DNA from: Phycisphaerales bacterium
GTDB lineage: Bacteria; Planctomycetota; Phycisphaerae; Phycisphaerales; UBA5793
Length of the DNA: 64,000 nt
Assembly: GCA_020852515.1 (NCBI GenBank)
Contig: JADZAS010000003.1
Span: 23,787 to 87,786, forward strand
Direction: 5' to 3'
The position numbers and the translations under genes were made by a program. Below the pieces are notes generated by a model. That model was not told the DNA's origin. It made no database searches and saw nothing but the letters and a program-made list of their open reading frames with translations. Below are positions 1-64,000 of the stretch, piece by piece. Within the stretch, counting starts at the first letter, position 1; each line of letters begins with the position of its first letter.

Positions 1-193
1 AAGAGACACGCGCGGCGGGCGGCGGTTTCCAAAGTTGCAAATGGCACTTCCGCTATGGCAGAACAGGCTGGTTCATGGCGTTCGCCGAGCGTCTCGCTTC
101 GGTGCTCAGGGTCGCTCCGGACTCCGATTTGAGCCGGCCCAGGGCTCGGGCGCGGGCTAACCCGTCGCCATATCTCGTGCTCCTTTCTGGGGA

Positions 194-469
194 TCACTGA
201 CCGTGCCGAAAGTAAAGCCACATCTGCCATGCCGCCCACGCCGTTATGAAGATGCAAGCGGTGAACGAAATGGGGTTCAGATGCAGGTGCCGATAGATGC
301 GGTACTCGCGAATGATCCAGAGTGCCCAGGCGCCATCGACGATGATCGCTGCGCTCGCGATCGAAAGCACCTTCCATCTAGGCGGCGCGGGATCTGCTGG
401 TCGCCGAAGTGGTTGCTGACGCGGCGGGCGCTTGCGTCGTCGTCGTGACTTTCTGCGATACGACATCAT
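194..469 (-). CDS. Small two-helix membrane protein ending the czc operon
   Basis: A 91-residue protein of unknown function. The N-terminal third is very basic (runs of Arg and Lys, with Pro). The remainder has two hydrophobic segments: around residues 33-52 (KVLSIASAAIIVDGAWALWI) and around 65-85. This suggests a small inner-membrane protein with a basic cytoplasmic tail. It lies just downstream of the RND pump gene on the same strand and is probably the last gene of the efflux operon. No good ribosome binding site is seen. The ATG at 469 is used here; a TTG at 523, five bases after the pump stop codon, would add 18 residues. The 193 bases beyond it to the window edge show nothing recognisable. 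Confidence 0.5.
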   Translation of the reverse strand: MMSYRRKSRRRRKRPPRQQPLRRPADPAPPRWKVLSIASAAIIVDGAWALWIIREYRIYRHLHLNPISFTACIFITAWAAWQMWLYFRHGQ

Positions 470-527
470 GGCGCGGCTCGTGCAATCTTCGAAGTCCGTG
501 GGGCGAGCCCATCTGCTGGCCAAGCGC

Positions 528-3500
528 TCAGTCTGTCCCGCTCGGCGGCTCGGGGGGTCGATCCTGTCTGTTCGATTCGCTCGGCGCGCCCGGCAATGGC
601 GGAGAAGGGCCCTTCGCGGCGGAGGGTGGCTCGACGACCGCGGCGTTCACTTCGAGCGGACCTTCATGCGGCCCTTCCCACGGTTGCGAAACGGGCAGCG
701 GGCGGCCGGTCGGATCCCAGCCGGTGAAGATGCGGTAGAGTGCGGGGAGGACGAGCAGCGTGAGCAGCGTGCTGGACGTCAGGCCGCCGATCACGACGGT
801 GGCCAGGGGCTTCTGCACCTCCGCGCCGGTGCCAGTCGCCAGAGCCATTGGGACGAATCCGAGCGAGGCGACCAGCGCGGTCATCAGCACGGGGCGCAGT
901 CGCGTCAGACACCCTCGGACGATTGCTGCGTCACGCGCCAGTCCTTCAGCGCGGAGTTGGTTGATAAACGTGACCATGACCAGTCCATTGAGCACGGCCA
1001 CGCCGGAGAGGGCGATGAAACCGACGGCTGCGGATATGGAAAATGGCATTCCGCGCAACCAGAGCGCCACGATGCCGCCCGTGAGGCCGAGGGGGACGGC
1101 GCTAAAGACCAGGAGGGCATACTTGACGCTCTTGAAGGTCGAGAAGAGCAGCAGGAAGATCAGGAAGAAGCAGATCGGCACGACGATGGTCAGCCGCTGC
1201 TTGGCTGCGACGAGATTCTCATACTGGCCGCCCCAGTCGAGCCAGCCGCCTGGAGGAAGCGGCACGTTTGCAACCTGTGCCTGTGCCTCCTTGACGAACG
1301 AGCCGAGGTCGCGGCCGCGCACATTGCATTGCACGACGATGCGGCGCTTTCCGTTCTCGCGACTGATCTGGTTGGTCCCTTCGGCCACCTCGATGGCGGC
1401 GACATGGCCCAAGGGAATGAAACCCGTCTCCTCATGATCGACGCCATTCAACCCGCCCGTGGCGCTTGCGAGTTGTATTGTCTGCGCCGGCTCCGGACCA
1501 CGGGGGAGAGGGATGGGCAGACGGTCGAGCACATCAATTCGACCGCGGAGCGCATCGGGCAGGCGCACGACCAGATCGAACCTTCGATCACCTTCGAACA
1601 CGAGACCGGCCTCGGCCCCGCCCATCGCCACGGCGACGACGGCATGCACATCGGCGACGCTCAAGCCGTAGCGGGCGATGGCTGACCGATCGATGTCAAC
1701 GGTCATAACGGGCAGACCCTCGGTCTGCTCGACTTTGGCGTCGGCAGCGCCGGGAATGGACTGAAGCACTTCGAGTATCACCTGAGCGGTCTCCTGCATC
1801 GTGTCGAAATCGTCGCCGTAGACCTTGACCGCAACATCGCCTCGCACGCCGGCGATGAGCTCGTTGAATCGCATCTGGATCGGTTGAGTGAACTCGTAGT
1901 TCTGGCCGGGAAGCAGCGAGGTTTCGGTTTGGATCAGCTCGAGCAGGGCACCCTTGTGTCCTTTCAAGTTCGGGCCCTCCTCTTCGTGTGTCCCTTCGCC
2001 ATCCTCCTGCGCGTGGCCAGCCACTCCCATCCGCTGGATTTCTTCCTTCCTCTCCGCGGCCAGCCGTCGGAGCTCTGGTTCGCTGCGCCACTCCTCCTGC
2101 GGTTTGAAGATGACGAAGGTGTCGCTGATGTTCGGCGGCATAGGGTCGGCGGCCAGCTCGGCTGTGCCGGTCTTGGAGAAGACAAAGGCAACCTCCGGGA
2201 ATTGCGCCAGCGTCTGCTCGAGTTGGAATTGCATGTCTTGCGACATCGACAGGGAAGTACTCGGCATTCGAAGGGCTTGAAGCGCCAAGTCCTTCTCGTC
2301 GAGCGTTGGCACAAACTCCTGCCCGAGTCGAGTGAAGAGGACCGCTGAAGCGGTGAACGCCACCACCGCAGTCGCGACGACGAGCCAGCGAAGGCGCATC
2401 GCCCACGCCAGGACCGGCTGGTAGACCGCCTTGGCCCAGCGAATGAGAAACATCTCCTTCTCCTGCACTCGCCCCCGGATCAGGATGGCCACCATCGCCG
2501 GCACGAACGTGAGAGAAAGGATGAAGGCACTCGCCAGGGCGAAGATGACCGTCAGCGCCATGGGCCGGAACATCTTGCCTTCGACGCCGGTAAGGGCGAG
2601 GATCGGAATGTACACGGTGATGATGATCGCCTGGCCGTACACCGATGGCTGGATCATCTCTTTGGCGGCCACCATGACCTCGTGCAGCCGCTCCTGAAGG
2701 GTGAGCAATCGACCTTCGTGATGCTGCCGTTCGGCCAGGCGACGAAGGCAGTTCTCGACAATGATGACCGCACCATCGACGATGAGGCCGAAGTCGATCG
2801 CGCCCAGCGACATCAGGTTTCCGCTGACGTTGTTCTGAACCATGCCGGTGGCTGCCATGAGCATCGAAAGCGGAATGGCGAGCGCGCAGATGATCGCGGC
2901 GCGGAAGTTGCCCAGAAGCAGGAGCAGCACGACGATGACGAGAATGGCGCCCTCAATAAGGTTCTTCTGAACGGTGTAGATCGTCGCATCGACGAGTTTG
3001 GTTCGGTTGAGCACGGGCTGCACGACGATGCCCGGCGGAAGACTGCGGCTGACCTCGGCCATCTTGGCGTCAACGGCGGCGGCGACCGTGCGGCTGTTGG
3101 CGCCGATAAGCATGATCGCCGTCCCGACCACGACCTCTTCGCCGTTCTCGCTGGCCGACCCCGTCCGGAGTTCCCTTCCGATCGCGACGCCACCGGGGAC
3201 GGCAATGTCGCGGATATAGATCGGCACGCCATTGCGCGTCCCGACGACGACCGATTCCAACTGCTCGATGGTCTCGATTCGACCGGTGGCGCGCACGAGG
3301 TATGACTCGCCCTTGTGCTCAACGTACCCGGCGCCGGTCGAGACGTTATTCCGCTCGATCGCTTCAATGACCTCGGCGAAACTCAATCCATAGGACACAA
3401 GCCTCATCGGATCAGGCTGCACGTGGTACTGCTTGACGTAACCGCCGATGGCGTCGACGCCCGCGACGTCCTTCACGCTCTTGAGCTGCGGCCGAATGAT

Positions 3501-4079
3501 CCAATCCTGCACCTCGCGGAGATAGGAAGATCGCTCCAGGTCGTTGGCGAGGCGGCGGTTCTCCGGCGTCAGGTAGGAACCGTCACTCTGCCAGCCGGGC
3601 TGACCATCTGACACCGGGGCGCCCTGCCCGTGCGGATGTTCGTAGGCGACGGTCCACATGTAAACCTCGCCCAGACCGGTGGCGATCGGCCCCATCACCG
3701 GCTCGACGCCCTCAGGCAGCGACTCCTTGGCTTCACCAAGCCGTTCGGTCACCTGCTGGCGCGCGAAGTAGATGTTGAGGTCGTCATCGAACACCGCCGT
3801 GACCTGGGAAAAGCCGTTGCGTGAGAGCGAACGAGTTGATTGCAAACCTGGAATCCCGGCCAGGGCGTTCTCAATGGGGAACGTCACCTGCTTCTCCACC
3901 TCGATAGGAGAGAGTGACGGCGCCATCGCGTTGATCTGGACCTGGTTGTTGGTAATGTCCGGAACGGCGTCGATCGGAAGCCGCTTGAGCGAGAATAGGC
4001 CGACGGCCGCGACGAGGGACGTAAGCAGCAGGATGAGCCAGCGGTTCTTGATGGAGAAGTGCAGGACCGATTCGAGCAT
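528..4079 (-). CDS. czcA: CzcA-type heavy-metal RND efflux pump
   Basis: Inner-membrane proton/metal antiporter of the HME-RND family, pumping metal ions from periplasm or cytoplasm through an adaptor and outer-membrane channel. At 1183 residues it is longer than the usual ~1040-1070. The N-terminus (IKNRWLILLLTSLVAAVGLF, then LPIDAVPDITNNQVQ) is typical. TM4 carries D429-F-G...D435-G-A...E442-N, the divalent-cation (Zn/Co/Cd/Ni, CzcA/HME1-2) signature, rather than the MVDAAIVMIEN form of Cu/Ag CusA pumps. The extra length lies in periplasmic loops near residue 160 (HPHGQGAPVSDGQPGWQSDG) and near residue 690 (a His/Glu-rich AQEDGEGTHEEEGPN stretch), which may bind metal. The gene follows the adaptor gene by 63 bases. 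Family assignment is certain; the exact metal is inferred from the motif. Confidence 0.95.
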   Translation of the reverse strand: MLESVLHFSIKNRWLILLLTSLVAAVGLFSLKRLPIDAVPDITNNQVQINAMAPSLSPIEVEKQVTFPIENALAGIPGLQSTRSLSRNGFSQVTAVFDDDLNIYFARQQVTERLGEAKESLPEGVEPVMGPIATGLGEVYMWTVAYEHPHGQGAPVSDGQPGWQSDGSYLTPENRRLANDLERSSYLREVQDWIIRPQLKSVKDVAGVDAIGGYVKQYHVQPDPMRLVSYGLSFAEVIEAIERNNVSTGAGYVEHKGESYLVRATGRIETIEQLESVVVGTRNGVPIYIRDIAVPGGVAIGRELRTGSASENGEEVVVGTAIMLIGANSRTVAAAVDAKMAEVSRSLPPGIVVQPVLNRTKLVDATIYTVQKNLIEGAILVIVVLLLLLGNFRAAIICALAIPLSMLMAATGMVQNNVSGNLMSLGAIDFGLIVDGAVIIVENCLRRLAERQHHEGRLLTLQERLHEVMVAAKEMIQPSVYGQAIIITVYIPILALTGVEGKMFRPMALTVIFALASAFILSLTFVPAMVAILIRGRVQEKEMFLIRWAKAVYQPVLAWAMRLRWLVVATAVVAFTASAVLFTRLGQEFVPTLDEKDLALQALRMPSTSLSMSQDMQFQLEQTLAQFPEVAFVFSKTGTAELAADPMPPNISDTFVIFKPQEEWRSEPELRRLAAERKEEIQRMGVAGHAQEDGEGTHEEEGPNLKGHKGALLELIQTETSLLPGQNYEFTQPIQMRFNELIAGVRGDVAVKVYGDDFDTMQETAQVILEVLQSIPGAADAKVEQTEGLPVMTVDIDRSAIARYGLSVADVHAVVAVAMGGAEAGLVFEGDRRFDLVVRLPDALRGRIDVLDRLPIPLPRGPEPAQTIQLASATGGLNGVDHEETGFIPLGHVAAIEVAEGTNQISRENGKRRIVVQCNVRGRDLGSFVKEAQAQVANVPLPPGGWLDWGGQYENLVAAKQRLTIVVPICFFLIFLLLFSTFKSVKYALLVFSAVPLGLTGGIVALWLRGMPFSISAAVGFIALSGVAVLNGLVMVTFINQLRAEGLARDAAIVRGCLTRLRPVLMTALVASLGFVPMALATGTGAEVQKPLATVVIGGLTSSTLLTLLVLPALYRIFTGWDPTGRPLPVSQPWEGPHEGPLEVNAAVVEPPSAAKGPSPPLPGAPSESNRQDRPPEPPSGTD

Positions 4080-4142
4080 GACAGGGACTCCGATAGGGGC
4101 CGGTCGCGGCGGCGAAGGTGGACCAGTGACGAGGGGTACGAA

Positions 4143-5552
4143 TCAGTGTTCGTGAGCAGCGCTGCCCTTGCCCAACTCGGCTTTGAGGATGAAACTTCCG
4201 GCGACAACGAACTCCTCGCCCTCGTGAAGGCCAGAGCGGATCGGCACAAGCCCGCCGACGGTCTTCCCGATGCTCACCGCTCGCTTTGCGAAGGTGTTCG
4301 GCTCACCGGCGACCGGGACGAACACCGCGGGGCCACCTTCGACGGTCTGAATCGCTTCATCGGGAACTGCGATCACCGCCGCAGGCAAGGTGCCGCCGGG
4401 ATCGGACGCGACAATCTCGACCTGCGCAAACATGCCCGGCCTGAGTGCAATCTCGGATGCAGGCACTTCGATCCGAACCTGGGCGGTGCGCGTCGTCGAA
4501 TCGACGAACGGAGATACAAACGCCACCTGTCCCTGATAGGTCAGACTGCCGACGGTTCCGACGGTCACCCATGCCGTCGCTCCGACCTGTACTTCATGCA
4601 CACGCGCTTCCGGTACATCCGCCAGCACCCAGAGAACCTCGGTGTTCGCGATGACGAGCAGTTTTTCCCGATCGGGTCCGACCAGTTCGCCCAGCGTGAC
4701 TTCGCGTTCGACGACTTGGCCCGCCAGGGGAGCATGGATGGTGAATCGGGGATCAACTTCACCGCTCCGAATGAGCATTTCCACTTCCGCCTGCTTCATC
4801 CCGAGGATGTGAAGGAGATTCTCGGCGGCGGTCGCCGCCGCCTGCGCGGACTGCTGCGCGGCGAGGGCGGCCTTGTACTCGCCCTCTCGCGTCTGCACTT
4901 CGGCCAGCGCAATTCCCTCGGACTTCTCGTAGAGTCCTCGCGCCCGGTCCCACGCCGACTTCGCGAGTTCGACCGTCGGAACGATGGTCTGCGCCGCCGT
5001 CCGCTTGATGAGGAAGTCACTCTGCGCCTCTCCCAGTTCCGGGCTTTCGACGACGACGAGGTCGTCGCCCGCATCCACGATACTGCCCAGCCGAACCTTT
5101 ATCTCCACGGCGCGGCCCGAGAGAGGTGAGCCAACATGCGCCATCGCTTCGATGTTGAATCCGACCCGCGCTGGAGCGACGAGAGTGTGCTGGAGGACTC
5201 TGGCTTGGGCGCGCTCCACCTTGATGCCGTACCGCTCGATCGCGTCGGGCGCGAGCGTGACCTCATCCACGTGAGCCTCTGACTCCCCTTCCGAATGGGC
5301 GTGACCGTCGTCTTCCGCGGGCTCTCCAGCCGCCGTTGCCCCAAGCGGCTCATCATGATCGTGCCCGTCTCCCTCCTGGTGGGCGCCAGTCATCTTGACG
5401 GCACTCGTCTCTCCGTGGTCGTGGCCATCCTCCTCCGAGTGCTGATCCCGATCGCATCCGGTGATGGCGACTGCCGCAATGACGAGCATCGCCGCGACGA
5501 TCGGTGGATTGACCCGCAGGTGCGGCAGACTGATTGATCTCAACGTGCTCAT
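4143..5552 (-). CDS. czcB: CzcB-type RND periplasmic adaptor lipoprotein
   Basis: Membrane-fusion subunit linking the RND pump to the outer-membrane channel. 469 residues. The start at 5552 is chosen because a GGAGAG site lies 8 bases upstream and because it gives a clean lipoprotein signal ending AITG-C33. Residues 34-100 are unusually rich in His, Asp and Glu (repeats of GHDHGE, DGHDHDE, DGHAHSEGE), a likely metal-collecting region. After that come the barrel-sandwich and alpha-hairpin regions: IEMAHVGSPLSGRAVEIKV is replaced here by AMAHVGSPLSGRAVEIKVRL, and the hairpin contains AEVQTREGEYKAALAAQQSA. The C-terminal half contains the beta-barrel (VLADVPEARVHEVQVGATAW) and the membrane-proximal domain. 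It sits between the channel and pump genes with short gaps, as in czcCBA operons. Confidence 0.93.
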   Translation of the reverse strand: MSTLRSISLPHLRVNPPIVAAMLVIAAVAITGCDRDQHSEEDGHDHGETSAVKMTGAHQEGDGHDHDEPLGATAAGEPAEDDGHAHSEGESEAHVDEVTLAPDAIERYGIKVERAQARVLQHTLVAPARVGFNIEAMAHVGSPLSGRAVEIKVRLGSIVDAGDDLVVVESPELGEAQSDFLIKRTAAQTIVPTVELAKSAWDRARGLYEKSEGIALAEVQTREGEYKAALAAQQSAQAAATAAENLLHILGMKQAEVEMLIRSGEVDPRFTIHAPLAGQVVEREVTLGELVGPDREKLLVIANTEVLWVLADVPEARVHEVQVGATAWVTVGTVGSLTYQGQVAFVSPFVDSTTRTAQVRIEVPASEIALRPGMFAQVEIVASDPGGTLPAAVIAVPDEAIQTVEGGPAVFVPVAGEPNTFAKRAVSIGKTVGGLVPIRSGLHEGEEFVVAGSFILKAELGKGSAAHEH

Positions 5553-5593
5553 GGTGATGCTCTCCGGGGCAGTGATCTGCCCGAGTGTTTCCG

Positions 5594-7018
5594 TTACATC
5601 CACGCTGCCGCGGTGGATTGGTGCGTAGCGGACTCGCCGCCCTCGTTTCCAATGCCTGTTGCCCCGACGACGCCGGAGCCGCCGACGGCACGCTGCAAGC
5701 GGATCTGTGCAAGCGCGGTTTCCCGTTCGATGTCTATCGCCCTGGCCTGCGTGGCCCGAAGATCCTGCTCGGCAAGGAACAGGGGCGTCACATCAGTCTG
5801 GCCGGCGCGGTAGGCGTCCTCCGCCTGCTGCCGTCGCTGCTGCTGGAGCGGGATCAACTCCCTGCGGACCCGCTCAAGGTTGGCGGTGTTCGCGGCGAGC
5901 GCTTCGTAGGCTCGACGGACCTCTTCAACGACCTGCCGCTTGGCACGGGTGAGATTGTGGCGCACCTCGATCTGCTCGGCACTGAGGCGCGCCCGCCGGG
6001 CCTGCCCCATGTCAAACATCGGAAGCGGCAAGGCAAGCGCCGGTCCCGCTGTCCACTCGCCGTCTCGCTCGGCCTCAACGCCCGCCTCTGCGCCCTCCCA
6101 CGGCAGCAATCGCAGCAACGCCTCCTCATCTCCCAGCGCGGCAAGTTGCCAGCCAATGGCCTGCACCTCGGGTCGATGGAGCAGGGCCACCGCTACCCAT
6201 CGCGACTCAACATCAGACCGTGGCAGCGGCGCAACCCAGGAGTCCAGCGCCCACGCCGCCGCCCCCGATGGCTCGCCGACGAGTCGCGCCAGTCTCAGGC
6301 GCTCCTGACGCTGTCGAAGGCGGGCGTCAGCGATCTCCACCTCCAGTTCCACGCGCTGCGCCTCGAGTGTGGTCAGGTCGCCTCGAATGCCCTCTCCGGC
6401 TTCCAGTCGGTCGCGCGCCACTCCGACCAACTTCCGAAGCAGGTCGAGTCGAGTTTCCAGGATCGGAAGGAGCCGATCGGTCGCCTGCGCCGCCACATAT
6501 GCTTCCTGCACCTCCGACGCCACGTCCAGCGCAACCGTCACCGCATCGGCCGCTGTTTGGCGCAGGCGATTGTCCGCGGCGCTGGAGCGGCGCGGAATCT
6601 GCAGCGCGGCGATGAAGTCCTGCGCGAGCGAGGCCTCGATGACCGGTGACCCGGCGCCCCACCTCAGCGCGATGTTGAGGACCGGGTTGGGCAGGAGTCG
6701 CGCCTGATCGGCGTCGGCCAGCGCGATGCGCACCCTCGCCAGCGCCGCCTGAAGACCCGGATCGGTCGTGACGGCTCGCTCTACGGCCTGACCGAGCGTG
6801 AGGGTGTCGGCCGATACCGGTTCGTCCAGCGGACCGCCTTCGACCGTGAACCGAACGATGACCTCCAGTCCGGTCGCCGCCGCTACAGCCTGCTCCGCTA
6901 TGGGGTCAGGCGGGGCGGTCGTCTGGCACCCGATCAGGAATGGAAGTATCAGCGCGGGGACGGCAGCGCGGAGTGCCCCACGGCACGACCGGCGCGGAGG
7001 ATGCAGATGTTCGAACAT
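5594..7018 (-). CDS. czcC: TolC-family outer-membrane channel of the czc pump
   Basis: Outer-membrane efflux channel subunit, 474 residues, first of the three structural pump genes. The start at 7018 has a GAGGAA site 5-6 bases upstream and yields a lipoprotein signal with lipobox LIG-C31. Two related halves contain the heptad-rich helices typical of TolC/OEP proteins (for example QAALARVRIALADADQARLLPNPVLNIALRW and RHNLTRAKRQVVEEVRRAYEALAANTANLERVRRE, quoted here only as residue regions near 85-115 and 365-400). Its stop lies 42 bases before the adaptor start. In an operon with a CzcA-motif pump it is the expected export duct for divalent metals. Confidence 0.9.
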   Translation of the reverse strand: MFEHLHPPRRSCRGALRAAVPALILPFLIGCQTTAPPDPIAEQAVAAATGLEVIVRFTVEGGPLDEPVSADTLTLGQAVERAVTTDPGLQAALARVRIALADADQARLLPNPVLNIALRWGAGSPVIEASLAQDFIAALQIPRRSSAADNRLRQTAADAVTVALDVASEVQEAYVAAQATDRLLPILETRLDLLRKLVGVARDRLEAGEGIRGDLTTLEAQRVELEVEIADARLRQRQERLRLARLVGEPSGAAAWALDSWVAPLPRSDVESRWVAVALLHRPEVQAIGWQLAALGDEEALLRLLPWEGAEAGVEAERDGEWTAGPALALPLPMFDMGQARRARLSAEQIEVRHNLTRAKRQVVEEVRRAYEALAANTANLERVRRELIPLQQQRRQQAEDAYRAGQTDVTPLFLAEQDLRATQARAIDIERETALAQIRLQRAVGGSGVVGATGIGNEGGESATHQSTAAAWM

Positions 7019-7151
7019 GGTGTTCCTCGTAAGCGCATCGAGAGGGACTGGACGGAACCGGCGACGCATCGGCGTGCGCGCAGTCCACGAACCAACGCCA
7101 CAACGGCTCAACGGCAGTCGCCGTCAAGCGTGGGCGAAGAAGTCTCTGGCG

Positions 7152-7580
7152 CTAGACGAGGAGGATGACAGATCGGAGCCGGACGATGGAATCGGGCGGA
7201 TGTGCCGACGAGAATCTCAGTCTCGTGCGCGGCCGAGTCCTGACCTGATCGGTGTCGCGGACAACCGTGGCCGCGAGAAGTGAAGGGACGATCGCTGGCA
7301 GAACGTCTGCGCGTGGAGCGATCTGAGCGCCGGCGCCGTCAACACTGAGCGGGGTGTCCTCGCAGGGGTGCGGCCCGCACGGATCGCCTTCACTCGTCGG
7401 GTCGCCGATGACGGCGGCGGAGCGGCATTCGCCTGCACCGACCTTCACGCAGCCCAACTCCACGCGTGTGCCGCCGTGAACATCCGAACAGAGCACGAGG
7501 CCTGCGCGCAATGCCGTACTCCCGAGTCCGAAGGCCAGCAGGCAGGTCCAAACCAATATGGGGACGATGGAGCGTTTCAT
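7152..7580 (-). CDS. Small exported Cys-rich protein leading the czc operon
   Basis: A 142-residue protein of unknown function. It begins with a clear signal peptide ([20 protein letters not shown]) and has Cys spaced through the mature part ([33 protein letters not shown]), suggesting a disulphide-rich or metal-binding periplasmic protein. The start at 7580 is supported by the signal peptide and by a promoter whose -10 box lies 12 bases upstream; there is no strong Shine-Dalgarno. Together with the channel, adaptor and pump it forms the first gene of the operon, so a role in metal capture or sensing is plausible. I do not recognise a named family. Confidence 0.65.
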
Positions 7581-7592
7581 CGCGAGGGACCG

Positions 7593-7621
7593 ATTGTACA
7601 CCGAGCACTGGTGTGTGTCCG
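7593..7621 (-). promoter_or_regulatory. Predicted promoter of the czc operon
   Basis: On the minus strand a -35 box CGGACA (7621-7616; GACA matches the consensus) and a -10 box TACAAT (7598-7593, five of six) are separated by 17 bases. The first start codon of the operon (7580) follows 12 bases after the -10 box, so the untranslated leader would be only a few bases long. No obvious operator dyad overlaps it. Confidence 0.55.
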
Positions 7622-7770
7622 GGCGGCGAACTGGATGAGTGCCTCCGCAAAGCGGGGCGTTGCCCGGCTCCCCCATCCGGCTGCTCGGGCATCCGTGATG
7701 AAGCCGACGTGGGCAGGCTTCGCAGGTGCGTTCCCATCGTCGGCGGGAATACCGCGCTTATTGGGGCGGT

Positions 7771-7776
7771 TATACT
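7771..7776 (+). promoter_or_regulatory. Predicted -10 box for the pseudopilin gene
   Basis: TATACT (five of six matches to TATAAT) lies 17 bases before the GTG at 7794. Transcription from it would begin near 7783, so the upstream ATG at 7698 could not be used. No convincing -35 box is seen at the right spacing. Confidence 0.35.
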
Positions 7777-7793
7777 CGCACCTGCGACTTCAT

Positions 7794-8720
7794 GTGGGGT
7801 GGTCAGCCTCATCTGCTGCCCAACGGTGGGAAACCGCCGTTAACCACAGTTCCGATGATCGAATCCAGGCTCGTGGATGCGACTTCGATGGTGCCGGGCC
7901 GTGGCGTCGCCGCGCGTTCACACTCATCGAACTCCTCGTGGTCATCTCCGTGATCGCTCTGCTCATCGCTTTGCTGCTGCCGGCACTGGCCCGAGCGCGT
8001 CACGCCGCGCGGCAGGCGGGCTGCCTGAGCAACCTCAGCCAGATCATGGTCGCGACCGCGATGTACCTCGACGAGCACAATGATCTCATGCCCATCCTCG
8101 TCCCGCGCGGCCATGCCCTGCTCGACAACTACAGTCACGGCGGGCGCTACACGATCAGGCCCGAGAGCGCGTGGGACCACCTGTACCTGCCATACGAGCG
8201 CCCGCTCAACAGGTATGTTCATCCCGATCAGCCGCGAGGCGATAGGGCCACGCCGCGCCAGGACTTCCTCGATCCGCGACAGTTCAACTATCCGGTCTTT
8301 CAGTGCCCGGACGATCTGGCTTACAACTTCACTGAAGACTTCAGCGAGCCGGAACCGACGCAGGGCACGAGCGCGTACTTTCTCGTCGGAACGTCGTACG
8401 CCTTCAATGGGACGTGGTATCCCTGCCACGCGTTCTTCTACAACGACGTGGCGGAGCCGATGAACTGGCCGACTGGCGTTCGAGCCTACACCCGCGCGCG
8501 ATTGCAGATCGCCTCGCAGTTTGTGGCCTATCTCGATGAACCGGGCAACTTCCACGCCGTGTTCCGGACCGCGCCCAACCAGACCCATCACGGCGCCCTT
8601 GGCGCCTACTCAATGGCGTTTCTGGACGGGCAGGCCGGTGTCACTCGCTACGATGGCGACCCCTTCGACCCGACTCGCTACGTGCTGTTCCCGGAGCAGA
8701 AAAAGCGCGATGAGAATTAG
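7794..8720 (+). CDS. Prepilin-type (pseudopilin) secreted protein
   Basis: A 308-residue type IV pilin-like protein. The prepilin peptidase site and helix [19 protein letters not shown] are followed by [15 protein letters not shown], the arrangement that marks the very large planctomycete family of pseudopilin-like proteins (N-terminal methylation motif plus a globular domain). The mature part has conserved pieces [30 protein letters not shown] and the C-terminal [20 protein letters not shown], as in that family. The leader before the cleavage site is about 44 residues, longer than usual. The GTG at 7794 is preferred because a -10 box lies just before it; an ATG at 7698 would give an even longer leader. 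It is divergent from the czc operon and probably unrelated to it in function. Confidence 0.8.
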
Positions 8721-8851
8721 CGTCCATCGCCCGAGTGCCCTCCGTACACCCATGTCGGTCTACCGCTGATCCCCCCGGAGGGCCATGAGACATCAGGTGT
8801 CGAACCAAAGCGCCCGGGCGAGTTAGGCGGAAGCGCCGGTCGTGCATCTCG

Positions 8852-9464
8852 CTACTGCCAACGCTTGATTCGTCCACACCGACACCGGCGCTGTTCCTCT
8901 CGGGCATCCGCCAGATCCAGTGCCGTCGCATCGTCGAAGCGGTGCGGGGCGATGTGCGGGCCAGGGGTGTCGGTGACTTCACGGGGGTTCGCTACCGTAG
9001 GGGTCGGCGACGGATTCGAGACGGCCGTTGGCGCCGGCGATGCTTCGGGCTCACCGTCTCCGCCGTTCAGAGGCTGTTTCAGAACCTCACAAAGGGCTGG
9101 TGGAACGGGCCTCCGTCCCGTGACATTGTACGGGCGAGACGCACGTACCACCGTTGTGAAACAGCCTCTCAGCGAAGTTGGGCACTCCTCCTGGCAGGTC
9201 TCGTGTAGATGGAGCGTCACTGTTCCACTCGTCGCGTATGAACGCACGGGGATGTTCGTGAAGACCGGATCGGCGCACAAGCAGTCGCACGAGCCAAGCC
9301 CATTCGTGAAGGTCAGGGGGAAGGCGCTGTAGGATGAGAGGTTGCGGGCGTCGAAAGCATGGGTGCCGAGGAAGAGCAGGCCCGTCGCCTGGCCGCCGGC
9401 GCCGATCGGGCTCAGCCAGATCGGCAGGATGAACCGCAGGTTCGCGTGGTCGTAGGCCAGGTTG
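8852..9464 (-). pseudogene. Truncated copy of the prophage tail-end gene (33700-34680)
   Basis: Read on the minus strand, this stretch matches the C-terminal half of the Cys-rich prophage protein encoded at 33700-34680. Shared blocks include GLLFLGT-AFDARNLSSYSAFPLTFTN (here with H for S), ATSGTVTLHLHETCQEECPTSL and the Pro/Thr-rich tail ending in DLAD-EE-RRCRC. Similarity stops abruptly at about 9464, where the 5' part of the gene is missing, so there is no start codon. A 101-bp inverted-repeat element interrupts it in frame. The segment CDCLCADPVFTNIPVRSYA differs from the prophage copy (CNCPCPGGLVQRIFA), so the two copies come from related but different phages. It is a remnant of another prophage. 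Confidence 0.75.
9069..9169. repeat. 101-bp MITE-like element nested in the phage-gene remnant
   Basis: Perfect 13-bp terminal inverted repeats, AGAGGCTGTTTCA (9069-9081) and TGAAACAGCCTCT (9157-9169), enclose a GC-rich core that translates as VVRASRPYNVTGRRPVPPA on the minus strand. The prophage copy of the same gene runs uninterrupted at the matching place, so this is an insertion. The tetranucleotide TCAG occurs at both edges (9067-9070 and 9169-9172). There is no coding capacity for a transposase. From memory, similar core sequences recur in intergenic DNA of other planctomycetes and related bacteria, but I cannot confirm that here. Confidence 0.7.
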
Positions 9465-9554
9465 CGGCGATGGGAGCGGGGATCATCTTACGGGTTTGAG
9501 GCCCTCTCTCCCGGGCCGCACCCATCCGTCGACCGCGGCCAGAAGGAGCAAGCC

Positions 9555-10169
9555 ATGAGTCGGAGGGAACACTGGGATGCGGTGTACCGCAGCAAGCGCG
9601 ACGCGGAGCTGAGCTGGTTCCAGGCGATGCCGGTCGTGTCCCTATCGCTGATCGAGGCGATCAGCCCGCCGCCATGCCGCGTGATCGATGTCGGAGGCGG
9701 CCAGTCCGCGCTCGCGCGCGAACTGTTGTCGCGCGGAATTGAATCTGTGACGGTACTGGACATCGCCAGCGCCGCCATCGAGCGGGGCCGGGCTCGCCTC
9801 GGGCCGGATCACGACTGGGTCAACTGGATCGTGGCCGACGTGCTCGAGGATCCCGAACTCGGAAAGGTCGATCTGTGGCACGATCGCGCGGTGTTCCACT
9901 TCCTGACCGAGGCGGAGCAGAGGTGCCGTTACGTCGCGGCCGCCAGCCGCGCGGTAGGCCCGGGTGGTCACGCGATCGTCGCGACCTTCGCGCTCACGGG
10001 CCCCGAGATATGCAGCGGCCTGCCGGTGTGCCGTTATGACGCGCGGCGTTTGGCAGTCGAGTTCGGCCCGGCCTTCCGGCTGATTCGTTCGACCGAGGAG
10101 GCCCACACCACGCCGTCGGGGAAGACCCAGGACTTCGTGTACGCACTCCTGGCCCGCGAAAGGGTCTGA
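9555..10169 (+). CDS. Class I SAM-dependent methyltransferase
   Basis: A 204-residue cytoplasmic methyltransferase of unknown substrate. Motif I reads RVIDVGGGQSALARELLSRG, followed by VTVLDIASAAIERGRAR (motif II acidic residue) and VDLWHDRAVFHFLTEAEQRCRYVAAASRAVGPGGHAIVATFA, typical of the small-molecule type methyltransferases. The C-terminal part (TTPSGKTQDFVYALLARE) is also characteristic of this subfamily. The start at 9555 has an AGAAGGAG site 6-7 bases upstream. It stands alone between two repeat-containing regions. Confidence 0.85.
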   Translation: MSRREHWDAVYRSKRDAELSWFQAMPVVSLSLIEAISPPPCRVIDVGGGQSALARELLSRGIESVTVLDIASAAIERGRARLGPDHDWVNWIVADVLEDPELGKVDLWHDRAVFHFLTEAEQRCRYVAAASRAVGPGGHAIVATFALTGPEICSGLPVCRYDARRLAVEFGPAFRLIRSTEEAHTTPSGKTQDFVYALLARERV

Positions 10170-10565
10170 TCGACAACAAGGATGGTCGTTTGCGCGAGCT
10201 CTATGAGGCGGCCCGTTGAGGTCCGGGTTGCGCGGCGGCAGATGGCGCACCCTGGCACTCACTGTTTCGCTCGATCCGCTTGCGCACTTGGCGCGAAAGA
10301 TGTCCCACTACCGCGATGTCGCCGGGTTTGCGTTGAGGCATTGGCACCTGGCTCGATGAGTGCTCGGATGCAGTTGCGCGATCTCCGCGAGCGCAACTGG
10401 GGGCCTTGCGCTCGTTCCAGTGGAGCCGACCTCCTCATAGCTCCGGCACAGGTCGAAGAGAGACTCGCCGAGAATCTTGGCGCACCGTGATCGCTTGGGC
10501 GGCAAGGAGCGTGGTGTCCGGGAATTGCTCTTGGGAGAGGTGGGATACCCGAAGGGGGTAGATTC

Positions 10566-10738
10566 CCTGAACCGTCAGGGCGATCGCGTTCTCGTCATTC
10601 CCGCCCAGGCGGGAATCCAGTCGCGCTGGACGTACCTGTGTCAATCGCCAAAACCGGTTCGCATGGGCGTTCCAACCTTGCTGGATGCCCGCCTTCGCGG
10701 GCATGACGACGAAAACGCGATTGCCCTGCCTGAACCGT
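10566..10738. repeat. 153-bp palindromic element with 10-bp flanking direct repeats
   Basis: Imperfect inverted repeats of about 45 bases (10576-10620 and 10681-10728) contain the palindromic core CCCGCCCAGGCGGGAATCCA and its partner TGGATGCCCGCCTTCGCGGG. Both translate as the widespread intergenic signatures VIPAQAGIQ and MPAFAGMT. The element is bounded by the direct repeat CCTGAACCGT at 10566-10575 and again at 10729-10738, which looks like a target-site duplication. It carries no gene. The rest of the 10170-10784 gap shows nothing else I can identify. Confidence 0.7.
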
Positions 10739-10784
10739 CCAATGCCGAGCCGGGTCGGCTCTCCCCTCCTATGCTTCCGAGGCG

Positions 10785-11249
10785 ATGAACACATCTCAAA
10801 CACTCCGGGTTCTGCTCGCGCTTATGGTGGCGTTCTTGTCGCCCGCATGGTGCTGTTGCCGGATCGCGCAGGCGTCTCACTGTTCAAGCGACCCGATCGA
10901 GCGGGCCATCGAAGGTGCGCATCATGATGGTCAGCATGAAGATCGCGAGCGAGTCGTTTGCCATGCGGAGCAATCAAGCAGCCAACAGCCTTGCGACCGA
11001 GACGAACCGGGCGACACTGGATGCGGCTGCCAGAGCCACATGGTACAAGCCACCCTTGTCGCGGCCGAGGCCGTGCCTTCCGCACACCTGTTTCACTCTT
11101 TCTGTCTGCTGAGCGCGGCCGTTCCGACTGGCCTGATCGACTTCGATCGGGCGGGGTCAGAACACCGCTACAGACCCGCAGATCCAGCATTGGCGGGGAA
11201 GGTGCGCGCACAATCTCTCTATGCGCGCCATTGCCTGCTTCTGGTCTAG
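10785..11249 (+). CDS. Exported Cys/His-rich protein, first gene of the copper cluster
   Basis: A 154-residue protein of unknown function. The N-terminus is a signal peptide (LRVLLALMVAFLSPAWCCC) and the mature part has many Cys and His (HHDGQHEDRERVVCHAEQ, QPCDRDEPGDTGCGCQSHM), consistent with metal binding outside the cytoplasm. The C-terminus ends ARHCLLLV. A TATGCT box lies nine bases before the ATG, so the transcript may have almost no leader. The next gene starts 180 bases downstream. It heads the plus-strand metal cluster in the same way as the Cys-rich protein at 7152-7580 heads the czc operon. Confidence 0.65.
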   Translation: MNTSQTLRVLLALMVAFLSPAWCCCRIAQASHCSSDPIERAIEGAHHDGQHEDRERVVCHAEQSSSQQPCDRDEPGDTGCGCQSHMVQATLVAAEAVPSAHLFHSFCLLSAAVPTGLIDFDRAGSEHRYRPADPALAGKVRAQSLYARHCLLLV

Positions 11250-11430
11250 CCGCGTCCACGCCGCCCGAGTGATGCCCATCGCACAGCCATAAGGGCCGTG
11301 CCATGTTCATCCTATTCACCTCGTCGGCGCGACCGCAGCGGCACGCGCCTCACCACACCGCAGTTCGATCACGCTTGCCCGGAAGTACCGTGCAAGGAAC
11401 GACATTCCCCCAGTCCTCTAAGGAGTACCC

Positions 11431-12240
11431 ATGTTTGCTTGCCCGACATCAACACGAAGTGCATCACGACTCATCGCCACCAGCGCCGTCGCGTTGGCCA
11501 GCCTGAGTCTGGCGGCCTCGCCTGTGCTGGCGCAGCACAGCGGCCACAATTCGGTGCCGAACGCCGCTCCCCACACCCAACCCCGGAACGATCCGGCCAA
11601 GGAGATCAAGTCCGATCCCTACCCGCTCGACACTTGCCCCGTCTCCGGCGAGAAACTGGGCTCGATGGGGGAATCGATCGTGAAGGTGTACGACGGCCGC
11701 GAGGTGCGCTTCTGCTGCGGCGGCTGCGTCAAGAAGTTCGAAGCCGACAAGGAGGGCTACTGGAAAAAAGTTGACGAAGAGATCGTCAAGGCCCAGTTGC
11801 CCTTCTACCCGCTGACGGATTGCCCGATCCGGGGCGGCAAACTCGGGTCCATGGGGGAGCCGGTCAACTACGTCTACAACAACCGCCTCGTGCGCTTCTG
11901 CTGCGAGGATTGCCTGCCCAAGTTCCTCAATGACCCGAAGCCGACGCTTGCCAAACTCGACGAGGCTGTACTGAAACAGCAGCGCGAGCACTACCCGATC
12001 GCCACCTGTCTGGTATCGGGCGAGGCGTTCGGCGGCGACATGGGCGAGCCGATCGATCGCGTGTACAACAACCACCTCGTTCGCTTTTGCTGCAAGGGGT
12101 GCATCAAGGATTTTGAGAAGACGCCGGCGAGGTTCCTTGGCATCATTGATGAAGCGTGGAAGAAGCAGGGTGGAATGCCCGGCGAGGCCCACGCGGGGAA
12201 CAAAGAGGGCCAACACGAGGGCGGGCACGGGGATCGCTGA
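11431..12240 (+). CDS. Exported triple YHS/TRASH-like metal-binding protein
   Basis: A 269-residue periplasmic protein with a signal peptide (about residues 1-31, ending SPVLA) and three tandem copies of a ~55-residue module. Each module pairs a CPVSG-like element (TCPVSGEKLGSMGE, DCPIRGGKLGSMGE, TCLVSGEAFGGDMGE) with a Y-N/D-G/N-R/H-LVRFCC..C element (RFCCGGCVKKF, RFCCEDCLPKF, RFCCKGCIKDF). This is the YHS/TRASH-type treble-clef metal-binding pattern found in copper-handling proteins. The ATG at 11431 has a TAAGGAG site 6 bases upstream. Likely role: periplasmic copper storage or delivery, inferred from the motifs and from the multicopper oxidase and copper ATPase in the same cluster. Confidence 0.8.
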   Translation: MFACPTSTRSASRLIATSAVALASLSLAASPVLAQHSGHNSVPNAAPHTQPRNDPAKEIKSDPYPLDTCPVSGEKLGSMGESIVKVYDGREVRFCCGGCVKKFEADKEGYWKKVDEEIVKAQLPFYPLTDCPIRGGKLGSMGEPVNYVYNNRLVRFCCEDCLPKFLNDPKPTLAKLDEAVLKQQREHYPIATCLVSGEAFGGDMGEPIDRVYNNHLVRFCCKGCIKDFEKTPARFLGIIDEAWKKQGGMPGEAHAGNKEGQHEGGHGDR

Positions 12241-12260
12241 TGACGCGCGGAGGTGTCGAG

Positions 12261-13103
12261 ATGAGAGTTCGATCGCACTGCTCTGCCGCGCTGATCAGCC
12301 TGGTGCTGCTCATGCAGGCCGCGATGGGGTCCAGCGCGCTGTGCGCGCTGGACCTCGATCCGGCGCAAACGTCAGATCCGCCTGCAGGCAACGCCATGTG
12401 CCCCGTGATCACTGACGAGCCGATCGATCCGGAGATCTACTCTGAGTACCAGGGGCGCCGAGTGTACTTCTGTTGCCAGAAGTGCAAACGCCAGTTTGAT
12501 CGTGGTCCTGAGCCGTTCATGGTCAACCTCGCGGCGCTTGACGTCGACGTGAACCACGAGCCGCTGAGCGACTCCCCGGTCGGAAGTACCGAGCAACCGG
12601 AGCAGCACCTCCATGAGGAGGAGCATGCTGATGACTCGCATGACCTTGATCACGGCACCGGACTCTGGCCGACCCTGAAGTGGATCGGAAAGTTCCATCC
12701 CGCAACGGTTCACTTTCCGATCGGGTTGCTCCTCGCGGCGTTCATCGCCGAGTGCCTGTTCATCGCCACGCGCCGCCAGTGGTTTGATGAAGCGGGTCGC
12801 TTTTGTCTGTGGGGCGGCGCGATTGGGGCCGTGGTTGCCGCGCTACTTGGCTGGTTGTTCGGCGGCATTCAACTCGTAGACGAGGATTGGCTGCTCACCA
12901 CTCACCGCTGGGCCGGGAGCGGAACGGCGCTCGTCTCCGTCATCGTGCTGGCGCTGAGCGAACGGCTGAGGTGGCGCCATCCCGGTATGAGCAGGGGATG
13001 GCTCCGCATGTCGCTTGCCGCCGTAGCGCTGCTGGCCGCCGCCGCCGGGTACTTTGGTGGAGCGCTCGTCTATGGCCTCAATCACTATTCGTGGTCATCA
13101 TGA
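12261..13103 (+). CDS. YHS-like domain plus DUF2231-type membrane protein
   Basis: A 280-residue protein. After a signal peptide (VRSHCSAALISLVLLMQAA) there is one YHS/TRASH-like module (NAMCPVITDEPIDPE...RRVYFCCQKCKRQF), then a His/Glu/Asp-rich linker (HLHEEEHADDSHDLDHG), then a C-terminal membrane domain of about four helices beginning KWIGKFHPATVHFPIGLLLA, the DUF2231 signature. The ATG at 12261 is chosen for its GGAGGTG site; an ATG at 12240 overlapping the previous stop is possible. It is a fusion of a soluble metal-binding module to a membrane domain, probably acting in copper handling at the inner membrane. Confidence 0.8.
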   Translation: MRVRSHCSAALISLVLLMQAAMGSSALCALDLDPAQTSDPPAGNAMCPVITDEPIDPEIYSEYQGRRVYFCCQKCKRQFDRGPEPFMVNLAALDVDVNHEPLSDSPVGSTEQPEQHLHEEEHADDSHDLDHGTGLWPTLKWIGKFHPATVHFPIGLLLAAFIAECLFIATRRQWFDEAGRFCLWGGAIGAVVAALLGWLFGGIQLVDEDWLLTTHRWAGSGTALVSVIVLALSERLRWRHPGMSRGWLRMSLAAVALLAAAAGYFGGALVYGLNHYSWSS

Positions 13104-13119
13104 TCCAAGGAAGCCTGAA

Positions 13120-13797
13120 ATGCAACCTGCAAGAAACTTGTCTGTCTTCGTCTTGATCGGAATGACGCCGCAACCTGCCGGCGATGAGCAGCAGCCGGGG
13201 CACGAGCAAGGCCAGGATGACGCAGCGCAGACTCAGCCGGCCATGAACGGACAGAAGGATGGTGACCATGATTACGCCGCGGGGTCGGAAGAGCACGCGC
13301 CCTTCGGTACCGGGAGCGCCGAAGAGGATCACGACCACGCCACGCACGAGCACGGATCCGGCCCGCGTTGGCTGAACTGGTTAGGCCGCTTCCATCCGCC
13401 GATGACGACGTTCCCCATCGGCGACCTTATCGCCGGCGCTGTGGCGGAGGCACTGTTGCTGATCAGCCGCCGACCGGAATTCGACCATGTCGCTCGCTAC
13501 TGCGTCGCCTTCGCGGCGGTGTCGGGGATCGTGGCCGGCATTCTCGGGTGGTTCTTCGCGGGCATCCGGTTCACCGACCCCGAGGCGCTCCTAGGCATCC
13601 ACCGCTGGCTCGGCACCGTGACCGTGCTCTGGTTAATTGTGCTGTTCTGGGTGAGCGAGCGGGCACGGCGACCTGCGCAGGCATGGGCTAAAGGCTGGTA
13701 TCACTTCCTCCTGTTCGCCGGAACTGCGCTTGTGCTCACAACGGGTTTTTTCGGCGGCTCGATGGTGTACGGCCTAGACCACTTCGCTCGTTCCTGA
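13120..13797 (+). CDS. DUF2231-type membrane protein, paralogue of the preceding gene
   Basis: A 225-residue membrane protein. The N-terminal ~85 residues are hydrophilic and rich in Gln, Asp and His (HEQGQDDAAQTQPAM, HDHATHEHGSGP). The C-terminal membrane domain begins LNWLGRFHPPMTTFPIGDLI and matches the one encoded just upstream, including the paired motifs GWFFAGIRFTDPEALLGIHRW and GFFGGSMVYGLDH. It has lost the YHS-like module of its neighbour, so the pair arose by tandem duplication. It follows that gene by 16 bases. Function is unknown; metal handling is inferred from the neighbours and the His content. Confidence 0.75.
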   Translation: MQPARNLSVFVLIGMTPQPAGDEQQPGHEQGQDDAAQTQPAMNGQKDGDHDYAAGSEEHAPFGTGSAEEDHDHATHEHGSGPRWLNWLGRFHPPMTTFPIGDLIAGAVAEALLLISRRPEFDHVARYCVAFAAVSGIVAGILGWFFAGIRFTDPEALLGIHRWLGTVTVLWLIVLFWVSERARRPAQAWAKGWYHFLLFAGTALVLTTGFFGGSMVYGLDHFARS

Positions 13798-13846
13798 ACG
13801 AACCGCCAAGGTTTATCGAACGCACTCGCACCAACCGGAGGCTCTC

Positions 13847-14260
13847 ATGACCAAACCACTCTTGATCGCGACAATCCTGGCACTGGGCGGCTGCGCCGCG
13901 TCGTACACGGAACCGTCGCTTCCCGCCGATCATCCGGCGAGCGTCGCCGCAGAAGAGGCGCCTTTGCCCACACGTTGGACCACGCTGGATCTTGTGGCGG
14001 CGGATCCCCTGGGGCCGATGCCAGGCGAGCCCGCGATGGACCATGCCGGCCACGGTGCGGACGAGAAGGCCGCGCCGCCGCAGCCAGAGGCAGGCGAGCA
14101 CAAACACGAGACGCCGCCCCCTGCGGCGACCGCAGGGGGCGCCGCGCCGGCGGTGTACTCATGCCCCATGCACCCCGAGGTGACCTCGGACAAACCCGAT
14201 CAGCGCTGTCCCAAGTGCGGCATGAATCTTGAGAAGCATGACGGAGGGAAGCAGCCATGA
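13847..14260 (+). CDS. Lipoprotein with heavy-metal-binding (HMBD) domain
   Basis: A 137-residue lipoprotein with lipobox LGG-C16. The middle is a flexible His/Glu/Pro-rich stretch (DHAGHGADEKAAPPQ, EHKHETPPPAATAG). The C-terminus carries the heavy-metal-binding domain found at the N-terminus of many copper and RND efflux proteins: YSCPMHPEVTSDKPDQRCPKCGMNL, a CxMHP plus CPKCGM motif. An AACCGGAGG site precedes the ATG. Its last bases overlap the next start codon (ATGA), so the two are translationally coupled. Likely a periplasmic or outer-membrane-tethered metal scavenger. Confidence 0.85.
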   Translation: MTKPLLIATILALGGCAASYTEPSLPADHPASVAAEEAPLPTRWTTLDLVAADPLGPMPGEPAMDHAGHGADEKAAPPQPEAGEHKHETPPPAATAGGAAPAVYSCPMHPEVTSDKPDQRCPKCGMNLEKHDGGKQP

Positions 14261-15744
14261 GATCGAGGTGCCTTCTCGTCGTGCCCTTGGCGTCGACTCT
14301 GGCTCTGTCCTCAGGATTGTCAGGGTGCGCGAGCATGAAGCCGGGCCTGGGCTTTGATGACGTGCGGCAGGGCGCAAGCGATCGCACGGGAATGCGCGTC
14401 CACTGGAACAATGGGTCGCCCGAGGACAAGGAGGTCGCCGCTGCGGTGAGCGCCATGCTCGAAGAGGAACTGACCGCCGACGAAGCGGCTCAGATCGCGC
14501 TGCTCAACAACCGTGAACTCCAGGCTGTGTATGAGGAACTCAATCTCGCGCAGGCGGATTTGGTGCAGGCGGGCCTGCTCCGCAATCCCATACTGAGCGG
14601 CGAGGTCCGCTTTGGTGTCAACGAGGCCGGGACGGGTGCGGTCATCGACCTCACGCAGGACTTCGTGAGCCTGCTCTATATGCCGCTTCGCAAGGGACGG
14701 GCCGAGGCCGCTTTCGAGGCGGCCAAGCTCCGCGTGACGGCCGCGGTAGTGGATATGGCCGCCGAGGTGCGTGAGGCGTTCTACGAGTATCAGGCGGCGC
14801 AGCAGACGCGTGAGATGCGGCAGACCGTAATGGAGGCGACGGCGGCCTCCTACGAACTGGCCAAGCGGCTCCGGGCGGCGGGGAACAACCGCGACCTTGA
14901 CGTCACGAACGAGCGCGACCTGCACGAGCAGGCCAAGGTCGATCTTGCACTCGCGCAGGAGAATGTTGTGCTCGCGAGGGAGCGGCTCAATGCGCTCATG
15001 GGGCTGTGGGGCAAGCAGACGCAGTGGCGCGCGGCATCACGGCTCCCGGCTGTTCCCGATGAAGAGATGATGGCCGAGGGACTTGAACGGCGGGCCATCG
15101 AGGCGAGCCTGGATCTCGGCGTCGCCCGCCGTGAGATCGAGATTGCGGCCCGGTCGATCGGTATCGCCAAGCCTTTCGGTTGGCTCACGGACATCGAGGT
15201 TGGCGCGGCGGCCGAGCGCGAGGTGGAGGGTGGCTGGTCCGTCGGGCCGTCGCTCTCGCTGCCCGTCCCGCTCTTTGACCAGGGACAGGGAGCGGTCAGC
15301 AAGGCGCAGGCCCAACTGAGCCAGGCGCGCGCGCACTACCATGCGCGCGCGGTGGAAGTCCGCTCCCGAGCGCGGGCGGCGCACAGCATTGTGGTTTCCT
15401 CACGCGACCGCGCCAGATACTACGAACAGATCATCCTGCCGCTTCGACAGCAGCTCGTGGAGCAGACCCAGCTCCAATACAACGCGATGCAGGTCTCGGC
15501 GTTCCAGTTGCTCGAGGCGAAGCGCAACCAGATCGCCGGTGGGGCCGACTACATCGAGTCGCTCCGCGACTACTGGGTCGCCCGCACCAGACTTGAGCAG
15601 ATTCTGAGCGGACGTCTGACGGCGTTCGAAGGCACCGGGGCGGCGGCGGCCAGCGCCACGCCGCACACCGGGATCGGCGAAGAAGCCGCTCGCCCACTCC
15701 AGCACCGCCACACCGGCACCCGCCCCGTCGCCAGTCCCGAGTAA
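14257..15744 (+). CDS. TolC-family outer-membrane lipoprotein
   Basis: A 495-residue outer-membrane efflux-type protein with lipobox LSG-C24. It has the two OEP repeats: the first starts near residue 75 (LTADEAAQIALLNNRELQAV) with NLAQADLVQAGLLRNPILSG, the second near residue 280 with RREIEIAARSIGIAKPFGWL and the later SKAQAQLSQARAHYHARAVE. No RND pump or adaptor follows it here; instead it is translationally coupled to the HMBD lipoprotein before it and followed by a multicopper oxidase. It may serve as a copper outer-membrane component, as CopB/PcoB-type proteins do in other copper operons, or may pair with a pump encoded elsewhere. Confidence 0.88.
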   Translation: MRSRCLLVVPLASTLALSSGLSGCASMKPGLGFDDVRQGASDRTGMRVHWNNGSPEDKEVAAAVSAMLEEELTADEAAQIALLNNRELQAVYEELNLAQADLVQAGLLRNPILSGEVRFGVNEAGTGAVIDLTQDFVSLLYMPLRKGRAEAAFEAAKLRVTAAVVDMAAEVREAFYEYQAAQQTREMRQTVMEATAASYELAKRLRAAGNNRDLDVTNERDLHEQAKVDLALAQENVVLARERLNALMGLWGKQTQWRAASRLPAVPDEEMMAEGLERRAIEASLDLGVARREIEIAARSIGIAKPFGWLTDIEVGAAAEREVEGGWSVGPSLSLPVPLFDQGQGAVSKAQAQLSQARAHYHARAVEVRSRARAAHSIVVSSRDRARYYEQIILPLRQQLVEQTQLQYNAMQVSAFQLLEAKRNQIAGGADYIESLRDYWVARTRLEQILSGRLTAFEGTGAAAASATPHTGIGEEAARPLQHRHTGTRPVASPE

Positions 15745-15767
15745 TTCATCCTCAGCGAGGCTCCCCC

Positions 15768-17318
15768 ATGAGCACCAAGATAACCGCAGACGCAGGACAC
15801 ACGCAACGCACTTTGACGCGCCGCGACGTGCTCGCCACGAGCGCATTGGCGGGCAGCGCGATGCTCCTCGCCGGGCGAGCCGGCGCACAGCCGCCACAGC
15901 CCGACCCCAACCAATCGGAGCCGGCCCCACCCCAGCCCGACAAAGACTTCAAGTCCAAGGAGGACAACCCGGCGCGCGAAAACGTGCCGCCCGGCCACGA
16001 GCACTTTCCGCCCGGCGAACCAGGGAAGGACTACACGCCGGTCGTCGTCCCCAACGGCTGGACACTCCCGTACAAGGTGGTGGACGGCGTCAAGGTCTTT
16101 CACCTCGTCGCGGAGGAGGTCGAGCACGAGTTCGCGCCCGGGCTTAAGGCGACGTGCTGGGGGTACAACGGAGGCGTCCACGGGCCGGTGATCGAGGTGG
16201 TCGAGGGCGACCGTGTTCGCATCTTTGTCACCAACAAGCTCACCGCTCCCACCACGATCCACTGGCACGGCGTGCTCCTGCCCAGCGGCATGGACGGCGT
16301 CGGAGGACTCTCGCAGAAGGCGATCCTGCCGGGCGAAACGTTCATGTACGAGTTCACGCTCGTGCAGCATGGCACGCTCATGTACCACAGCCACCACGAT
16401 GAGATGACCCAGATGGGCCTGGGCCTGACCGGCATGTTTGTCATCCACCCGCGCAATCCCAAGGGCCCTCGCCCTGACCGGGACTTTGTCCTCTTACTGC
16501 ACGAGTGGAAGATCGACGTCGGCGCCAAGCGGCCCGACCCGAACGAAATGACCGACTTCAACATCCTGACCTTCAACGCCAAGGCGTTCCCGGGCACGCA
16601 ACCGCTGATCGCCAAGCGTGGGGACCGGATTCGCATTCGCATCGGCAATCTCAGCGCAATGAGCCACCATCCGATCCATCTGCATGGGTACTACTTCATG
16701 ATCACCGAGACTGATGGCGGCACGATCCCCGATGCCGGACAGTGGCCCGAGACCACGGTGCTCCTTCCCGTCGGAAGCACCCGCACCGTCGAGTTCACGG
16801 CTGACAACCCGGGCGACTGGGCCATGCACTGTCACATGACCCATCACCTCATGAACCAGATGGGAGAGGGGCTGCCAAACATGATCGGGGTCGATACCCG
16901 TGGCTTGGACAAGCAGGTTCGCAACCTCCTCCCCGACTACATGGCGATGGGACAGACGGGCATGGGTGACATGGGCACCATGGGCATGAAGGTTCCCGAC
17001 AACAGCATTCCGATGCTCGGCGCGATCGGTCCCAAGGACGAGATCACGATGGGCGGGATGTTCACGATCCTCAAGGTGCGAGAAACCCTCTCGAACTACG
17101 ACGAGGATCCCGGCTGGTACGCCGATCCGCCGGGCACGCTCGCTTCGCTCGCTGCGGCCGAAGCACTCCGACAGAACAGCGTGGCGAACGACGGGAGCAC
17201 TGCGCCCAGAGCGACTGCCGAGGCGATGCGGTCGTGGCCACAGGCAGATCCTGGACGGCTGCACACGCCGTCCGAGAGTCACCGCAATCATGGCAGTCAC
17301 GATGGAGGTGGGCGATGA
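15768..17318 (+). CDS. Tat-exported multicopper oxidase
   Basis: A 516-residue periplasmic multicopper oxidase, probably oxidising Cu(I) to the less toxic Cu(II). The N-terminus is a twin-arginine signal (LTRRDVLATSALAGSAMLLA). All four copper-ligand motifs are present: H165-W-H167-G, H207-S-H209-H, H301-P-I-H304-L-H306 and H354-C-H356-xxx-H360. The region 375-415 is Met-rich (MAMGQTGMGDMGTMGMKVP), as in copper-resistance oxidases that take Cu(I) from Met clusters. A Pro-rich linker of about 60 residues follows the signal. Its stop overlaps the start of the HMA protein gene. Confidence 0.93.
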   Translation: MSTKITADAGHTQRTLTRRDVLATSALAGSAMLLAGRAGAQPPQPDPNQSEPAPPQPDKDFKSKEDNPARENVPPGHEHFPPGEPGKDYTPVVVPNGWTLPYKVVDGVKVFHLVAEEVEHEFAPGLKATCWGYNGGVHGPVIEVVEGDRVRIFVTNKLTAPTTIHWHGVLLPSGMDGVGGLSQKAILPGETFMYEFTLVQHGTLMYHSHHDEMTQMGLGLTGMFVIHPRNPKGPRPDRDFVLLLHEWKIDVGAKRPDPNEMTDFNILTFNAKAFPGTQPLIAKRGDRIRIRIGNLSAMSHHPIHLHGYYFMITETDGGTIPDAGQWPETTVLLPVGSTRTVEFTADNPGDWAMHCHMTHHLMNQMGEGLPNMIGVDTRGLDKQVRNLLPDYMAMGQTGMGDMGTMGMKVPDNSIPMLGAIGPKDEITMGGMFTILKVRETLSNYDEDPGWYADPPGTLASLAAAEALRQNSVANDGSTAPRATAEAMRSWPQADPGRLHTPSESHRNHGSHDGGGR

Positions 17319-17548
17319 GAACAACACTTGTGATCGAAGGCATGCGCTGCGCCGGCTGCGCTGGCAACGTCGAAGGAGCTCTGCGGCACGTGAAAGGCGT
17401 TGAGGGTGTGCAGGTCAGCCTGGAAAACAAGCGCGCGATTGTCATGCACGCCAGCGCCGTTACGCCGGAATCGCTGGCCGCTACCGTCAACAACATCGGC
17501 TACAGGGCCAACATTGCGCCCGGCGGTCAGCAGGAGATACGCCGATGA
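17315..17548 (+). CDS. HMA-domain copper chaperone
   Basis: A 77-residue single heavy-metal-associated domain with the GMRCAGCAGNVEGAL metal site (CxxC) and the usual ferredoxin-like strand VIEGMRC...VQVSLENKRAIV...NNIGY. It lacks a signal peptide, so it should act in the cytoplasm, handing Cu(I) to the ATPase or a sensor. The ATG at 17315 has a GGAGGTG site 5 bases upstream and overlaps the oxidase stop (ATGA). The next gene overlaps its own stop in the same way. Confidence 0.92.
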   Translation: MRTTLVIEGMRCAGCAGNVEGALRHVKGVEGVQVSLENKRAIVMHASAVTPESLAATVNNIGYRANIAPGGQQEIRR

Positions 17549-17763
17549 CGAAGCAACACGCGGACTCGCCACAGAGCAGCGCACATCGTCAGAACGACAC
17601 TCACTACATCCGCCTGATGTTGATGGCCGCGAGGACGAGCATGATGGACCAAATGATGGGCGGCATGGGCGGAGGCGGAATGTACTGGCACCCACCCGGC
17701 ACCGTAGCGAGCCCGGCGACGCAGCAGGAACTCGCTCGCGATGGAGTTGGTAATACAGGTTGA
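17545..17763 (+). CDS. Small Met/Gly-rich protein
   Basis: A 72-residue protein of no recognised family. The centre is Met-rich (LMLMAARTSMMDQMMGGMGG), a pattern associated with Cu(I) binding, and the C-terminus is polar. It has no clear signal peptide. The start overlaps the HMA gene stop (ATGA) and has an AGGAG site, so it is very likely translated together with that gene. Placement between a copper chaperone and a regulatory phosphatase suggests a copper-related role, but this is only inference. Confidence 0.6.
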   Translation: MTKQHADSPQSSAHRQNDTHYIRLMLMAARTSMMDQMMGGMGGGGMYWHPPGTVASPATQQELARDGVGNTG

Positions 17764-17787
17764 CACCTCCTGAGGAGCACCTGAAGC

Positions 17788-19287
17788 ATGGACGACGCAG
17801 CGACCCTTCGAGTCAGGCCTTCGACCGTCATTCGGTCGGCGGGGCACGCGCCGAAGCACCCGCCCCTCCGCAGGATCGCGGAGTGGTTCGGGCGGCGGAC
17901 GCTGCGGACACAACTGCTCCTCGTGGTCAACCTGATTGTCGGCACGGGGTTGATCACGTTTCTCTGCCTCGATTACCGACAGGGCGTGCGCTCCGCCATT
18001 CATGCCAAGATTGCCTCGCTTTCGGATGAGGCGAGGGCGATTGCCGTAGCGATTGAACCGCTTGAGCAGGTTGGCCCAGGCGCAGTTCAGCGTCACATCG
18101 ATGCCGTTTGCACCGCGATGGACCAAACAGAATCTCCCGGCCACTCGATCGAGGTGCGTCTCGGAGATCGTTTGCTGCTATCTCATCCGTCTTTGCATGG
18201 AGAATCCCACGATCCCGACGTTGCGGAAGGCGAGTCAAGAGTGGTCGGTCAGGCGTCCTTGAACGACGTGCAAGTGGCTGTTTCGGAGCGGACATCGGGG
18301 GCCGTTCGCAGGACGCAACGTGAGGCGGTGCTTCGAGCATCGATCATTGCCGCATCGGCCCTCGTCGGCGCCGGACTGATTAATCTGTTGCTCCTTCGTT
18401 TGGTCAACGCGCCGATTCGCGATCTGACGACATTCGTGCGCGGAGTTGGTCGCGGCGAATTCGGATTGTCCTTGAATACGGGCGGGAGCGCCGAACTGAC
18501 CTACCTGGCAAACGAAGTCTCCGCCATGAGCCGCGAACTCGCCCGGCGCGAGAGAGACCGTCAGCGTCAACTCAGCCGCGCTCGACAACTTCAAAATCAC
18601 CTCATGTCGGGCAAGAACGCCAATTGTCACCGTTGGTCCGCCACGGCATTCCAGCCGGCCGACGAAGTTGCGGGCGACTTTGCCGAGATCATGGATCTCG
18701 ACGACGGCTCGGTGCTGATTTGCCTGGCGGATGTCTCCGGTCACGGCATTGCCGCCGCGATGGGCGCCGCCATGGTCAAGGCGCTACTGCTCTCACTCGA
18801 CCTGTCAAGGCGGACGCCGGCGGACCTGCTGAACCAGATGAATGCCCGCTATCTCGACGCGAGTCTTCCCGATGACTTTGTCTCCATGATTGTCGTTCGC
18901 ATCAGCGCGGCGAGGGATGCCGCCACCTATGCGAGCGCGGGTCACGAGACCTGCTACATTCGCCGACACGTTGGCCAGGTGATGGAACTGCGATCGACGG
19001 GAACTCTGTTGGGCATGTGTGACGATGCGGATTGTCAGGATGCCACGGTGCCCATGATGGCCGGCGACACCATCGTTCTGGTCTCCGATGGGGTGTCGGA
19101 AGCGATGAATGAGAACGGCGACCTTTACGGCCGGCCCAGGCTTGTCGAACTGATTGCCGCCTCTTCCTCGCACACGCCAGAACAATTGGTCACGCAGATC
19201 TGTGATGATGTGGAGCGCCACCGTCGATCTGCCCGCCGCGCAGATGATATGACCATCGTAGCGTTCACGATCGATTCTCAGAATTGA
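17788..19287 (+). CDS. Membrane-bound SpoIIE/RsbU-type PP2C phosphatase with HAMP domain
   Basis: A 499-residue regulator. Layout: a TM helix near residues 48-65 (LLLVVNLIVGTGLITFLCL), a periplasmic sensor segment of about 120 residues, a second TM near 185-210, a HAMP linker (RLVNAPIRDLTTFVRGVGRGEFG), a short coiled coil, and a C-terminal SpoIIE phosphatase domain. Its metal-binding acids are visible in EVAGDFAEIMDLDDG, LADVSGHGIAAAMG, LVSDGVSEAMNENGD and ARRADDMTIVAF. Such enzymes dephosphorylate anti-anti-sigma factors in partner-switching systems. No anti-sigma or STAS gene is next to it. It probably senses a periplasmic metal or envelope signal for the cluster. Confidence 0.88.
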   Translation: MDDAATLRVRPSTVIRSAGHAPKHPPLRRIAEWFGRRTLRTQLLLVVNLIVGTGLITFLCLDYRQGVRSAIHAKIASLSDEARAIAVAIEPLEQVGPGAVQRHIDAVCTAMDQTESPGHSIEVRLGDRLLLSHPSLHGESHDPDVAEGESRVVGQASLNDVQVAVSERTSGAVRRTQREAVLRASIIAASALVGAGLINLLLLRLVNAPIRDLTTFVRGVGRGEFGLSLNTGGSAELTYLANEVSAMSRELARRERDRQRQLSRARQLQNHLMSGKNANCHRWSATAFQPADEVAGDFAEIMDLDDGSVLICLADVSGHGIAAAMGAAMVKALLLSLDLSRRTPADLLNQMNARYLDASLPDDFVSMIVVRISAARDAATYASAGHETCYIRRHVGQVMELRSTGTLLGMCDDADCQDATVPMMAGDTIVLVSDGVSEAMNENGDLYGRPRLVELIAASSSHTPEQLVTQICDDVERHRRSARRADDMTIVAFTIDSQN

Positions 19288-19296
19288 GGCGCACCC

Positions 19297-19506
19297 ATGA
19301 GGCACTCTCTCGTTCATCTGCTCGGATGCCTTTTGCCCTTGCTCGTGATTTTCCTCTTGCCCCTTTTCGGACTCGGCGGGGGAGCCGCTTTGTTTCTTGT
19401 GATCGTGCTGATGTTTGCGTGCCACCTGTTCATGATGCGCGGGCACGCACATGGCGATGATGCTCAACCCACTTCGCAAGGAGGTCGCTCGCATGAAAGC
19501 CATTGA
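19297..19506 (+). CDS. Small membrane protein
   Basis: A 69-residue protein with two closely spaced hydrophobic helices (residues 6-25 and 28-46) followed by a His-rich cytoplasmic or periplasmic tail (MMRGHAHGDDAQPTSQGGRSHESH). It resembles the short DUF2933-type membrane proteins found beside copper ATPases. A GAGG site lies 8 bases before the ATG. Its 3' end overlaps the next gene by 14 bases. Function unknown; the His-rich tail may bind metal. Confidence 0.65.
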   Translation: MRHSLVHLLGCLLPLLVIFLLPLFGLGGGAALFLVIVLMFACHLFMMRGHAHGDDAQPTSQGGRSHESH

Positions 19507-19771
19507 CGTCAGGCGGGCAGGTTTCGCCCTGGGATCCGCGTGCGGCCTGTTCTACATCGGCTGCGTCTTTGTGATGCTCACATCGCCCCACGATGCCGTG
19601 GTCCGGTTCTTCAATAGCATCCTGCACGGCTGGAATGTCGAGCCCATCATGCGCTGGGACATGCCATGGTGGGAGGCGGCGATCGGCGTGGTCGAGATCA
19701 CTATTCTCGGCTGGCTCTTCGGCGCGATGGTGGCGGCGCTCTACAACATCAGTGTGCGACTGTGGAGATGA
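19493..19771 (+). CDS. DUF5676-like small membrane protein
   Basis: A 92-residue membrane protein with two helices (about residues 10-30, AGFALGSACGLFYIGCVFVM, and 66-86, AAIGVVEITILGWLFGAMVAAL) joined by a loop with Trp-rich HGWNVEPIMRWDMPWWE. The pattern matches the DUF5676 family often found next to copper-transport genes. The ATG at 19493 is chosen for its AAGGAGG site. The stop overlaps the start of the P-type ATPase gene (ATGA), so the two are coupled. Confidence 0.75.
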   Translation: MKAIDVRRAGFALGSACGLFYIGCVFVMLTSPHDAVVRFFNSILHGWNVEPIMRWDMPWWEAAIGVVEITILGWLFGAMVAALYNISVRLWR

Positions 19772-21879
19772 ACATGCACGAGCACGGTCGACACCAACCA
19801 GCCCGCAACGAGGATCAAGAGCGCTCGGAACGCCAGGGTGCCGCACACACTTCGCCTGCACGCCAGGAGGAGCACACCCATCCTGAGGCTGAGGGCGAGA
19901 GCGGGCACGATCACCGCAGCCACCACGCGCACATGGTGGCCGACTTCCGCCGGCGGTTCTGGATCTCCCTGGTCCTCACGGTCCCGGTCGTCGCCCTGGC
20001 CCCCATGATTCAGCGCTGGTTGGGGCTGGCGGAGATTCTGCGCTTCTCCGGCGATGCGTACCTCCAGTTCGCTCTGGGCTCGATTGTCTACTTCTATGGC
20101 GGCTGGCCGTTCCTTAAGGGTCTGTTCGTCGAGTTGCGCCATCGAATGCCCGGCATGATGACGCTGATTGCCCTGGCCATCTCGGTCGCGTACTTCTACT
20201 CGAGTGCCGTGGTGTTCGGGCTGAAAGGCGAGGTGTTCTTCTGGGAACTGGCAACGCTTATCGACATTATGCTGCTCGGTCACTGGATCGAGATGCGTTC
20301 AGTCATGGGCGCCTCGGCGGCGCTGGAGACGCTTGTCCGCCTGATGCCCTCTGAAGCGCACCTCGTGATGGAGGATGGCAACACGCGCGACGTAAAGGTC
20401 ATTAGTCTCGCGCATGGAGACAGAACGCTCATCAAGCCCGGCGAGAAGATTCCCACGGACGGCGTAGTCGTCGAGGGTCGCTCGACTGTCAACGAGTCCA
20501 TGCTGACCGGCGAGAGCACGCCGGTCGAGAAGGGTGAGGGCGATCAGGTCATCGGCGGAGCCATCAACGGCGAAGCCTCGCTCATCGTCGAAGTGCAAAA
20601 AACCGGCGATCAGACGTACCTCTCGCAGGTCGTCGAGATGGTCCGCCAGGCGCAGGAGTCCAAGTCCCGGACGCAGGACCTTGCAAACCGAGCCGCGTTG
20701 TGGCTGACGATCATCGCGATTTCCGTCGGTGCCGTCACGATGGTGACTTGGACGCTACTGGGCAAGCCCTTTGACTTTGCGCTGGAGAGGACTGTGACGG
20801 TCATGGTCATCGCATGTCCGCACGCGCTGGGGCTGGCCGTACCTCTCGTGGTGTCGGTATCCACGGCCATCGCGGCCCGCAACGGGCTGCTCATTCGCGA
20901 CCGAAGCGCATTTGAACGGGCGCGTGACCTCAATGCCATCGTCTTTGACAAGACAGGCACACTCACCGAGGGACGCTTCGGCGTAACGGACGTCATTTCG
21001 GTCGGGCGCCGATCGACGGATGAACTGCTCACCCTTGCTGCGGGCCTCGAAAGTCAGTCCGAGCACCCGATCGGCGAAGGTGTCGTGCGGGGCGCGGAAG
21101 AGCGCGGCCTGAAGTACAGCGCACCTCAGGAGTTCAAGGCCATCGCCGGCAAAGGCGCAGAGGCGCTGGTTGACGGGACACGACTCAAGATCGTCAGTCC
21201 AGGCTACCTGAGGGAAAACAACCTCACTGTCAAAGATGATCGCATCGTCAAGGTCGCCGAGGAGGGCAAGACCGTCGTTTATTTGGTCATCGATGACAGC
21301 GTCGAGGGGGCCATCGCGCTAGCAGACATCATCCGGCCTGAGTCGCGCGAAGCCCTGAGTCGACTCAAGGAGATGGGAATCCAGGTCATGATGCTGACCG
21401 GCGATGCAAAGGCGGTCGCGAAGTGGGTATCAGGTGAACTTGGATTAGACGAGTATTTCGCCGAGGTTCTGCCGGATCAGAAGGCGTCAAAGATCAAAGA
21501 AATCCAATCGCGCGGCCTGGTGGTCGCAATGACCGGCGATGGGGTCAACGATGCGCCCGCGCTCACCCAGGCGGATGTCGGCATCGCGGTGGGTGCGGGA
21601 ACAGATGTGGCCATCGAGTCGGCCGACATCGTGCTCGTTCGCTCTGACCCGCGTGATGTAACCGCCGTCGTCGAACTCGCACGAGCGACCTATCGCAAGA
21701 TGGTCCAGAACCTCTGGTGGGCGACGGGCTACAACGCGTTTGCAATCCCGCTTGCCGCAGGCGTGCTCAGCGGAATGGGCATTGTGCTCTCCCCGGCTGT
21801 CGGAGCGGCACTGATGTCACTGTCGACCGTGGTTGTGGCTATCAATGCCCGTTTCCTTCGCGTGGAACGCTTGGATTGA
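19768..21879 (+). CDS. copB: Copper P1B-type ATPase, CPH (CopB-like) class
   Basis: A 703-residue metal-exporting ATPase. Instead of CxxC domains the first ~55 residues are His-rich (MHEHGRHQ, HTHPEAEGESGHDHRSHHAH). The ion-channel motif is C350-P-H, followed by ALGLAVPLVVS, which marks the P1B-3 (CopB-like) class for copper or silver export. Other marks: actuator TGES (MLTGESTPVEKG), phosphorylation site D394-KTGTLTEG, nucleotide-binding HP (SEHPIGEG) and hinge GDGVNDAPAL, then TM helices with NLWWATGYNAFAIPLAAG. Start 19768 overlaps the previous stop; an ATG at 19774 with better GGAG spacing is equally possible. It would pump copper from cytoplasm to periplasm, where the oxidase acts. Confidence 0.92.
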   Translation: MNMHEHGRHQPARNEDQERSERQGAAHTSPARQEEHTHPEAEGESGHDHRSHHAHMVADFRRRFWISLVLTVPVVALAPMIQRWLGLAEILRFSGDAYLQFALGSIVYFYGGWPFLKGLFVELRHRMPGMMTLIALAISVAYFYSSAVVFGLKGEVFFWELATLIDIMLLGHWIEMRSVMGASAALETLVRLMPSEAHLVMEDGNTRDVKVISLAHGDRTLIKPGEKIPTDGVVVEGRSTVNESMLTGESTPVEKGEGDQVIGGAINGEASLIVEVQKTGDQTYLSQVVEMVRQAQESKSRTQDLANRAALWLTIIAISVGAVTMVTWTLLGKPFDFALERTVTVMVIACPHALGLAVPLVVSVSTAIAARNGLLIRDRSAFERARDLNAIVFDKTGTLTEGRFGVTDVISVGRRSTDELLTLAAGLESQSEHPIGEGVVRGAEERGLKYSAPQEFKAIAGKGAEALVDGTRLKIVSPGYLRENNLTVKDDRIVKVAEEGKTVVYLVIDDSVEGAIALADIIRPESREALSRLKEMGIQVMMLTGDAKAVAKWVSGELGLDEYFAEVLPDQKASKIKEIQSRGLVVAMTGDGVNDAPALTQADVGIAVGAGTDVAIESADIVLVRSDPRDVTAVVELARATYRKMVQNLWWATGYNAFAIPLAAGVLSGMGIVLSPAVGAALMSLSTVVVAINARFLRVERLD

Positions 21880-21933
21880 CTTTGGTTTGGAGGAGACGAC
21901 CCGGACTCTGCATACGCACAGAAAGGAGTTCCA

Positions 21934-22266
21934 ATGGATACCGCAGTTACATTCGTTCGAGCATCCCAGCGCATGAACGGTCATTGCCCCTCCGGGAGCA
22001 CCGTATCGTCACGTGGAAAGCGCGAGGCAGTGCGCCAATTGGCGCGTCTATCTCGTTGCGTTCAGTTCGCACGCTCCCGCGCATCGCGACCCCTTCCACG
22101 TTGGGGATCTCAGGCGTATCTCCGCAGTCACTGGGATGGACTCCAGGCTTTGGAGTTCAGGGGTTCCGGTTTCGGATTCCTGATCATGTGTGAAAGGGCC
22201 GCGCGCGCAAAAACCACTCGCGCGCATGAAGCAATTCTCCATTCTACGAAAGGAACATTATCATGA
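21934..22266 (+). CDS. Possible small Arg-rich protein of unknown function
   Basis: A 110-residue frame with no recognised family and high Arg and Ser content. In its favour: an AGAAAGGAG site 5 bases before the ATG, and an ATGA overlap with the next gene. Against it: composition like unconstrained GC-rich DNA, and an inverted repeat GCGCGCG (22201-22207) / CGCGCGC (22219-22225) within its 3' part that looks like an intergenic hairpin. It could be a decayed gene or simply a leader between two transcription units. If it is not coding, 21880-22262 is a 380-base intergenic gap. Confidence 0.3.
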   Translation: MDTAVTFVRASQRMNGHCPSGSTVSSRGKREAVRQLARLSRCVQFARSRASRPLPRWGSQAYLRSHWDGLQALEFRGSGFGFLIMCERAARAKTTRAHEAILHSTKGTLS

Positions 22267-23261
22267 CACGTACACGGACTTCAAGAATTCTCGCCATCGT
22301 GGCCTCGTTGCTGGCCTCCACAGGGAGAATCTCGGGCACGCTGGCGCAATCGACGCCTTCGGCCGACGCCACACATTCGCAGCATGCTCAGCACGCTGAC
22401 GCTGCGAAACCGGATGCGCCTCTGGTCGAGCCTTCCATGAAGGATTTGATTGATCAGCTCGCTGCACTGCGTGGCGAGATTGCCAAATTGCAGGCCGCAC
22501 TGTCGCAGGGCCATGCTTCGTCGCAGGGGATGTCGCCGCCTCCCGCTCAAAATGAGATGCAGCGTCGTATGGGCAAGGGTCCGATGGGAGAGGCGCCGGC
22601 GCTGGCGACGGCTGGCGGTGTCGGCGGGATGTCAGGCAAATCCGGGCCGCCGGGGATGGCCGGCGGTGGCATGGGCAGGTCGGATATGGACATGAAGACG
22701 ATGGGCAGTGGGACGTCCGGCGGCGCCTCTGGAGTGGGAGGCAGGATGGACCAGATGATGAAGATGATGGGCATGGGTGAGATGCCTATGGGCGGCGCTG
22801 GCAGTCCTGCGATCATGAACATGCCCTCGGCACTCCCCGGCTTCCCTGGCGCATCGCATATCTACCACATTGGCGCCACCGGCTTCTTCCTCGATCACAC
22901 GGAGCATATCACACTGACGCTTGAGCAGCGGACTGCGCTTAACCAGCAGAAGGAGCAGACTCTGCTCCGTCAGGCCGAGTTGCAGCGGATGATCGAGCAG
23001 GCCGAGCAGGAACTTTGGCTGCTGACCGCCGCCGATCAGCCCGATGCCGTGGCGATTGAGCAGAAGGTGCAGGAGGTCGCGCGGAAGCAGGGCGAACAGC
23101 GGCTGGCGTTCATCCGTGCGGTGGGCGAGGCTGCGCGCCTGCTCACCGATGAACAGCGCCAGCAACTCACCGGGATGCTTCCGCCAGCGCCAACATCTTC
23201 GGTCCCGACCTCTCCGCGAGCGCCGGCCGCGACCCAGGGCGGCGGTATGGACGACATGTGA
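22263..23261 (+). CDS. Exported Met-rich Spy/CpxP-like protein
   Basis: A 332-residue periplasmic protein. After a signal peptide and a His-rich patch (HSQHAQHADAAK) comes a long Met/Gly-rich low-complexity region (residues 90-185; GMGRSDMDMKTMGSG, MMKMMGMGEMPMGGAG), typical of Cu(I)-binding segments. The C-terminal part is helical with LTLEQRTALNQQKEQTLLRQ and a later QRLAFIRAVGEAARLLTDEQ, the LTxxQ repeats of Spy/CpxP-type periplasmic chaperones. An AAAGGAA site precedes the ATG. It opens the second block of the copper region and probably buffers metal or protects proteins in the periplasm. Confidence 0.72.
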   Translation: MTRTRTSRILAIVASLLASTGRISGTLAQSTPSADATHSQHAQHADAAKPDAPLVEPSMKDLIDQLAALRGEIAKLQAALSQGHASSQGMSPPPAQNEMQRRMGKGPMGEAPALATAGGVGGMSGKSGPPGMAGGGMGRSDMDMKTMGSGTSGGASGVGGRMDQMMKMMGMGEMPMGGAGSPAIMNMPSALPGFPGASHIYHIGATGFFLDHTEHITLTLEQRTALNQQKEQTLLRQAELQRMIEQAEQELWLLTAADQPDAVAIEQKVQEVARKQGEQRLAFIRAVGEAARLLTDEQRQQLTGMLPPAPTSSVPTSPRAPAATQGGGMDDM

Positions 23262-23299
23262 ACCAAACCCAGTGCACTTCGAAAGACGGGAGACTCCCC

Positions 23300-23599
23300 A
23301 TGACCAAGACTGTTCAATCAACCAAGATTCGGTCCCACACCTTCACCGTGGCCGCCCCTCGATCGAGGGAGGTTCTCATCGCCGGCTCGTTCAACGCCTG
23401 GAAGGGCCAGCCCATGAAGCGAAGTCGATCCGGTGAGTGGTCTGCGAGCATTGATCTGAAGCCGGGCCGCCACGAATTCAAGTTCATCATCGATGGCGAG
23501 TGGTGTTGTGAGTTCGGTTGCGATGGGCCGCACGAAGGCTGCCCCAAGTGCGTGCGCAACTCGTTTGGCACGATGAACCGCGTGCTCGAGATCCACTGA
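23300..23599 (+). CDS. Stand-alone CBM48/AMPK-type glycogen-binding-like domain
   Basis: A 99-residue soluble protein. It contains the immunoglobulin-like fold of CBM48/AMPK-beta glycogen-binding domains: FTVAAPRSREVLIAGSFNAW, then SIDLKPGRHEFKFIIDGEW. The C-terminal part adds four Cys (CCEFGC, CPKC) not usual in that family, which could bind metal. The ATG at 23300 has a GGGAGA site; an ATG at 23258 overlapping the previous stop would add 14 residues. Such isolated domains are common in planctomycetes with unknown partners. Its place among metal genes and its extra Cys make a carbohydrate role uncertain. Confidence 0.7.
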   Translation: MTKTVQSTKIRSHTFTVAAPRSREVLIAGSFNAWKGQPMKRSRSGEWSASIDLKPGRHEFKFIIDGEWCCEFGCDGPHEGCPKCVRNSFGTMNRVLEIH

Positions 23600-23610
23600 G
23601 GATTCACCCT

Positions 23611-24015
23611 GTGGACGAACAACGGCGGTTCCAACTTCGTCGCGTCATCCTCTGGACGGCGGCCATCGCTTTGCTGCACTTTCTGGTGGGCACACGGACG
23701 CACGCCCTGCATGGACTGCACATCCTGCTCGCCGGATTGTTTTTCATGCCCATCCTGGTCGGCGCGGTTACGTTCGGAACGCGCGGAGGTGTCCTGGCAG
23801 CACTGGCGGCTGGCGTGCTTTACCTCGCTCACCTCCTGTGGTCCTGGCGAGGGTCGGGACTCGGTAACGCGGACCAGTACGCCATGATCGGCGTGTACTT
23901 CATCGTCGGGATCGTCGCGGGCCGCCTAGTGAGTGTCGCCAACTTCCGCAAGTGGCAGCGCGACGAAGTCGTTCGGCGTGCGTATCGGGAGTCGTTGGGA
24001 GCCAAGGACAAATGA
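23611..24015 (+). CDS. Four-helix membrane protein (histidine-kinase-like sensor segment)
   Basis: A 134-residue membrane protein with about four helices and a short basic C-terminus (NFRKWQRDEVVRRAYRESLG). The first helices (VILWTAAIALLHFLVGT, GLHILLAGLFFMPILVGAVTF) and the short loop with RGGVLAALAAGVLYLAH resemble the membrane sensor part of some histidine kinases, but no kinase domain follows. The start is a GTG with a GAGGA site 8 bases upstream. It overlaps the reductase gene start by ATGA, so the two are co-translated, and it may help assemble the electron-transfer complex. Confidence 0.65.
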   Translation: MDEQRRFQLRRVILWTAAIALLHFLVGTRTHALHGLHILLAGLFFMPILVGAVTFGTRGGVLAALAAGVLYLAHLLWSWRGSGLGNADQYAMIGVYFIVGIVAGRLVSVANFRKWQRDEVVRRAYRESLGAKDK

Positions 24016-25751
24016 TTCGACCGCACTTCTCATCGACGCTTGCGACGGTGATCGCCCTCACGTTCACGATCCTGCTGGGCGCTCAGGTCACTCAGGACGA
24101 GCACGCCAGCCATCATCCAGGTCAGGACAGCCCCACCGAGGTTGGCGTTCCGTCCGGTGGGGCGGGGGGGATGGAAGGCATGGCCGAGATGATGCAGGGG
24201 ATGGGTGCTCCCCCGCCCAAGGAGCTCTACCCGACGCTCATGGAGCTTTCGGGCCTGCCGCCGGAGAAGCGGGCGGAAGTGAAAGCGGCAGCCCACGACC
24301 GCATGAAGAGTGGCACCGTGTTGATGGCCGAGGGACTTGATCGACTAGTGCGTGCTGCTCCGACGGACGATTACCAAGCGATGCAAGAGGCGGTCGCGCT
24401 GCTGCGCGAAGGGATGGCGCGATTCGACAGTGGCCTCGCCGCGCACCGCGCGCTCTCCGAGAATCAGGACGGACGAACCATCGCCATGAACTGGTTCAGG
24501 TCGCAGATGAACCTGCCCGGATCACCGGCGCCCGCGGAACAATGGTCCCTCCTCGGCCTCTCGGCGGCGCACCTCGCACTCATGGTGATTCTCATCGGCT
24601 TTGCGCTGGCAATGATCGCCATGTACTTCTTGAAGATGCGCCGCGCCTCGACGCTGCTGCGGCGTCTCACCGAGGCGCCGCGCGGTCCGTGGGGCGGCTC
24701 CCTCCGCGTGGCACGGATCTTCGCCGAAACGCCATCCATCAAGACCTTCCGCCTGCTCGAACCCGTCGGCGGCCCAATCCCGTTTACCTTCCTCCCCGGA
24801 CAATTCCTGACCCTCACGGTCGCCCGAGACGGCAGGACCGTCAAGCGTTCGTACACGATCGCATCGTCGCCAGCGCAGCGCGATTACATCGAGATTACCG
24901 TGAAGCGTGAGGAACAGGGATTCGTCTCACGGTATCTCTGCGATGAAGTCCGCGAGGGGACGCTTCTCCAAGTGTCTGCGCCGCAGGGCTATTTAACGTT
25001 CACCGGCAAGGAAGCCGAGAGCATCGTGCTGATCGGCGCCGGCGTGGGGATCACGCCCCTGATGAGCGTGATTCGTTACCTCACCGATCGGGCGTGGCCC
25101 AAGGACATTTACCTGCTCTTCTCATGTCGTACGCCCGATCAGTTTGCCTTCGGCGCCGAACTTGAACACTTGCACCGCCGCCACGCGAACCTTCATGTCG
25201 TTGCCACAGTGACTGGGGCTGACGGAACTGAGTGGACCGGCTTGCGCGGCCGATTCACCAAAGAATTGATCTCACAGTCAGTACCGGACATTGCCAGCCG
25301 GCGCGTTCACCTTTGCGGCCCTGCGCCGATGATGGACGTCACGCGTGCGATGCTGCTCGAACTCGGGGTGGCTGCAGCGAGCATCATGTCCGAGGGCTTC
25401 GGTCCGCCACCGGGTCAAAGGCCGCACGAGCGCCAGATCGCGTTTGAGGCCGCCGTGGCGCAAGCGGATCCGGATGCCCCAGAAGTGCCAAGCGTGCTCT
25501 TCACAATCTCCGGCAAGACCGCGCAACTACCAGCAGACATGAGCGTCTTGGAAGCCGCCGAGCACGTCGGAGTTTCGATCGACTACTCCTGCCGCGTCGG
25601 CACCTGCGGGGCCTGCAAGGTCAAACTCCGCAAGGGCGCGGTCACAATGGCCGTCGAGGAAGGTCTGCCGCCCGCGGACAAAACCCGCGGCATCATCCTC
25701 GCATGTCAAGCCAAGGCGTTCGGTGGCGAAAGCTTGGAGGTGGAAGCCTGA
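24012..25751 (+). CDS. Membrane-anchored FAD/NAD(P)H and 2Fe-2S oxidoreductase
   Basis: A 579-residue electron-transfer protein. Order: signal/anchor helix (about 8-25), a periplasmic helical Met/His-rich segment of about 150 residues (DEHASHHPGQ, GGMEGMAEMMQGMGAPP), a TM helix (about 187-212), then a cytoplasmic ferredoxin-NADP reductase domain with FAD motif R279-SYTIASS and nucleotide motif GAGVGITPLMSVIRYL, and finally a plant-type 2Fe-2S domain with C527, C532, C535 and C565. It would draw electrons from NAD(P)H on the cytoplasmic side. It is coupled to the gene before it and followed by a cytochrome b and a multiheme cytochrome c, the likely electron acceptors. The fused periplasmic Met-rich domain is unusual. 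Confidence 0.88.
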   Translation: MIRPHFSSTLATVIALTFTILLGAQVTQDEHASHHPGQDSPTEVGVPSGGAGGMEGMAEMMQGMGAPPPKELYPTLMELSGLPPEKRAEVKAAAHDRMKSGTVLMAEGLDRLVRAAPTDDYQAMQEAVALLREGMARFDSGLAAHRALSENQDGRTIAMNWFRSQMNLPGSPAPAEQWSLLGLSAAHLALMVILIGFALAMIAMYFLKMRRASTLLRRLTEAPRGPWGGSLRVARIFAETPSIKTFRLLEPVGGPIPFTFLPGQFLTLTVARDGRTVKRSYTIASSPAQRDYIEITVKREEQGFVSRYLCDEVREGTLLQVSAPQGYLTFTGKEAESIVLIGAGVGITPLMSVIRYLTDRAWPKDIYLLFSCRTPDQFAFGAELEHLHRRHANLHVVATVTGADGTEWTGLRGRFTKELISQSVPDIASRRVHLCGPAPMMDVTRAMLLELGVAAASIMSEGFGPPPGQRPHERQIAFEAAVAQADPDAPEVPSVLFTISGKTAQLPADMSVLEAAEHVGVSIDYSCRVGTCGACKVKLRKGAVTMAVEEGLPPADKTRGIILACQAKAFGGESLEVEA

Positions 25752-25753
25752 AC

Positions 25754-26527
25754 ATGCAGGAGCGTGAGCGCGTCATCGTGAGTTGTCTGGTCGTCCTGCT
25801 GCTGGTGCTGGCGGCGGGTTTCGTGTTCCATCGCGATGAGCGATTCGCCGGAAGCCTGGCGGGCGGCATCCTCGGCATCTCGGCCGCGGCCTTGATGTTC
25901 GTGCCGCTGCTGTACCTGTTCATCAAGCGGATTCCGTTCCTGAAGCGAAGGATCGTGTCGCACGTCTCGATGCGTACGCTGCTGGCGATCCACATCTACG
26001 CGGGGATCGTCGGGCCGATCCTGGCCATCCTTCACAGCAGCCACAAGTTCAACAGCACGGTGGGGATCGCGCTGACGCTGATGATGCTCATCGTTGTCGT
26101 GAGCGGCTTCGTCGGCCGGTACCTCATGGGCCGCGTTTTGACTGACATCCGCGAGAAGCAAGTCACGCTCACAGCCCTCCAGAAACAGTATGACGCTCTG
26201 GCATCTGATCTCGTCGTGAATCCTGAGGCTGTCGTGCGCATCCGCCGAAGGTCGAGCGTCTTCGGACGCCTCGCGGCTCCGTTCTTTGTTTCATCGAGGG
26301 GCGGCGGACTATCCGGGGAGTCGCTCGACCCGGTCGCGAAGGCCGTGTCGCTGTCGGAGTCCATCGCCGACATGGAGTACGCGATCCGCACGCAGCAAGC
26401 AGCCAAGGACGCGTTCGGCAAGTGGCTCGCGTGCCACATCGTCATCGCGATAATCCTCTACACGCTTCTGGTGCTGCACATCTGGTCCGAGTGGTATTTC
26501 GGAATCCGGTGGCTCGTCCCGCAATGA
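25754..26527 (+). CDS. Diheme cytochrome b of ferric-reductase type
   Basis: A 257-residue membrane protein with five hydrophobic helices. Two helices each carry a pair of His spaced H-X13-H: H80 to H94 (HIYAGIVGPILAILH, followed by H97) and H228 to H242 (HIVIAIILYTLLVLH). That is the two-heme ligand pattern of ferric reductase/NOX-type membrane domains. About 100 polar residues between helix 4 and helix 5 (REKQVTLTALQKQYDALASD...) form a cytoplasmic domain. It starts two bases after the reductase stop and its stop overlaps the multiheme cytochrome start. Likely role: carry electrons across the membrane from the reductase to the periplasmic cytochrome. Confidence 0.82.
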   Translation: MQERERVIVSCLVVLLLVLAAGFVFHRDERFAGSLAGGILGISAAALMFVPLLYLFIKRIPFLKRRIVSHVSMRTLLAIHIYAGIVGPILAILHSSHKFNSTVGIALTLMMLIVVVSGFVGRYLMGRVLTDIREKQVTLTALQKQYDALASDLVVNPEAVVRIRRRSSVFGRLAAPFFVSSRGGGLSGESLDPVAKAVSLSESIADMEYAIRTQQAAKDAFGKWLACHIVIAIILYTLLVLHIWSEWYFGIRWLVPQ

Positions 26528-27294
26528 CACCGCTGCCGCTCATCTATGGTGTTGTAACGATCGGCGCTCTTGCCGCTGCGATCGGCATCCCCGCAGTCAT
26601 GCACAAGCGAGGATCGACGGCCGTTTCGACATGGCAAGCGATGGTGAGTCCCGGCGATCTCTCTGCCAAGCACGCGTTTCTTGAAACGAACTGTGAAGCG
26701 TGTCACACCCCTCACCGTGGAGTAACCGCTGACAGGTGCATCGTCTGCCATGCGAGCAACGAGCTGTTGTTATCCCAGCAGACGACTGCCTTTCACGCGA
26801 ATGTTACGGATTGTCGCGGATGTCACATCGAACATGGCGGAGCGGCGCACCGGCCGGTATTGATGGATCACATGGTGCTGGCGCGCATCGGCATGAGCCG
26901 CTCGAAGTTCAACCTTGCTTTTGGAGGAGTGAAGGTGTCGTCGCTCCCAGCTGGCCACCCGCGCATTCGGCCGGAGGAAACACTACTCGATTGCGCTGCG
27001 TGCCACTCAAACCAGGATCCTCACCGCATGTTGTTTGGAACAGATTGCGCCTCCTGCCACGGCACGAGCACGACGACGGCGTGGACGATCCCAGAGTTCC
27101 GCCATCCATCAGCGCTCTCGACCGACTGCGCCCAGTGCCACCAAGCGCCGCCAAGCCATTACATGATGCACTTCCAGATGGTCTCAATGACAGTCGCTGG
27201 TATTGCGCACGCGGACGTATCGCAGTGCTTTCTCTGTCACCAGATCAATTCGTGGAACGACATCAAGGGAGTCGGTTGGTACAAGCACCACTAG
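26524..27294 (+). CDS. Heptaheme c-type cytochrome, membrane-anchored
   Basis: A 256-residue protein with an N-terminal membrane anchor (LPLIYGVVTIGALAAAIGIPAV) and seven CxxCH heme sites: CEACH, CIVCH, CRGCH, CAACH, CASCH, CAQCH and CFLCH. The other His residues can act as distal ligands. It resembles the multiheme cytochromes of the NapC/NrfB or doubled-CxxCH kind. Its start overlaps the cytochrome b stop (ATGA). It would take electrons in the periplasm and pass them to a terminal acceptor not encoded here, perhaps a metal ion or the membrane-bound protein of the next gene. Confidence 0.9.
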   Translation: MTPLPLIYGVVTIGALAAAIGIPAVMHKRGSTAVSTWQAMVSPGDLSAKHAFLETNCEACHTPHRGVTADRCIVCHASNELLLSQQTTAFHANVTDCRGCHIEHGGAAHRPVLMDHMVLARIGMSRSKFNLAFGGVKVSSLPAGHPRIRPEETLLDCAACHSNQDPHRMLFGTDCASCHGTSTTTAWTIPEFRHPSALSTDCAQCHQAPPSHYMMHFQMVSMTVAGIAHADVSQCFLCHQINSWNDIKGVGWYKHH

Positions 27295-27319
27295 AGAAAC
27301 ACGATACCGGTGAATCCAC

Positions 27320-28151
27320 ATGAATGAATCCGTTCGCACACTTGTCATCGCTGTTGGCGTAGCATGGGCGGCGCTGTTTCTGTTGGCGTTGGCGCTGACG
27401 TATTTACCGCGCGCCGTATCGAAGGGTGGCGCCGGGATCTGGTGGGGCGCACGCGCGCCCTGGCTTGATGTCATCGTGGCGGCGCTGACATGGATTCCGT
27501 GGATCATCGCTGGAATTGCCGGCGGCTGGGCCGCCGTGGCTGGGACCATGCTTGGACAAGTCGTCGCGCTCTACTCATGGATTGCACTGCACGAACTCGT
27601 GCATCGTCGCGGTCGTGGGAGCGCAAGACTGGTGGGCTACATCAGTCGACATTACGGCCGTTGGCGGAACCATGCGGCGTTGATCGTCACGTTGATCGGG
27701 CTGCCAGTTCTCTGGCCGATTCGCCTGACCGAGATCATCGCATACCCTGCGTTGATCTGGCTGCTGGGATTTCCGCGTTACCGCCACGGCGATTGGGTGA
27801 ACATCAGTCGTCAGAAGTTCGACGGCTTGATTGGCCATGATCTGATCTGGTGCCTGTACTGCGACTGGATGACCGGCGTATATGCCCTGGGCGGCGAAAT
27901 GCTCCGCAATGTCGAATCGTTCTGGTGCCCGATACGCTTCTACGACGGCAAGAAGTGCGAGAAATTGCCACATCGACTTTCCCGATCTCGATCACGGCTG
28001 GGTGGCTGCGGATGGCTCAATGCAGGACGTCGAGGCGCTCATGCGGCAGAAGTATCCGCGAGGGCAGCAACCTGCCTGGTTTGGACACTCAGTTCGGTTG
28101 ACCGTGAATGAAGGATCGAACGGGCCAGGCTTGCAACGAGGTGATGCATGA
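27320..28151 (+). pseudogene. Membrane protein with C-terminal zinc-ribbon-like tail, frameshifted
   Basis: The first 213 residues encode a protein with three or four helices (VIAVGVAWAALFLLALALTY, WLDVIVAALTWIPWIIAGIA, ALIVTLIGLPVLWPI) and a conserved-looking end CLYCDWMTGVYALGGEMLRN. At the AAA run 27962-27964 the frame breaks. Read as written, translation ends at 28111 with a basic nonsense tail; dropping one A continues ...KKCENCHIDFPDLDHGWVAA to a stop at 28151. That continuation restores a CxxC motif and overlaps the next start codon by ATGA like its neighbours, so it is the original frame. The break is either a real inactivating mutation or a sequencing error in a homopolymer. Function unknown; it is tied to the heme genes by position. 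Confidence 0.65.
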
Positions 28152-28357
28152 ATGTCAACTCGATAACCGCCAGCGAACTGCTGGCTTTACGCAACGAACG
28201 CGCATCCGTGGACGTGATTGATGTGCGAACGCCAGTCGAGTGTCGTGAGGTCCATGCCGAAGGCGCGAGGTCGATGCCGCTTGACCGGCTCGATCCACAA
28301 ACGGCCATGAGCGGCCGGAACGGTAGTGGCGCGGGCGAAGCCGACGGAAAATGGTGA
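28148..28357 (+). pseudogene. Truncated rhodanese-domain gene
   Basis: 69 residues. The first ~54 match the N-terminal half of a rhodanese domain (LRNERASVDVIDVRTPVECREVHAEGARSMPLDRLDP, shown here as a region). The rest of the domain, including the active-site Cys loop and the C-terminal helices, is missing; the reading frame runs into unrelated sequence and stops. The start overlaps the previous gene's restored stop and has a GAGGTG site. It is the broken 5' end of a sulphurtransferase gene, and the deletion joins it to the sequence described at 28396-28452. Confidence 0.7.
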
Positions 28358-28395
28358 CGGTCGAGGGATGAAAACGTACGATGGCAAACCTTCGG

Positions 28396-28452
28396 TGGCG
28401 GCACGGTACGGAGCGCATCTATGAGAACGGCAAACGGTATCGTCATCGCGCG
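28396..28452 (+). repeat. Degenerate copy of the SDR gene start region (29390-29446)
   Basis: This stretch aligns without gaps to 29390-29446, the last bases before the epimerase/dehydratase gene plus its first codons: both share TGGCGGCACGG, AGCATCTATGA or GCGCATCTATGA, and GGTATCGTCATCG. Identity by eye is roughly 80%. It is a decayed duplicate lying in the scar left by the truncated rhodanese gene. The rest of 28358-28576 holds nothing recognisable. Confidence 0.5.
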
Positions 28453-28576
28453 GCAACAAGTATCAGTTCCGCATCGTGAACGGCGACATATCGCGATGCC
28501 GGATGATGACGGGGATGACGGACAGGGAAGATGAATCGGCGGGCTCTCCCGTCAAAGAACATTAACAGGAACACGA

Positions 28577-29116
28577 ATGACTGCTGAACGCCACAACACA
28601 CCGCAGCACAATCTCCACGCCAACCAAGCTGGAAGCGGCGGAATGAGCACAACCGATGCCCACTCCAGCCTGCCTTGGCGGCGGTTGGGCCGGTTCTTTG
28701 CGGCCACCGTATTGGCGAGTGTCGTTTTGAACGACATCTGGGAAATGGCGCAGATGTCTGCCTTCGTCGAAACAGCGGGACATTCCTTGACCAGCACGCT
28801 CGGTCCTTGCACGCGTGCGGCGGTGGGAGATGTGGGAAATATCTTGGGCATTTACGCGGCGGGCGCGCTCGCCGCTGGTGATCTGGGCTGGGGCCTGCAC
28901 GGCCGCTGGGACATTAACGCCACGGCGGCCCTTTGGGGGTTGGTTTATGCGGCGCTGGCCGCCGGACGATGGTCTTACACGGAGCGCATGCCCGGAGTAC
29001 GCGGGCTTGGCGCTGTCCTGTGGCCGCTGCTGCGAATGACACTGCTGCCTCCGCTCGCTTTCTGGGTTTCCAGATGGTGGGCTGTGCGCGGCACAACGAA
29101 AGGAGATTTGCAATGA
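28577..29116 (+). CDS. Membrane protein of unknown function
   Basis: A 179-residue protein with about four hydrophobic helices after a polar N-terminus of ~35 residues: RFFAATVLASVVLNDIWEM, VGNILGIYAAGALAAGDLGW, ALWGLVYAALAAGRW and a final LLRMTLLPPLAFWVSRW. Conserved-looking polar residues inside the first helices (NDIWEMAQM) may be functional. An AGGAA site precedes the ATG at 28577; an internal ATG at 28643 is possible. Its stop overlaps the next start (ATGA). I do not recognise the family. Confidence 0.65.
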   Translation: MTAERHNTPQHNLHANQAGSGGMSTTDAHSSLPWRRLGRFFAATVLASVVLNDIWEMAQMSAFVETAGHSLTSTLGPCTRAAVGDVGNILGIYAAGALAAGDLGWGLHGRWDINATAALWGLVYAALAAGRWSYTERMPGVRGLGAVLWPLLRMTLLPPLAFWVSRWWAVRGTTKGDLQ

Positions 29117-29241
29117 ATCATTCAAACGGATGGATGAATGGCTGGATGGGCGGAGGGATGTGGATTTGGTGGACGATCGGCATTCTGGTGGTCGTCCTGC
29201 TGGTGGTCATCATTGCCAAAATGTCCAACAAGAAATCCTGA
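29113..29241 (+). CDS. 42-residue single-helix membrane protein
   Basis: A very small protein: a Gly/Trp/Met-rich N-terminus (MNHSNGWMNGWMGGGMWIWW) and one TM helix (TIGILVVVLLVVIIA) with a basic tail. It is coupled to the previous gene by an ATGA overlap and has an AGGAG site upstream. Similar short MGGGM-type membrane peptides accompany copper-resistance genes. Function unknown. Confidence 0.65.
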   Translation: MNHSNGWMNGWMGGGMWIWWTIGILVVVLLVVIIAKMSNKKS

Positions 29242-29345
29242 GTTCACAAGCTGCCTGCGAAGTGAACGTTTAACCATGAAAGCAAACCGATGTTGAGCAC
29301 ATTATCCACTGACAAGACCGAGGGTAACAACGGGACAGGAGAAAG

Positions 29346-29369
29346 CGGGACAGGTACCCGTCCCGTTTT
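29346..29369 (+). terminator. Possible Rho-independent terminator
   Basis: CGGGAC (29346-29351) pairs with GTCCCG (29360-29365), with two further pairs inside a loop containing GGTACC, and is followed by TTTTC. It lies between the small membrane protein and the SDR gene and would end the preceding transcript. The T-run is short, so efficiency is uncertain. Confidence 0.5.
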
Positions 29370-29414
29370 CCGGTCTGTGTTCGCGTCGCTGGCGGCACGG
29401 CAGGGAGAGCATCT

Positions 29415-30485
29415 ATGACAAAGGAAAAAGGTATCGTCATCGTGACGGGCTCCAACGGGAGGATCGGCGATGCCGTCATGCGGCGATTCGTCGGGCGCTT
29501 CAGCGATGTGGTCGGCTTCGACCGCAAGGCGCCTGGTCCGCCGCCGCCCGGATGCACGCACATCCCCGTCGAGATCACGTCGGACGAGAGCGTGCGAGAA
29601 GGGCTGCGCGCCGTCCGCGAGCATCACGGGACGCGCGTCGTCTCGGTGATCCACCTGGCCGCCTACTACGATTTCTTCGGTGAGCCGAGCACGAAATACG
29701 ACGAGATCACGGTGCGCGGCACGGGGCGCCTGCTGCGCGGGCTGCGCGACGCCGGCTTGCGCGTCGAACAGTTCGTCTTCTCCAGCACGATGCTCGTGCA
29801 TCGCCCGGCCGAGCCGGGACAGTTCATCAACGAAGACTGGCCGATCGAGCCGACGTGGGCGTACCCGGAATCGAAAGTCCGCACCGAGCAGCTCATCCAC
29901 GCCGAGCGCGGCCAGGTGCCCGCCGTGCTGCTGCGCATCGCCGGCGTGTACGACGACCAGTGCCACTCGATCCCGCTGGCCCACCAGATGCAGCGCATCA
30001 GCGAGCGGCAGTTCACCAGCCGCATCTATTCCGGCAGCACGTCGCACGGCCAATCGTTCCTGCACATGGACGATCTGGTGGACGCCATCGCGCTCACGGT
30101 CGAGCGCCGCGCCGCACTGCCGCCGGAAGTGCCGATCCTGCTGGGCGAGCCCGAGCCGCTCAGTTACGACGAGCTCCAGCACACCTTCTCCCGCCTGATC
30201 CACGGCGAGGAGTGGGAGACGCTCCAGGTCCCCGGCGTGCTCGCGCCGCTGGCCAAGGCCGGCACGTGGGTGATGGGGAAACTCCCCGGCGCCAACCCGT
30301 TCATCAAGTCGTGGATGATCGACCGCGCCAACGACCACTACGCGCTGGACATCACCCGCGCCCGCAACCTGCTCGACTGGTCCCCGCGGCGGAGCCTGCG
30401 CGAGACGATTCCCAAGATGGTCGCCGCGCTCAAAACCGACCCAGACGGCTTTTATCGCGAGAACGATCTCACCGGAAAGTCTTGA
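29415..30485 (+). CDS. NAD(P)-dependent epimerase/dehydratase (extended SDR)
   Basis: A 356-residue extended short-chain dehydrogenase. The cofactor motif GxxGxxG is GSNGRIG (residues 12-18), the acidic residue after strand 2 is in VVGFDRKAPG, and the catalytic triad is visible as SS near residue 127 (FVFSSTMLVH) and Y150-xxx-K154 (AYPESK). The C-terminal part has substrate-domain features (HMDDLVDAIALTVERRA, LDWSPRRSLRETIPKM). The substrate is unknown, probably a nucleotide sugar or similar. Codon use here is more GC-rich than in neighbouring genes. Its stop overlaps a possible upstream start of the next gene (TGATG). Confidence 0.88.
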   Translation: MTKEKGIVIVTGSNGRIGDAVMRRFVGRFSDVVGFDRKAPGPPPPGCTHIPVEITSDESVREGLRAVREHHGTRVVSVIHLAAYYDFFGEPSTKYDEITVRGTGRLLRGLRDAGLRVEQFVFSSTMLVHRPAEPGQFINEDWPIEPTWAYPESKVRTEQLIHAERGQVPAVLLRIAGVYDDQCHSIPLAHQMQRISERQFTSRIYSGSTSHGQSFLHMDDLVDAIALTVERRAALPPEVPILLGEPEPLSYDELQHTFSRLIHGEEWETLQVPGVLAPLAKAGTWVMGKLPGANPFIKSWMIDRANDHYALDITRARNLLDWSPRRSLRETIPKMVAALKTDPDGFYRENDLTGKS

Positions 30486-30526
30486 TGGCGCCGGTCCGCT
30501 CGCTCGCGACCAATCGGAGAACGCCA

Positions 30527-31975
30527 ATGGAATCAAATCATGGCCAAGCCGCGCCGCGAGGACACGATACCCACGCGCCACAGGGTGAGATTCCGACCCA
30601 TCATAGTGAGGTGGGCGGCGAGCACGATCACGCGACGATGATGCGCGACATGCTCGCCCAATGGGTCTGGCGGGACTTCGCCAACATCATCCTCGGGCTG
30701 TGGCTGCTCACCGCGCCATTCACCTTCGGCTATCGCAGCGCGGCGATGACCTGGAGCGACATCATCAGCGGCGCGATCATCGCCCTTCTGGGCGTGATGA
30801 CGCTCTGGCCGCGCCTCGACCTGGCGCGGTGGGGCATCTGCTTCACGGGCCTCTGGCTGCTCTTCGCCCCGCTGGTCTTCTGGTCGCCTGATGCGGCCGG
30901 CTACGCAAACGACACGCTGATCGGCGCTCTGGTTATCGCTTTCTCCGTGCTCATTCCGATGATGCCGGGCAAGGCCCACCACAAGTTGATGACGACGCCG
31001 GGCCCGCAGATTCCGCCGGGGTGGAGCTACAACCCTTCGACGTGGCTTCAGCGCGGACCGATCATCGCGCTGGCGCTGGTGGGCTTCTTCATCTCGCGCT
31101 ACCTCGCGGCCTATCAACTCGGCTACATCAATCATGCGTGGGATCCGTTCTTCGCTGGAGGAGAAGGCACACGAAAGGTGCTGGATTCGGAGGTCTCGAA
31201 GATGTTCCCCATCTCCGACGCGGGGCTGGGCGCGGCGGCGTACCTGATCGAAGCGCTTTCGGGGTTCATGGGCGGCCGAGACCGCTGGCGCACCATGCCC
31301 TGGATGGTGGCAATGTTCGGCGCGCTGGTCATTCCGCTTGGAATCGTCAGCATCGTGCTGATCATCCTCCAGCCGGTGGCCGTCGGCGCGTGGTGCATGC
31401 TCTGCCTGATTACGGCGGCGGCGATGCTGGTCATGATCTCGCCGGCCCTGGACGAGGTGATCGCAATGCTTCAGTTCCTCCTCGGCGCCCGCCGCGAAGG
31501 CAAGCCGTTGTGGCGGACGTTCTGGCTCGGCGGAACGCTCGACAGCGGCAACGCGACCGGCGGCGGTGCGATGAAGCCATCGGATCGTTCCCGGTCGGCG
31601 GCGAGCGAGGTCATCAGGGCAATGAACCTGGACAATGTCCCCTGGAACATGATCGCCAGCGCGGCGCTGGGCGTGTGGCTGATGTTCACCCCGAGCGTCC
31701 TGGGCGTGAGCGACGCCGCGGCGCACAGCCATCACGTCGTCGGCGCACTGATCGTTACCTGGTCGGTCATCGCCTTCGGCGAAGTCGCGCGCAGCGTGCG
31801 ATTCCTGAACGTCGTGATGGCTTTGTGGGTGGCGGCGGCGCCGTGGTTCCTGTCCGGCGCCGGCGCCGGCGCGCGCTGGAACGCCATCATCGTCGGCGCC
31901 GCCCTGATCCTGCTCAGCCTCCGTCGCGGAGAAGTTCGGGAACGTTACGGGAGTTGGAACCGATACATGGTTTGA
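30527..31975 (+). CDS. SPW-repeat and vitamin K epoxide reductase (VKOR) membrane fusion
   Basis: A 482-residue polytopic membrane protein. A His-rich N-terminus is followed by SPW-type helices (NIILGLWLLTAPFTFGYRS, ...GLWLLFAPLVFWSPD), then a central VKOR-like domain with the redox pair C290-ML-C293 in VGAWCMLCLITAAAM and an upstream helix region containing WRTMPWMVAMFGALVIPLG, then another SPW pair at the C-terminus (WNMIASAALGVWLMFTPSVLG). VKOR domains reoxidise DsbA-like partners, so it may take part in periplasmic disulphide formation, relevant to the Cys-rich exported proteins nearby. The start at 30527 has a CGGAG site; an ATG at 30485 overlapping the previous stop would add 14 residues. 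Confidence 0.8.
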   Translation: MESNHGQAAPRGHDTHAPQGEIPTHHSEVGGEHDHATMMRDMLAQWVWRDFANIILGLWLLTAPFTFGYRSAAMTWSDIISGAIIALLGVMTLWPRLDLARWGICFTGLWLLFAPLVFWSPDAAGYANDTLIGALVIAFSVLIPMMPGKAHHKLMTTPGPQIPPGWSYNPSTWLQRGPIIALALVGFFISRYLAAYQLGYINHAWDPFFAGGEGTRKVLDSEVSKMFPISDAGLGAAAYLIEALSGFMGGRDRWRTMPWMVAMFGALVIPLGIVSIVLIILQPVAVGAWCMLCLITAAAMLVMISPALDEVIAMLQFLLGARREGKPLWRTFWLGGTLDSGNATGGGAMKPSDRSRSAASEVIRAMNLDNVPWNMIASAALGVWLMFTPSVLGVSDAAAHSHHVVGALIVTWSVIAFGEVARSVRFLNVVMALWVAAAPWFLSGAGAGARWNAIIVGAALILLSLRRGEVRERYGSWNRYMV

Positions 31976-32016
31976 TGACGCGCGACAGTAGCTCGTCAAT
32001 TCATTAGAGGATTTGA

Positions 32017-33399
32017 ATGACCAACATGACATGGCTCTCGGTCTTGCCCCCGCTTCTCACGATTGCGCTCGCGGTCTGGTTCAAGCGAATCATACCGTCG
32101 CTGCTCGCTGGCCTGCTGCTGGGTGGCTATCTGCTCGACCGGCGGATCACCGGCGGCTTTGAAACGGCTGTGGATCAGATTGTCAGCACACTCACGGATG
32201 AGGACAGCCTTCAGGTGCTCCTCTTCCTGTATTTGTTCAGCGGCTTGATGGGCATCATGAAGAAATCGGGCGGCATCCAAGCGTTTTCTACCCTCGCAGG
32301 AAACCACGTGGCGAGTAAGAAGGGCGTCTTCTATCTCCTGTGGGCGCTCATTCCGGTGACCTTCATCGATTGCGGCTTCCGGATCGTCGGAGCCGGGTCG
32401 ATAACGCGGCCGCTCGCGGAGAAGAACGGGATCGCCAGCGCGCGACTTGCCTTTATGCTCAACAACACGGCAAGCCCTGTCGTCGAACTCATTCCAATTG
32501 CGACCACGTACGTGGGGTTCAACGTGGCGATCATCGCACTCGGTTTGAAGAGCGCAGGAGTCAGCGACCAGACGAGCGCCTACTCAATCTGGCTTAGAGC
32601 CATTCCGCTTGAGTTCTTCAGCCTTGTCGTCATCGCGATCACCTTTCTCTCGGTGTTCTACACATTCCGAAAAGAAGACAAAAGCCCCAAGGCATCGGCG
32701 GCTCACGCGGCGCCTGCCAAGACACCCATGGCGATGGATGCGACGCCGCCCGTGATCGAGCCGCGAATCGTTAATCTCGTCTTGCCGATGCTGACGGTCA
32801 TTGGACTGAGCATCTTCTTCTTTTGGTTCTTCACGAACGCCGAGCCGAACAGGGCGATGCTCGTCGCGCTCTTCATCTCGATCTTCGTGACGGCTGTCTT
32901 CTATGCGTTTCAGAACTACGCCATCAAGGAGATGGTCTCCGACGTTATCTCTGGTGGCAACGAGATCATGCCGACCCTGGTGATCCTGGCCGTCGCCTGG
33001 CCTTTGGCCGCCGTTTCACAGGAGCTCGGGATGAACCTGTTCATTCAAGAGCTTGTGGGGAGTTCCCTGCCTGTCTGGAGCATGGCGGTGACGATCTTCA
33101 TTCTCTCGGCTTCCGTCACCTACTTCATTGGCTCAGGATGGGGGGCCGCGTCGCTCATCATGCCCTTTGCGATTCCCCTGGCGGTGTCTGTCGATGCCAG
33201 TGTTCCCCTCTGCGTTGCCGCCGTCATCACCGGAGGCACGTTTGGCGACGTCACTTCACCTGTCGCGGGGATGACGAACATGTCGTCGAACATTGCCCAC
33301 GCGGACCACGCCGAGTACTTGCGCTACGCGGCCCCGTATAACTTCGCGGCCGCTGGAATCGCAGCCATTCTGTACTTGGTGGCTGGGGTCATGGCGTGA
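32017..33399 (+). CDS. NhaC-family Na+/H+ antiporter
   Basis: A 460-residue inner-membrane transporter with about 11 helices. It has the pattern of the NhaC superfamily: LSVLPPLLTIALAVWFKRIIPSLLAGLLLG at the N-terminus, FIDCGFRIVGAGSITRPLAEKN, LMLNNTASPVVELIPI (here FMLNNTASPVVELIPI) and, near the C-terminus, YFIGSGWGAASLIMPFAIPL and GGTFGDVTSPVAGMT. A cytoplasmic Ala/Pro-rich loop lies near residues 225-245. A GAGGA site precedes the ATG. It likely exchanges sodium, or another cation or amine, for protons. It is the last plus-strand chromosomal gene before the prophage; 33400-33699 shows nothing recognisable. Confidence 0.85.
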   Translation: MTNMTWLSVLPPLLTIALAVWFKRIIPSLLAGLLLGGYLLDRRITGGFETAVDQIVSTLTDEDSLQVLLFLYLFSGLMGIMKKSGGIQAFSTLAGNHVASKKGVFYLLWALIPVTFIDCGFRIVGAGSITRPLAEKNGIASARLAFMLNNTASPVVELIPIATTYVGFNVAIIALGLKSAGVSDQTSAYSIWLRAIPLEFFSLVVIAITFLSVFYTFRKEDKSPKASAAHAAPAKTPMAMDATPPVIEPRIVNLVLPMLTVIGLSIFFFWFFTNAEPNRAMLVALFISIFVTAVFYAFQNYAIKEMVSDVISGGNEIMPTLVILAVAWPLAAVSQELGMNLFIQELVGSSLPVWSMAVTIFILSASVTYFIGSGWGAASLIMPFAIPLAVSVDASVPLCVAAVITGGTFGDVTSPVAGMTNMSSNIAHADHAEYLRYAAPYNFAAAGIAAILYLVAGVMA

Positions 33400-33699
33400 A
33401 TCAAGCTCGTGGGCTTGGCACCGCCCACCTCCCCCAACGCCCGGAATGGCCCCCGAAAGCGCTACAACCTCCGACATCGCAGCCGACCGAGCCGACCTAT
33501 CAGCAGCACCAGCCGAAGTGAGGGCATCGCGATGCTCGTGATCTGGATTCACGCAGCCAGAGGGGGGCGGTTCGGACACGAGGCAAAGGCGAATTGCCCG
33601 GTAGTATCCGTCAAGTTGCGCACATTTGGGAAGGGGCTCTCCGTGAACGAGGTTGTTCCCCCGCTGCTGAGGCGGAGAGGGAGACGGGGCAATGCGATT

Positions 33700-34680
33700 T
33701 CACGGGACGTGCCGTCTGCACCGGCAACGGCGCTCTTCGTGTGTGTCGGCGAGGTCCAGCACCGTCGCGTCGGCGAAGCGGTGTGGGGGGATGGGCGGGC
33801 CGGAGGTGGCGGTGGGTTCGCGTGGGCTGGCTACCGTGGGGAGCGGCGGCGGAGTCGAGATGGCCGTTGATGTTGATGGTGCCTGTGGCTCATCACCTCC
33901 GCCGTTCAACGAGGTCGGGCACTCCTCCTGGCAGGTCTCGTGCAAGTGGAGCGTTACTGTCCCGCCGGTGGCGAAGATTCGTTGGACCAGGCCGCCGGGG
34001 CAGGGGCAGTTGCATGAGCCGAGGGCGTTGGTGAAGGTCAGGGGGAAGGCGCTGTAGGATGAGAGGTTGCGGGCATCGAAGGCGCTGGTGCCGAGGAAGA
34101 GCAGGCCCGTCGCCTCACCGCCCGCGCCGGCGCCCAGCCAGATTGCAAGGATGAAGCGCAGGTTGGCATGGTCGTACGCCAGGTTGATGAGCAGCGTCCC
34201 GGTGTTGTAAAAGTTGAAGTTGCCGGTGCAGTTGAAGACGCCGATGTCGGTGTAGCGCGCGATCTGGAGGCCGGTGACGGTGTCGGTCGGCAGGGCGCAA
34301 CTCTGCCACACGCGGCAGCGGCTCGCGTGATTGCAGAGATTCTCCGGCGAGGGGATGAGCACATCATTCAGGTCGGTCGAGGCGCAGGCGAGTTTCTTGC
34401 CGGTGCGGGAGATGTTGGCGTTCGTGCCCAGGCCGACGGCCTTGTGCGGACTGCCGCACTGGATGCAGGTGTTCTGGCACGGCGTGATGTTCAGGTCGGC
34501 CGTGAAGCCGATGTAGCGCACCGGGAACTCGCCGCACGCGGGCAGGTGGACGGTGTCCTGTCCGCAAATGATCTCCTCGCAGCAGTCGCACAGGTCGCAG
34601 CAGCAGTTGAGTGAGTACGCCAGGTTGCCGCTGGGCGCGAGGAGGAGATTGCCTGATGGTCCAAGCACCAGCGCCATCAT
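33700..34680 (-). CDS. Cys-rich prophage tail-region protein
   Basis: A 326-residue protein of unknown function, last gene of the late operon. The N-terminal half is very Cys-rich (NCCCDLCDCCEEIICGQ, CQNTCIQCGSPH), the middle has a beta-rich part (TGNFNFYNTGTLLINLAYDH) and the C-terminus is a Pro/Ser/Thr-rich tail ending RRCRCRRH. Position after the tape measure and two other tail genes suggests a tail tip, fibre or adsorption protein. The start is an ATG at 34680 overlapping the upstream stop; a GTG at 34686 is possible. A truncated copy of its 3' half lies at 8852-9464. Confidence 0.75.
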   Translation of the reverse strand: MMALVLGPSGNLLLAPSGNLAYSLNCCCDLCDCCEEIICGQDTVHLPACGEFPVRYIGFTADLNITPCQNTCIQCGSPHKAVGLGTNANISRTGKKLACASTDLNDVLIPSPENLCNHASRCRVWQSCALPTDTVTGLQIARYTDIGVFNCTGNFNFYNTGTLLINLAYDHANLRFILAIWLGAGAGGEATGLLFLGTSAFDARNLSSYSAFPLTFTNALGSCNCPCPGGLVQRIFATGGTVTLHLHETCQEECPTSLNGGGDEPQAPSTSTAISTPPPLPTVASPREPTATSGPPIPPHRFADATVLDLADTHEERRCRCRRHVP

Positions 34681-35474
34681 GGACACTCATCGAGGTTGAG
34701 ATCGGAAGTGACGGAGGAAGCGCCGCTCGACGAGACGCCGACGAGTACGCCGCAGGCGTTGCGATCGAAGGTGACGGTCGCGCGGGTCAGCGTGAGGCGG
34801 AGTTTCTTGGGCGTGCCGGCGACGATGGAGAGCGAGCCGCCTGTGACCACGGTGGCGACCACTTGGCTGGCGGTGTCCAGATCGAAGGCCGGGCACCCAT
34901 CTTCGTCGAATTCGAGACAGTCGCCCAGGCAACTGACGCCCGCGATGGAGGGCAGGCGCACGACCGCTGCGATCCCCAGCGAAACGCTCGGCTCACGCCA
35001 GAGGATGTGAGCCGCGCCGCTGTGCGCCGTCTGGAGACGTGTCGTCGATCCGGGAACCACATCGACGTAGTTGTGATTGGCGTCGTTGACGTTGATCGTA
35101 ACGGGCACGACGCCGCCGACCGCGGCGCGGACGATGGCGCCGGCGGCCGCCGTCTCCAGCAGGACGGCGAACCGGCCCGCGTGGCCGGATGTCGGTGTGA
35201 CGCCGATGAAGGCGATGCGTTCGATTTCCATCGCGCTGCCGGGGGCGACGATCGGCGCGTCGAGGCCGAGGATGCCGAATCGCGACACGGTCGATCCGCT
35301 GTCGTTGCGCACCAAGATGATGTCACTGTCGCGCCGCAGGCGCTGGGGCTCGCGGGTTTCCTCATGCTGGCGGCGGCGATGATCGATCGCCGCATCGACG
35401 AAGGCGTTGTAGGCCCCTGCGGGGATGCGCAGCGGGTCGCCGGTCTTCACTTTGCGCAGGGAGTCGCCGCTCAT
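34677..35474 (-). CDS. Prophage tail-region structural protein
   Basis: A 265-residue protein not matched to a named family. It begins MSGDSLRKVKTGDPLRIPAGAYNAF and is beta-rich, with conserved-looking VRNDSGSTVSRFGILGLDAP, phrases common in phage proteins that sit beside the capsid-decoration or tail genes. It starts two bases after the upstream stop and overlaps the next gene by a few bases, as expected inside a packed late operon. A tail or baseplate role is inferred only from position between the tape measure and the Cys-rich terminal gene. Confidence 0.75.
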   Translation of the reverse strand: MSGDSLRKVKTGDPLRIPAGAYNAFVDAAIDHRRRQHEETREPQRLRRDSDIILVRNDSGSTVSRFGILGLDAPIVAPGSAMEIERIAFIGVTPTSGHAGRFAVLLETAAAGAIVRAAVGGVVPVTINVNDANHNYVDVVPGSTTRLQTAHSGAAHILWREPSVSLGIAAVVRLPSIAGVSCLGDCLEFDEDGCPAFDLDTASQVVATVVTGGSLSIVAGTPKKLRLTLTRATVTFDRNACGVLVGVSSSGASSVTSDLNLDECP

Positions 35475-35476
35475 GG

Positions 35477-36277
35477 TCAGATCCCCAATGCCGTGAAGTC
35501 GCCGCTCTCGTAGACACGCTCGACGTAGGCCGCGACCGGGCGCTTCACAATCGCGCCGGCGCCGGCGTCCTCCGCCTCGGCGTAGCGCACCCAAAGGTAC
35601 TCCCAGCCCTTCTTGTCGATGCCGGTAATGTCGCCGATGCTCAGGCCGGTTCGATTAGGGCGCGAGGCGAAGCGGAAGGTCAGTTCCCAGTCGCCCTGGC
35701 CGCGTTTGGAGCCGCTCACGCCGAGGAAGAGGCACTCGCCCGCGTTGAAGCCCTTGAATGGGGCGTCGTTTACACGGCCGGTGAGGGCGAAGAGCGTACC
35801 TTTATATGTGGGCGTCACCAGACTGTCGTCGAGGTAGTGCGTCTCGGTGAACTGGTAGACGGGCACGACGATGTCCACGCCCTCGACGCTGTCGGCCGTG
35901 ACGCCGATGGCGCCTTTGAAGTCCGGCGCGGTCTTGCCGGGCGGGGCGTGGGAACTGATCGTCGCGTGGGACTGGGTGATGTGCTCATTGCCGCCGCCGG
36001 TCTCGAACGTAAAGGTGCTCTCGCCAGTGTCGGGTGGGTCGGTCGAGGAATCGACCTGGTAGGTGACGGTGCCGTCGTAGAGATCGGGCCCGGCCTCCTC
36101 GACGCGCACCTGATAGAGCGGCAGGCCGCCGTGGAACGACGGAGCCTCGGCTTCGAGCGCGGTAAGGGCTTCGAGATCATCGCTCGTGCCGCGCACCCAG
36201 TACAGGCGCTCGGTGGATGGGCTCCGGCCGCTGGTGGAGGTTCTGCTGATCCCGCGTTCCTGAACTTCCGTGCTCAT
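35477..36277 (-). CDS. Prophage tail-region protein after the tape measure
   Basis: A 266-residue soluble protein, beta-rich and acidic, with no family I recognise. Its place directly downstream of the tape measure gene (4-base ATGA overlap) is where distal tail or baseplate proteins are normally encoded in long-tailed phages. Readable features include YWVRGTSDDLEALTALEAEA near the N-terminus and GDITGIDKKGWEYLWVRYAE near the C-terminus. Function as a distal tail-like protein is inference. Confidence 0.75.
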   Translation of the reverse strand: MSTEVQERGISRTSTSGRSPSTERLYWVRGTSDDLEALTALEAEAPSFHGGLPLYQVRVEEAGPDLYDGTVTYQVDSSTDPPDTGESTFTFETGGGNEHITQSHATISSHAPPGKTAPDFKGAIGVTADSVEGVDIVVPVYQFTETHYLDDSLVTPTYKGTLFALTGRVNDAPFKGFNAGECLFLGVSGSKRGQGDWELTFRFASRPNRTGLSIGDITGIDKKGWEYLWVRYAEAEDAGAGAIVKRPVAAYVERVYESGDFTALGI

Positions 36278-38247
36278 CCGAAGGCGAGCCCCTTGCTGGA
36301 CGCCTCGACGAGGCGCTTGGTGTGTCGTGCGGTCTGCTCGGTGGCACGCGCGGTGCGTTCGGCAGAGTCATCGCCCGCGGCGAGGCCGCGCACGGCCGAG
36401 GCGTCGAAAGTGCCGCGCACACTGACGCGACTGGCGAGCGCATCGAGTTGATCGCCGAGGTCGGCCAGACGCTGGAGGGAGAGTGATGCCGGATCCTGCC
36501 CATCTGCCAGCGTTTCCTCACGACGCTCGCGTGCGGCCGCGAGCGCTGCCTCGAGTTCCTCTTTCGTGCGGGCTAGCGCTTCCTCGGCCTGGCGGACACG
36601 CTCGGTGGTCTGCTCGTCGAGATCGGCCAGCGCCTCGGCTCGCTGGGCATCGACGGCATTGAGCGCCGACTCCTTCTCCTGCTCACGCTCGGCATCGGTG
36701 CGATTGCGGCGGCGCTCGGCTTCGTCGATCGCATCCTTGCGCTGCGATTCGATGCCGCCGAGATCGGCGTCGAGTTCCTGGCGATTGAGTGCCTTGGCGG
36801 CCTCGACATCAAGCGACTCATCGAGCAGACCCATCACCTCGGTGAAACGGTCAGCGAGCCAGTTCGTCACCCGGGCCCAGATGCGCTGCACGCCCGCGGC
36901 GAGATTCGCCCAGCCCTTGGCGAGGCCGGCGGTGAAGTCGGGGAAGTTGCGTTCGAACCAGTCGCGGACCTCGATCCATGCCTTGCGGACCCCGGAGAAG
37001 GCGATGATGGCCGCTCGCTGGAAGCCGGCGCTGAAGCCGATCCATGCCTGGCGCAGGGGTGCAATGCCCTGTTCCCATGCGACACGCAGACCCGCCCACA
37101 GCACGCGCGCGGCAAGTGCGATGTCGCCGCCGGCGATGGCGTCGCGAATGCCGCCGATGACGGTGCCGACGAAGGTGCCGAGTTGGTCGAAGCGGCCGCG
37201 CAGCCAGTCGAGCGCTGCGCCACCCGCGCCGGACCATGCAACCACAGTGCCGCCGAGCAACGCGGCGGCGGTGATGAGCAGCCCAATCGGCGAGAGGATC
37301 GCGGCGAGGACCACACCCACCTTGGCGATGACCGCGGCCGCGAGGCCCAGTGCGCCGGCCAGGCCACCGACGGCGATAGCCAGAAGTGTGAATGCCAGTC
37401 CAGTCGCGATGAGAATCCCGCCCACACCGCCCACGGCCACGCCGACCCTGGCCACCCACACAACAGTGTCGCGGTTCGCCTTGATCCACTCGTTTGCGGC
37501 GATGATGATGCGGGTGATGCGATTGCTCATATCGATGATCGTCGGCGCCAGGGCCGAGCCGATGACGAAGGCTCCGACACGCACGGTGCGCCAGAGGATG
37601 TTCAGCGTGTCGGTAAGGAGCGCCGCGCTGGAGGCGTCCTTGGTCGAGATCGTCAGACCGAGGCTGCCAGACTGGGTGCGAAGTTGGCGGATGTTGCCCA
37701 GGAGTGGCAGAAGTTTGGTGCCGGACTTTCCGAGAACCTGCATCGCCAGCGCGGCGCGCTTCGACGGGTCTTCGACACTGGCAATCGCATCGGCGATCGT
37801 CTGGAACTGCTCTTCGGGCGAGAGTGCCGCGAGGTGTTCGACATTGAGGCCGAGGTCGGCGAAGGCGTCGGTCGCGGTCGAGAGGCCGCGTTGGGCATCG
37901 TTGATTGTGCGTTGCATCACGCGGATGCCGTTCTCAAGTGTCTCGATGTCGGCACCGGACTGCTCGGCGGCGAATCCGAGTTGGCTCAGCGCTTCGACAC
38001 TCACGCCGGTCCGGGCGGCCATTTTGTCGAGTTGATCGCCGGCGGAGGCGAATATCTTCGTCGCCCCGGCGAGTGGCGCGAGTATCGCGGCCGACGCGGC
38101 GACGGCGCGCAGGCCCAGTTGGCGCACACCAGCGCCGAAGGCCTTGAGGCGCTGCTGGGCGCGCTTGAGGGCGCGGAGCAGGCGCGAATCGTCGCCGCCG
38201 ATCTCGACGAAGGCCTTTCCGGCGCGGATGCCCTGGGTGTTGGCCAT
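36274..38247 (-). CDS. Tail tape measure protein
   Basis: A 657-residue tape measure protein that sets tail length. The N-terminus has the typical helical start AGKAFVEIGGDDSRLLRALKRAQQRLKAFGAG, then the TMP domain with LDKMAARTGVSVEALSQLGF and LGKSGTKLLPLL. Residues 270-330 form several hydrophobic helices (GVGGILIATGLAFTLLAIAV and following), a usual membrane-penetrating part. The C-terminal third is a long coiled coil rich in Glu, Arg and Ala. It is short for a tape measure, implying a tail of about 100 nm using the common 1.5 Å per residue rule. Confidence 0.92.
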   Translation of the reverse strand: MANTQGIRAGKAFVEIGGDDSRLLRALKRAQQRLKAFGAGVRQLGLRAVAASAAILAPLAGATKIFASAGDQLDKMAARTGVSVEALSQLGFAAEQSGADIETLENGIRVMQRTINDAQRGLSTATDAFADLGLNVEHLAALSPEEQFQTIADAIASVEDPSKRAALAMQVLGKSGTKLLPLLGNIRQLRTQSGSLGLTISTKDASSAALLTDTLNILWRTVRVGAFVIGSALAPTIIDMSNRITRIIIAANEWIKANRDTVVWVARVGVAVGGVGGILIATGLAFTLLAIAVGGLAGALGLAAAVIAKVGVVLAAILSPIGLLITAAALLGGTVVAWSGAGGAALDWLRGRFDQLGTFVGTVIGGIRDAIAGGDIALAARVLWAGLRVAWEQGIAPLRQAWIGFSAGFQRAAIIAFSGVRKAWIEVRDWFERNFPDFTAGLAKGWANLAAGVQRIWARVTNWLADRFTEVMGLLDESLDVEAAKALNRQELDADLGGIESQRKDAIDEAERRRNRTDAEREQEKESALNAVDAQRAEALADLDEQTTERVRQAEEALARTKEELEAALAAARERREETLADGQDPASLSLQRLADLGDQLDALASRVSVRGTFDASAVRGLAAGDDSAERTARATEQTARHTKRLVEASSKGLAFG

Positions 38248-38280
38248 CGACTACGCCACCTTTCGTGCTACGCTGGAGCG

Positions 38281-38793
38281 ATGGAAGTTTGGATTCTGCC
38301 CGCCACGACGACCGCGCTCGAGCAGATGCTCCGCCATGCCAAGGTGGTCGATCTGTGCAACACAGATGAATCGACCTACCGGTCGTTCTTTATGGCTGCG
38401 CTCAAATCCAGACTGCCAAAAGCGAGACTGGAGACCGAGTGGCGGCGCTTCGATCTGCTCGTCCAGAACGACGGCCGAAACACTCTCATCGAGTTCAAAT
38501 ACTACATTCTGCGCCGTTGCTGGGGACTGGATGGGAAGGCGCTCCAGTGGAAGGGTGGTGCCGGCGTTCAGAATGAACGGGAGTTCTGGGACTGTGTTCA
38601 GAAGCTCCATCGATGTGCTCATGCGCCATTGCACGACAAGTACCTCGTGCTCGTGTACGAACAGATCAAGGATGGCTGCAAGAGAAAGACCTACGGGGCG
38701 AGCTACGGCGCGCTGGGAGCCAGCGACCTCATCGACGGCGTGAAGTCCTTTGAGCGCGATAGCCTGATCTGCAAAGTGCTCAAGATTCGCTGA
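38281..38793 (+). CDS. PD-(D/E)XK nuclease-like cargo gene
   Basis: A 170-residue protein on the strand opposite to the late operon, fitted between the tape measure and an upstream tail gene. It shows a PD-(D/E)XK pattern: E-rich helix (DESTYRSFFMAALKSRL), then D58 in RRFDLLVQNDGRNTLIEFKY with E71-F-K73. The arrangement D-X12-E-X-K is the catalytic core of many restriction and repair nucleases. The C-terminal half contains FWDCVQKLHRCAHAPLHDKYLVLVYEQ. A TACGCT box ends 6 bases before the ATG. It is somewhat less GC-rich than its neighbours, suggesting separate acquisition. A defence or superinfection-exclusion role is possible but unproven. Confidence 0.7.
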   Translation: MEVWILPATTTALEQMLRHAKVVDLCNTDESTYRSFFMAALKSRLPKARLETEWRRFDLLVQNDGRNTLIEFKYYILRRCWGLDGKALQWKGGAGVQNEREFWDCVQKLHRCAHAPLHDKYLVLVYEQIKDGCKRKTYGASYGALGASDLIDGVKSFERDSLICKVLKIR

Positions 38794-38807
38794 TCGCCAG
38801 TGTCGCA

Positions 38808-39245
38808 TCACGCCCCCTTCACACTGTTGCGCCAGAGTTCCGGCAACTTCGGCCGCTCCTTCTCGAGCGCCGGGTTCATGTAGGGGCGGGCGGCGATGTG
38901 GACGCGGCGCTCAGTGCGCTTGCCGCGCCGGCGGCGGGTGACGGTCGTCGTGCCGCCGCGTTCGAGGACGCGCGGCGCAGTCGAGTCCCTGAATCCCACA
39001 GGGCCAACCACGACGGAATCGCTCTGCCGGTCGTAGCCGAAGAGGATGAACTTCCGCAGCAGGCCGACGTGCGAATGCGGTGGGTTGCCAGGCTTGCTCG
39101 ATCCCTTGCGCTTGCGGATACTCGTGCGGGCGGTCTGACGGATGAAGGCGCCGGCCTTGCTCAGCACCTTGCGACGCGCGGCATCGACGGCCCGTTTCAC
39201 CTTGGGCCGATCGAAGAACATCTGCTTGATGCGGAGATCTAGCAT
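38808..39245 (-). CDS. HK97 gp10-like tail completion protein
   Basis: A 145-residue basic protein. Features: AVDAARRKVLSKAGAFIRQTARTSIRKRKGSSKPGNPPHSH, a pattern of phage proteins of the gp10/neck or minor tail type, then VVVGPVGFRD and the final RPYMNPALEKERPKLPELW. These proteins join the head-tail connector to the tail tube. It lies on the late strand, upstream of the tape measure and separated from it by the inserted nuclease-like gene. Family assignment is by pattern and position. Confidence 0.72.
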   Translation of the reverse strand: MLDLRIKQMFFDRPKVKRAVDAARRKVLSKAGAFIRQTARTSIRKRKGSSKPGNPPHSHVGLLRKFILFGYDRQSDSVVVGPVGFRDSTAPRVLERGGTTTVTRRRRGKRTERRVHIAARPYMNPALEKERPKLPELWRNSVKGA

Positions 39246-39274
39246 GTTGCCGTCTCCGTAAGATACGATTGGGG

Positions 39275-39826
39275 GTGAAAGCGAGAGATCGCATCAAGTG
39301 GTGGGAGCCGCGCCGCGCTTCTTGGGAGCATTCGCTCACAATCCTGCGGTCCGTTGGGTTCCTTCGGCCGATGCTCTGGATTCGCTCGCTCGTGATCTCC
39401 TACGCCGTGACCGCGGGAGTCATCGTGCTGATGACCTTGGCCTACCCGAACATGGCCGTCCCTTGGATCAAATTGATGTTTGCGGGATTGGCTGGATTGG
39501 CGATGATCTTCATTGCATGCGTGCTGCCGCTTCTGTTGCCTCGCCGCATAGAGGTTCGACCGGAGTGGGTTCATGTCATCCACGGTCAGGCACAGACTCG
39601 GATCACTCAGGATCGGATTGATGGCATCTTGATCGACGAGACCGATTCCACCCGGCCGCTGCTCGTGGTGCTCTACCGCACGCGGCGCGGCAAGTCCGCG
39701 ACTCTGTCGATCACGATCAAACCGACCGTCGATCGCGAAATGCTTGACTCGCTCATCAGCGCGATCGAATCCGCCGTTCACTCGAATACGACTCAAGACT
39801 CCGCCCTCGGCGAGAGATTTCGCTGA
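39275..39826 (+). CDS. Two-helix membrane protein, plus-strand cargo
   Basis: A 183-residue membrane protein on the strand opposite to the late operon. Two helices (about residues 35-55 and 63-85; LVISYAVTAGVIVLMTLAYP, FAGLAGLAMIFIACVLPLLL) are followed by a soluble beta-rich part (IEVRPEWVHVIHGQAQTRIT) resembling a bacterial PH-like domain. The start is a GTG at 39275 (TTG at 39269 possible). A TACGAT box ends 5 bases before the GTG. Its 3' end overlaps the convergent phage chaperone frame by about 30 bases. It looks like a cellular gene carried by the prophage. Confidence 0.65.
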   Translation: MKARDRIKWWEPRRASWEHSLTILRSVGFLRPMLWIRSLVISYAVTAGVIVLMTLAYPNMAVPWIKLMFAGLAGLAMIFIACVLPLLLPRRIEVRPEWVHVIHGQAQTRITQDRIDGILIDETDSTRPLLVVLYRTRRGKSATLSITIKPTVDREMLDSLISAIESAVHSNTTQDSALGERFR

Positions 39827-40136
39827 TCCGCCATCGCATTCATTTCGGGCATTCGCCCGTCGATGAACACTTCCTTCAGTACCGACACATCCGCCTTCAT
39901 GACGCCCGCCTTGCGCGCGAACGGGTCGAAGTCACTCGGCCTGGCGGCCCGCTGCCGCTTCGGATTCCGCTGCGTGTTGGCGATGAGAGCCATGATCGAT
40001 GAAGTCCTCGCCCATTCGTCGCGCTGGCGTTGTTCGGCCATCGCGAGCAGGTCGCGCAGTGTCAGGTCGGCGGGGTCGAGGCCGAGGATGCCGGCGCAGC
40101 GCCAGATGAGTTGCCAGAGGTCGCCGCCTTCAGCGC
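39793..40136 (-). CDS. -1 frame extension of the tail assembly chaperone (T frame)
   Basis: The frame from about 40136 to 39793 encodes GDLWQLIWRCAGILGLDPAD, then LTLRDLLAMAEQRQRDEWAR and a polar C-terminus. This WxxxWRxAGxLGxDP...LxLRDLxxMAEQRQRDEW layout is the usual second-frame product of long-tailed phage tail assembly chaperones, made by -1 ribosomal slippage near the end of the first frame. The frame has no start codon of its own at its upstream end, and stays open back through the 3' end of the first gene. Re-initiation at an ATG at 40041 is the alternative. The protein would help load the tape measure. Confidence 0.72.
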
Positions 40137-40550
40137 CTCGTTCACGATCCGCTCGATCTCGCCGCCCTCCAGTCGGGCCTCGACCACGTCGCGAGCCTTG
40201 TCCATCGCTTGCCGGACCACGAGCAGCACCCGCCCGAGGTTGGCCCGGTCCCTCGGGCTGGGGCAGAAAGCCACCAGTTCATCGAGCAGCGCGGCCGTGG
40301 CGGAGTCGATCGCATCCCCGGCCATCGCGGCGCCGAAGGCTTCGTCGCTGACCTGCTTCTGGTCCGCCTGCGGCTTGACGAGTGCGTAGAGGATATCGCA
40401 GAGCAGAACCGGGTCGCGCATGAGGCGTTCGAGCAGGTCGCCGCCGCTGATCACTTCGAGCAGGTCCGTGCCCGTCAGTGAGCGGATGCGCTTGAAGGCC
40501 GCGATGTTGATCTCGACGGTCCACTCGTTACCCGCGTTGTCCTTGAACAT
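40062..40550 (-). CDS. Tail assembly chaperone (G frame)
   Basis: A 162-residue protein with the N-terminal pattern of siphophage tail chaperones: FKDNAGNEWTVEINIAAFKR, then LLEVISGGDLLERLMRDPVLLCDILYALVKPQADQKQV. The C-terminus ends in a low-complexity tail (SGNSSGAAPASSASTPPT), which is the part bypassed when ribosomes shift into the -1 frame at about 40126-40135. It lies upstream of the tape measure and downstream of the tail tube gene, as expected. The start at 40550 gives the native N-terminus; longer upstream readings are not supported. Confidence 0.85.
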   Translation of the reverse strand: MFKDNAGNEWTVEINIAAFKRIRSLTGTDLLEVISGGDLLERLMRDPVLLCDILYALVKPQADQKQVSDEAFGAAMAGDAIDSATAALLDELVAFCPSPRDRANLGRVLLVVRQAMDKARDVVEARLEGGEIERIVNEALKAATSGNSSGAAPASSASTPPT

Positions 40551-40716
40551 CTTCACTGGCGGCCTCCTCCGATGGAGTCTCTGTTGCAGCACTCGGTTTG
40601 GCGTCCGGGATGGTGCGCACGGCACTGATCTGCCGTTCCTTGTCCTCTCTGTAGAAGACCCAAAAGATCCAGGCGAAGAACAGGCCGTGCACTGTGAGGA
40701 AGACGTATGCCTCCAT
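40528..40716 (-). CDS. Small single-helix membrane protein in the late operon
   Basis: A 62-residue protein: one TM helix near the N-terminus (YVFLTVHGLFFAWIFWVFYR) followed by a charged tail (EDKERQISAVRTIPDAKPSA). It has a GGAG site 6 bases before the ATG, and its 3' end overlaps the chaperone start by 23 bases in another frame. Function unknown; a holin-like or superinfection-exclusion role is conceivable for a small phage membrane protein. Confidence 0.55.
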   Translation of the reverse strand: MEAYVFLTVHGLFFAWIFWVFYREDKERQISAVRTIPDAKPSAATETPSEEAASEDVQGQRG

Positions 40717-40791
40717 GTCACACTCCGATCCGATATGGCATCTTCAGGCGATGCGCGTTCACGAAACTCCACATTCATCCGTTCCCACGGC

Positions 40792-41394
40792 TCACGGCGT
40801 CGAGTCGTAGAGCACGCCGAGGTTCAGGACGGCTGGCGCCGCAGACGATGCATTGCTCGCCATGAGGCCATCGACTGAGTCGCCTGCGAGCGGATTGACG
40901 ATCTGCTGGCCGTCGAGCCAGAACCATGTCTCGTTCTTGACGAGGTCGATCGACAGCGCGGTGACCCCGGTGTCACGCACGCTTAGGTGGCCCCGCTCTC
41001 CGAGTTTCGCGCCAATGGCGACGAGTTCATCGCCGCTGAACGCGAGGACGATCGCAACCTGCTCGGCCGCCGTCACGGCAGTGTCCTGGACGGGGAGCAC
41101 ATCGCCGGCCCCGCCGGAGAATGTCACGTCGTCCCCGGCCACGCCATCCACATCCACGTCGTAGCGCCGGCCGCCATCCCAGTAGATGTCGATCACATCG
41201 CCGATCTGCAGCGCCGTGCCCGCGATGGTGAGCACGCCCGTAGTGTCGGTGGATCGCGTTGAGAGCGTGCCCGCCTCGGCGGCCGGCAGTGTGATCGGAC
41301 CCTGGCGAATGGAACCGTCAGCGGTGCGCTGAAGCGTGGCCCCCAGCGGCGCGCCGCCGATCTCGCCGGACAGTGACAGAGTACTCGTCGGCAT
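40792..41394 (-). CDS. Prophage tail protein of unknown function
   Basis: A 200-residue protein starting MPTSTLSLSGEIGGAPLGAT. It is beta-rich, with repeated short strands around IYWDGGRRYDVDVDGVAGDD and FSGDELVAIGAKLGERGHLS. It sits directly after the tail tube gene, with a one-base overlap, where accessory tail tube or tail terminator proteins are encoded. No family recognised. The start at 41394 gives a typical phage N-terminus. Confidence 0.75.
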   Translation of the reverse strand: MPTSTLSLSGEIGGAPLGATLQRTADGSIRQGPITLPAAEAGTLSTRSTDTTGVLTIAGTALQIGDVIDIYWDGGRRYDVDVDGVAGDDVTFSGGAGDVLPVQDTAVTAAEQVAIVLAFSGDELVAIGAKLGERGHLSVRDTGVTALSIDLVKNETWFWLDGQQIVNPLAGDSVDGLMASNASSAAPAVLNLGVLYDSTP

Positions 41395-41825
41395 TATGCA
41401 CCTCCGATCCACGAGGGCGGCGTGGCCGAATAGGCGACCTTGGCCGTAACTGAGACGGTGATGCCTTCCTCGAGCGGCTCGCTGCGGCTGAAGGAACTGA
41501 TCATGAAGTCGGCCTGCAAACCCTGCCCGCCGGTGTCATCGAGGATCTGGAAGCCCAGGATGGCGTTGTTCAGGTAGGCGTTGCGGATCGCGGTGAAGCC
41601 GGCGTCAGCCGTGTCCCACACCATCTCGAACTCGATGGTGGCGGACTTGAGTGTGGCGACATTGGCGCGCCAGCCCGCGTTCGCCCGGGTGGTCAGATCC
41701 GCCTCGGCGGCTTCGAGATTGAGTGTCACATCGCGGACATTGGTCAGTTCCAGCCACGCGCCGCCGGCGCCCTGGCCGTCCACCTTGTAGTTGAGGACGG
41801 CTTCCATGCCGAGTTTGAAGCCCAT
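41394..41825 (-). CDS. Major tail tube protein
   Basis: A 143-residue tail tube protein. Characteristic stretches are VRDVTLNLEAAEADLTTRANAGWRANVATLKSATIEFEMVW (in residues 30-70) and AYLNNAILGFQILDD, found in the phage tail tube family of siphophages that assemble the tail shaft. The C-terminus FSRSEPLEEGITVSVTAKVAY is also typical. It overlaps the next gene by one base. This is one of the strongest structural identifications in the late operon. Confidence 0.88.
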   Translation of the reverse strand: MGFKLGMEAVLNYKVDGQGAGGAWLELTNVRDVTLNLEAAEADLTTRANAGWRANVATLKSATIEFEMVWDTADAGFTAIRNAYLNNAILGFQILDDTGGQGLQADFMISSFSRSEPLEEGITVSVTAKVAYSATPPSWIGGA

Positions 41826-41841
41826 GGGTCAGTCCTTTCGT

Positions 41842-42267
41842 CTACTTCCTCACCCTGTAAGTGACCGACACGACACTCGTGAATGCGCGCTGCTGATCGA
41901 GATGCTCGGCCGCAATCAATGGATCGGTGGCCGTGATCAGCCATGCCGCCTCGGGCGCGCCGGCCAGCCGCTGGTGGCTCAGGTGCTCGGCGATCTCCTC
42001 GGTGAGGGCCATCAGTGCATCGGCGTCGGCATCACCGGCGACCTGCTTCTGAACCCCGATGTCGACGGTGCAATCAAGCCAAGACTCACGCCGGCCCGAG
42101 GCCGTGCGCGCCGATGAGCGTGGCACGACACTCACCTGCAACGCCACCAGGTCGGGCAGGTCGAAGGTCGGCACGAGACGGCGCGCGGCGGTGAAGGGCA
42201 TCGAGAACGAGGCCCCGTTTAGGCTCGCGACCACGGCATCCGCGATATTCAGGATCGTGCTGCTCAT
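41842..42267 (-). CDS. Head-tail joining/tail terminator-like protein
   Basis: A 141-residue protein: MSSTILNIADAVVASLNGAS, then RRLVPTFDLPDLVALQVSVVP and DCTVDIGVQKQVAGDADADALMALTEEIAEHL. This profile (N-terminal helix, a beta sheet, a helix with MALTEEIAEHL) matches tail terminator or minor tail proteins that sit upstream of the tail tube gene. The start and the previous stop overlap by one base. Assignment by pattern and gene order. Confidence 0.7.
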   Translation of the reverse strand: MSSTILNIADAVVASLNGASFSMPFTAARRLVPTFDLPDLVALQVSVVPRSSARTASGRRESWLDCTVDIGVQKQVAGDADADALMALTEEIAEHLSHQRLAGAPEAAWLITATDPLIAAEHLDQQRAFTSVVSVTYRVRK

Positions 42268-42500
42268 TACGGCCCGCTCCTCCCGTTGGCTCGCCCTTCG
42301 AGATACGACAGCCGCCGCTCGATCTCCTTGTACTCGGTCCGCAGCGAGCGCGCTTCGAGGATGAGTTCATCGAGGCGCTTCTCGACGTGGTCGAGCTTCG
42401 TCGTGATGACGCCCCATTGCACCGTGAGCGCTGCGCCGGCGACAAGGGCCGTGAGAACCGGCCCCGCCCAGCGCGAGAGTGTGTCCCGATTGCCGGCCAT
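42267..42500 (-). CDS. Small membrane protein with coiled coil (holin-like)
   Basis: A 77-residue protein: one TM helix (WAGPVLTALVAGAALTVQWG) followed by a coiled coil (LDHVEKRLDELILEARSLRTEYKEIERRLSYLEGR). Single-helix proteins with a charged coiled-coil tail are frequent in phages as holins, spanin-like or Rz-like components, but are also found as accessory proteins. It sits within the head-tail connector genes, unusual for a holin. The start at 42500 overlaps the upstream stop (TGATG). Confidence 0.6.
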   Translation of the reverse strand: MAGNRDTLSRWAGPVLTALVAGAALTVQWGVITTKLDHVEKRLDELILEARSLRTEYKEIERRLSYLEGRANGRSGP

Positions 42501-42883
42501 CAGATCGCCTCCCTCGCCATCTGCTTGGTGTGAATGCGCAGTGTGGTGCGGTTCACATCGCTGTATCGCCACGGCGGCTCCGTGCCCGGCGCCATGACCT
42601 CGTAGGTGTAGGTCGCGATAGCGTCGCTCTCGATGATGCGGTCGCCAGATCGGGGCAGTGTGATTTCACTGGCGAGGACAAGATCGGCGGCGCGGATAAG
42701 GAAGTCCCGCGATTCGATGCGCGTGAGCCCGCCCACGTGGTCGTCCTGTTCGAAGACGGTGCGGCCGATCGTTGCTGACAACTCCACCTCGTCGCCGCCG
42801 CGCTGGTACGTCACTGTCCGCGTCAGCTGCTGGTGACGCTGATCTTCGAGCCATGACAATCCCTGGGAGAGCAAGTCGGACAT
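42500..42883 (-). CDS. Head completion / head-tail adaptor protein
   Basis: A 127-residue protein. It begins MSDLLSQGLSWLEDQRHQQL and contains VTYQRGGDEVELSATIGRTV, EITLPRSGDRIIE and AIATYTYEVMAPGTEPPWRYSD, which together resemble phage head-closure or head-tail adaptor proteins. It is downstream of the capsid and decoration genes and upstream of tail genes, in the right place for that role. Between it and the decoration gene lies the inverted repeat at 42903-42979. Confidence 0.68.
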   Translation of the reverse strand: MSDLLSQGLSWLEDQRHQQLTRTVTYQRGGDEVELSATIGRTVFEQDDHVGGLTRIESRDFLIRAADLVLASEITLPRSGDRIIESDAIATYTYEVMAPGTEPPWRYSDVNRTTLRIHTKQMAREAI

Positions 42884-42902
42884 GATCAGGCTTCAGGCCG
42901 CT

Positions 42903-42979
42903 GACTGGAGGCTGTAGGATTCGAGCGGCCGTGCGGCGCACCTCTTCTTCCTCCAGTCTCCAGCCTGCAGCCTCCGGTC
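42903..42979 (-). repeat. Inverted repeat in the late-operon gap
   Basis: GACTGGAGGCTG (42903-42914) is inverted as CAGCCTCCGGTC (42968-42979) with one mismatch, and the right arm is part of a tandem CTCCAG/CAGCCTGCAG pattern. In the transcript it can fold as a long hairpin between the decoration protein gene and the head-completion gene. Similar short repeats are seen between genes in GC-rich planctomycete DNA from memory, but not confirmed. Possibly an attenuator or a mobile repeat. Confidence 0.5.
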
Positions 42980-42986
42980 TCCTTCT

Positions 42987-43682
42987 TCACACCGTCGAAA
43001 GTGCAGCGCCGTCGTTGCACACCACACGCCAGACGAGCGTGCCGTTGTTGTCGATCGCGTGGAGGCGGATCGAGTCGTTCACTTCCGCCATCGTGATCGT
43101 GTTGTTGCCGGTCTGGTTGATCGCCGACGCGACGGTGATCACACACGTGCCGCCATCCGTCTTGATGAACAGCAGGAGTTCCTGCCCCACAAAAGTCGGG
43201 ATCGCCAGCGTCCGCGTCTCCGAGCCGCCCGTCACGATCGCCACGTAGCCCGATTGCGCGACGGGAATCGCTCCGGCATCGCCGGGGTCGGCAATAGCGC
43301 CGGTCAGGACGCTCTGGAGGCCGATGACCGAGTGGTCGACGATCACGCGGGCTGTTGCATCGGACTCGGCCGCGGCCCTCACCGTTTTGCCGAGATAGGC
43401 GTTGCCTGTCGAAGTGGTCGTCAACGCGCCGGTCCCGGCGGTGCCGCCGACGGGATCGCCGTTGACATCCCAGTAGACCGCAGTGCCGGCGTTGATCGCG
43501 CCCGTCACCTTGACGATGTCGTAGATGCCCGCCACGCCCAGCGATCCCAGCGCGTTGGCGGGGATCGGCGTCCGTGCAAAGCCCGGCAGTGTGCTCTGGA
43601 CCACCACCTGGCCGGCCGCGACCGCGCTGCCGGGGGTGTAGTCGATCGACTTGCCGTCGTGAACGAAAGTTGCCTGTGCCAT
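42987..43682 (-). CDS. DUF2190-type capsid decoration protein
   Basis: A 231-residue protein. The N-terminus AQATFVHDGKSIDYTPGSAV is the hallmark of DUF2190 family proteins, which sit directly after the major capsid gene and are thought to decorate or stabilise the head. Further on, AGIYDIVKVTGAINAGTAVY and VTGGSETRTLAIPTFVGQEL are beta-rich. The C-terminal half extends beyond the usual ~110-residue DUF2190 domain, so this may be a two-domain decoration protein with an added beta-rich domain exposed on the head. Confidence 0.8.
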   Translation of the reverse strand: MAQATFVHDGKSIDYTPGSAVAAGQVVVQSTLPGFARTPIPANALGSLGVAGIYDIVKVTGAINAGTAVYWDVNGDPVGGTAGTGALTTTSTGNAYLGKTVRAAAESDATARVIVDHSVIGLQSVLTGAIADPGDAGAIPVAQSGYVAIVTGGSETRTLAIPTFVGQELLLFIKTDGGTCVITVASAINQTGNNTITMAEVNDSIRLHAIDNNGTLVWRVVCNDGAALSTV

Positions 43683-43741
43683 GTTGAATCTCCTGTGCGC
43701 AGATGAGTGGGACGAACCCGTCACCGCGGTTACGAGTCTGA

Positions 43742-45781
43742 TCAGGCCTCGCCCTTGCTCTTGGTTCCACCACGCGGATCCTGAAGGTTCACGCCGAAGT
43801 CGTGGTAGCCGCGCATCTGGATGCCCAGCACGTTGAAGTCGGCCTCGGCGGTCTCGATCGTCGGCGACTCCTGCCCGTTGAGGAACGCAACCTCGATCAC
43901 CGGAAGGTCGGCCGCATCAGCGAGCAGATACCACGCCTTGGCCGAGTTGCCGGTGTACTGGGCGTTGCTCAGGTACCGGCTCACCTCGACGCGGAACTTG
44001 CCCTGGTGTGGGTTGCTCACCGGGTATTTCGTGCTCGCCGTGGTGTCGCGCAGTTCCATGCTCTTGAAGAGTTGGCTGCCGATGGCGCTGAGAGCCGTCG
44101 GCACGAGGAGGATGGCGGGCAACATGCCCAGCGGCTTGCCATCCCCATCGACCTGGTCCATGAAGGCGACCTCGGCCTTGGTCAGGCCGTCGATGCTCAG
44201 GACCGTGTCAGCCCCGCTGAGGAAGTTCTTGTTGCCGACCTTGAAGAAGTCGCTGTTGGCCATGAAGATCGACCAGAAGACATCATTGATCTTCAGGCCT
44301 GATCCACGCCCCAACTTGCGCGGCACCGTCGTGATGGCGCCGAGGTCATCGTTGATGATGTCGCGCCGGTCGATGGCCAGCAGCAGGCCGTAGGTGTCGG
44401 CCTTGTTGGTGTACTGCTCTTCGCCGAGCGTGCCGTGCTTGAGTTCGCCGCCGGGCGCGACGATCTCGTACTGGTCCTTGCCGATCAGGCGATAGGACGT
44501 CACGGTCTTGAAGTCGCTGACATTCCGCACGGCGGTGATGTTGCGCCAGGTCCGCTCAACAGAGAAGAAGCCCTCGAGAAGGAACTTGTTGGCGACATTG
44601 CTCAGGATGCCGCCGATGTCGATCGTGCTCAAACCCGCCTCAATGCCGGGGTTGAAGGCGAACTTGAGCACATTGCGGCTGTCGCGGAAGTTGCGGCCGC
44701 TGTATCCATTCGCCCACGCCGCTTCGAGGAGCAGTTCCTGCAACCCGATGCCGCCGCGGAAGCGCTTGGCCGCCAGGTCGAGCGCTCGCTCCTCGCAGTG
44801 CTTCTCCAGGTCTTCGAACCGTGCCGCAATCAGGCATGCCGCTTCGAGGATCTGGGTGCTGACGCTCTGGTCCGGCACATGGACCGCCGGCGCCTTGGGG
44901 CGATTGGCGCGGAGGATCTCCAGTTCGGTGCGCGTCGCATCCCAGCCCTCTCGGATGGCCTGCGCCTCAATGTCGAGGTGCTGGCCGGCGCAGAGGCGGC
45001 GCACCGCCGCGATTCGACTCGTCTCCGCCAGTGCCTGCGCGCGAATGTCCTCAATGGCATTGGCGTTCGTACCGTTCTTGGAGGCGTCGTCGGTCGCCGG
45101 CGCTGATTCGACCGGGGCCTGCGAGACCACTCCGTTGGTGGCGGGGGCGCTCGTGCCGTTCGCATTGTCCTTCGTGTCACCGTCCATGTTGTTCTCCTGA
45201 GTCGCGGCGATCGCCGCGACGTTCACACTGGTCTTGCCGTCCGCTCCCAGGTCCACGAAACTGATCTCGCCCAGTGTCGCCTTGCGGACGACGTTGACTG
45301 GCCCGGCAAATTCCTGCCCGTTCACGAGCACCTTCTGCCCTTCGCGGATGAACTCGAACTCTTCGACCGAGGCCCCCACCGACGCCTGCCAGGGGAAGCC
45401 GTTCTTCGAGGAGGTGACGATCTCGCGAGCCGTGGGTGTGTCGCGCGACACCAGACCAGAGGCGATCAACTGACCCTGCTCGATCCGGATCGCGTCGGTG
45501 TGGCCGACACCCGAGGCAGGGTCATGGCTGAAACGGATCGGCCGCATCTGCGAGGGAATGTTCAGTCCCGCCAGATCGAGGATGACGGCGTGCCGCCAGC
45601 CCGCGACACGCATGGCGCTGCCGGTGTACGCCACCATCCTGAAGCGCGGCAGTGCCGTCTGCCCCTCGCCAGCCGCAGCTTCGATGTCGATCTGCGCTGC
45701 GGCGGTAATCTCGATCGATTGCGGCGTCGTGTTCTCAGGCGGCGATACGGCTGATCGCGTTGGCGTCTTGCTCTTGGCCAT
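43742..45781 (-). CDS. Fused prohead protease and major capsid protein
   Basis: A 679-residue fusion of two late proteins usually encoded separately. Residues about 45-200 are a prohead protease-like domain (FPWQASVGASVEEFEFIREG, VNVVRKATLGEISFVDLGAD). A linker rich in Asn, Ala and Thr (NNMDGDTKDNANGTSAPATN) follows, and a helical delta-like region around 235-340. From about 345 to the end is the major capsid part (NRNVLKFAFNPG region, KTVTSYRLIGKDQYEIVAPG, IDRRDIINDDLGAITTVPRK, SKGEA terminus). Self-cleavage would release the capsid protein. The gene overlaps the portal gene by 47 bases in another frame. Confidence 0.85.
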   Translation of the reverse strand: MAKSKTPTRSAVSPPENTTPQSIEITAAAQIDIEAAAGEGQTALPRFRMVAYTGSAMRVAGWRHAVILDLAGLNIPSQMRPIRFSHDPASGVGHTDAIRIEQGQLIASGLVSRDTPTAREIVTSSKNGFPWQASVGASVEEFEFIREGQKVLVNGQEFAGPVNVVRKATLGEISFVDLGADGKTSVNVAAIAATQENNMDGDTKDNANGTSAPATNGVVSQAPVESAPATDDASKNGTNANAIEDIRAQALAETSRIAAVRRLCAGQHLDIEAQAIREGWDATRTELEILRANRPKAPAVHVPDQSVSTQILEAACLIAARFEDLEKHCEERALDLAAKRFRGGIGLQELLLEAAWANGYSGRNFRDSRNVLKFAFNPGIEAGLSTIDIGGILSNVANKFLLEGFFSVERTWRNITAVRNVSDFKTVTSYRLIGKDQYEIVAPGGELKHGTLGEEQYTNKADTYGLLLAIDRRDIINDDLGAITTVPRKLGRGSGLKINDVFWSIFMANSDFFKVGNKNFLSGADTVLSIDGLTKAEVAFMDQVDGDGKPLGMLPAILLVPTALSAIGSQLFKSMELRDTTASTKYPVSNPHQGKFRVEVSRYLSNAQYTGNSAKAWYLLADAADLPVIEVAFLNGQESPTIETAEADFNVLGIQMRGYHDFGVNLQDPRGGTKSKGEA

Positions 45782-47240
45782 CGTCCTCTTCCTTGTCTGT
45801 GTCGTCGGGGTTGTCCGCGCCAGGTTGTGCCTGCGCCGGAGTCAGTCCCAGTTCCTTCATGAGTGTCACTTCGCGCGCCCTTTGGCGCAGTTCCTCTTCC
45901 CAGTCCCGTCCCTGCCGGGCAAACTCGGTCGCGAGCGTCGTCGTGTGATTGGTCAGGCGTGTCGCCTGCGCCGTGGCTTCCTTGGCGGGGTCGACGTGTT
46001 CCATCCCATCCCAGAACCAGGTGTGCGGCGTGGCAACGCCGATCGCCCGCATCGACTGAGGCAGCAACCCCTCGACGAGGACCGCCTCATCGAGCCAGGC
46101 GCGGAGAATCCGATCGAGGACCGACGTCTGAAGGTGGTTCTGCTCGACGCGGATCGACTTGTAGTAGGTCTGGTGGTCGAGACGGCCGGAGGCGTAGTTG
46201 TACCCGCTGGAGTTCCCCGCCGCGATGTTGTACGGGACGGTCATGCAACGCACGATCTCGTTGAGGATTTCGCGCTTGAACTCGGCGTACGTCGTCGCGG
46301 GTTGCTCGGCATGGACCTGGCCCAACTTCCAGCCGCCGGGCAGAACCGTGGCCAGACGCTTCTCGAGTTCGACGATGTCCATCGGCTCGAGGGATTCGGC
46401 TTCACCGTTCGGAGGGGTGTCGGTGTAGATGACGGCCGCGAAATCCGCGGCCGTCTCAGCCGCGGCGATCACCGCCAACGTGTAGCGCCGAAGTTGAGCA
46501 AAGAGCGGCAATGCCGGCGTGATGTCGGGAATACCGCGCCACTGGCCGGGCCGATCGACTCGGTAGTAGTGAACAACGGAGGACGCCGGCACAGTGTCGA
46601 ATTCGCCCGAGAACCCGAACGTGCCGCCATCACCCGGATGACGGCGCAACACGGTGTAGGCGACCGGGTTGCCGAACGAATCAAAGGTGATGCCGTCCGC
46701 CTCGCCGATCCGATGCAGACGACCGGGCGGGCTCGTCACCTGGTCGGGTTCGACGAGCCGCAGATCGAGTTGGACCGGCGCCTGGACGGCCGGGTTGCTG
46801 GTGAGAATCCCGAAGACCTCACCACTCTCTGCCCGGGCCAGGCGCATGGTGCGCAACTTCTCAGGCAGGTTGATTGCCCTGGACCACTGGGCGAACGACT
46901 TCTCGATGACCTCATTCGCCCTGGAGTCCTCCGTGAGCATCTGGAGACGCGGTCCGGTGCCGATCGTGTCATTGGCCAGTGTGAGCAAGATGCCCTTGGC
47001 GTAGGAGTTGTTGGCGACCTCGTACCGCGCCCGGTTGCGCAGAGTGCGCCGGACCTCGGGCGAGAGGGCTGCATTGGGCGACAGACCGTCGGCGTTCGCC
47101 CAGTGGCGACGGTTGTCGGTCGTGGTCTGGGCCGAGTCGAACTTGGCGCGAACGATCCGCACCGGCGGGCGCGATGACGTGGACGGCGCCGGCGTCTTGC
47201 CGCTGAACCACGATGTCACAAATCGCTTGAGCATCATCAC
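45735..47240 (-). CDS. Phage portal protein, lambda type
   Basis: A 501-residue portal protein, the ring through which DNA enters the head. It has the lambda gpB-like pattern: NRARYEVANNSYAKGILLTLANDTIGTGPRLQ, MRLARAESGEVFGILTSNP, WRGIPDITPALPLFAQLRRY, and in the C-terminal third MTVPYNIAAGNSSGYNYASGRLDHQTYYKSIR. The C-terminal tail is acidic (PDDTDKEEDDGQEQD). It overlaps the protease-capsid gene at its 3' end. Its N-terminus starts with MMML, so an internal Met a few codons in may be the true start. Confidence 0.92.
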   Translation of the reverse strand: MMMLKRFVTSWFSGKTPAPSTSSRPPVRIVRAKFDSAQTTTDNRRHWANADGLSPNAALSPEVRRTLRNRARYEVANNSYAKGILLTLANDTIGTGPRLQMLTEDSRANEVIEKSFAQWSRAINLPEKLRTMRLARAESGEVFGILTSNPAVQAPVQLDLRLVEPDQVTSPPGRLHRIGEADGITFDSFGNPVAYTVLRRHPGDGGTFGFSGEFDTVPASSVVHYYRVDRPGQWRGIPDITPALPLFAQLRRYTLAVIAAAETAADFAAVIYTDTPPNGEAESLEPMDIVELEKRLATVLPGGWKLGQVHAEQPATTYAEFKREILNEIVRCMTVPYNIAAGNSSGYNYASGRLDHQTYYKSIRVEQNHLQTSVLDRILRAWLDEAVLVEGLLPQSMRAIGVATPHTWFWDGMEHVDPAKEATAQATRLTNHTTTLATEFARQGRDWEEELRQRAREVTLMKELGLTPAQAQPGADNPDDTDKEEDDGQEQDANAISRIAA

Positions 47241-47437
47241 GCCGTACCCGGCGGTTCCAGTTGCACGAACTTCACCTTGAGCCCTTTGCCCCGGCTCGCC
47301 TTCTTGCTTTCGAGGTAGCGGTCCGCCTCGATCTGCTCGGCGAGGCCGTGCTGCTCGACGCTGCCCGAGTCGCCCGACGCCTTGGCGGGGCCTTGGGCGC
47401 TTTGTTTGATCGCCTGCTCGATGTCGGACTCAGACAT
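47237..47437 (-). CDS. Small head protein (gpW-position)
   Basis: A 66-residue protein, MSESDIEQAIKQSAQGPAKA with a basic C-terminus (ESKKASRGKGLKVKFVQLEP). It is in the usual place of gpW-like head-tail joining or small head proteins, just before the portal gene, and overlaps it by four bases. It lies inside the 3' part of another reading frame (47272-47646), so two proteins may be read from the same DNA here. Confidence 0.6.
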   Translation of the reverse strand: MSESDIEQAIKQSAQGPAKASGDSGSVEQHGLAEQIEADRYLESKKASRGKGLKVKFVQLEPPGTA

Positions 47438-47646
47438 CCCTGATCCTCGTAGATGAGTGCAACCATTCGTTTGCGCCACCGCCGCTGCCGCTGGGCGTAG
47501 GTGTTCACCGCGGTGGAAACGGGCCGCCCCTCCAGGTGCGCCACCCACGCCTCCTGCACCGCGTCGTCGCGGTCAGGCGCAGGGACAAAGCGCAACTCGA
47601 TCACGAGCCGCGCGGGGTCATCCAGAGGTGGAAGTGCATGGTTCAT
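47272..47646 (-). CDS. Small phage protein overlapping the gpW-position gene
   Basis: A 124-residue frame. The first ~70 residues look like a real protein (LVIELRFVPAPDRDDAVQEAWVAHLEGRPVSTAVNTYAQ), with a profile like a sigma-factor region 2 fragment that is common in planctomycete phages. The last ~50 residues are Arg/Ser-rich and are read in the same DNA as the 47237-47437 gene in another frame. Its start codon lies in the arm of a hairpin (TTCATCCGTC 47642-47651, GACGGATGAA 47659-47668), a possible way to control its translation. Confidence 0.5.
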   Translation of the reverse strand: MNHALPPLDDPARLVIELRFVPAPDRDDAVQEAWVAHLEGRPVSTAVNTYAQRQRRWRKRMVALIYEDQGCLSPTSSRRSNKAPKAPPRRRATRAASSSTASPSRSRRTATSKARRRAGAKGSR

Positions 47647-47668
47647 CCGTCAGGTACGGACGGATGAA
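47642..47668 (-). promoter_or_regulatory. Hairpin covering the start codon of the 47272-47646 gene
   Basis: TTCATCCGTC and GACGGATGAA form a perfect 10-bp stem with a 7-base loop. On the minus strand one arm contains the ATG at 47646, so folding would hide the start. The arm CTGACGGATG is also close to the TGTGACGGAT repeats in the 59.6-59.9 kb gap. The following 47669-47932 stretch shows no gene. Confidence 0.4.
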
Positions 47669-47933
47669 AGGCTCAGAGATTGCGGATGGGGAGGGGTTGG
47701 AGTGAAGTCGTTACACGGGTAGACAGTGCAAGTCGACCTACGGCAGTTCTGGAGAGGATCAATGTCGCAAACACCATATCGATTGGCTCTCTGCGGCCCC
47801 GCCGCGCCAAACTCGATAGTGCAGATCAGGGCCCAGCGATGTGGCCCGGGAATTGGATCGCGTCGAGCGCTGCGTCTGCCCACCGCCGGGACACCAGGAT
47901 GAATCCGGCCTATTCTCCGTTTTCTCGTGAACA

Positions 47934-47949
47934 TTGAACCTAGGTTCAA
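47934..47949. promoter_or_regulatory. Perfect palindrome upstream of merR
   Basis: TTGAACCTAGGTTCAA is a 16-bp perfect inverted repeat 24 bases before the merR start. It shares the half-site GGTTCAA with the dyad in the promoter downstream of merR, so it is a plausible autoregulatory operator. Confidence 0.5.
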
Positions 47950-47972
47950 CCTCGTTTCAGAGAGTGTACAGT

Positions 47973-48413
47973 ATGAACAAGCCCTACACGATCGGACAGA
48001 TCGCCGCCCACGCCGACGTCGCCACCTCGACGGTCCGCTACTACGAGCGCCGCGGCCTGCTGCGCTGCGAGGGGCGTTCGCGCGCCAACTACCGTCAGTA
48101 CGGCGAGGCGACGCTCGAACGGCTCCGCTTCATCCGCTCGGCGCAGGCGGCGGGGTTCACCCTCGTCGATATCCGGTCGCTCCTGCGGTTCCGCGATGGC
48201 GACGCCGCCCCCTGCCGGCAGGTGCAGGAACTCATCGCCGCACGTCTCGATCGCGTCCGGCGGGAACTGGCGCATCTGCGGGAAGTCGAGCAACTTCTCC
48301 AGCGGTGGAGCCGCGTCTGCCGGACTGCCGAGCGCACCGGTCGCTGCGGTGTGTTGGAGCGCCTCGGACGGGCCGAGAAAAAACTTTCTGCAAAAAGCAA
48401 CAGTCTCCCTTGA
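47973..48413 (+). CDS. merR: MerR-family Hg(II)-type regulator
   Basis: A 146-residue DNA-binding regulator, plus strand within the minus-strand late operon. The N-terminal winged helix reads TIGQIAAHADVATSTVRYYERRGLL. The metal site has three Cys at 81, 116 and 125 (APC-RQ, SRVC-RTAERTGRC), matching the Cys 82/117/126 of Tn501-type mercury MerR in spacing, so Hg(II) is the most likely signal. An AGAGAG site precedes the ATG. It likely controls the promoter at 48409-48440 and its own, via the 47934-47949 palindrome. It is the first gene of the mercury cassette. Confidence 0.88.
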   Translation: MNKPYTIGQIAAHADVATSTVRYYERRGLLRCEGRSRANYRQYGEATLERLRFIRSAQAAGFTLVDIRSLLRFRDGDAAPCRQVQELIAARLDRVRRELAHLREVEQLLQRWSRVCRTAERTGRCGVLERLGRAEKKLSAKSNSLP

Positions 48414-48440
48414 CCCTGAATCATGGTTCAAGGCGCATAA
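48409..48440 (+). promoter_or_regulatory. MerR-type promoter with 20-base spacer
   Basis: A -35 box TTGACC (48409-48414) and a -10 box CATAAT (48435-48440) are 20 bases apart, the long spacing that MerR regulators correct by twisting DNA. An imperfect dyad CCTTGACCC ... GGTTCAAGG spans the spacer. The boxes sit at the end of merR and before the Cys-repeat gene, so merR would activate the next genes in the presence of metal. Confidence 0.65.
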
Positions 48441-48506
48441 TGAACGAAGAGTCAACTGGAGGCGTCTGACGACGCCGCTTTCAACCCCCCATTCAAGGAG
48501 CCGCAC

Positions 48507-48818
48507 ATGATGACCAGAAAGACCTTCCTCGCACTGATGGCAACGACAATCGCCGCGACGAGTCTCGGCGCTTTCGGCCTCGTCTCACAAACGCAGGACC
48601 GCCCCGACTGTCCCGGAAAGATCGTCTGTCCGATCACCGGCGAACTCGTCTGCCGGGACCGCTGCCCCGCCGTCGATCCGTCTCGCCCTGACTGCCCGGG
48701 ACGGATCGAGTGCCCGCTGACGGGTGAACCCGTCTGTCGCGATCGCTGCCCGCTCGGCGAACAGGCGGCGGCGGACACGGCGACGGCGCTTCCCTCCTGC
48801 TGCCAGAATCGCAACTGA
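48507..48818 (+). CDS. Small exported Cys-repeat protein
   Basis: A 103-residue exported protein. After a signal peptide (ALMATTIAATSLGAFGLVSQ) come two copies of a ~30-residue repeat: RPDCPGKIVCPITGELVCRDRCP and RPDCPGRIECPLTGEPVCRDRCP, each with four Cys, then a short Cys pair (PSCCQNRN). The repeats are likely metal-binding, perhaps a thiol sink for Hg(II). A CAAGGAG site precedes the ATGATG start. It is the first gene after the MerR-type promoter. Confidence 0.75.
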   Translation: MMTRKTFLALMATTIAATSLGAFGLVSQTQDRPDCPGKIVCPITGELVCRDRCPAVDPSRPDCPGRIECPLTGEPVCRDRCPLGEQAAADTATALPSCCQNRN

Positions 48819-48895
48819 GCATCCGCCCATCGCCCCGGCGCCGTCTCCGGAGCCGGGGCGATCCTGCTGCTGCGGTCAAAGGACGGATCCTGCCC

Positions 48896-49834
48896 ATGAA
48901 GATTCGCGTTCTCTATTTCGACGGCTGTCCGAATCACCCGCCGGTCGTGGCGATGGCGCAGCGTCTGGTCGCGGAACACCGACTCAGCGCGCAGGTTGAA
49001 GAAGTCGAAGTCGGTCCTAAAGAGGTCGAGGAGCACCGCTTCCTCGGCTCGCCGACCGTACAGGTGGACGGCGTGGACATCGAGCCTGCCGCACGCGACC
49101 GCACGGACTTTGCGATGTCTTGCCGCGTTTACGACACGCCCGACGGCTGTCCGTCCGAGTCGATGCTTCGCGCAGCGCTGGGGCTGGGCGCGGCGGCTGG
49201 TACTCAAGCCGAATTGCCGGCGGCGGAGGCGCCGCCCACTGATCGAGCGGGATTCGCCGCCATCGGCGGATCAGTGGTCACAGCGGCGCTGTCAAGCGCC
49301 TGCTGCTGGGTGCCGCTGTTCCTGCTCGCCTTCGGGGCTTCGAGCGCCGGGGCGTCGGCGTTGTTCGAGCGCTGGCGCGGCGTGTTCATTGCTGTCGCGA
49401 TCGTGATGCTCGGCCTGGGCTTCTACTCCGCCTACTTCCGTCGCACCTCGTGCGCTAAGGGGTGTTGCGCCACCCGGTCGTCGCGCGGCCGGCGATTGCA
49501 GCGGGCGACGCTTTGGGTCTCGGCGGTCATCGTCGCCGCCTTCATCTTCGTTCCGCGATACATCGGTCTGCTGCTCGACGCCGGCGCGGCCGATACGAGC
49601 AGCGCTGTCGGCGCCGACGCGACCGAGTATGCCTTCAAGATCGAAGGCATGTCCTGCGAAGCCTGCGCCGTCACACTCCGCCACGAACTGGCCGGAGTTG
49701 AAGGCGTCATCGAAGCGCAGGTGGATTACACGACAAAGACTGCGACGATTCGAACTGCTGACATCGACACGAATAATCGTGTCGTCACTGCGGCGTCCCG
49801 CCTGGGATACAAGTCAACACTCCGTGACCGGTAA
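48896..49834 (+). CDS. Fused thioredoxin-like, MerT and MerP-like mercury transport protein
   Basis: A 312-residue protein with three parts that are usually separate genes. Residues 1-95 are a small thioredoxin-like fold with VLYFDGCPNHPPVVAMAQRL. Residues about 115-220 are a MerT-like membrane domain with the Cys pair C136-C137 in SSACCWVPLFLLAFG, three helices and a second Cys group (SCAKGCCATR). Residues 240-312 are an HMA domain (MerP-like) with G-M-S-C254-E-A-C257. It would move Hg(II) across the inner membrane. No mercuric reductase follows, so the reason to import Hg(II) is unclear unless merA lies elsewhere. Confidence 0.82.
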   Translation: MKIRVLYFDGCPNHPPVVAMAQRLVAEHRLSAQVEEVEVGPKEVEEHRFLGSPTVQVDGVDIEPAARDRTDFAMSCRVYDTPDGCPSESMLRAALGLGAAAGTQAELPAAEAPPTDRAGFAAIGGSVVTAALSSACCWVPLFLLAFGASSAGASALFERWRGVFIAVAIVMLGLGFYSAYFRRTSCAKGCCATRSSRGRRLQRATLWVSAVIVAAFIFVPRYIGLLLDAGAADTSSAVGADATEYAFKIEGMSCEACAVTLRHELAGVEGVIEAQVDYTTKTATIRTADIDTNNRVVTAASRLGYKSTLRDR

Positions 49835-49855
49835 GGGTATTGCGGTTGGGCATCC

Positions 49856-50041
49856 TCACCCCCCCACCCGCTCCGTCGTCGTCACGCGCCGCCCGCAGTG
49901 TCGGCATTCCCGCCTTCTCCGAATGGCCCCGCCGAGGATTTGTCGGGTGTAGATCACCTCGAAGTGGCCGCAGCCGCACTTCGGGCACAGAATCCCGCGC
50001 GGCTCGGGCTCGCGTTTCGACCTGGTCGTGGTTTCGCTCAT
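49856..50041 (-). CDS. Small zinc-ribbon protein in the late operon
   Basis: A 61-residue protein with two CxxC pairs, CPKCGCGHFEVIYTRQILGG and RECRHCGRRVTTTERVGG, the NrdR-type zinc-ribbon pattern. It starts at an ATG overlapping the terminase stop (ATGA), and ends 22 bases before the convergent mercury fusion gene. Small zinc ribbons like this are frequent in phages, often as transcription or packaging accessories. The mercury cassette lies directly downstream, so it marks the left side of the insertion point. Confidence 0.75.
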   Translation of the reverse strand: MSETTTRSKREPEPRGILCPKCGCGHFEVIYTRQILGGAIRRRRECRHCGRRVTTTERVGG

Positions 50042-52338
50042 CGCCGCCCTCCCTGTAGGTCGGAGAGGCGGATGCGGCGGCGCGGCGCAGGGCGCATGTC
50101 CGTGCCGTAGAGAGTCGCTCCGAGCATCGACGCCGCGACCGCGCAGCCCACCAGGCAATCCAGCCAGTGGTTGTCGAGGCCGTCCACACGGAGTTTCCAC
50201 TCATCGACGGTCCGGCCGCGGCCCTGCGTTTTCACCCGGTACTCGCTCGTGAGGTGCTCGGCGAGAAGTTGGTGGTTCGTCGCAGTGCGGTTCGATGATC
50301 CGCCGCTGCGACCGAACAGCGCCAGGCATCCCGGATCACCCATCGGCACGGCCAGACGCGCCTGCACGAATGACTTCCAGTAGTTCGTGTCAAAGACGAC
50401 GTGGCGCACGGCCCGCTTACCGGTGATGACGGGGATGCGCCAGTTCAGGCCGACACGGTCGCCGCGCTTGCGTTTGTACTCGCTGAAGGGGATGCTCGAA
50501 GCGCCGACGTACCGGCCGTGGCTGGGCATAACGAGGTTCGCATACCGGCTCTGACGGCAGAACTGGTACACCACATCGGACGACTGGCCCCAGTTGGCGT
50601 CGATGAGGCAGCGGTCGATGCGGACCATCGCGCCGTCGTCGAGTTTCCACTCCCGGCCGAGTTTGGCATCGACGAGTCGCTCGAGCCCGGCGTAGACGGC
50701 GCCTTCGAGTCCGGCGTGGGGCGCGGCGGCCGCAAGTGTTCGCCGGATGTCACGGAGTGTGAAGTACGCGTGGGGGTCCTTCTGGTCCGGCTCGGTGCCG
50801 TAGTCGATCACACTGCCGGTGAAGTCCTCCTCCCATGCGACCACGAGCCAGAAGAGCGCCTTGGCCTGCACGTCGATGAACATGGTGAGCAGGGAAGAAC
50901 CGATGGGCACCTCGCCTCGCTCGTGACCGTTGACCTTGGCGATGATCTGTTCGGCGGTGAGCAGGTCTTCGTCGAGGGCTGTGCTTTCGGGCAATGGCTC
51001 GTTCTGGTACTCCGCCCAGAACGCGGCCTCATCCTGGAGCCGCAGGTTCATCGCGTGCTGAATGGCGCTGAGTTCATCGTGGTTGAACCGGTCCGGCCAC
51101 GCGACCTCGGCGCCCTCATCCATCTCGCCGCGGTGCTGGCCGTAGAACTCGGTGGCGCGGGTGATGCCTTCGTCGGCACGCAATCCCTCGGCCCGCAACC
51201 TCGCATACTCCGCCCACAACTGCTCGCGGGTTGGGAAGGAGTACACCATCTTCGTGCGCTGCCCCTGCCATTGCGGATGCTTGTCGCGATCGAGCAGGCG
51301 GTCGGCCAGGTCGTCAGGCCGCACGACGGTGAGTGTCATGAGGCCGGCGATCTTGCGGCCCGGACCGGCCAGGCCGAGGATGGCGCCGGCGAGGATGCGT
51401 TCGCGCGTGGCGCACTGCGATGGAGATCTCGCCGACTCGTCTGTCTGCGGGTCGTCGATGAGCACGAGCGACGGGCGAACGCTGCGGCCATCGGGTCGTT
51501 TGTACTTCATGCCGCGGATGCGGCCGGTGATGCCCGCGACGCGGATGATGCCGCCCGAGGGCAGCGAGCCCGGCACGGTTGGCAGCACAATCTCGTGCGC
51601 TGTCCATCCAATGTGCGTCTGACGACCCTCGAAGAGTTGACCGGCCGCGCGCTGGTGGATGCCGTCGAGGCAGTGGATGGGGAAGCACGCCTCGGGAAAG
51701 TCGTGCAGGAGCGCTTCGCTGTTCTCCAGTTCGGCCTTGATTGATTCGAGCATCTGGCTGGCGTGTTCTTCGTCGGATCCGATCAGCGCCACAAAGTCGC
51801 GGTGGCCGTAGAGCAGCGCCCAGAGACACGCCGTCTCGCAGAGGCTGGTCTTTCCTGACCCGCGTGGCATCGCCATCGCGAAGAGCCCGCCTTCGAGCAC
51901 CGCCTGTTCGATACGGCCGATGACCTTGAGATGATCCGGCGACCACGCCAGGTGGAATGTCTGCGGGAAGTAGGTCTCGCAGAAGAGGCGGAAGTTGCGG
52001 CGGCAGGCTTCCTTGCGGTCCGGGTCGATGATTTCGGGCAGGGCGTCGATGTCCCGGCCGGCGAATGACTCGGGCAGGTCGCGCTGACGCATCGCATCGA
52101 CATTCTCATCGAACGCATCATCCTCGGCGGCGGCGTCACCGGCGAGGCGTTCATGGCGCCCGATCACCAGCCAGGCGGTGTAGCGGAGCAGATCGACCGT
52201 CCTCCCGTCGCCGATGCGATAGCCCGCCCGGGTGCGGTGGCGGTGCAGTTGCCGCTCGCTGATCACTTCGCCCAGCGGAGTCGAGTTGAGCAGACGGCAC
52301 AGTTCGCCGGGTTTGAGGCTGCGCGGGTCAATCGCCAC
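50038..52338 (-). CDS. Large terminase subunit
   Basis: A 766-residue DNA-packaging motor, long for the family. Residues ~150-430 carry the ATPase (Walker A MPRGSGKTS, residues 157-165; Walker B LVLIDDP with D295-D296) and the later part the nuclease, starting TMFID489VQAKALFWLVVAWE. The first ~60 residues (GELCRLLNSTPLGEVISERQ...DLLRYTAWLV) are an extra domain that resembles the small protein encoded just upstream. The GTG start at 52338 has a CGGAGG site. Products cut concatemers for head filling. Confidence 0.88.
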   Translation of the reverse strand: MAIDPRSLKPGELCRLLNSTPLGEVISERQLHRHRTRAGYRIGDGRTVDLLRYTAWLVIGRHERLAGDAAAEDDAFDENVDAMRQRDLPESFAGRDIDALPEIIDPDRKEACRRNFRLFCETYFPQTFHLAWSPDHLKVIGRIEQAVLEGGLFAMAMPRGSGKTSLCETACLWALLYGHRDFVALIGSDEEHASQMLESIKAELENSEALLHDFPEACFPIHCLDGIHQRAAGQLFEGRQTHIGWTAHEIVLPTVPGSLPSGGIIRVAGITGRIRGMKYKRPDGRSVRPSLVLIDDPQTDESARSPSQCATRERILAGAILGLAGPGRKIAGLMTLTVVRPDDLADRLLDRDKHPQWQGQRTKMVYSFPTREQLWAEYARLRAEGLRADEGITRATEFYGQHRGEMDEGAEVAWPDRFNHDELSAIQHAMNLRLQDEAAFWAEYQNEPLPESTALDEDLLTAEQIIAKVNGHERGEVPIGSSLLTMFIDVQAKALFWLVVAWEEDFTGSVIDYGTEPDQKDPHAYFTLRDIRRTLAAAAPHAGLEGAVYAGLERLVDAKLGREWKLDDGAMVRIDRCLIDANWGQSSDVVYQFCRQSRYANLVMPSHGRYVGASSIPFSEYKRKRGDRVGLNWRIPVITGKRAVRHVVFDTNYWKSFVQARLAVPMGDPGCLALFGRSGGSSNRTATNHQLLAEHLTSEYRVKTQGRGRTVDEWKLRVDGLDNHWLDCLVGCAVAASMLGATLYGTDMRPAPRRRIRLSDLQGGRR

Positions 52339-52582
52339 GGCCGCCTCCGTTCGCGCCGGCGCGCTCGGCCATGTCGCGCACGAGCCAGGCGGCGTAGTGC
52401 ACAAGGTTGATCGTGCCGTCGCCGTTCGTCGGCGCGCCCTCGTCGATGTCGCGCTCGATCATCGCCTCGGTGATCGGCCGGCCGCCGACGCGCGTCAACG
52501 TGCGCGCCGTGTCGGTCACCGATAGAGCGGCCGGGTTGAGGCCGCCGGGTCGATCAGGCTGGTCATCACGCGGCGTCAGCAC
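52328..52582 (-). CDS. Small terminase-like DNA-binding protein
   Basis: An 84-residue protein starting at a GTG with a GGAGGG site. The body is helical: TARTLTRVGGRPITEAMIERDIDEGAPTNGDGTINLVHYAAWLV, a helix-turn-helix-like unit followed by the motif YAAWLVRDM. The same kind of unit, ending YTAWLV, begins the large terminase. In gene order it takes the place of the small terminase. It overlaps the large subunit start by 11 bases. A DNA-recognition role for packaging is inferred from these facts. Confidence 0.65.
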   Translation of the reverse strand: MLTPRDDQPDRPGGLNPAALSVTDTARTLTRVGGRPITEAMIERDIDEGAPTNGDGTINLVHYAAWLVRDMAERAGANGGGRGD

Positions 52583-52689
52583 GGCCGCCCTCCGTAGCGC
52601 ACGGCGCGCCGGGCGCGCCCGAGGCGACGCATCGGGCCACCGGTGAATGCGGCCCAACGTGGGCCAACATTGCGCGATGTTCGGCCTTA

Positions 52690-52739
52690 CCTAGCACATG
52701 CCTAGCGAGTTGCCCACATGTTTGGCCAAGTTGCCCACA
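52690..52739. promoter_or_regulatory. Phased repeats between the divergent prophage operons
   Basis: AGTTGCCCACA occurs at 52708-52718 and again at 52729-52739, a 21-base period equal to two helical turns, next to paired CCTAGC sites just upstream. The gap 52583-52889 separates the late operon (minus) from the early operon (plus), so it must contain promoters for both. No clear -10 boxes are evident. The repeats are candidate operator sites for a phage regulator. Confidence 0.45.
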
Positions 52740-52889
52740 ATCTGCGAAATGTGCTGGAATCCTCGGCGAATCGCCTTGCATTGTCGCGCTGCTCATGCCC
52801 TCATGTGTGCAATGCGAGGCGGCCATTGGCCCTGAGCAAGGTCGAAGGGAATACGCCGCCCGCCAACAACGGCGAAAGGAGCCAACACC

Positions 52890-53360
52890 ATGACGACGCG
52901 AACCACCAACGACGACCTCCGCAAGCGAATCCGCGAACACGCGATGTTCAGCGAAAGCGACCTGCGCTACCTGCGGGCCAAGGGCTACGACGACGAGCAG
53001 ATCCTGGCCTTCTGGGATCGCGACCACGCGATGGGCAGAACGCCGGTGATCCACGCCGGAACGCGCATCGAGAGCATCGCGATCCGGGTTCAGTCGGTGA
53101 ACAAGCAGGTGCGGATGAGCGCGGTACCCGACACCGATGCGGGCATCGACGCCTACAAGACCGGCTGCGCCAATGTCGCGGTGAGCGACCCCTACGCCCC
53201 GACCTACAGCTTCGAGGCCATCGACATCGACAACACGCGGCGGGCGCTGGCCGAACGACTCTTCGGCAAGGGCATCGCCGAGATCGACGCCGGTCAGCGC
53301 GATGAAATCGACGCGGTCGTGCGGGCCTGCATGCTCGTCGCCAACGTCACGACCATATGA
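52890..53360 (+). CDS. Prophage early protein of unknown function
   Basis: A 156-residue protein with charged helices (DLRKRIREHAMFSESDLRYL, KGYDDEQILAFWDRDH), no recognised family. An AAAGGAG site precedes the ATG. It opens the plus-strand operon of small genes that diverges from the terminase operon, the usual place of early phage genes. Confidence 0.65.
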   Translation: MTTRTTNDDLRKRIREHAMFSESDLRYLRAKGYDDEQILAFWDRDHAMGRTPVIHAGTRIESIAIRVQSVNKQVRMSAVPDTDAGIDAYKTGCANVAVSDPYAPTYSFEAIDIDNTRRALAERLFGKGIAEIDAGQRDEIDAVVRACMLVANVTTI

Positions 53361-53402
53361 ACCACCACGCCAACCGCCACCTCGCGGGAAAGGACCACCA
53401 CC

Positions 53403-53657
53403 ATGACCATCACGCAGATCACGATCAAGGGCGTCAACGGCGACGTCGAGATTCACGCGGCCGACTATGGGGCGCAGATTCTGTTCGGTGAAACGTGTCT
53501 CGAACTCGCCCGCGGCAGCAGCGACGAAGAGCGCTGGACGGCGGCGACGTCCACCGCCAAGGCGATCTACGGCAGCGATCGCCACGGACGGCCGCGCTGC
53601 ACCAACTCCGAAATCCACGCGGTGCGCCTCGAGATCGAGCGCGTCGCGGGCTGCTGA
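53403..53657 (+). CDS. Prophage early protein of unknown function
   Basis: An 84-residue protein, MTITQITIKGVNGDVEIHAA, with RWTAATSTAKAIYGSDRHGR later. It is soluble and beta-rich at the N-terminus, with no recognised family. The ATG follows a GGGAAAGG site. Second gene of the early operon. Confidence 0.6.
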   Translation: MTITQITIKGVNGDVEIHAADYGAQILFGETCLELARGSSDEERWTAATSTAKAIYGSDRHGRPRCTNSEIHAVRLEIERVAGC

Positions 53658-53681
53658 ACGACCACGCAAGAAGGAATCACC

Positions 53682-53918
53682 ATGAGCAAGACACGCGACA
53701 ACACACTGAACACGATCGCCCGCGAGGCCCTCGGCCTTGAGACCTTGGAAACGCGCAGCAGCGACAGCCTCGACTTCCACGACCTCGCGGTGTGGTGCGT
53801 CAAGGACGCGCTTGAGCGCGCGTACCAAGCGGGCTGCCAAACGGCGCGGCCGACGAAGGCCGTCTGCCCGGCGTGCGGCCGCGCCATCGAGATCACGCCG
53901 CTGCCAAACGGCAAGTGA
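53682..53918 (+). CDS. DUF6900-type small protein with zinc ribbon
   Basis: A 78-residue protein. The first part (LNTIAREALGLETLETRSSDSLDFHDLAVW) matches the DUF6900 pattern, known from phage and plasmid genes, and the end adds a CPACGRAIE zinc-binding pair. An AGAAGGA site precedes the ATG. Function unknown; a nucleic-acid binding or recombination-related role is possible. Confidence 0.72.
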   Translation: MSKTRDNTLNTIAREALGLETLETRSSDSLDFHDLAVWCVKDALERAYQAGCQTARPTKAVCPACGRAIEITPLPNGK

Positions 53919-53930
53919 GAGAGGAGCACC

Positions 53931-54239
53931 ATGAACACCAGCACCATCCAGATCGAACGCAAACGAGTCACTCGCCGACGCGGCACGACCGCGCCCAATG
54001 TCGTCATCCGCGAGGCGTGCGATCGTGATGGCATCGTCTTGGGTCACCTCGTCGCGAGCCACGACGGCACGAACGAAGGCATCGTCGCGGCCGCACGCCG
54101 CGCCACGCAGCGCATGTTCGACGCCTTCGCCGACGTGTCCAACGTCAGCAGCCGCATCATCGCGACCGACGCCAGCGGCCGGCCGCGCTGGTCGGTGTCG
54201 CCCAACTTCCAGATCGTTGAAGAACTCGCCGTCGCGTGA
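53931..54239 (+). CDS. Prophage early protein of unknown function
   Basis: A 102-residue basic protein (IQIERKRVTRRRGTTAPNVV) with a C-terminal part ending RIIATDASGRPRWSVSPNFQ. No recognised family. It follows the DUF6900 gene by 12 bases and has a GAGGAG site. Confidence 0.6.
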   Translation: MNTSTIQIERKRVTRRRGTTAPNVVIREACDRDGIVLGHLVASHDGTNEGIVAAARRATQRMFDAFADVSNVSSRIIATDASGRPRWSVSPNFQIVEELAVA

Positions 54240-54284
54240 CGGCGGTTCACATCCACCAACCGCTCTCTTGAAAGGAGCAGCACC

Positions 54285-55370
54285 ATGAAGAAGAACGAAG
54301 TCAGAATCGGCGGAACCTACACCGCCAAGGTGAGCGGCAAGATCGCCAAGGTGCGCATCGACGCCGAGAGCCGACACGGCGGCTGGGACGCCACCAACGT
54401 CGAGACGAAGAAGAAGGTGCGGATCAAGAGCGCCCAGCGATTGCGAAGCGAGGTCGGGCCGCCACCGAAGGCGAGCACGACGCCGCCTCCCAAGGCGGGC
54501 AGCAAGAAGGACAGCACCAAGGCCTCCGGCGTGAAAACCGGAGGCCGCGTTGTTGACAGGTATGCTGCACGCATCGCCGAGCGCGACGCCAAGGCCGCCG
54601 CGCAGGGTCTGGTCATGCGAACCGAGATCGTCAACGGCAAGGAACGCTCGCGCTGGGTGAAGAAGGCGCAGGAGGCTGCGGCCCAGCAGGGCACGACGCC
54701 CGCGACGCCGCCGGTCGAGAAGCGCAAGGGCCGGCGCACGCCGCCGCGCATCGCGCTGGTCAACAAGCCAGACTTCGCCGAGATCGCCAAGCAGGTCGAG
54801 AACCTGCCCACCAGCAGGAATCACGTCTGCTGGAAGAAGAACGGCAAACTCTACGAGTTGTTCTTCCGCATCGACGGCAAGACGCCGCTGCTCTACCGCG
54901 TCCCCGCCACTTCGCCCATCGACGAAAAGACCGGCTGCCGCGAGGTGGACGCCTCGGGCAATGTCACCGGCGTCTTCCACATCAAACAGTCGATCAAGCA
55001 ACTCACCGGCAAGACGCCGGCGCAGATCGGCATCACCATGCCGCCGGACCGCGGCGCTGCGAAAGCGCGGACGAGTGCGACGACGACGACCTCTGGCAAA
55101 GACGGCAAGGCCGACGCCAAGCCGCGAAAGAAGCGCGAGGGCCTCAGCGGCCTCGACGCCGCCGCCCAGGTGCTGGCGCGAGCCAAGGAGCCGCTCGACG
55201 CCAAGACCATCGCCGAGCGCGCCATCGCGGCGGGCTGGAAGACCAACGGCGCCACGCCGCACGCCACGCTCTACGCGGCGATGATCCGCGAGATCGCCGC
55301 CAAGGGCAAGGACGCACGCTTCCGCAAAGTCGAGAAAGGTCGCTTCACCGCGATCGGGAAAGGAGCGTGA
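54285..55370 (+). CDS. HARE-HTH domain protein
   Basis: A 361-residue protein. The N-terminal half is basic and low-complexity (Lys/Ala/Pro-rich linkers), with a short conserved region NHVCWKKNGKLYELFFRIDG in the middle. The C-terminal ~80 residues (LSGLDAAAQVLARAKEPLDA, then KTIAERAIAAGWKTNGATPH) are a HARE-HTH winged-helix domain, which in bacteria is found in RNA polymerase delta factors and restriction endonucleases and recognises DNA or DNA modifications. An AAAGGAG site precedes the ATG. It is the largest protein of the early operon and a candidate transcription or anti-restriction factor. Confidence 0.8.
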   Translation: MKKNEVRIGGTYTAKVSGKIAKVRIDAESRHGGWDATNVETKKKVRIKSAQRLRSEVGPPPKASTTPPPKAGSKKDSTKASGVKTGGRVVDRYAARIAERDAKAAAQGLVMRTEIVNGKERSRWVKKAQEAAAQQGTTPATPPVEKRKGRRTPPRIALVNKPDFAEIAKQVENLPTSRNHVCWKKNGKLYELFFRIDGKTPLLYRVPATSPIDEKTGCREVDASGNVTGVFHIKQSIKQLTGKTPAQIGITMPPDRGAAKARTSATTTTSGKDGKADAKPRKKREGLSGLDAAAQVLARAKEPLDAKTIAERAIAAGWKTNGATPHATLYAAMIREIAAKGKDARFRKVEKGRFTAIGKGA

Positions 55371-55373
55371 ACG

Positions 55374-55598
55374 ATGGACCGCGAAGTCCAACGACTCCTC
55401 GCCCATGCCGACCAGACCCGCGCGACCATGCGCGACACGCTGGCCGCCATGCCAGCCGTCGACAAGGCCGCGTTGATCCGCACCTGCGCTGCGGGCGAAC
55501 TCGCCAACCTCGACGAACGCACCGCGCTGCTCGTCGGCCTGCTCGCGGTCGTCGCGATCTTCGACCTGGGCGAAGCACGAGAGGAGGTGGAACCATGA
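55374..55598 (+). CDS. Small prophage early protein
   Basis: A 74-residue helical protein (MDREVQRLLAHADQTRATMRD) ending in a hydrophobic segment (LLVGLLAVVAIFDLGEAREE). It starts three bases after the HARE-HTH gene stop and its own stop overlaps the next start. Function unknown. Confidence 0.6.
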   Translation: MDREVQRLLAHADQTRATMRDTLAAMPAVDKAALIRTCAAGELANLDERTALLVGLLAVVAIFDLGEAREEVEP

Positions 55599-55786
55599 CC
55601 ACCCCACCCGATGACAACCTCGTTGCGATCGAGGACGCCTGTTCGCGTTGCGGCGAGCGCCACATCGACCTGCTTGTCTGGATCGAAGACGGGCAGCGCG
55701 TCCGCTGCGCCACCTGCCTGAACATCTACACGCCGCCGGCGCGGCGACTGGAAGGAGGCGATGCCCATGCCGCGCCAACTCAATGA
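55595..55786 (+). CDS. Small zinc-ribbon protein of the early operon
   Basis: A 63-residue protein with two CxxC pairs: DACSRCGERHIDLLVW and RVRCATCLNIYTPPAR. The ATG overlaps the previous stop (ATGA) with a GAGGAGG site. The 3' end overlaps the next gene by about 26 bases in another frame. Zinc ribbons of this size often bind nucleic acids or polymerase in phages. Confidence 0.7.
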   Translation: MTTPPDDNLVAIEDACSRCGERHIDLLVWIEDGQRVRCATCLNIYTPPARRLEGGDAHAAPTQ

Positions 55787-56156
55787 GACCTTCATCGTGG
55801 ACGGCCCGAGCGGCGCGCTGCTCCGCCGCGTCGTCCCCAAGCGCGGCACCCCCTACGAACATGCCTGCACCAAGCAGGTCTACGACGATGTCGCCTACGC
55901 GATCGAGCAGATGGGCAACGCGTCCTTCACGATGGAGGACGTCCGGTTCAAGGCAGGCGGCGGCGACGAGGCGAACATGCCGCCGTGGTCCCAGGTCGCC
56001 GTCGCCATCGCCTTCCTCAAAGAGCGGTCGTGCATCGTGCCCGCCCGCAATCGCAAGCACGTCGCCGCGAGCGACTTCGTCTACGAGGATGCACTGATCG
56101 AGTACCACGCCCTCCGCGAGAAGGGACCAGAGGACGCGGCGGCCCCAAGCGAGTAG
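55761..56156 (+). CDS. Prophage early protein, probably winged-helix
   Basis: A 131-residue protein. The middle (KQVYDDVAYAIEQMGNASFTMEDVRFKAG) and the following WSQVAVAIAFLKERSCIVPA look like a winged-helix DNA-binding unit. A GGAAGGAGG site precedes the start at 55761. It is the last gene of the early operon and is followed by the hairpin at 56181-56209. A regulator role is inferred only from the fold-like pattern. Confidence 0.65.
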   Translation: MPMPRQLNETFIVDGPSGALLRRVVPKRGTPYEHACTKQVYDDVAYAIEQMGNASFTMEDVRFKAGGGDEANMPPWSQVAVAIAFLKERSCIVPARNRKHVAASDFVYEDALIEYHALREKGPEDAAAPSE

Positions 56157-56180
56157 CCCGCCAACCCGCCTCAACCATTC

Positions 56181-56209
56181 ACAGCCGCAGCGCCCGCCGT
56201 TGCGGCTGT
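56181..56209 (+). terminator. Hairpin at the end of the early operon
   Basis: ACAGCCGCA (56181-56189) and TGCGGCTGT (56201-56209) form a perfect 9-bp stem with an 11-base loop, 25 bases after the last early gene. No T-run follows, so it may be a weak or Rho-assisted terminator that separates the operon from the cargo gene at 56256. Confidence 0.45.
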
Positions 56210-56255
56210 GTCTGCGGGAACGCCCCGCCCTCCGGCGGCCAGTACAATGAACATC

Positions 56256-56918
56256 ATGCTCAGGTGGGCCCGTCGCATCGCCATTTTCCTGCTGCTTGGC
56301 GCAATCGTGAATGTCGCGGTTGCGTGGGGAATCGTCGTTCACTACATTCCAATGGGTCGCAACCTTGAGCCAATTTACCGAAACCCGTACGACGAGCGGT
56401 TCGTCACCTTCGTGTCGACACGATTCGCGTACGAGGTCGTGGAGAACAGCGCTCTCGACTCCGCGACGGCTGATCAATCTGCGTTCTTCACCAAACCCTT
56501 CCGCAATCACGTTTGGTGGCCCGCAACCCATGACGGCAAACGCAACGCATATCAATGCCGGGCGGGCTGGCCCATGATGGCAGTGACCGCCTGGCAAACT
56601 GCGGACTTGGTCTGGGATCAACGATGGATATTCCAGCGTGAAGGGGTCACGGAACTCCATTGGGGCCTCGAATGGAAGAGCGCGCCTCCTACTGGAATCG
56701 AGCCAGTTGTACTGCCGTTCTGTCCGATCTGGCCCGAGTTCCTCTTCAACAGCGTCGCCTATGCGACGCCCTTTGCTGTTCTCTTCCTCGCGATCGGTGC
56801 GACACGCCGATTCATCCGTCGTTTCCGAAACCAATGTTCCACCTGCGGCTACCCGCGCGGCACCTCGCCCGTCTGCACCGAATGCGGCGAGCCGCTGCCT
56901 GGCGTTGCGGCGAAGTGA
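56256..56918 (+). CDS. Membrane protein with C-terminal zinc ribbon (cargo)
   Basis: A 220-residue protein. One N-terminal TM helix (IAIFLLLGAIVNVAVAWGIV), a periplasmic part of about 130 residues, a second helix (VAYATPFAVLFLAIGATRRF) and a cytoplasmic zinc ribbon CSTCGYPRGTSPVCTECGEP. From memory, this ribbon type is common in Phycisphaerae membrane proteins, so the gene looks cellular rather than viral. A TACAAT box ends 7 bases before the ATG, the best of the three such boxes. It lies between the early operon and the convergent methyltransferase gene, and may benefit the host. Confidence 0.7.
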   Translation: MLRWARRIAIFLLLGAIVNVAVAWGIVVHYIPMGRNLEPIYRNPYDERFVTFVSTRFAYEVVENSALDSATADQSAFFTKPFRNHVWWPATHDGKRNAYQCRAGWPMMAVTAWQTADLVWDQRWIFQREGVTELHWGLEWKSAPPTGIEPVVLPFCPIWPEFLFNSVAYATPFAVLFLAIGATRRFIRRFRNQCSTCGYPRGTSPVCTECGEPLPGVAAK

Positions 56919-56941
56919 TGCGAGTTGCCGCACCCCCGATC

Positions 56942-58303
56942 TCACCGCACCTTCTCCTCGCGCGGCTTCATGGGAATCGGCGACTCACCGGTGCGCTCCA
57001 GCACGGCGACCCTCCCGGAAAAGCGCTGATACCGATCCACGATGACATCGCAGTACGCCGGGTCGATCTCCATGAGGAACGCGCGGCGCTGCGTCTGCTC
57101 GGCAGCGATCAGACTTGACCCCGATCCCCCAAAGAGATCAAGGCAGTTATCGCCGACGCGCGATGAATACTGCATGGCGCGGACCGCCAACTCGACCGGT
57201 TTCTCGGTCAAGTGCACCATCGACGCCGGGTTCACCTTCTTGACGTGCCAGAGGTCCGGCACGTTGTTCGGGCCGTAGAAGCGGTGCGCTGCGCCCTCGC
57301 GCCAACCGTAGAACGCGATCTCGAACGCGCCCATGAAGTCCTTACGCGTCAGCACGGGATGCTGCTTGTCCCAGACAATGCCCTGGCTGAAGTACAGGCC
57401 GTTCTTCTTAAGGTGCGGTGGGTAGTTGCCGAGGTTCGCGTAGCCGCCCCAGCAATAGAAGCCGCCGCCGGGGATGAGCACGCGCGCCATGTTGCCAAAC
57501 CACGCGTCGAGCAGCGCATCGAACGCTTCGTCGGTGACGAAGTCGTTCTCAAGCGGCCGGTCCTTGGCGCGCATCTTGCGCGTGGTACGGCGCTTCTCGC
57601 CCTGCCGCGCCACGTCGAACGACTGGTGATGGGTGCGCTTCTTCTTCGAGGCGCTGAACGACGAGTTGCCCGCCGCGATCGCGTTGTTGGAGCGAGGCTC
57701 GACTTTCACGTTGTACGGCGGGTCCGTGTTCACAAGGTGAATCGGCTGGCCGTCGAGCAGCCGATCGACATCGGCGGCGCTGGCGCTGTCGCCGCAGAGC
57801 AACCTGTGCTCGCCGAGGATCCACAGGTCGCCGCGCTTGGTGACCGGCTCATCGGGCGGCTCGGGGATCGCATCGGGATCGGTCAAGCCCTCCTGCACGC
57901 CCGGGTCGAAGATCTTCGCCAGGTCGTCGGCGCTGAAGCCAAGACTCGACCAGTCGATGCCGGCGCCCTGGAGTTCGCCCATCTCCAGCGGCAGGAGTTC
58001 CATGTTCCACTCTGCCAACTCGCCTGATTTGTTGTCGGCGATTCGATACGCGCGCACCTGCTCGGGCGTGAGATCGGTCGCGACGTGGACAGGCACCTTT
58101 TCGAGGCCGAGTTTCTGCGCCGCCTTCCACCTCGTGTGCCCGCAGATGATGACGCCGTCGCCATCGACCACGATCGGCTGACGCCAGCCGAATGTCGTGA
58201 TGCTGTTCATCACCGCCTCGACGGCGTCGTCGTTGAGCCGCGGGTTCCTCTCGTAGGGTTTGATCTGGGCCAGCGGCCGCAGTTCGACCTTGAACGCGTT
58301 CAT
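56942..58303 (-). CDS. ParB-like nuclease fused to DNA methyltransferase
   Basis: A 453-residue protein. Residues 1-110 are a ParB/Srx-type domain (LRPLAQIKPYERNPRLNDDA, GWRQPIVVDGDGVIICGHTRWKAA). The rest is an N4/N6-type DNA methyltransferase of the beta class: catalytic D194-PPY first, then the SAM-binding LDLFGGSGSSLIAAEQTQRR near residue 390. Such fusions are common in phages and may mark phage DNA against host restriction. The start at 58303 has an AAGGAG site. The substrate base and recognition sequence cannot be read from the sequence. Confidence 0.9.
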   Translation of the reverse strand: MNAFKVELRPLAQIKPYERNPRLNDDAVEAVMNSITTFGWRQPIVVDGDGVIICGHTRWKAAQKLGLEKVPVHVATDLTPEQVRAYRIADNKSGELAEWNMELLPLEMGELQGAGIDWSSLGFSADDLAKIFDPGVQEGLTDPDAIPEPPDEPVTKRGDLWILGEHRLLCGDSASAADVDRLLDGQPIHLVNTDPPYNVKVEPRSNNAIAAGNSSFSASKKKRTHHQSFDVARQGEKRRTTRKMRAKDRPLENDFVTDEAFDALLDAWFGNMARVLIPGGGFYCWGGYANLGNYPPHLKKNGLYFSQGIVWDKQHPVLTRKDFMGAFEIAFYGWREGAAHRFYGPNNVPDLWHVKKVNPASMVHLTEKPVELAVRAMQYSSRVGDNCLDLFGGSGSSLIAAEQTQRRAFLMEIDPAYCDVIVDRYQRFSGRVAVLERTGESPIPMKPREEKVR

Positions 58304-59241
58304 GAGTCCGTTCTCCTTGTGCTGGTAGCCGGGCGGCCCGGGCTCGATTCTGCCGCCCCGGTGGCCGCCATGTTGCCGCCCACGTTCGCCCCTGTGGCGA
58401 GATGTGCCGAAGCGGCGTAGTTCCGGCCGCCTGCGGTGGGCACATCGCGCCCGGGGCCACCGTCGTGGCCCACGATCGGTCCGCCGTGGGCCGGCAGGGG
58501 CAGCAGGCCGATCTCGCGCTCGGAACGTGGCGAGACGGCAAGGCGGACCTGCATGGCGTGTGCTCCCTCGCGCCACGCCAGCGCGCAGTCGGCGTCGGCC
58601 TCGATCGCCGGTGGCGCTTCGGCCGGCGCTTCCGTCAGCGCCGCACGACCGGCGGCCGTGAGCGAATACCACACCCGGCCGTCTTGGTCAGCCCCGCTCT
58701 CCATCCAGCCGCGCACCAGCGCGGGGATCGCCCTCTCTTCGAGTACCGACAGCCGCCGCCGATTGGCGCGGCCAACCTCATCACGGCCGCATCCGGCCCA
58801 GCGCGGCGGCGTGCCCGCCAGCGCCCACTCGGCCGTCCAGCGCGTGCCGAGGTGCATCATCGTGGCCCGCTCATCATCGAGCGCGGCAACGCGCTCACAC
58901 ACCTCGCGGCCATCGAGCCAGCACGGCGCACCCGCCAGACCACACGCCCGCTCGATCCCGGCGTCGAGCAGGCGGGTGGCGATCACCTTCGTCTTCTCGA
59001 CGCGGCGAGTCAGCAGACCGCGCCGCTCCAGCCGCCCCAGCGCTTCGACATTCTCGTCACGCTCATCTCGATCGCGCCCCTGATGCCGCCAGCGCAGACC
59101 CGCGCCGGACCGGAACGACCGCCGCGCCAGATACGCCGCCGCCGCGCCGCCTCCACCCCACGGCCCACGCCACGGCGCGAACACGGCCCACAACTCGCCC
59201 GCCAGGCGGCAAAGCACTGTGTCATCGATACTTGCGCTCAT
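58300..59241 (-). CDS. Prophage protein of unknown function upstream of the methyltransferase
   Basis: A 313-residue protein, MSASIDDTVLCRLAGELWAV, with RRVEKTKVIATRLLDAGIER and VLEERAIPALVRGWMESGAD and a C-terminal low-complexity Gly/Ala/Thr tail. The pattern of helices around LGRLERRGLLTRRVEKTK is winged-helix-like, suggesting DNA binding. No named family recognised. It overlaps the methyltransferase start by 4 bases. Confidence 0.6.
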   Translation of the reverse strand: MSASIDDTVLCRLAGELWAVFAPWRGPWGGGGAAAAYLARRSFRSGAGLRWRHQGRDRDERDENVEALGRLERRGLLTRRVEKTKVIATRLLDAGIERACGLAGAPCWLDGREVCERVAALDDERATMMHLGTRWTAEWALAGTPPRWAGCGRDEVGRANRRRLSVLEERAIPALVRGWMESGADQDGRVWYSLTAAGRAALTEAPAEAPPAIEADADCALAWREGAHAMQVRLAVSPRSEREIGLLPLPAHGGPIVGHDGGPGRDVPTAGGRNYAASAHLATGANVGGNMAATGAAESSPGRPATSTRRTDS

Positions 59242-59362
59242 GTCGTCTTCCTCCCAACCGCGCGCCAATCTGAAAATCCGGACAGCGCCGCGTCATTCGA
59301 TGTCTCTCTACATTGGCGGCTGTTCCCGCGTCCCTCGTGGCACGCCATTTGCTGGGAAGTAC

Positions 59363-59623
59363 CTAATGGAGCGCGCGCTCGCACTCGCGCCTCGCCTTGG
59401 CCGCGCTGGCGTACACGCCGACGACCTCCCAGCCGCGATCGCACTTCACCAGCGCCAGGTACAGACAACGCGCGCGCCCGCACGTGTGCGGCATGATCGG
59501 CAGCGATTCGATCTGCTCCATTTCGACGACTCGCGCGACTCGATCGGCGCCGCGATAACCGTCGATGTGACGTCCCTGGTCGAAGGCGCGCGTCCAGTAG
59601 GTGGTCCAGCGCAGGCAGAGCAT
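59363..59623 (-). CDS. Small prophage protein near the putative origin
   Basis: An 86-residue protein, MLCLRWTTYWTRAFDQGRHI with a Cys pair in PHTCGRARCLYLALVKCDRG. No family recognised. It lies just left of the repeat cluster at 59644-59886, on the same strand as the primase gene. A small regulator of replication is possible but not shown. Confidence 0.5.
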   Translation of the reverse strand: MLCLRWTTYWTRAFDQGRHIDGYRGADRVARVVEMEQIESLPIMPHTCGRARCLYLALVKCDRGWEVVGVYASAAKARRECERALH

Positions 59624-59643
59624 TCCGACTCCTTTTGGTTCCA

Positions 59644-59886
59644 TCCGTCACGCGAATCCGGCCCCGCCTCCCCCTCGCGTTAACGCGCACGCGCGCTCGC
59701 GCATGTACGCGGCGCGCGGAGGTGGGTGTGACGGATAGAGAAATAGAGAGAGATATATTCTCTATCTCTTTATTTAACCAAGACTTCCGCCCACCGAAAT
59801 CCGTCACAACGCCCCTGTGACAGATCGGGGACGGATATGACGTTTGCCCAGGCGAAGTGTCACCAGAGGCGCGGGGCTGTGACGGA
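59644..59886. promoter_or_regulatory. Iteron cluster, candidate phage origin or operator
   Basis: Five copies of GTGACGGA (one with a single change) lie in 243 bases: 59644-59651 (minus), 59728-59735 (plus), 59800-59807 (minus), 59817-59824 (GTGACAGA, plus) and 59879-59886 (plus). Four are within the longer TGTGACGGAT consensus or close to it. Between copies two and three is an AT-rich stretch (59735-59778, AGAGATATATTCTCTATCTC inside), unlike the surrounding GC-rich DNA. It sits right after the primase/helicase gene. Iterons plus an AT-rich core next to replication genes fit a replication origin; a regulator's operator array is the alternative. Confidence 0.55.
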
Positions 59887-59914
59887 GCGGAGGGCTGGTA
59901 TCGGCATGGCGGCG

Positions 59915-62371
59915 TCATAACAGTCGGTACCCCTGCGCGGGCTTGGTTCTCGTCGGAATCTCCACGCACTCGACATCTCCCTGCATGAGCAGCGTCGCGA
60001 TCATCTGGTCGAAGTCCGCGAGCTTGGCGTGCATGGCCCGCATGAGCTTGTTGCGCGCCATGGTCCGTCCCGGCGATTCACGCAGTCGCCTCATGAGCTT
60101 GAGACACTCCGCATGGAATGGGTTCTCCGCAACGTGATCGGTCACCCTGTAGAGCATCCGCCTCGTCTGGTGCATGACGAGGCGCCGCGCCCACCGCACT
60201 GCATCGGCGTCGATGGACGGCTCCCGAGCGTTGGCGCTGATGGCATGGAGCAGGGCGAGTTTGCGCACCTGCTCGCTCACGCGACCCCAGACCGTCGTGC
60301 CGACCGCATCCTGCCGCTGCTCGGCCGCGGCATACTCGGCCTCGGCCTCGCGCCGCAGCTCGACGAGCAGACTCTTCGCCGCCTCGGTGTGCGGGACGAC
60401 CTTGGGCACCGGATGCCAGTGCTCGAGGTTGCCTCTGCCCGGTGAGAAGTCCGACCACCACCGCGCGGTTTCGATCACGCGCGGCGGCAGCTCGCGGATG
60501 CTCGGCTCCTGACCGGCGCCGCGCTGACCCGCTTCGAGGATGATCATGCGTGCGAAGAAGCCGTTGGTGAGCATGCGCTCGCTCAGGGCTTCGTAGTAGT
60601 GATTCGGAATCGCAGTGCCGAAGATGGTCAGGCTCGGCTGATTGATGACCCCCGGCGATTCCTTGCCCGCCTTACGGCGCATGGGATAGACGCTGTTGGA
60701 TGAGGAGTACATCGTCAGCAGCGTGCTCATGATGGCTTCGTGGCGGGCGTCCCTGGCCTTGTTGATCGATTGGAGCATCCCGTCGATCTCGTCGGTCTGG
60801 AAGAGCATGCTGGGTTGCTTGAAGAGCGCATCCTGGATGCCCTCACCCGAGGCGAAGCGTTCGCCGAGGCCCTCGGAGAGGCCGATCTCGTGGACGATGC
60901 GGGTGTTGACTTTGCGCGGCCAGTCCTTGCCCGCCGAGGAGTGCGCGAGGCCGAGGAGATAGATGTTGGTGCGGTTGTCGCCGCCGTCGCGCACTTTGCG
61001 GCCGGCGAGGAAGGCCTGGAGGGCCAGCGCACCGCAGAACGCGAGGACGAGATTGGGATAGGGCGCGGTCGCGAGGCAGAAGTCCATGACCTCGCCGACG
61101 AAGCCGGGCACGCGGAGCAGCTCGGTGGGCAGCAGGCCGGGATCGGGCGGCGCAACGGTGGCGGGCGGCTCAGATGGCTCATCTGATGCCGGCGCCGGCT
61201 CGACGGCACTGACACGCTCGGGCGATGGGGGCGGATCGCGATTGATCATCCCCGACAGATCAACGGCATCGCGCGCGGTCCCGCGCGCCGCATACTCGGG
61301 GTCGAGCACGCGGCGCAGATCCGGCCAGGTGAAGTTCTCGCCGCGATTGTGCTTGTTGCAGTACGCGAGCAGGCCGTCGTCGCCGACGAGGACGGCGATG
61401 TCCGATGAGCCGGTCGAGACGATCTCGGGGTCGATCGGGCAGCGTTCGAGCAGAATCATCGTCTTGGTGCCGTTGCGGCGCACGCCCTTGACGGGCACAC
61501 CGCGCTGCTCGAGCCAGACGCGCACGCCATCGGGAGTGGCGGGAAAGCGTTCGATCTGGTCGGGGGGCGAAGACGGCGGCGGAGGAGGCGTGGCGGATTC
61601 AACGAGTGCCTGAAGCGCCTCAGTCGGCACGGCCCGCACTTCGCCAGGCACGTTGATCAGTTTGGAGCGGCGGTGCGGCCTCGCGGCGATGCCGTCGCCG
61701 CCGACCAGGTCGTCTCCCTTGCGCGCAACCGTGCCGATGACTTTCGTGATGCGGGCGGGGTTGTGAACCGAGCGGTCGGTGGCGATGCGAGCATCGTCAA
61801 AGTGCTCGGCGATCGCCGCGAGCACGCGCCGCACCAGTTCGTTGTCGTCCACGGCCAGGTCGATGGGGTAGAGGAGGTGATACCCGTTGCCCGACATCGC
61901 CACGATGGGTTCTGGCCAGCCGAGTGTGGACAGGAACACGTAGATGGCGCTGGCCCGCTGCCGCGCGAGTTCGAGTTCCTCATCGGTCGCGCTCACGCCG
62001 CTGGGCCGGACGGGATCGACATCGATCAAGAGCCAGCGTCGTGCGAGGATATCACCGTCAGCCGTCGTCTCGGGCGCGCGGCGCTTGAGGCGGTTGGCGG
62101 CCCGGGCGAGCAGATCGGATCTGACGGGATTGAGCGTGAGGTAGACGCCCGGCGCCAGGCCGCTCTCGTCGAGTTCGGCTATCAGCCCTGCAGCCGCCTC
62201 GATCGATGCGTGCGTGAAGTAGCCGCTCACCGTGCTCGTGTATGTCGCGCCGCGCCGCTCCAGGCACTTGGGCGCGCGGACTTCGAACACGTCGCCCGGC
62301 TGCACGAGCAGGGTGAGGAAACGGGCGACATCGGTGGTGATGGCATCGCGCGTGAGAGCGGACGATTCCAT
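59915..62371 (-). CDS. Primase-helicase replication protein
   Basis: An 818-residue replication protein. The N-terminal ~300 residues resemble an archaeo-eukaryotic primase/polymerase (RRWLLIDVDPVRPSGVSATD with a DxD metal site, AMSGNGYHLLYPIDLAVDDN, then HNPARITKVIGTVARKGD). The middle is a Pro/Ser linker and a Cys-containing region. The C-terminal half is a DUF3987-type helicase (LLGLAHSSAGKDWPRKVNTR as the nucleotide loop, MLFQTDEIDGMLQSINKARD as Walker B-like). The start at 62371 has a GAGAGG-type site; an earlier Met exists. The putative origin lies just downstream. Confidence 0.82.
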   Translation of the reverse strand: MESSALTRDAITTDVARFLTLLVQPGDVFEVRAPKCLERRGATYTSTVSGYFTHASIEAAAGLIAELDESGLAPGVYLTLNPVRSDLLARAANRLKRRAPETTADGDILARRWLLIDVDPVRPSGVSATDEELELARQRASAIYVFLSTLGWPEPIVAMSGNGYHLLYPIDLAVDDNELVRRVLAAIAEHFDDARIATDRSVHNPARITKVIGTVARKGDDLVGGDGIAARPHRRSKLINVPGEVRAVPTEALQALVESATPPPPPSSPPDQIERFPATPDGVRVWLEQRGVPVKGVRRNGTKTMILLERCPIDPEIVSTGSSDIAVLVGDDGLLAYCNKHNRGENFTWPDLRRVLDPEYAARGTARDAVDLSGMINRDPPPSPERVSAVEPAPASDEPSEPPATVAPPDPGLLPTELLRVPGFVGEVMDFCLATAPYPNLVLAFCGALALQAFLAGRKVRDGGDNRTNIYLLGLAHSSAGKDWPRKVNTRIVHEIGLSEGLGERFASGEGIQDALFKQPSMLFQTDEIDGMLQSINKARDARHEAIMSTLLTMYSSSNSVYPMRRKAGKESPGVINQPSLTIFGTAIPNHYYEALSERMLTNGFFARMIILEAGQRGAGQEPSIRELPPRVIETARWWSDFSPGRGNLEHWHPVPKVVPHTEAAKSLLVELRREAEAEYAAAEQRQDAVGTTVWGRVSEQVRKLALLHAISANAREPSIDADAVRWARRLVMHQTRRMLYRVTDHVAENPFHAECLKLMRRLRESPGRTMARNKLMRAMHAKLADFDQMIATLLMQGDVECVEIPTRTKPAQGYRLL

Positions 62372-62373
62372 TG

Positions 62374-62814
62374 TCACCCGACCTCTCCGAAATAGCTCCG
62401 CACGGCGTGATGGTGCTGGTGACATCGTGCGCAGAGCCAGGTCACCCGCAGTAGGGCGCGGTAGTCTTCATGGTGAGCATGAACCGGTTTCACCAGTCCG
62501 CATCCTGGACATCGATCAGGCCGCACGAGTCTCCCGCTCCGAATGGCGCTCGCCACGGCGCGATGAGCGGCGTCGCGATCTGGATGTTGCGCTCTGTAGA
62601 TCCGCAGGCGCCGGGCCGCCGCCGCGCGGCGTTCGGGCCGTGAGGCGCGCCGGCGGTCGTACTCGAGATACTGCTCGTCTTTCAATGCTCGGTTCAGGCG
62701 CACATCGACCTTGGCACATGCTTTGCACTTGTTGAGTCGTCCGTCAGCCATGCGCGGATGGCGATAGAACTCGTCGAGCGGCTTGTTATGCTGGCACTTG
62801 AAGCAACGCTTCAT
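62374..62814 (-). CDS. HNH-like zinc-binding phage protein
   Basis: A 146-residue protein with an N-terminal zinc pair (RCFKCQHNKPLDEFYRHPRM, then NKCKAC) and a C-terminal HNH-like core, CPGCGLVKPVHAHHEDYRAL, followed by WLCARCHQHHH. The HHEDY...CxxCH pattern is common in phage HNH-type endonuclease-like proteins. It follows the helicase gene by 14 bases and ends 2 bases before the primase start. Its nuclease activity, if any, is not established. Confidence 0.75.
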   Translation of the reverse strand: MKRCFKCQHNKPLDEFYRHPRMADGRLNKCKACAKVDVRLNRALKDEQYLEYDRRRASRPERRAAAARRLRIYRAQHPDRDAAHRAVASAIRSGRLVRPDRCPGCGLVKPVHAHHEDYRALLRVTWLCARCHQHHHAVRSYFGEVG

Positions 62815-62828
62815 CCGAGCACCTCCGA

Positions 62829-64000
62829 TCAGAACGGGATGGAGTCGTTGGGAATGCCGCAGGTGCTGCCGGCCGCGTACTCCGCCGCGCCCTCGTCGGT
62901 GTCGATGCGCGGGGGTTTGGGGCCTAGGACATGACCGACGACCTCGTCGTACCTGCTGCCGGGTTTGCGCCTGATCGTGATGCTGAGCGTCGGCGCCAGC
63001 GTCCCGCACCGTGCCAGGTCGACGGCTTCGTCAACGGTGTCGGGCACGGGTTCGTTCGATCGCTCGACCCACCAGCTCTCCGCCTTTCGACGCGGATACC
63101 CGCTGTGCTCGAAGCAGATCCATTCGCTGAACGTCGTGGCAAAGCCGCATTGGTAGTAGACTCGCATCGTCGGCGGCGCATCGGGATCGCCGCGCTTGTG
63201 ATGAACTTCGTACCAGACATCGGTCACTTCGTAGACGCTGTGCGTCACCTGGTCTGACAGGATGCCCTCGCTTGTCGCCTCGGCATCGTGACCGCCCCGT
63301 GCAGGCGGCGGGAACTCGTACCCGCACTCCGGGCACGTCAGGTAGCCCGCGGAGATGATCGCGTGGCAGCCCGGGCACTCCTTCATCGGCGCCTTACCGT
63401 TGCGTTCGATCGGCTCATCGATGAGGAGAGCATCGACGGGTCCGTGGCGCAGAATGTTCCCGCCGAAGTCAAGGACGAGGCAATCTGACTTGTCAGAGTG
63501 AAGGCGGAAGCCGCGGCCCACCATCTGGTAGTACAGCCCGGGAGAGAGTGTCGGCCGCAGCATGGCCACGCAGTCGATTCCCGGCGCGTCAAAACCCGTC
63601 GTGAGCACGTTCACGTTCGCCAGGTATTTCAACTCGCCCGCCTTGAATCGTTCGAGCAGTGCATCGCGCTCACGGATGGGCGTGTTGCCCTCGACGAACC
63701 CGCACTCGACTCCGTGACGACTGCGCAGCACATCCGCGACGTGCCGGCCATGCCGCACCCCCGAGGTGAAAATCAGTACCGAGCGGCGATCAGCGGTTTG
63801 CTCGATGATCTCGGCGCACGCACCCTGCACGAGGTCATCCGTGTCCATGACATCCTCGACCTCGCCGGCGATAAACTCACCGGCGCGGGTGTGCAATCCG
63901 CTCATGTCGGCCCGCGCGACGCCGGCCTTGGTGCGCAGCGGGCAGAGGTAGCCCTGCACGATCAGTTCGCGCACGCCGACTTCGTAGCAGATGTGGTTGA
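62829..64000 (-). CDS. Superfamily 2 DEAD/DEAH-type helicase (partial)
   Basis: The C-terminal part of a DNA/RNA helicase, cut by the right edge of the window (the frame stays open to 64000 with CYEVGVRELIVQGYLCPLRT, a typical stretch between helicase motifs III and IV). Visible motifs: VLIFTSGVRHGRHVADVLRS (IV-like), LANVNVLTTGFDAPGIDCVA (V) and YYQMVGRGFRLHSDKSDCLV (VI). A zinc-binding segment (CPGCHAIISAGYLTCPECGYEF) and a C-terminal accessory domain follow. The full gene starts beyond the window. It belongs with the replication genes on the same strand. Confidence 0.85.
   Translation of the reverse strand, partial: NHICYEVGVRELIVQGYLCPLRTKAGVARADMSGLHTRAGEFIAGEVEDVMDTDDLVQGACAEIIEQTADRRSVLIFTSGVRHGRHVADVLRSRHGVECGFVEGNTPIRERDALLERFKAGELKYLANVNVLTTGFDAPGIDCVAMLRPTLSPGLYYQMVGRGFRLHSDKSDCLVLDFGGNILRHGPVDALLIDEPIERNGKAPMKECPGCHAIISAGYLTCPECGYEFPPPARGGHDAEATSEGILSDQVTHSVYEVTDVWYEVHHKRGDPDAPPTMRVYYQCGFATTFSEWICFEHSGYPRRKAESWWVERSNEPVPDTVDEAVDLARCGTLAPTLSITIRRKPGSRYDEVVGHVLGPKPPRIDTDEGAAEYAAGSTCGIPNDSIPF

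What the first reader, a model, noticed from the sequence alone, without database searches (positions are those of the whole stretch)
24012..28151. Transmembrane electron-export chain built into a copper-resistance region
Four consecutive genes, mostly overlapping by ATGA or separated by a few bases, encode a membrane-anchored FAD/NAD(P)H/2Fe-2S reductase with a fused Met/His-rich periplasmic domain, a cytochrome b with two H-X13-H helices (the ferric reductase/NOX heme pattern), a heptaheme cytochrome c and a membrane protein with a CxxC tail. Together they form a plausible route for electrons from cytoplasmic NAD(P)H to a periplasmic multiheme protein. Set in a cluster with a multicopper oxidase and copper ATPase, the acceptor could be a metal ion or a periplasmic redox partner. 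I know of no described system with this gene set.
Basis: partly seen in the sequence, partly recalled or inferred. Interest (0 to 1): 0.78.

Follow-up and report, generated by a model that had tools for sequence, protein, structure and literature searches.

The report
Mobile copper-linked transmembrane electron wire
Three adjacent genes, found in the same order in three bacterial phyla and often on plasmids beside copper-resistance genes, are predicted to form a membrane wire that would carry electrons from NAD(P)H inside the cell to a seven-haem protein outside the membrane, likely to set the redox state of copper there; the papers searched do not describe it.

Summary
The core holds: a membrane-anchored FAD/NAD(P)H/2Fe-2S reductase with a Met/His-rich periplasmic domain (RED), a predicted five-helix protein with two H-X13-H helices (CYB) and a protein with seven CXXCH motifs (CYC) are tightly coupled genes. 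The fourth gene does not belong: its strong relatives occur in genomes without CYB, and its frame is broken. RED-CYB-CYC is a unit in Planctomycetota, Pseudomonadota and Bacteroidota, rare (10 of 392 and 7 of 398 genomes) and often on plasmids: 52 records hold CYB, all 52 hold CYC, 49 adjacent at the best place. It has crossed phyla. A copper marker lies nearby in 21 of 36 loci against 2 of 20 control stretches; a Met-rich periplasmic protein is often upstream. Exceptions suggest a general conduit: in Alteromonas it precedes a hydrogenase operon, in Legionella it lies beside an N-type ATPase. Best reading: a modular NAD(P)H-to-periplasm electron wire that likely reduces copper or a copper protein. 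Acceptor and direction are untested. CYB has no Pfam family and no confident solved fold. New variant of a known kind (transmembrane b-haem metalloreductases), not described in the results of ten literature searches.

The parts
15768..17318 (+). multicopper oxidase (context)
   Evidence: Pfam Cu-oxidase, Cu-oxidase_2 and Cu-oxidase_3 above cut-off
19768..21879 (+). P1B-type metal ATPase with a CPH motif and His-rich N-terminus (context)
   Evidence: Pfam E1-E2_ATPase, Hydrolase; CPH and His-rich stretch read in the translation
22263..23261 (+). Met-rich Metal_resist/Spy-like protein, likely periplasmic; recurrent upstream partner
   Evidence: Metal_resist E 2.3e-5, below the Pfam cut-off; relatives in 8 of 10 planctomycete neighbourhoods (own included), 2 of 7 Pseudomonadota genomes, 5 of 14 plasmid loci, 0 of 5 Legionella, 0 of 20 controls
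23294..23599 (+). stand-alone CBM48/AMPK glycogen-binding domain protein (context)
   Evidence: Pfam AMPK1_CBM E 3e-14; elsewhere this domain type is fused to the RED periplasmic domain
23611..24015 (+). small membrane protein, DUF4118-like (context)
   Evidence: DUF4118 E 0.0043, below cut-off; stop overlaps the RED start
24012..25751 (+). RED: N-terminal export/anchor helix, Met/His-rich helical domain predicted periplasmic (about residues 24-184), TM helix within 185-220, FAD/NAD(P)H and 2Fe-2S domains (224-579) predicted cytoplasmic
   Evidence: Pfam; AlphaFold2 mean pLDDT 82.3; best Foldseek PDB match 2pia phthalate dioxygenase reductase E 1.8e-24; conserved in 74 aligned sequences
25754..26527 (+). 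CYB: predicted di-haem b membrane protein, five predicted TM helices, two H-X13-H helices, long helical hairpin predicted cytoplasmic
   Evidence: six invariant His in 84 sequences; AlphaFold2 mean pLDDT 83.8, pTM 0.70; no Pfam match at E <= 1, no NCBIfam match at E <= 0.1
26524..27294 (+). CYC: predicted membrane-anchored heptahaem c-type cytochrome (seven CXXCH)
   Evidence: Pfam cytochrome c3/c7 families above cut-off; all seven motifs invariant in 16 sequences
27320..28151 (+). fourth gene of the finding: membrane protein split over two frames (27320-28111 and 27882-28151); not part of the conserved unit
   Evidence: homologues L100 and L101 match both frames in one ORF, L102 the first only; found in 5 of 294 planctomycete genomes, own included

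Best explanation
RED, CYB and CYC are three tightly linked genes that are predicted to form one transmembrane electron wire, which would take electrons from NAD(P)H in the cytoplasm through FAD, a 2Fe-2S cluster and two b-haems to a seven-haem protein in the periplasm, where the likely acceptor is copper or a copper protein. Shown by sequence: the domains, the conserved His and CXXCH residues, the coupling, the conserved order. Inferred: RED's flavin/FeS head docks on the cytoplasmic helical hairpin of CYB; haem 1 is held by H80/H228 and haem 2 by H94/H242; CYC collects electrons on the outer face; the Met/His-rich domain of RED and the Met-rich protein upstream hold copper next to CYC. Most likely net reaction: Cu(II) to Cu(I) in the periplasm, supplying Cu(I)-selective export and storage proteins, above all when oxygen is low; electron delivery to another periplasmic redox partner in other loci.
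For: Anatomy. CYB His invariant in 84 of 84 rows; CYC motifs in 16 of 16. Unit conserved: 31 of 31 loci that I compiled have a match to all three (CYC of L022 partial, RED of L068 in two ORFs; left out: L024 degraded, L065 contig end, Legionella near-copies L006, L007, L009, and L097, a second cut of the L005 genome); 13 of 15 fetched genome stretches show all three side by side, the other two cut by a contig or stretch end; 52 of 52 plasmid records with CYB hold CYC, 49 adjacent at the best place. Distances of the three proteins covary, r 0.67-0.74, 0 of 2000 permutations as high (shared descent alone would also give this). Distant CYB relatives include single-chain fusions with 4Fe-4S and FAD pyridine-nucleotide oxidoreductase domains (L042, Pfam; L049 and L052 by sequence) or precede long multihaem cytochromes (L040, Pfam; L046 by sequence), which supports the electron path; CYB-to-relatives profile match probability 99.9, E 3.5e-33. 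Copper: a marker beside 21 of 36 loci versus 2 of 20 control stretches, Fisher p 5e-4; M..M motif in the RED N-terminus of 72 of 74 sequences and an EHxxHH-type motif in 64 of 74; Met-rich Spy-like gene upstream; MerR-family regulators a few genes or less upstream in L019, L020, L071. The own genome has cytochrome c assembly genes (3 PF01578 matches).
Against: No activity, haem or copper datum exists here. None of the copper markers was found in the scanned stretch of 15 of 36 loci (in L012, L013 and L015 copper genes are annotated just outside it). Alteromonas/Glaciecola carry the unit in front of a hydrogenase operon, so the acceptor or donor may differ and flow may reverse. In 5 of 5 further Legionella loci an N-type ATPase is the constant neighbour and only 1 has a copper marker; planctomycete L064 also has that ATPase. 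The window's own ATPase has a CPH motif, which I recall as the mark of P1B-3 pumps, and these are described as Cu2+ exporters (PMC5552934, abstract start), which would not need Cu(II) reduction. Copper resistance usually oxidises Cu(I) in the periplasm (recalled), the opposite direction. The MerR-family neighbours score similarly against MerR, ZntR and CueR models, none above cut-off, so the inducer metal is not settled. The control stretches are arbitrary places on the same contigs of 12 of the genomes and none comes from the plasmid records; the near-identical Legionella loci are not independent; the RND marker is not copper-specific.
Confidence: 0.5

Rival explanations
1. A redox valve: the same wire re-oxidises NAD(P)H by feeding the periplasmic multicopper oxidase (and so O2) or another cytochrome, a copper-stress bypass of the respiratory chain rather than a metal reductase.
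For: Multicopper oxidase genes near 2 of 10 planctomycete, 2 of 7 Pseudomonadota, 6 of 14 plasmid and 1 of 5 Legionella loci. Recurrent bioenergetic and carbon-storage neighbours: N-type ATPase, glutamate dehydrogenase, glycogen genes.
Against: No oxidase was found near 25 of 36 loci; the Met/His motifs on RED itself are unexplained by a pure valve.
Confidence: 0.2
2. Reverse flow: the unit takes electrons from a periplasmic donor (H2 through hydrogenase, or Cu(I)) to make NAD(P)H in the cytoplasm.
For: In Alteromonas and Glaciecola plasmids the unit is followed, after one gene of unknown function, by hydrogenase genes (maturation protease, HupH-like, small and large subunit, hyp genes); the small subunit starts with a twin-arginine signal, SRRTFLK, so the hydrogenase is likely periplasmic. 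I saw no b-type hydrogenase subunit annotated within the stretch shown.
Against: The hydrogenase marker was found in 2 of 14 opened plasmid loci and 0 of 22 other loci; Orf1 and Cyt, which I take to be CYB and CYC, were not needed for maximal HynSL activity in E. coli (PMC3102683, passages), though no role in electron disposal is reported in the passages read.
Confidence: 0.13
3. A ferric or broad metal reductase (the name 'iron reductase' on some RefSeq copies), copper neighbours being incidental.
For: RefSeq names some CYB copies 'iron reductase'; His spacing and weak fold similarity to SpNOX and human Dcytb; in L020 an annotated divalent metal cation transporter follows CYC.
Against: Copper-gene association above controls; apart from L020 I noticed no iron-uptake gene beside the unit in the regions opened, though I did not scan for them; Met-rich motifs fit Cu(I) better than Fe(III) (recalled).
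Confidence: 0.1
4. Repair wire: electrons go to a periplasmic methionine-sulfoxide or disulfide reductase that maintains Met-rich copper proteins, as in MsrPQ.
For: Flavin reductase plus membrane haem b is the MsrPQ logic (recalled); Met-rich partners.
Against: I noticed no MsrP-like gene in the regions opened (not scanned for); 11 PF01794 sequences, several of MsrQ look, show no profile similarity to CYB; a heptahaem acceptor is not part of MsrPQ (recalled).
Confidence: 0.05

Closest known systems
NOX / FRE / STEAP ferric-reductase superfamily
   Same: NAD(P)H to FAD to b-haems across the membrane, held by His pairs (recalled); eukaryotic Fre- and Steap-family members can also reduce Cu(II) (PMC7558416, passages).
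   Different: Flavin domain on a separate anchored protein with an added 2Fe-2S cluster; output through a heptahaem cytochrome; no PF01794 match; long helical hairpin; multi-subunit and plasmid-borne.
Dcytb (cytochrome b561 family)
   Different: Ascorbate donor, one chain, no NAD(P)H reductase and no c-haems (recalled).
CcoG cupric reductase
   Same: Membrane-bound bacterial Cu(II) reductase, called the first specific one (PMC7558416, passages).
   Different: Works through two iron-sulphur clusters, linked to cbb3 oxidase assembly, electron donor unknown (same passages); no haem, no NAD(P)H domain (recalled).
PepSY_TM metal reductases (FoxB, CrpH)
   Same: Haem-mediated reduction in the periplasm by a membrane protein with His pairs; CrpH is speculated to be a copper reductase (PMC13038864, passages).
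   Different: Electron donor of FoxB unknown (same passages); PepSY periplasmic domains; no linked heptahaem cytochrome that I know of (recalled).
MsrPQ
   Same: Flavin reductase feeding a membrane haem b protein for a periplasmic reductase (recalled).
   Different: Soluble flavin reductase, molybdoenzyme acceptor, MsrQ in PF01794 (recalled).
Inner-membrane multihaem conduits (CymA/NrfH, CbcL)
   Same: Electrons handed to periplasmic multihaem c (recalled).
   Different: Fed by quinol, not by NAD(P)H through a dedicated reductase (recalled).
orf1 and cyt of the Alteromonas macleodii hydrogenase cluster
   Same: Very likely CYB and CYC of this unit (gene order).
   Different: Named without a function; the reductase is not mentioned in the passages read (PMC3102683).

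Membership tests
Ferric reductase domain superfamily (PF01794, NOX/FRE/MsrQ) | Pfam PF01794 profile match | tested here: not met
   CYB has no Pfam family at E <= 1; only a distant fused relative (L042) shows E 0.0088, below cut-off
Ferric reductase domain superfamily (PF01794, NOX/FRE/MsrQ) | two helices each with a pair of His about 13 residues apart | tested here: met
   H80-X13-H94 and H228-X13-H242, invariant in 84 of 84 rows; the pattern is also visible in the distant relatives aligned
Ferric reductase domain superfamily (PF01794, NOX/FRE/MsrQ) | profile or fold homology to members | tested here: inconclusive
Ferric reductase domain superfamily (PF01794, NOX/FRE/MsrQ) | FAD/NAD(P)H domain on the same chain (NOX/FRE) | tested here: not met
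   separate gene RED
Phthalate-dioxygenase-reductase-type flavoproteins (FAD + NAD + plant-type 2Fe-2S) | three domains in this order | tested here: met
   Pfam FAD_binding_6, NAD_binding_1, Fer2; 2pia E 1.8e-24; Cys 527, 532, 535, 565 invariant in 74 rows
Phthalate-dioxygenase-reductase-type flavoproteins (FAD + NAD + plant-type 2Fe-2S) | soluble oxygenase partner | tested here: inconclusive
   no oxygenase recognised by eye among the neighbouring ORFs, not searched for; RED carries an export/anchor helix and a TM helix
Cytochrome c3/c7 multihaem family | multiple CXXCH and family profile match | tested here: met
   seven CXXCH; PF14537, PF02085, PF14522 above cut-off
Periplasmic copper reductase | Cu(II) reduction activity | not testable with these tools
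   needs biochemistry
Copper-resistance gene cluster member | located with copper genes more often than chance | tested here: met
   21 of 36 loci versus 2 of 20 controls, p 5e-4; not universal, controls not from plasmids

The most novel reading that the evidence does not exclude
A previously unrecognised, plasmid-mobile three-subunit enzyme uses cytoplasmic NAD(P)H to set the oxidation state of periplasmic copper: a reductase that carries its own Met-rich copper cradle outside the membrane, a new family of di-haem cytochrome b, and a heptahaem outlet that can be re-wired to other periplasmic redox enzymes such as hydrogenase.
Probability: 0.33. Interest if true: 0.85.

Novelty: new variant of a known kind. 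Interest (0 to 1): 0.68.

Why it matters
[quoted passage not shown] This unit gives a complete candidate path from NAD(P)H to the periplasm, conserved across three phyla and spread on plasmids, so the question becomes testable with one three-gene construct. It also names a membrane family without a Pfam model and would explain proteins now called 'hypothetical' or 'iron reductase'.

Tried and rejected
Four-gene unit: rejected; gene 4 was not found beside the unit in the other loci scanned. RNA families above cut-off or tRNA: none in the window. Homology of CYB to PF01794 or DUF4405 by profile-profile comparison: no signal, but the sets were small (11 and 2 sequences after my filter). Fold search of CYB: long helices give only common helical matches; SpNOX and Dcytb rank among unrelated rows. 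Solved-structure search by sequence: CYB nothing relevant; CYC only a tetrahaem protein, 2a3m, E 1.2e-4. Copper-specific regulator: MerR-type neighbours could not be assigned to one metal. Literature: ten searches; I saw no paper on the three-gene unit in the capped listings; passages of PMC3102683, PMC7558416 and PMC13038864 were read, all other papers only as listings and abstract starts. Of 52 plasmid records 14 were opened; of 120 listed CYB homologues (746 found) 54 went into alignment A4.
Full report
What is there. Three genes at 24012-27294 form a coupled set: RED (579 aa), CYB (257 aa), CYC (256 aa). RED has an N-terminal export/anchor helix, a Met/His-rich helical domain, a second membrane helix followed by basic residues, and then FAD, NAD(P) and plant-type 2Fe-2S domains (Pfam; AlphaFold2 mean pLDDT 82.3; best Foldseek match phthalate dioxygenase reductase 2pia, E 1.8e-24). 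CYB matches no Pfam model at E <= 1 and no NCBIfam model at E <= 0.1; its model (mean pLDDT 83.8, pTM 0.70) has five long helices taken as membrane helices and a long helical hairpin between helices 4 and 5, which I place in the cytoplasm by the positive-inside rule (inference). Two helices carry H-X13-H, the spacing that would let two haems sit at the two faces of the membrane. CYC has an N-terminal hydrophobic stretch and seven CXXCH motifs and matches cytochrome c3/c7 families.

The fourth gene. The ORF at 27320-28111 matches homologues only to about residue 215; in L100 and L101 what follows is found in the window in another frame, in the ORF that ends at 28151, while L102 matched the first frame only. 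Relatives occur in 5 of 294 planctomycete genomes, own included; three of the others are of the same order and gave no CYB match at E <= 1e-10. It was not found in the other 35 trio neighbourhoods scanned. It is a neighbour, not a part.

Conservation. CYB has 746 homologues at E <= 0.001 in the protein collection (120 listed). Full-length orthologues (E below 1e-90) occur in 10 of 392 planctomycete genomes, own included, with a clear gap to distant relatives (E above 1e-20); 7 of 398 Pseudomonadota genomes, the Legionella centre included, match at E <= 1e-25. In the plasmid collection 52 records hold CYB (26 conjugative by the collection's typing); all 52 hold CYC and in 49 the best places are adjacent; the three others have more than one place. 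One further record, Emticicia, has a weak CYC match only (24.6%). The RED N-terminal domain alone, less conserved, was found in 23 records. All of 31 loci that I compiled have a match to all three genes (CYC of L022 partial, RED of L068 in two ORFs); left out were L024 (degraded), L065 (contig end), the Legionella near-copies L006, L007 and L009, and L097, a second cut of the L005 genome. Pairwise distances of the three proteins correlate at 0.67-0.74, with 0 of 2000 permutations as high; shared descent would also give this. A tree of the joined proteins mixes phyla: a Variovorax plasmid copy pairs with planctomycete L068 (100/100), and the L. fallonii plasmid copy lies in a clade (100/100) with Rhizorhabdus, L073 and L075, apart from the other Legionella copies (19 of 28 inner branches well supported). 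The unit therefore seems to have moved between phyla as a block.

Context. I scanned neighbourhoods (mostly 16-21 kb; L065, L066 and L068 shorter at contig ends) for copper markers (multicopper oxidase, CopB, copper ATPase, RND pump, DUF305/CopM, four-helix copper protein, DUF411/CopG, CopC, CopD). At least one was found in 5 of 10 planctomycete, 5 of 7 Pseudomonadota-genome, 10 of 14 opened plasmid and 1 of 5 further Legionella loci: 21 of 36, against 2 of 20 arbitrary 20-kb stretches on the same contigs of 12 of the genomes (tally by hand, Fisher p 5e-4). Caveats: no control is a plasmid record, RND pumps are not copper-specific, and the Legionella loci are near-copies. A Metal_resist/Spy-like Met-rich protein lies nearby in 8 of 10 planctomycete, 2 of 7 Pseudomonadota and 5 of 14 plasmid loci and in 0 of 5 Legionella and 0 of 20 controls, often directly upstream of RED; Pontibacter and Spirosoma have a different small Met-rich gene there. 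In Sphingobium, Rhizorhabdus and L071 a MerR-family regulator lies upstream, with none to a few small genes between; its metal cannot be assigned from profiles. RED's N-terminus has an M..M-type motif in 72 of 74 sequences and an EHxxHH-type motif in 64 of 74.

Contexts that do not fit a copper-only role. In Alteromonas and Glaciecola plasmids the unit is followed, after one gene of unknown function, by a [NiFe]-hydrogenase gene set whose small subunit has a twin-arginine signal. An expression study of that cluster states that Orf1 and Cyt (by gene order CYB and CYC, my identification) were not necessary for maximal hydrogenase activity in E. coli (PMC3102683, passages). In Legionella an ATPase operon that I read as N-type lies beside the unit, also in planctomycete L064, and glutamate dehydrogenase or glycogen genes recur. 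These argue for a general NAD(P)H-to-periplasm conduit with interchangeable partners.

Electron path from distant relatives. Remote CYB homologues (hhalign probability 99.9, E 3.5e-33) keep the H-X13-H helices. Some are one chain with 4Fe-4S and FAD pyridine-nucleotide oxidoreductase domains (L042, Pfam; L049 and L052 by sequence), and others precede long multihaem cytochromes (L040, Pfam; L046 by sequence). Such fusions support flow between a cytoplasmic flavoprotein, the b-haems and multihaem c.

Comparison with the known. It would work like the FRE/STEAP reductases that also reduce copper in eukaryotes (PMC7558416, passages), but membership in that superfamily is not shown: no PF01794 match, no profile signal, only weak fold similarity. 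CcoG (same review) and the PepSY_TM proteins FoxB and CrpH (PMC13038864, passages) are the closest bacterial analogues; the donors of CcoG and FoxB are given as unknown. Ten literature searches listed no description of the unit; the listings were capped and the library lacks most subscription papers.

Verdict. A real, conserved and mobile three-gene electron-transfer module; the route to the periplasm is well supported by sequence, copper as end point is likely but untested, and direction may differ between loci.

Noticed in passing
window 33700-63974 (mostly minus strand): Long run of phage-like genes downstream of the copper cluster (a terminase-like ORF 50038-52404, a tape-measure-like ORF 36274-38247, a portal-like ORF 45735-47240, a primase-like ORF 59915-62425, all by look of the translation only): probably a prophage.
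   Followed up: no
P0160, P0161, P0229: The periplasmic domain and TM helix of RED occur fused to a CBM48/AMPK glycogen-binding domain instead of the flavin reductase, and without a second domain in proteins of about 320-340 aa; in the window a CBM48 gene lies two genes upstream of RED.
   Followed up: partly
L005-L010, L023: An ATPase operon read as N-type lies beside the RED-CYB-CYC unit in Legionella chromosomes (same strand, just upstream) and, on the opposite strand, on the L. fallonii plasmid.
   Followed up: partly
L042, L049, L052: Single-chain fusions of 4Fe-4S ferredoxin, FAD pyridine-nucleotide oxidoreductase (YpdA/TrxR-like in L042) and a CYB-like membrane domain in planctomycetes: a separate branch for which I know no description.
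   Followed up: partly
L014 (Bradyrhizobium plasmid pBBta01): Three CYB copies on one plasmid record; beside the one at 11926-12669 the annotated RED is a short piece (11288-11923) next to an IS3 element.
   Followed up: no
L011, L019 and other Sphingobium-type records: A DUF1622 small membrane-protein gene directly follows CYC (and the annotations under many matches); found near 3 of 7 Pseudomonadota and 6 of 14 plasmid loci. Possible accessory subunit.
   Followed up: no
L062, L063, L005, L010: A glutamate/leucine-type dehydrogenase gene lies near the unit in planctomycetes and Legionella alike (Pfam for L062).
   Followed up: no
window 17788-19287: RsbU-like phosphatase (by look) between the multicopper oxidase and the metal ATPase; relatives in 3 of 10 planctomycete neighbourhoods, own included.
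   Followed up: no
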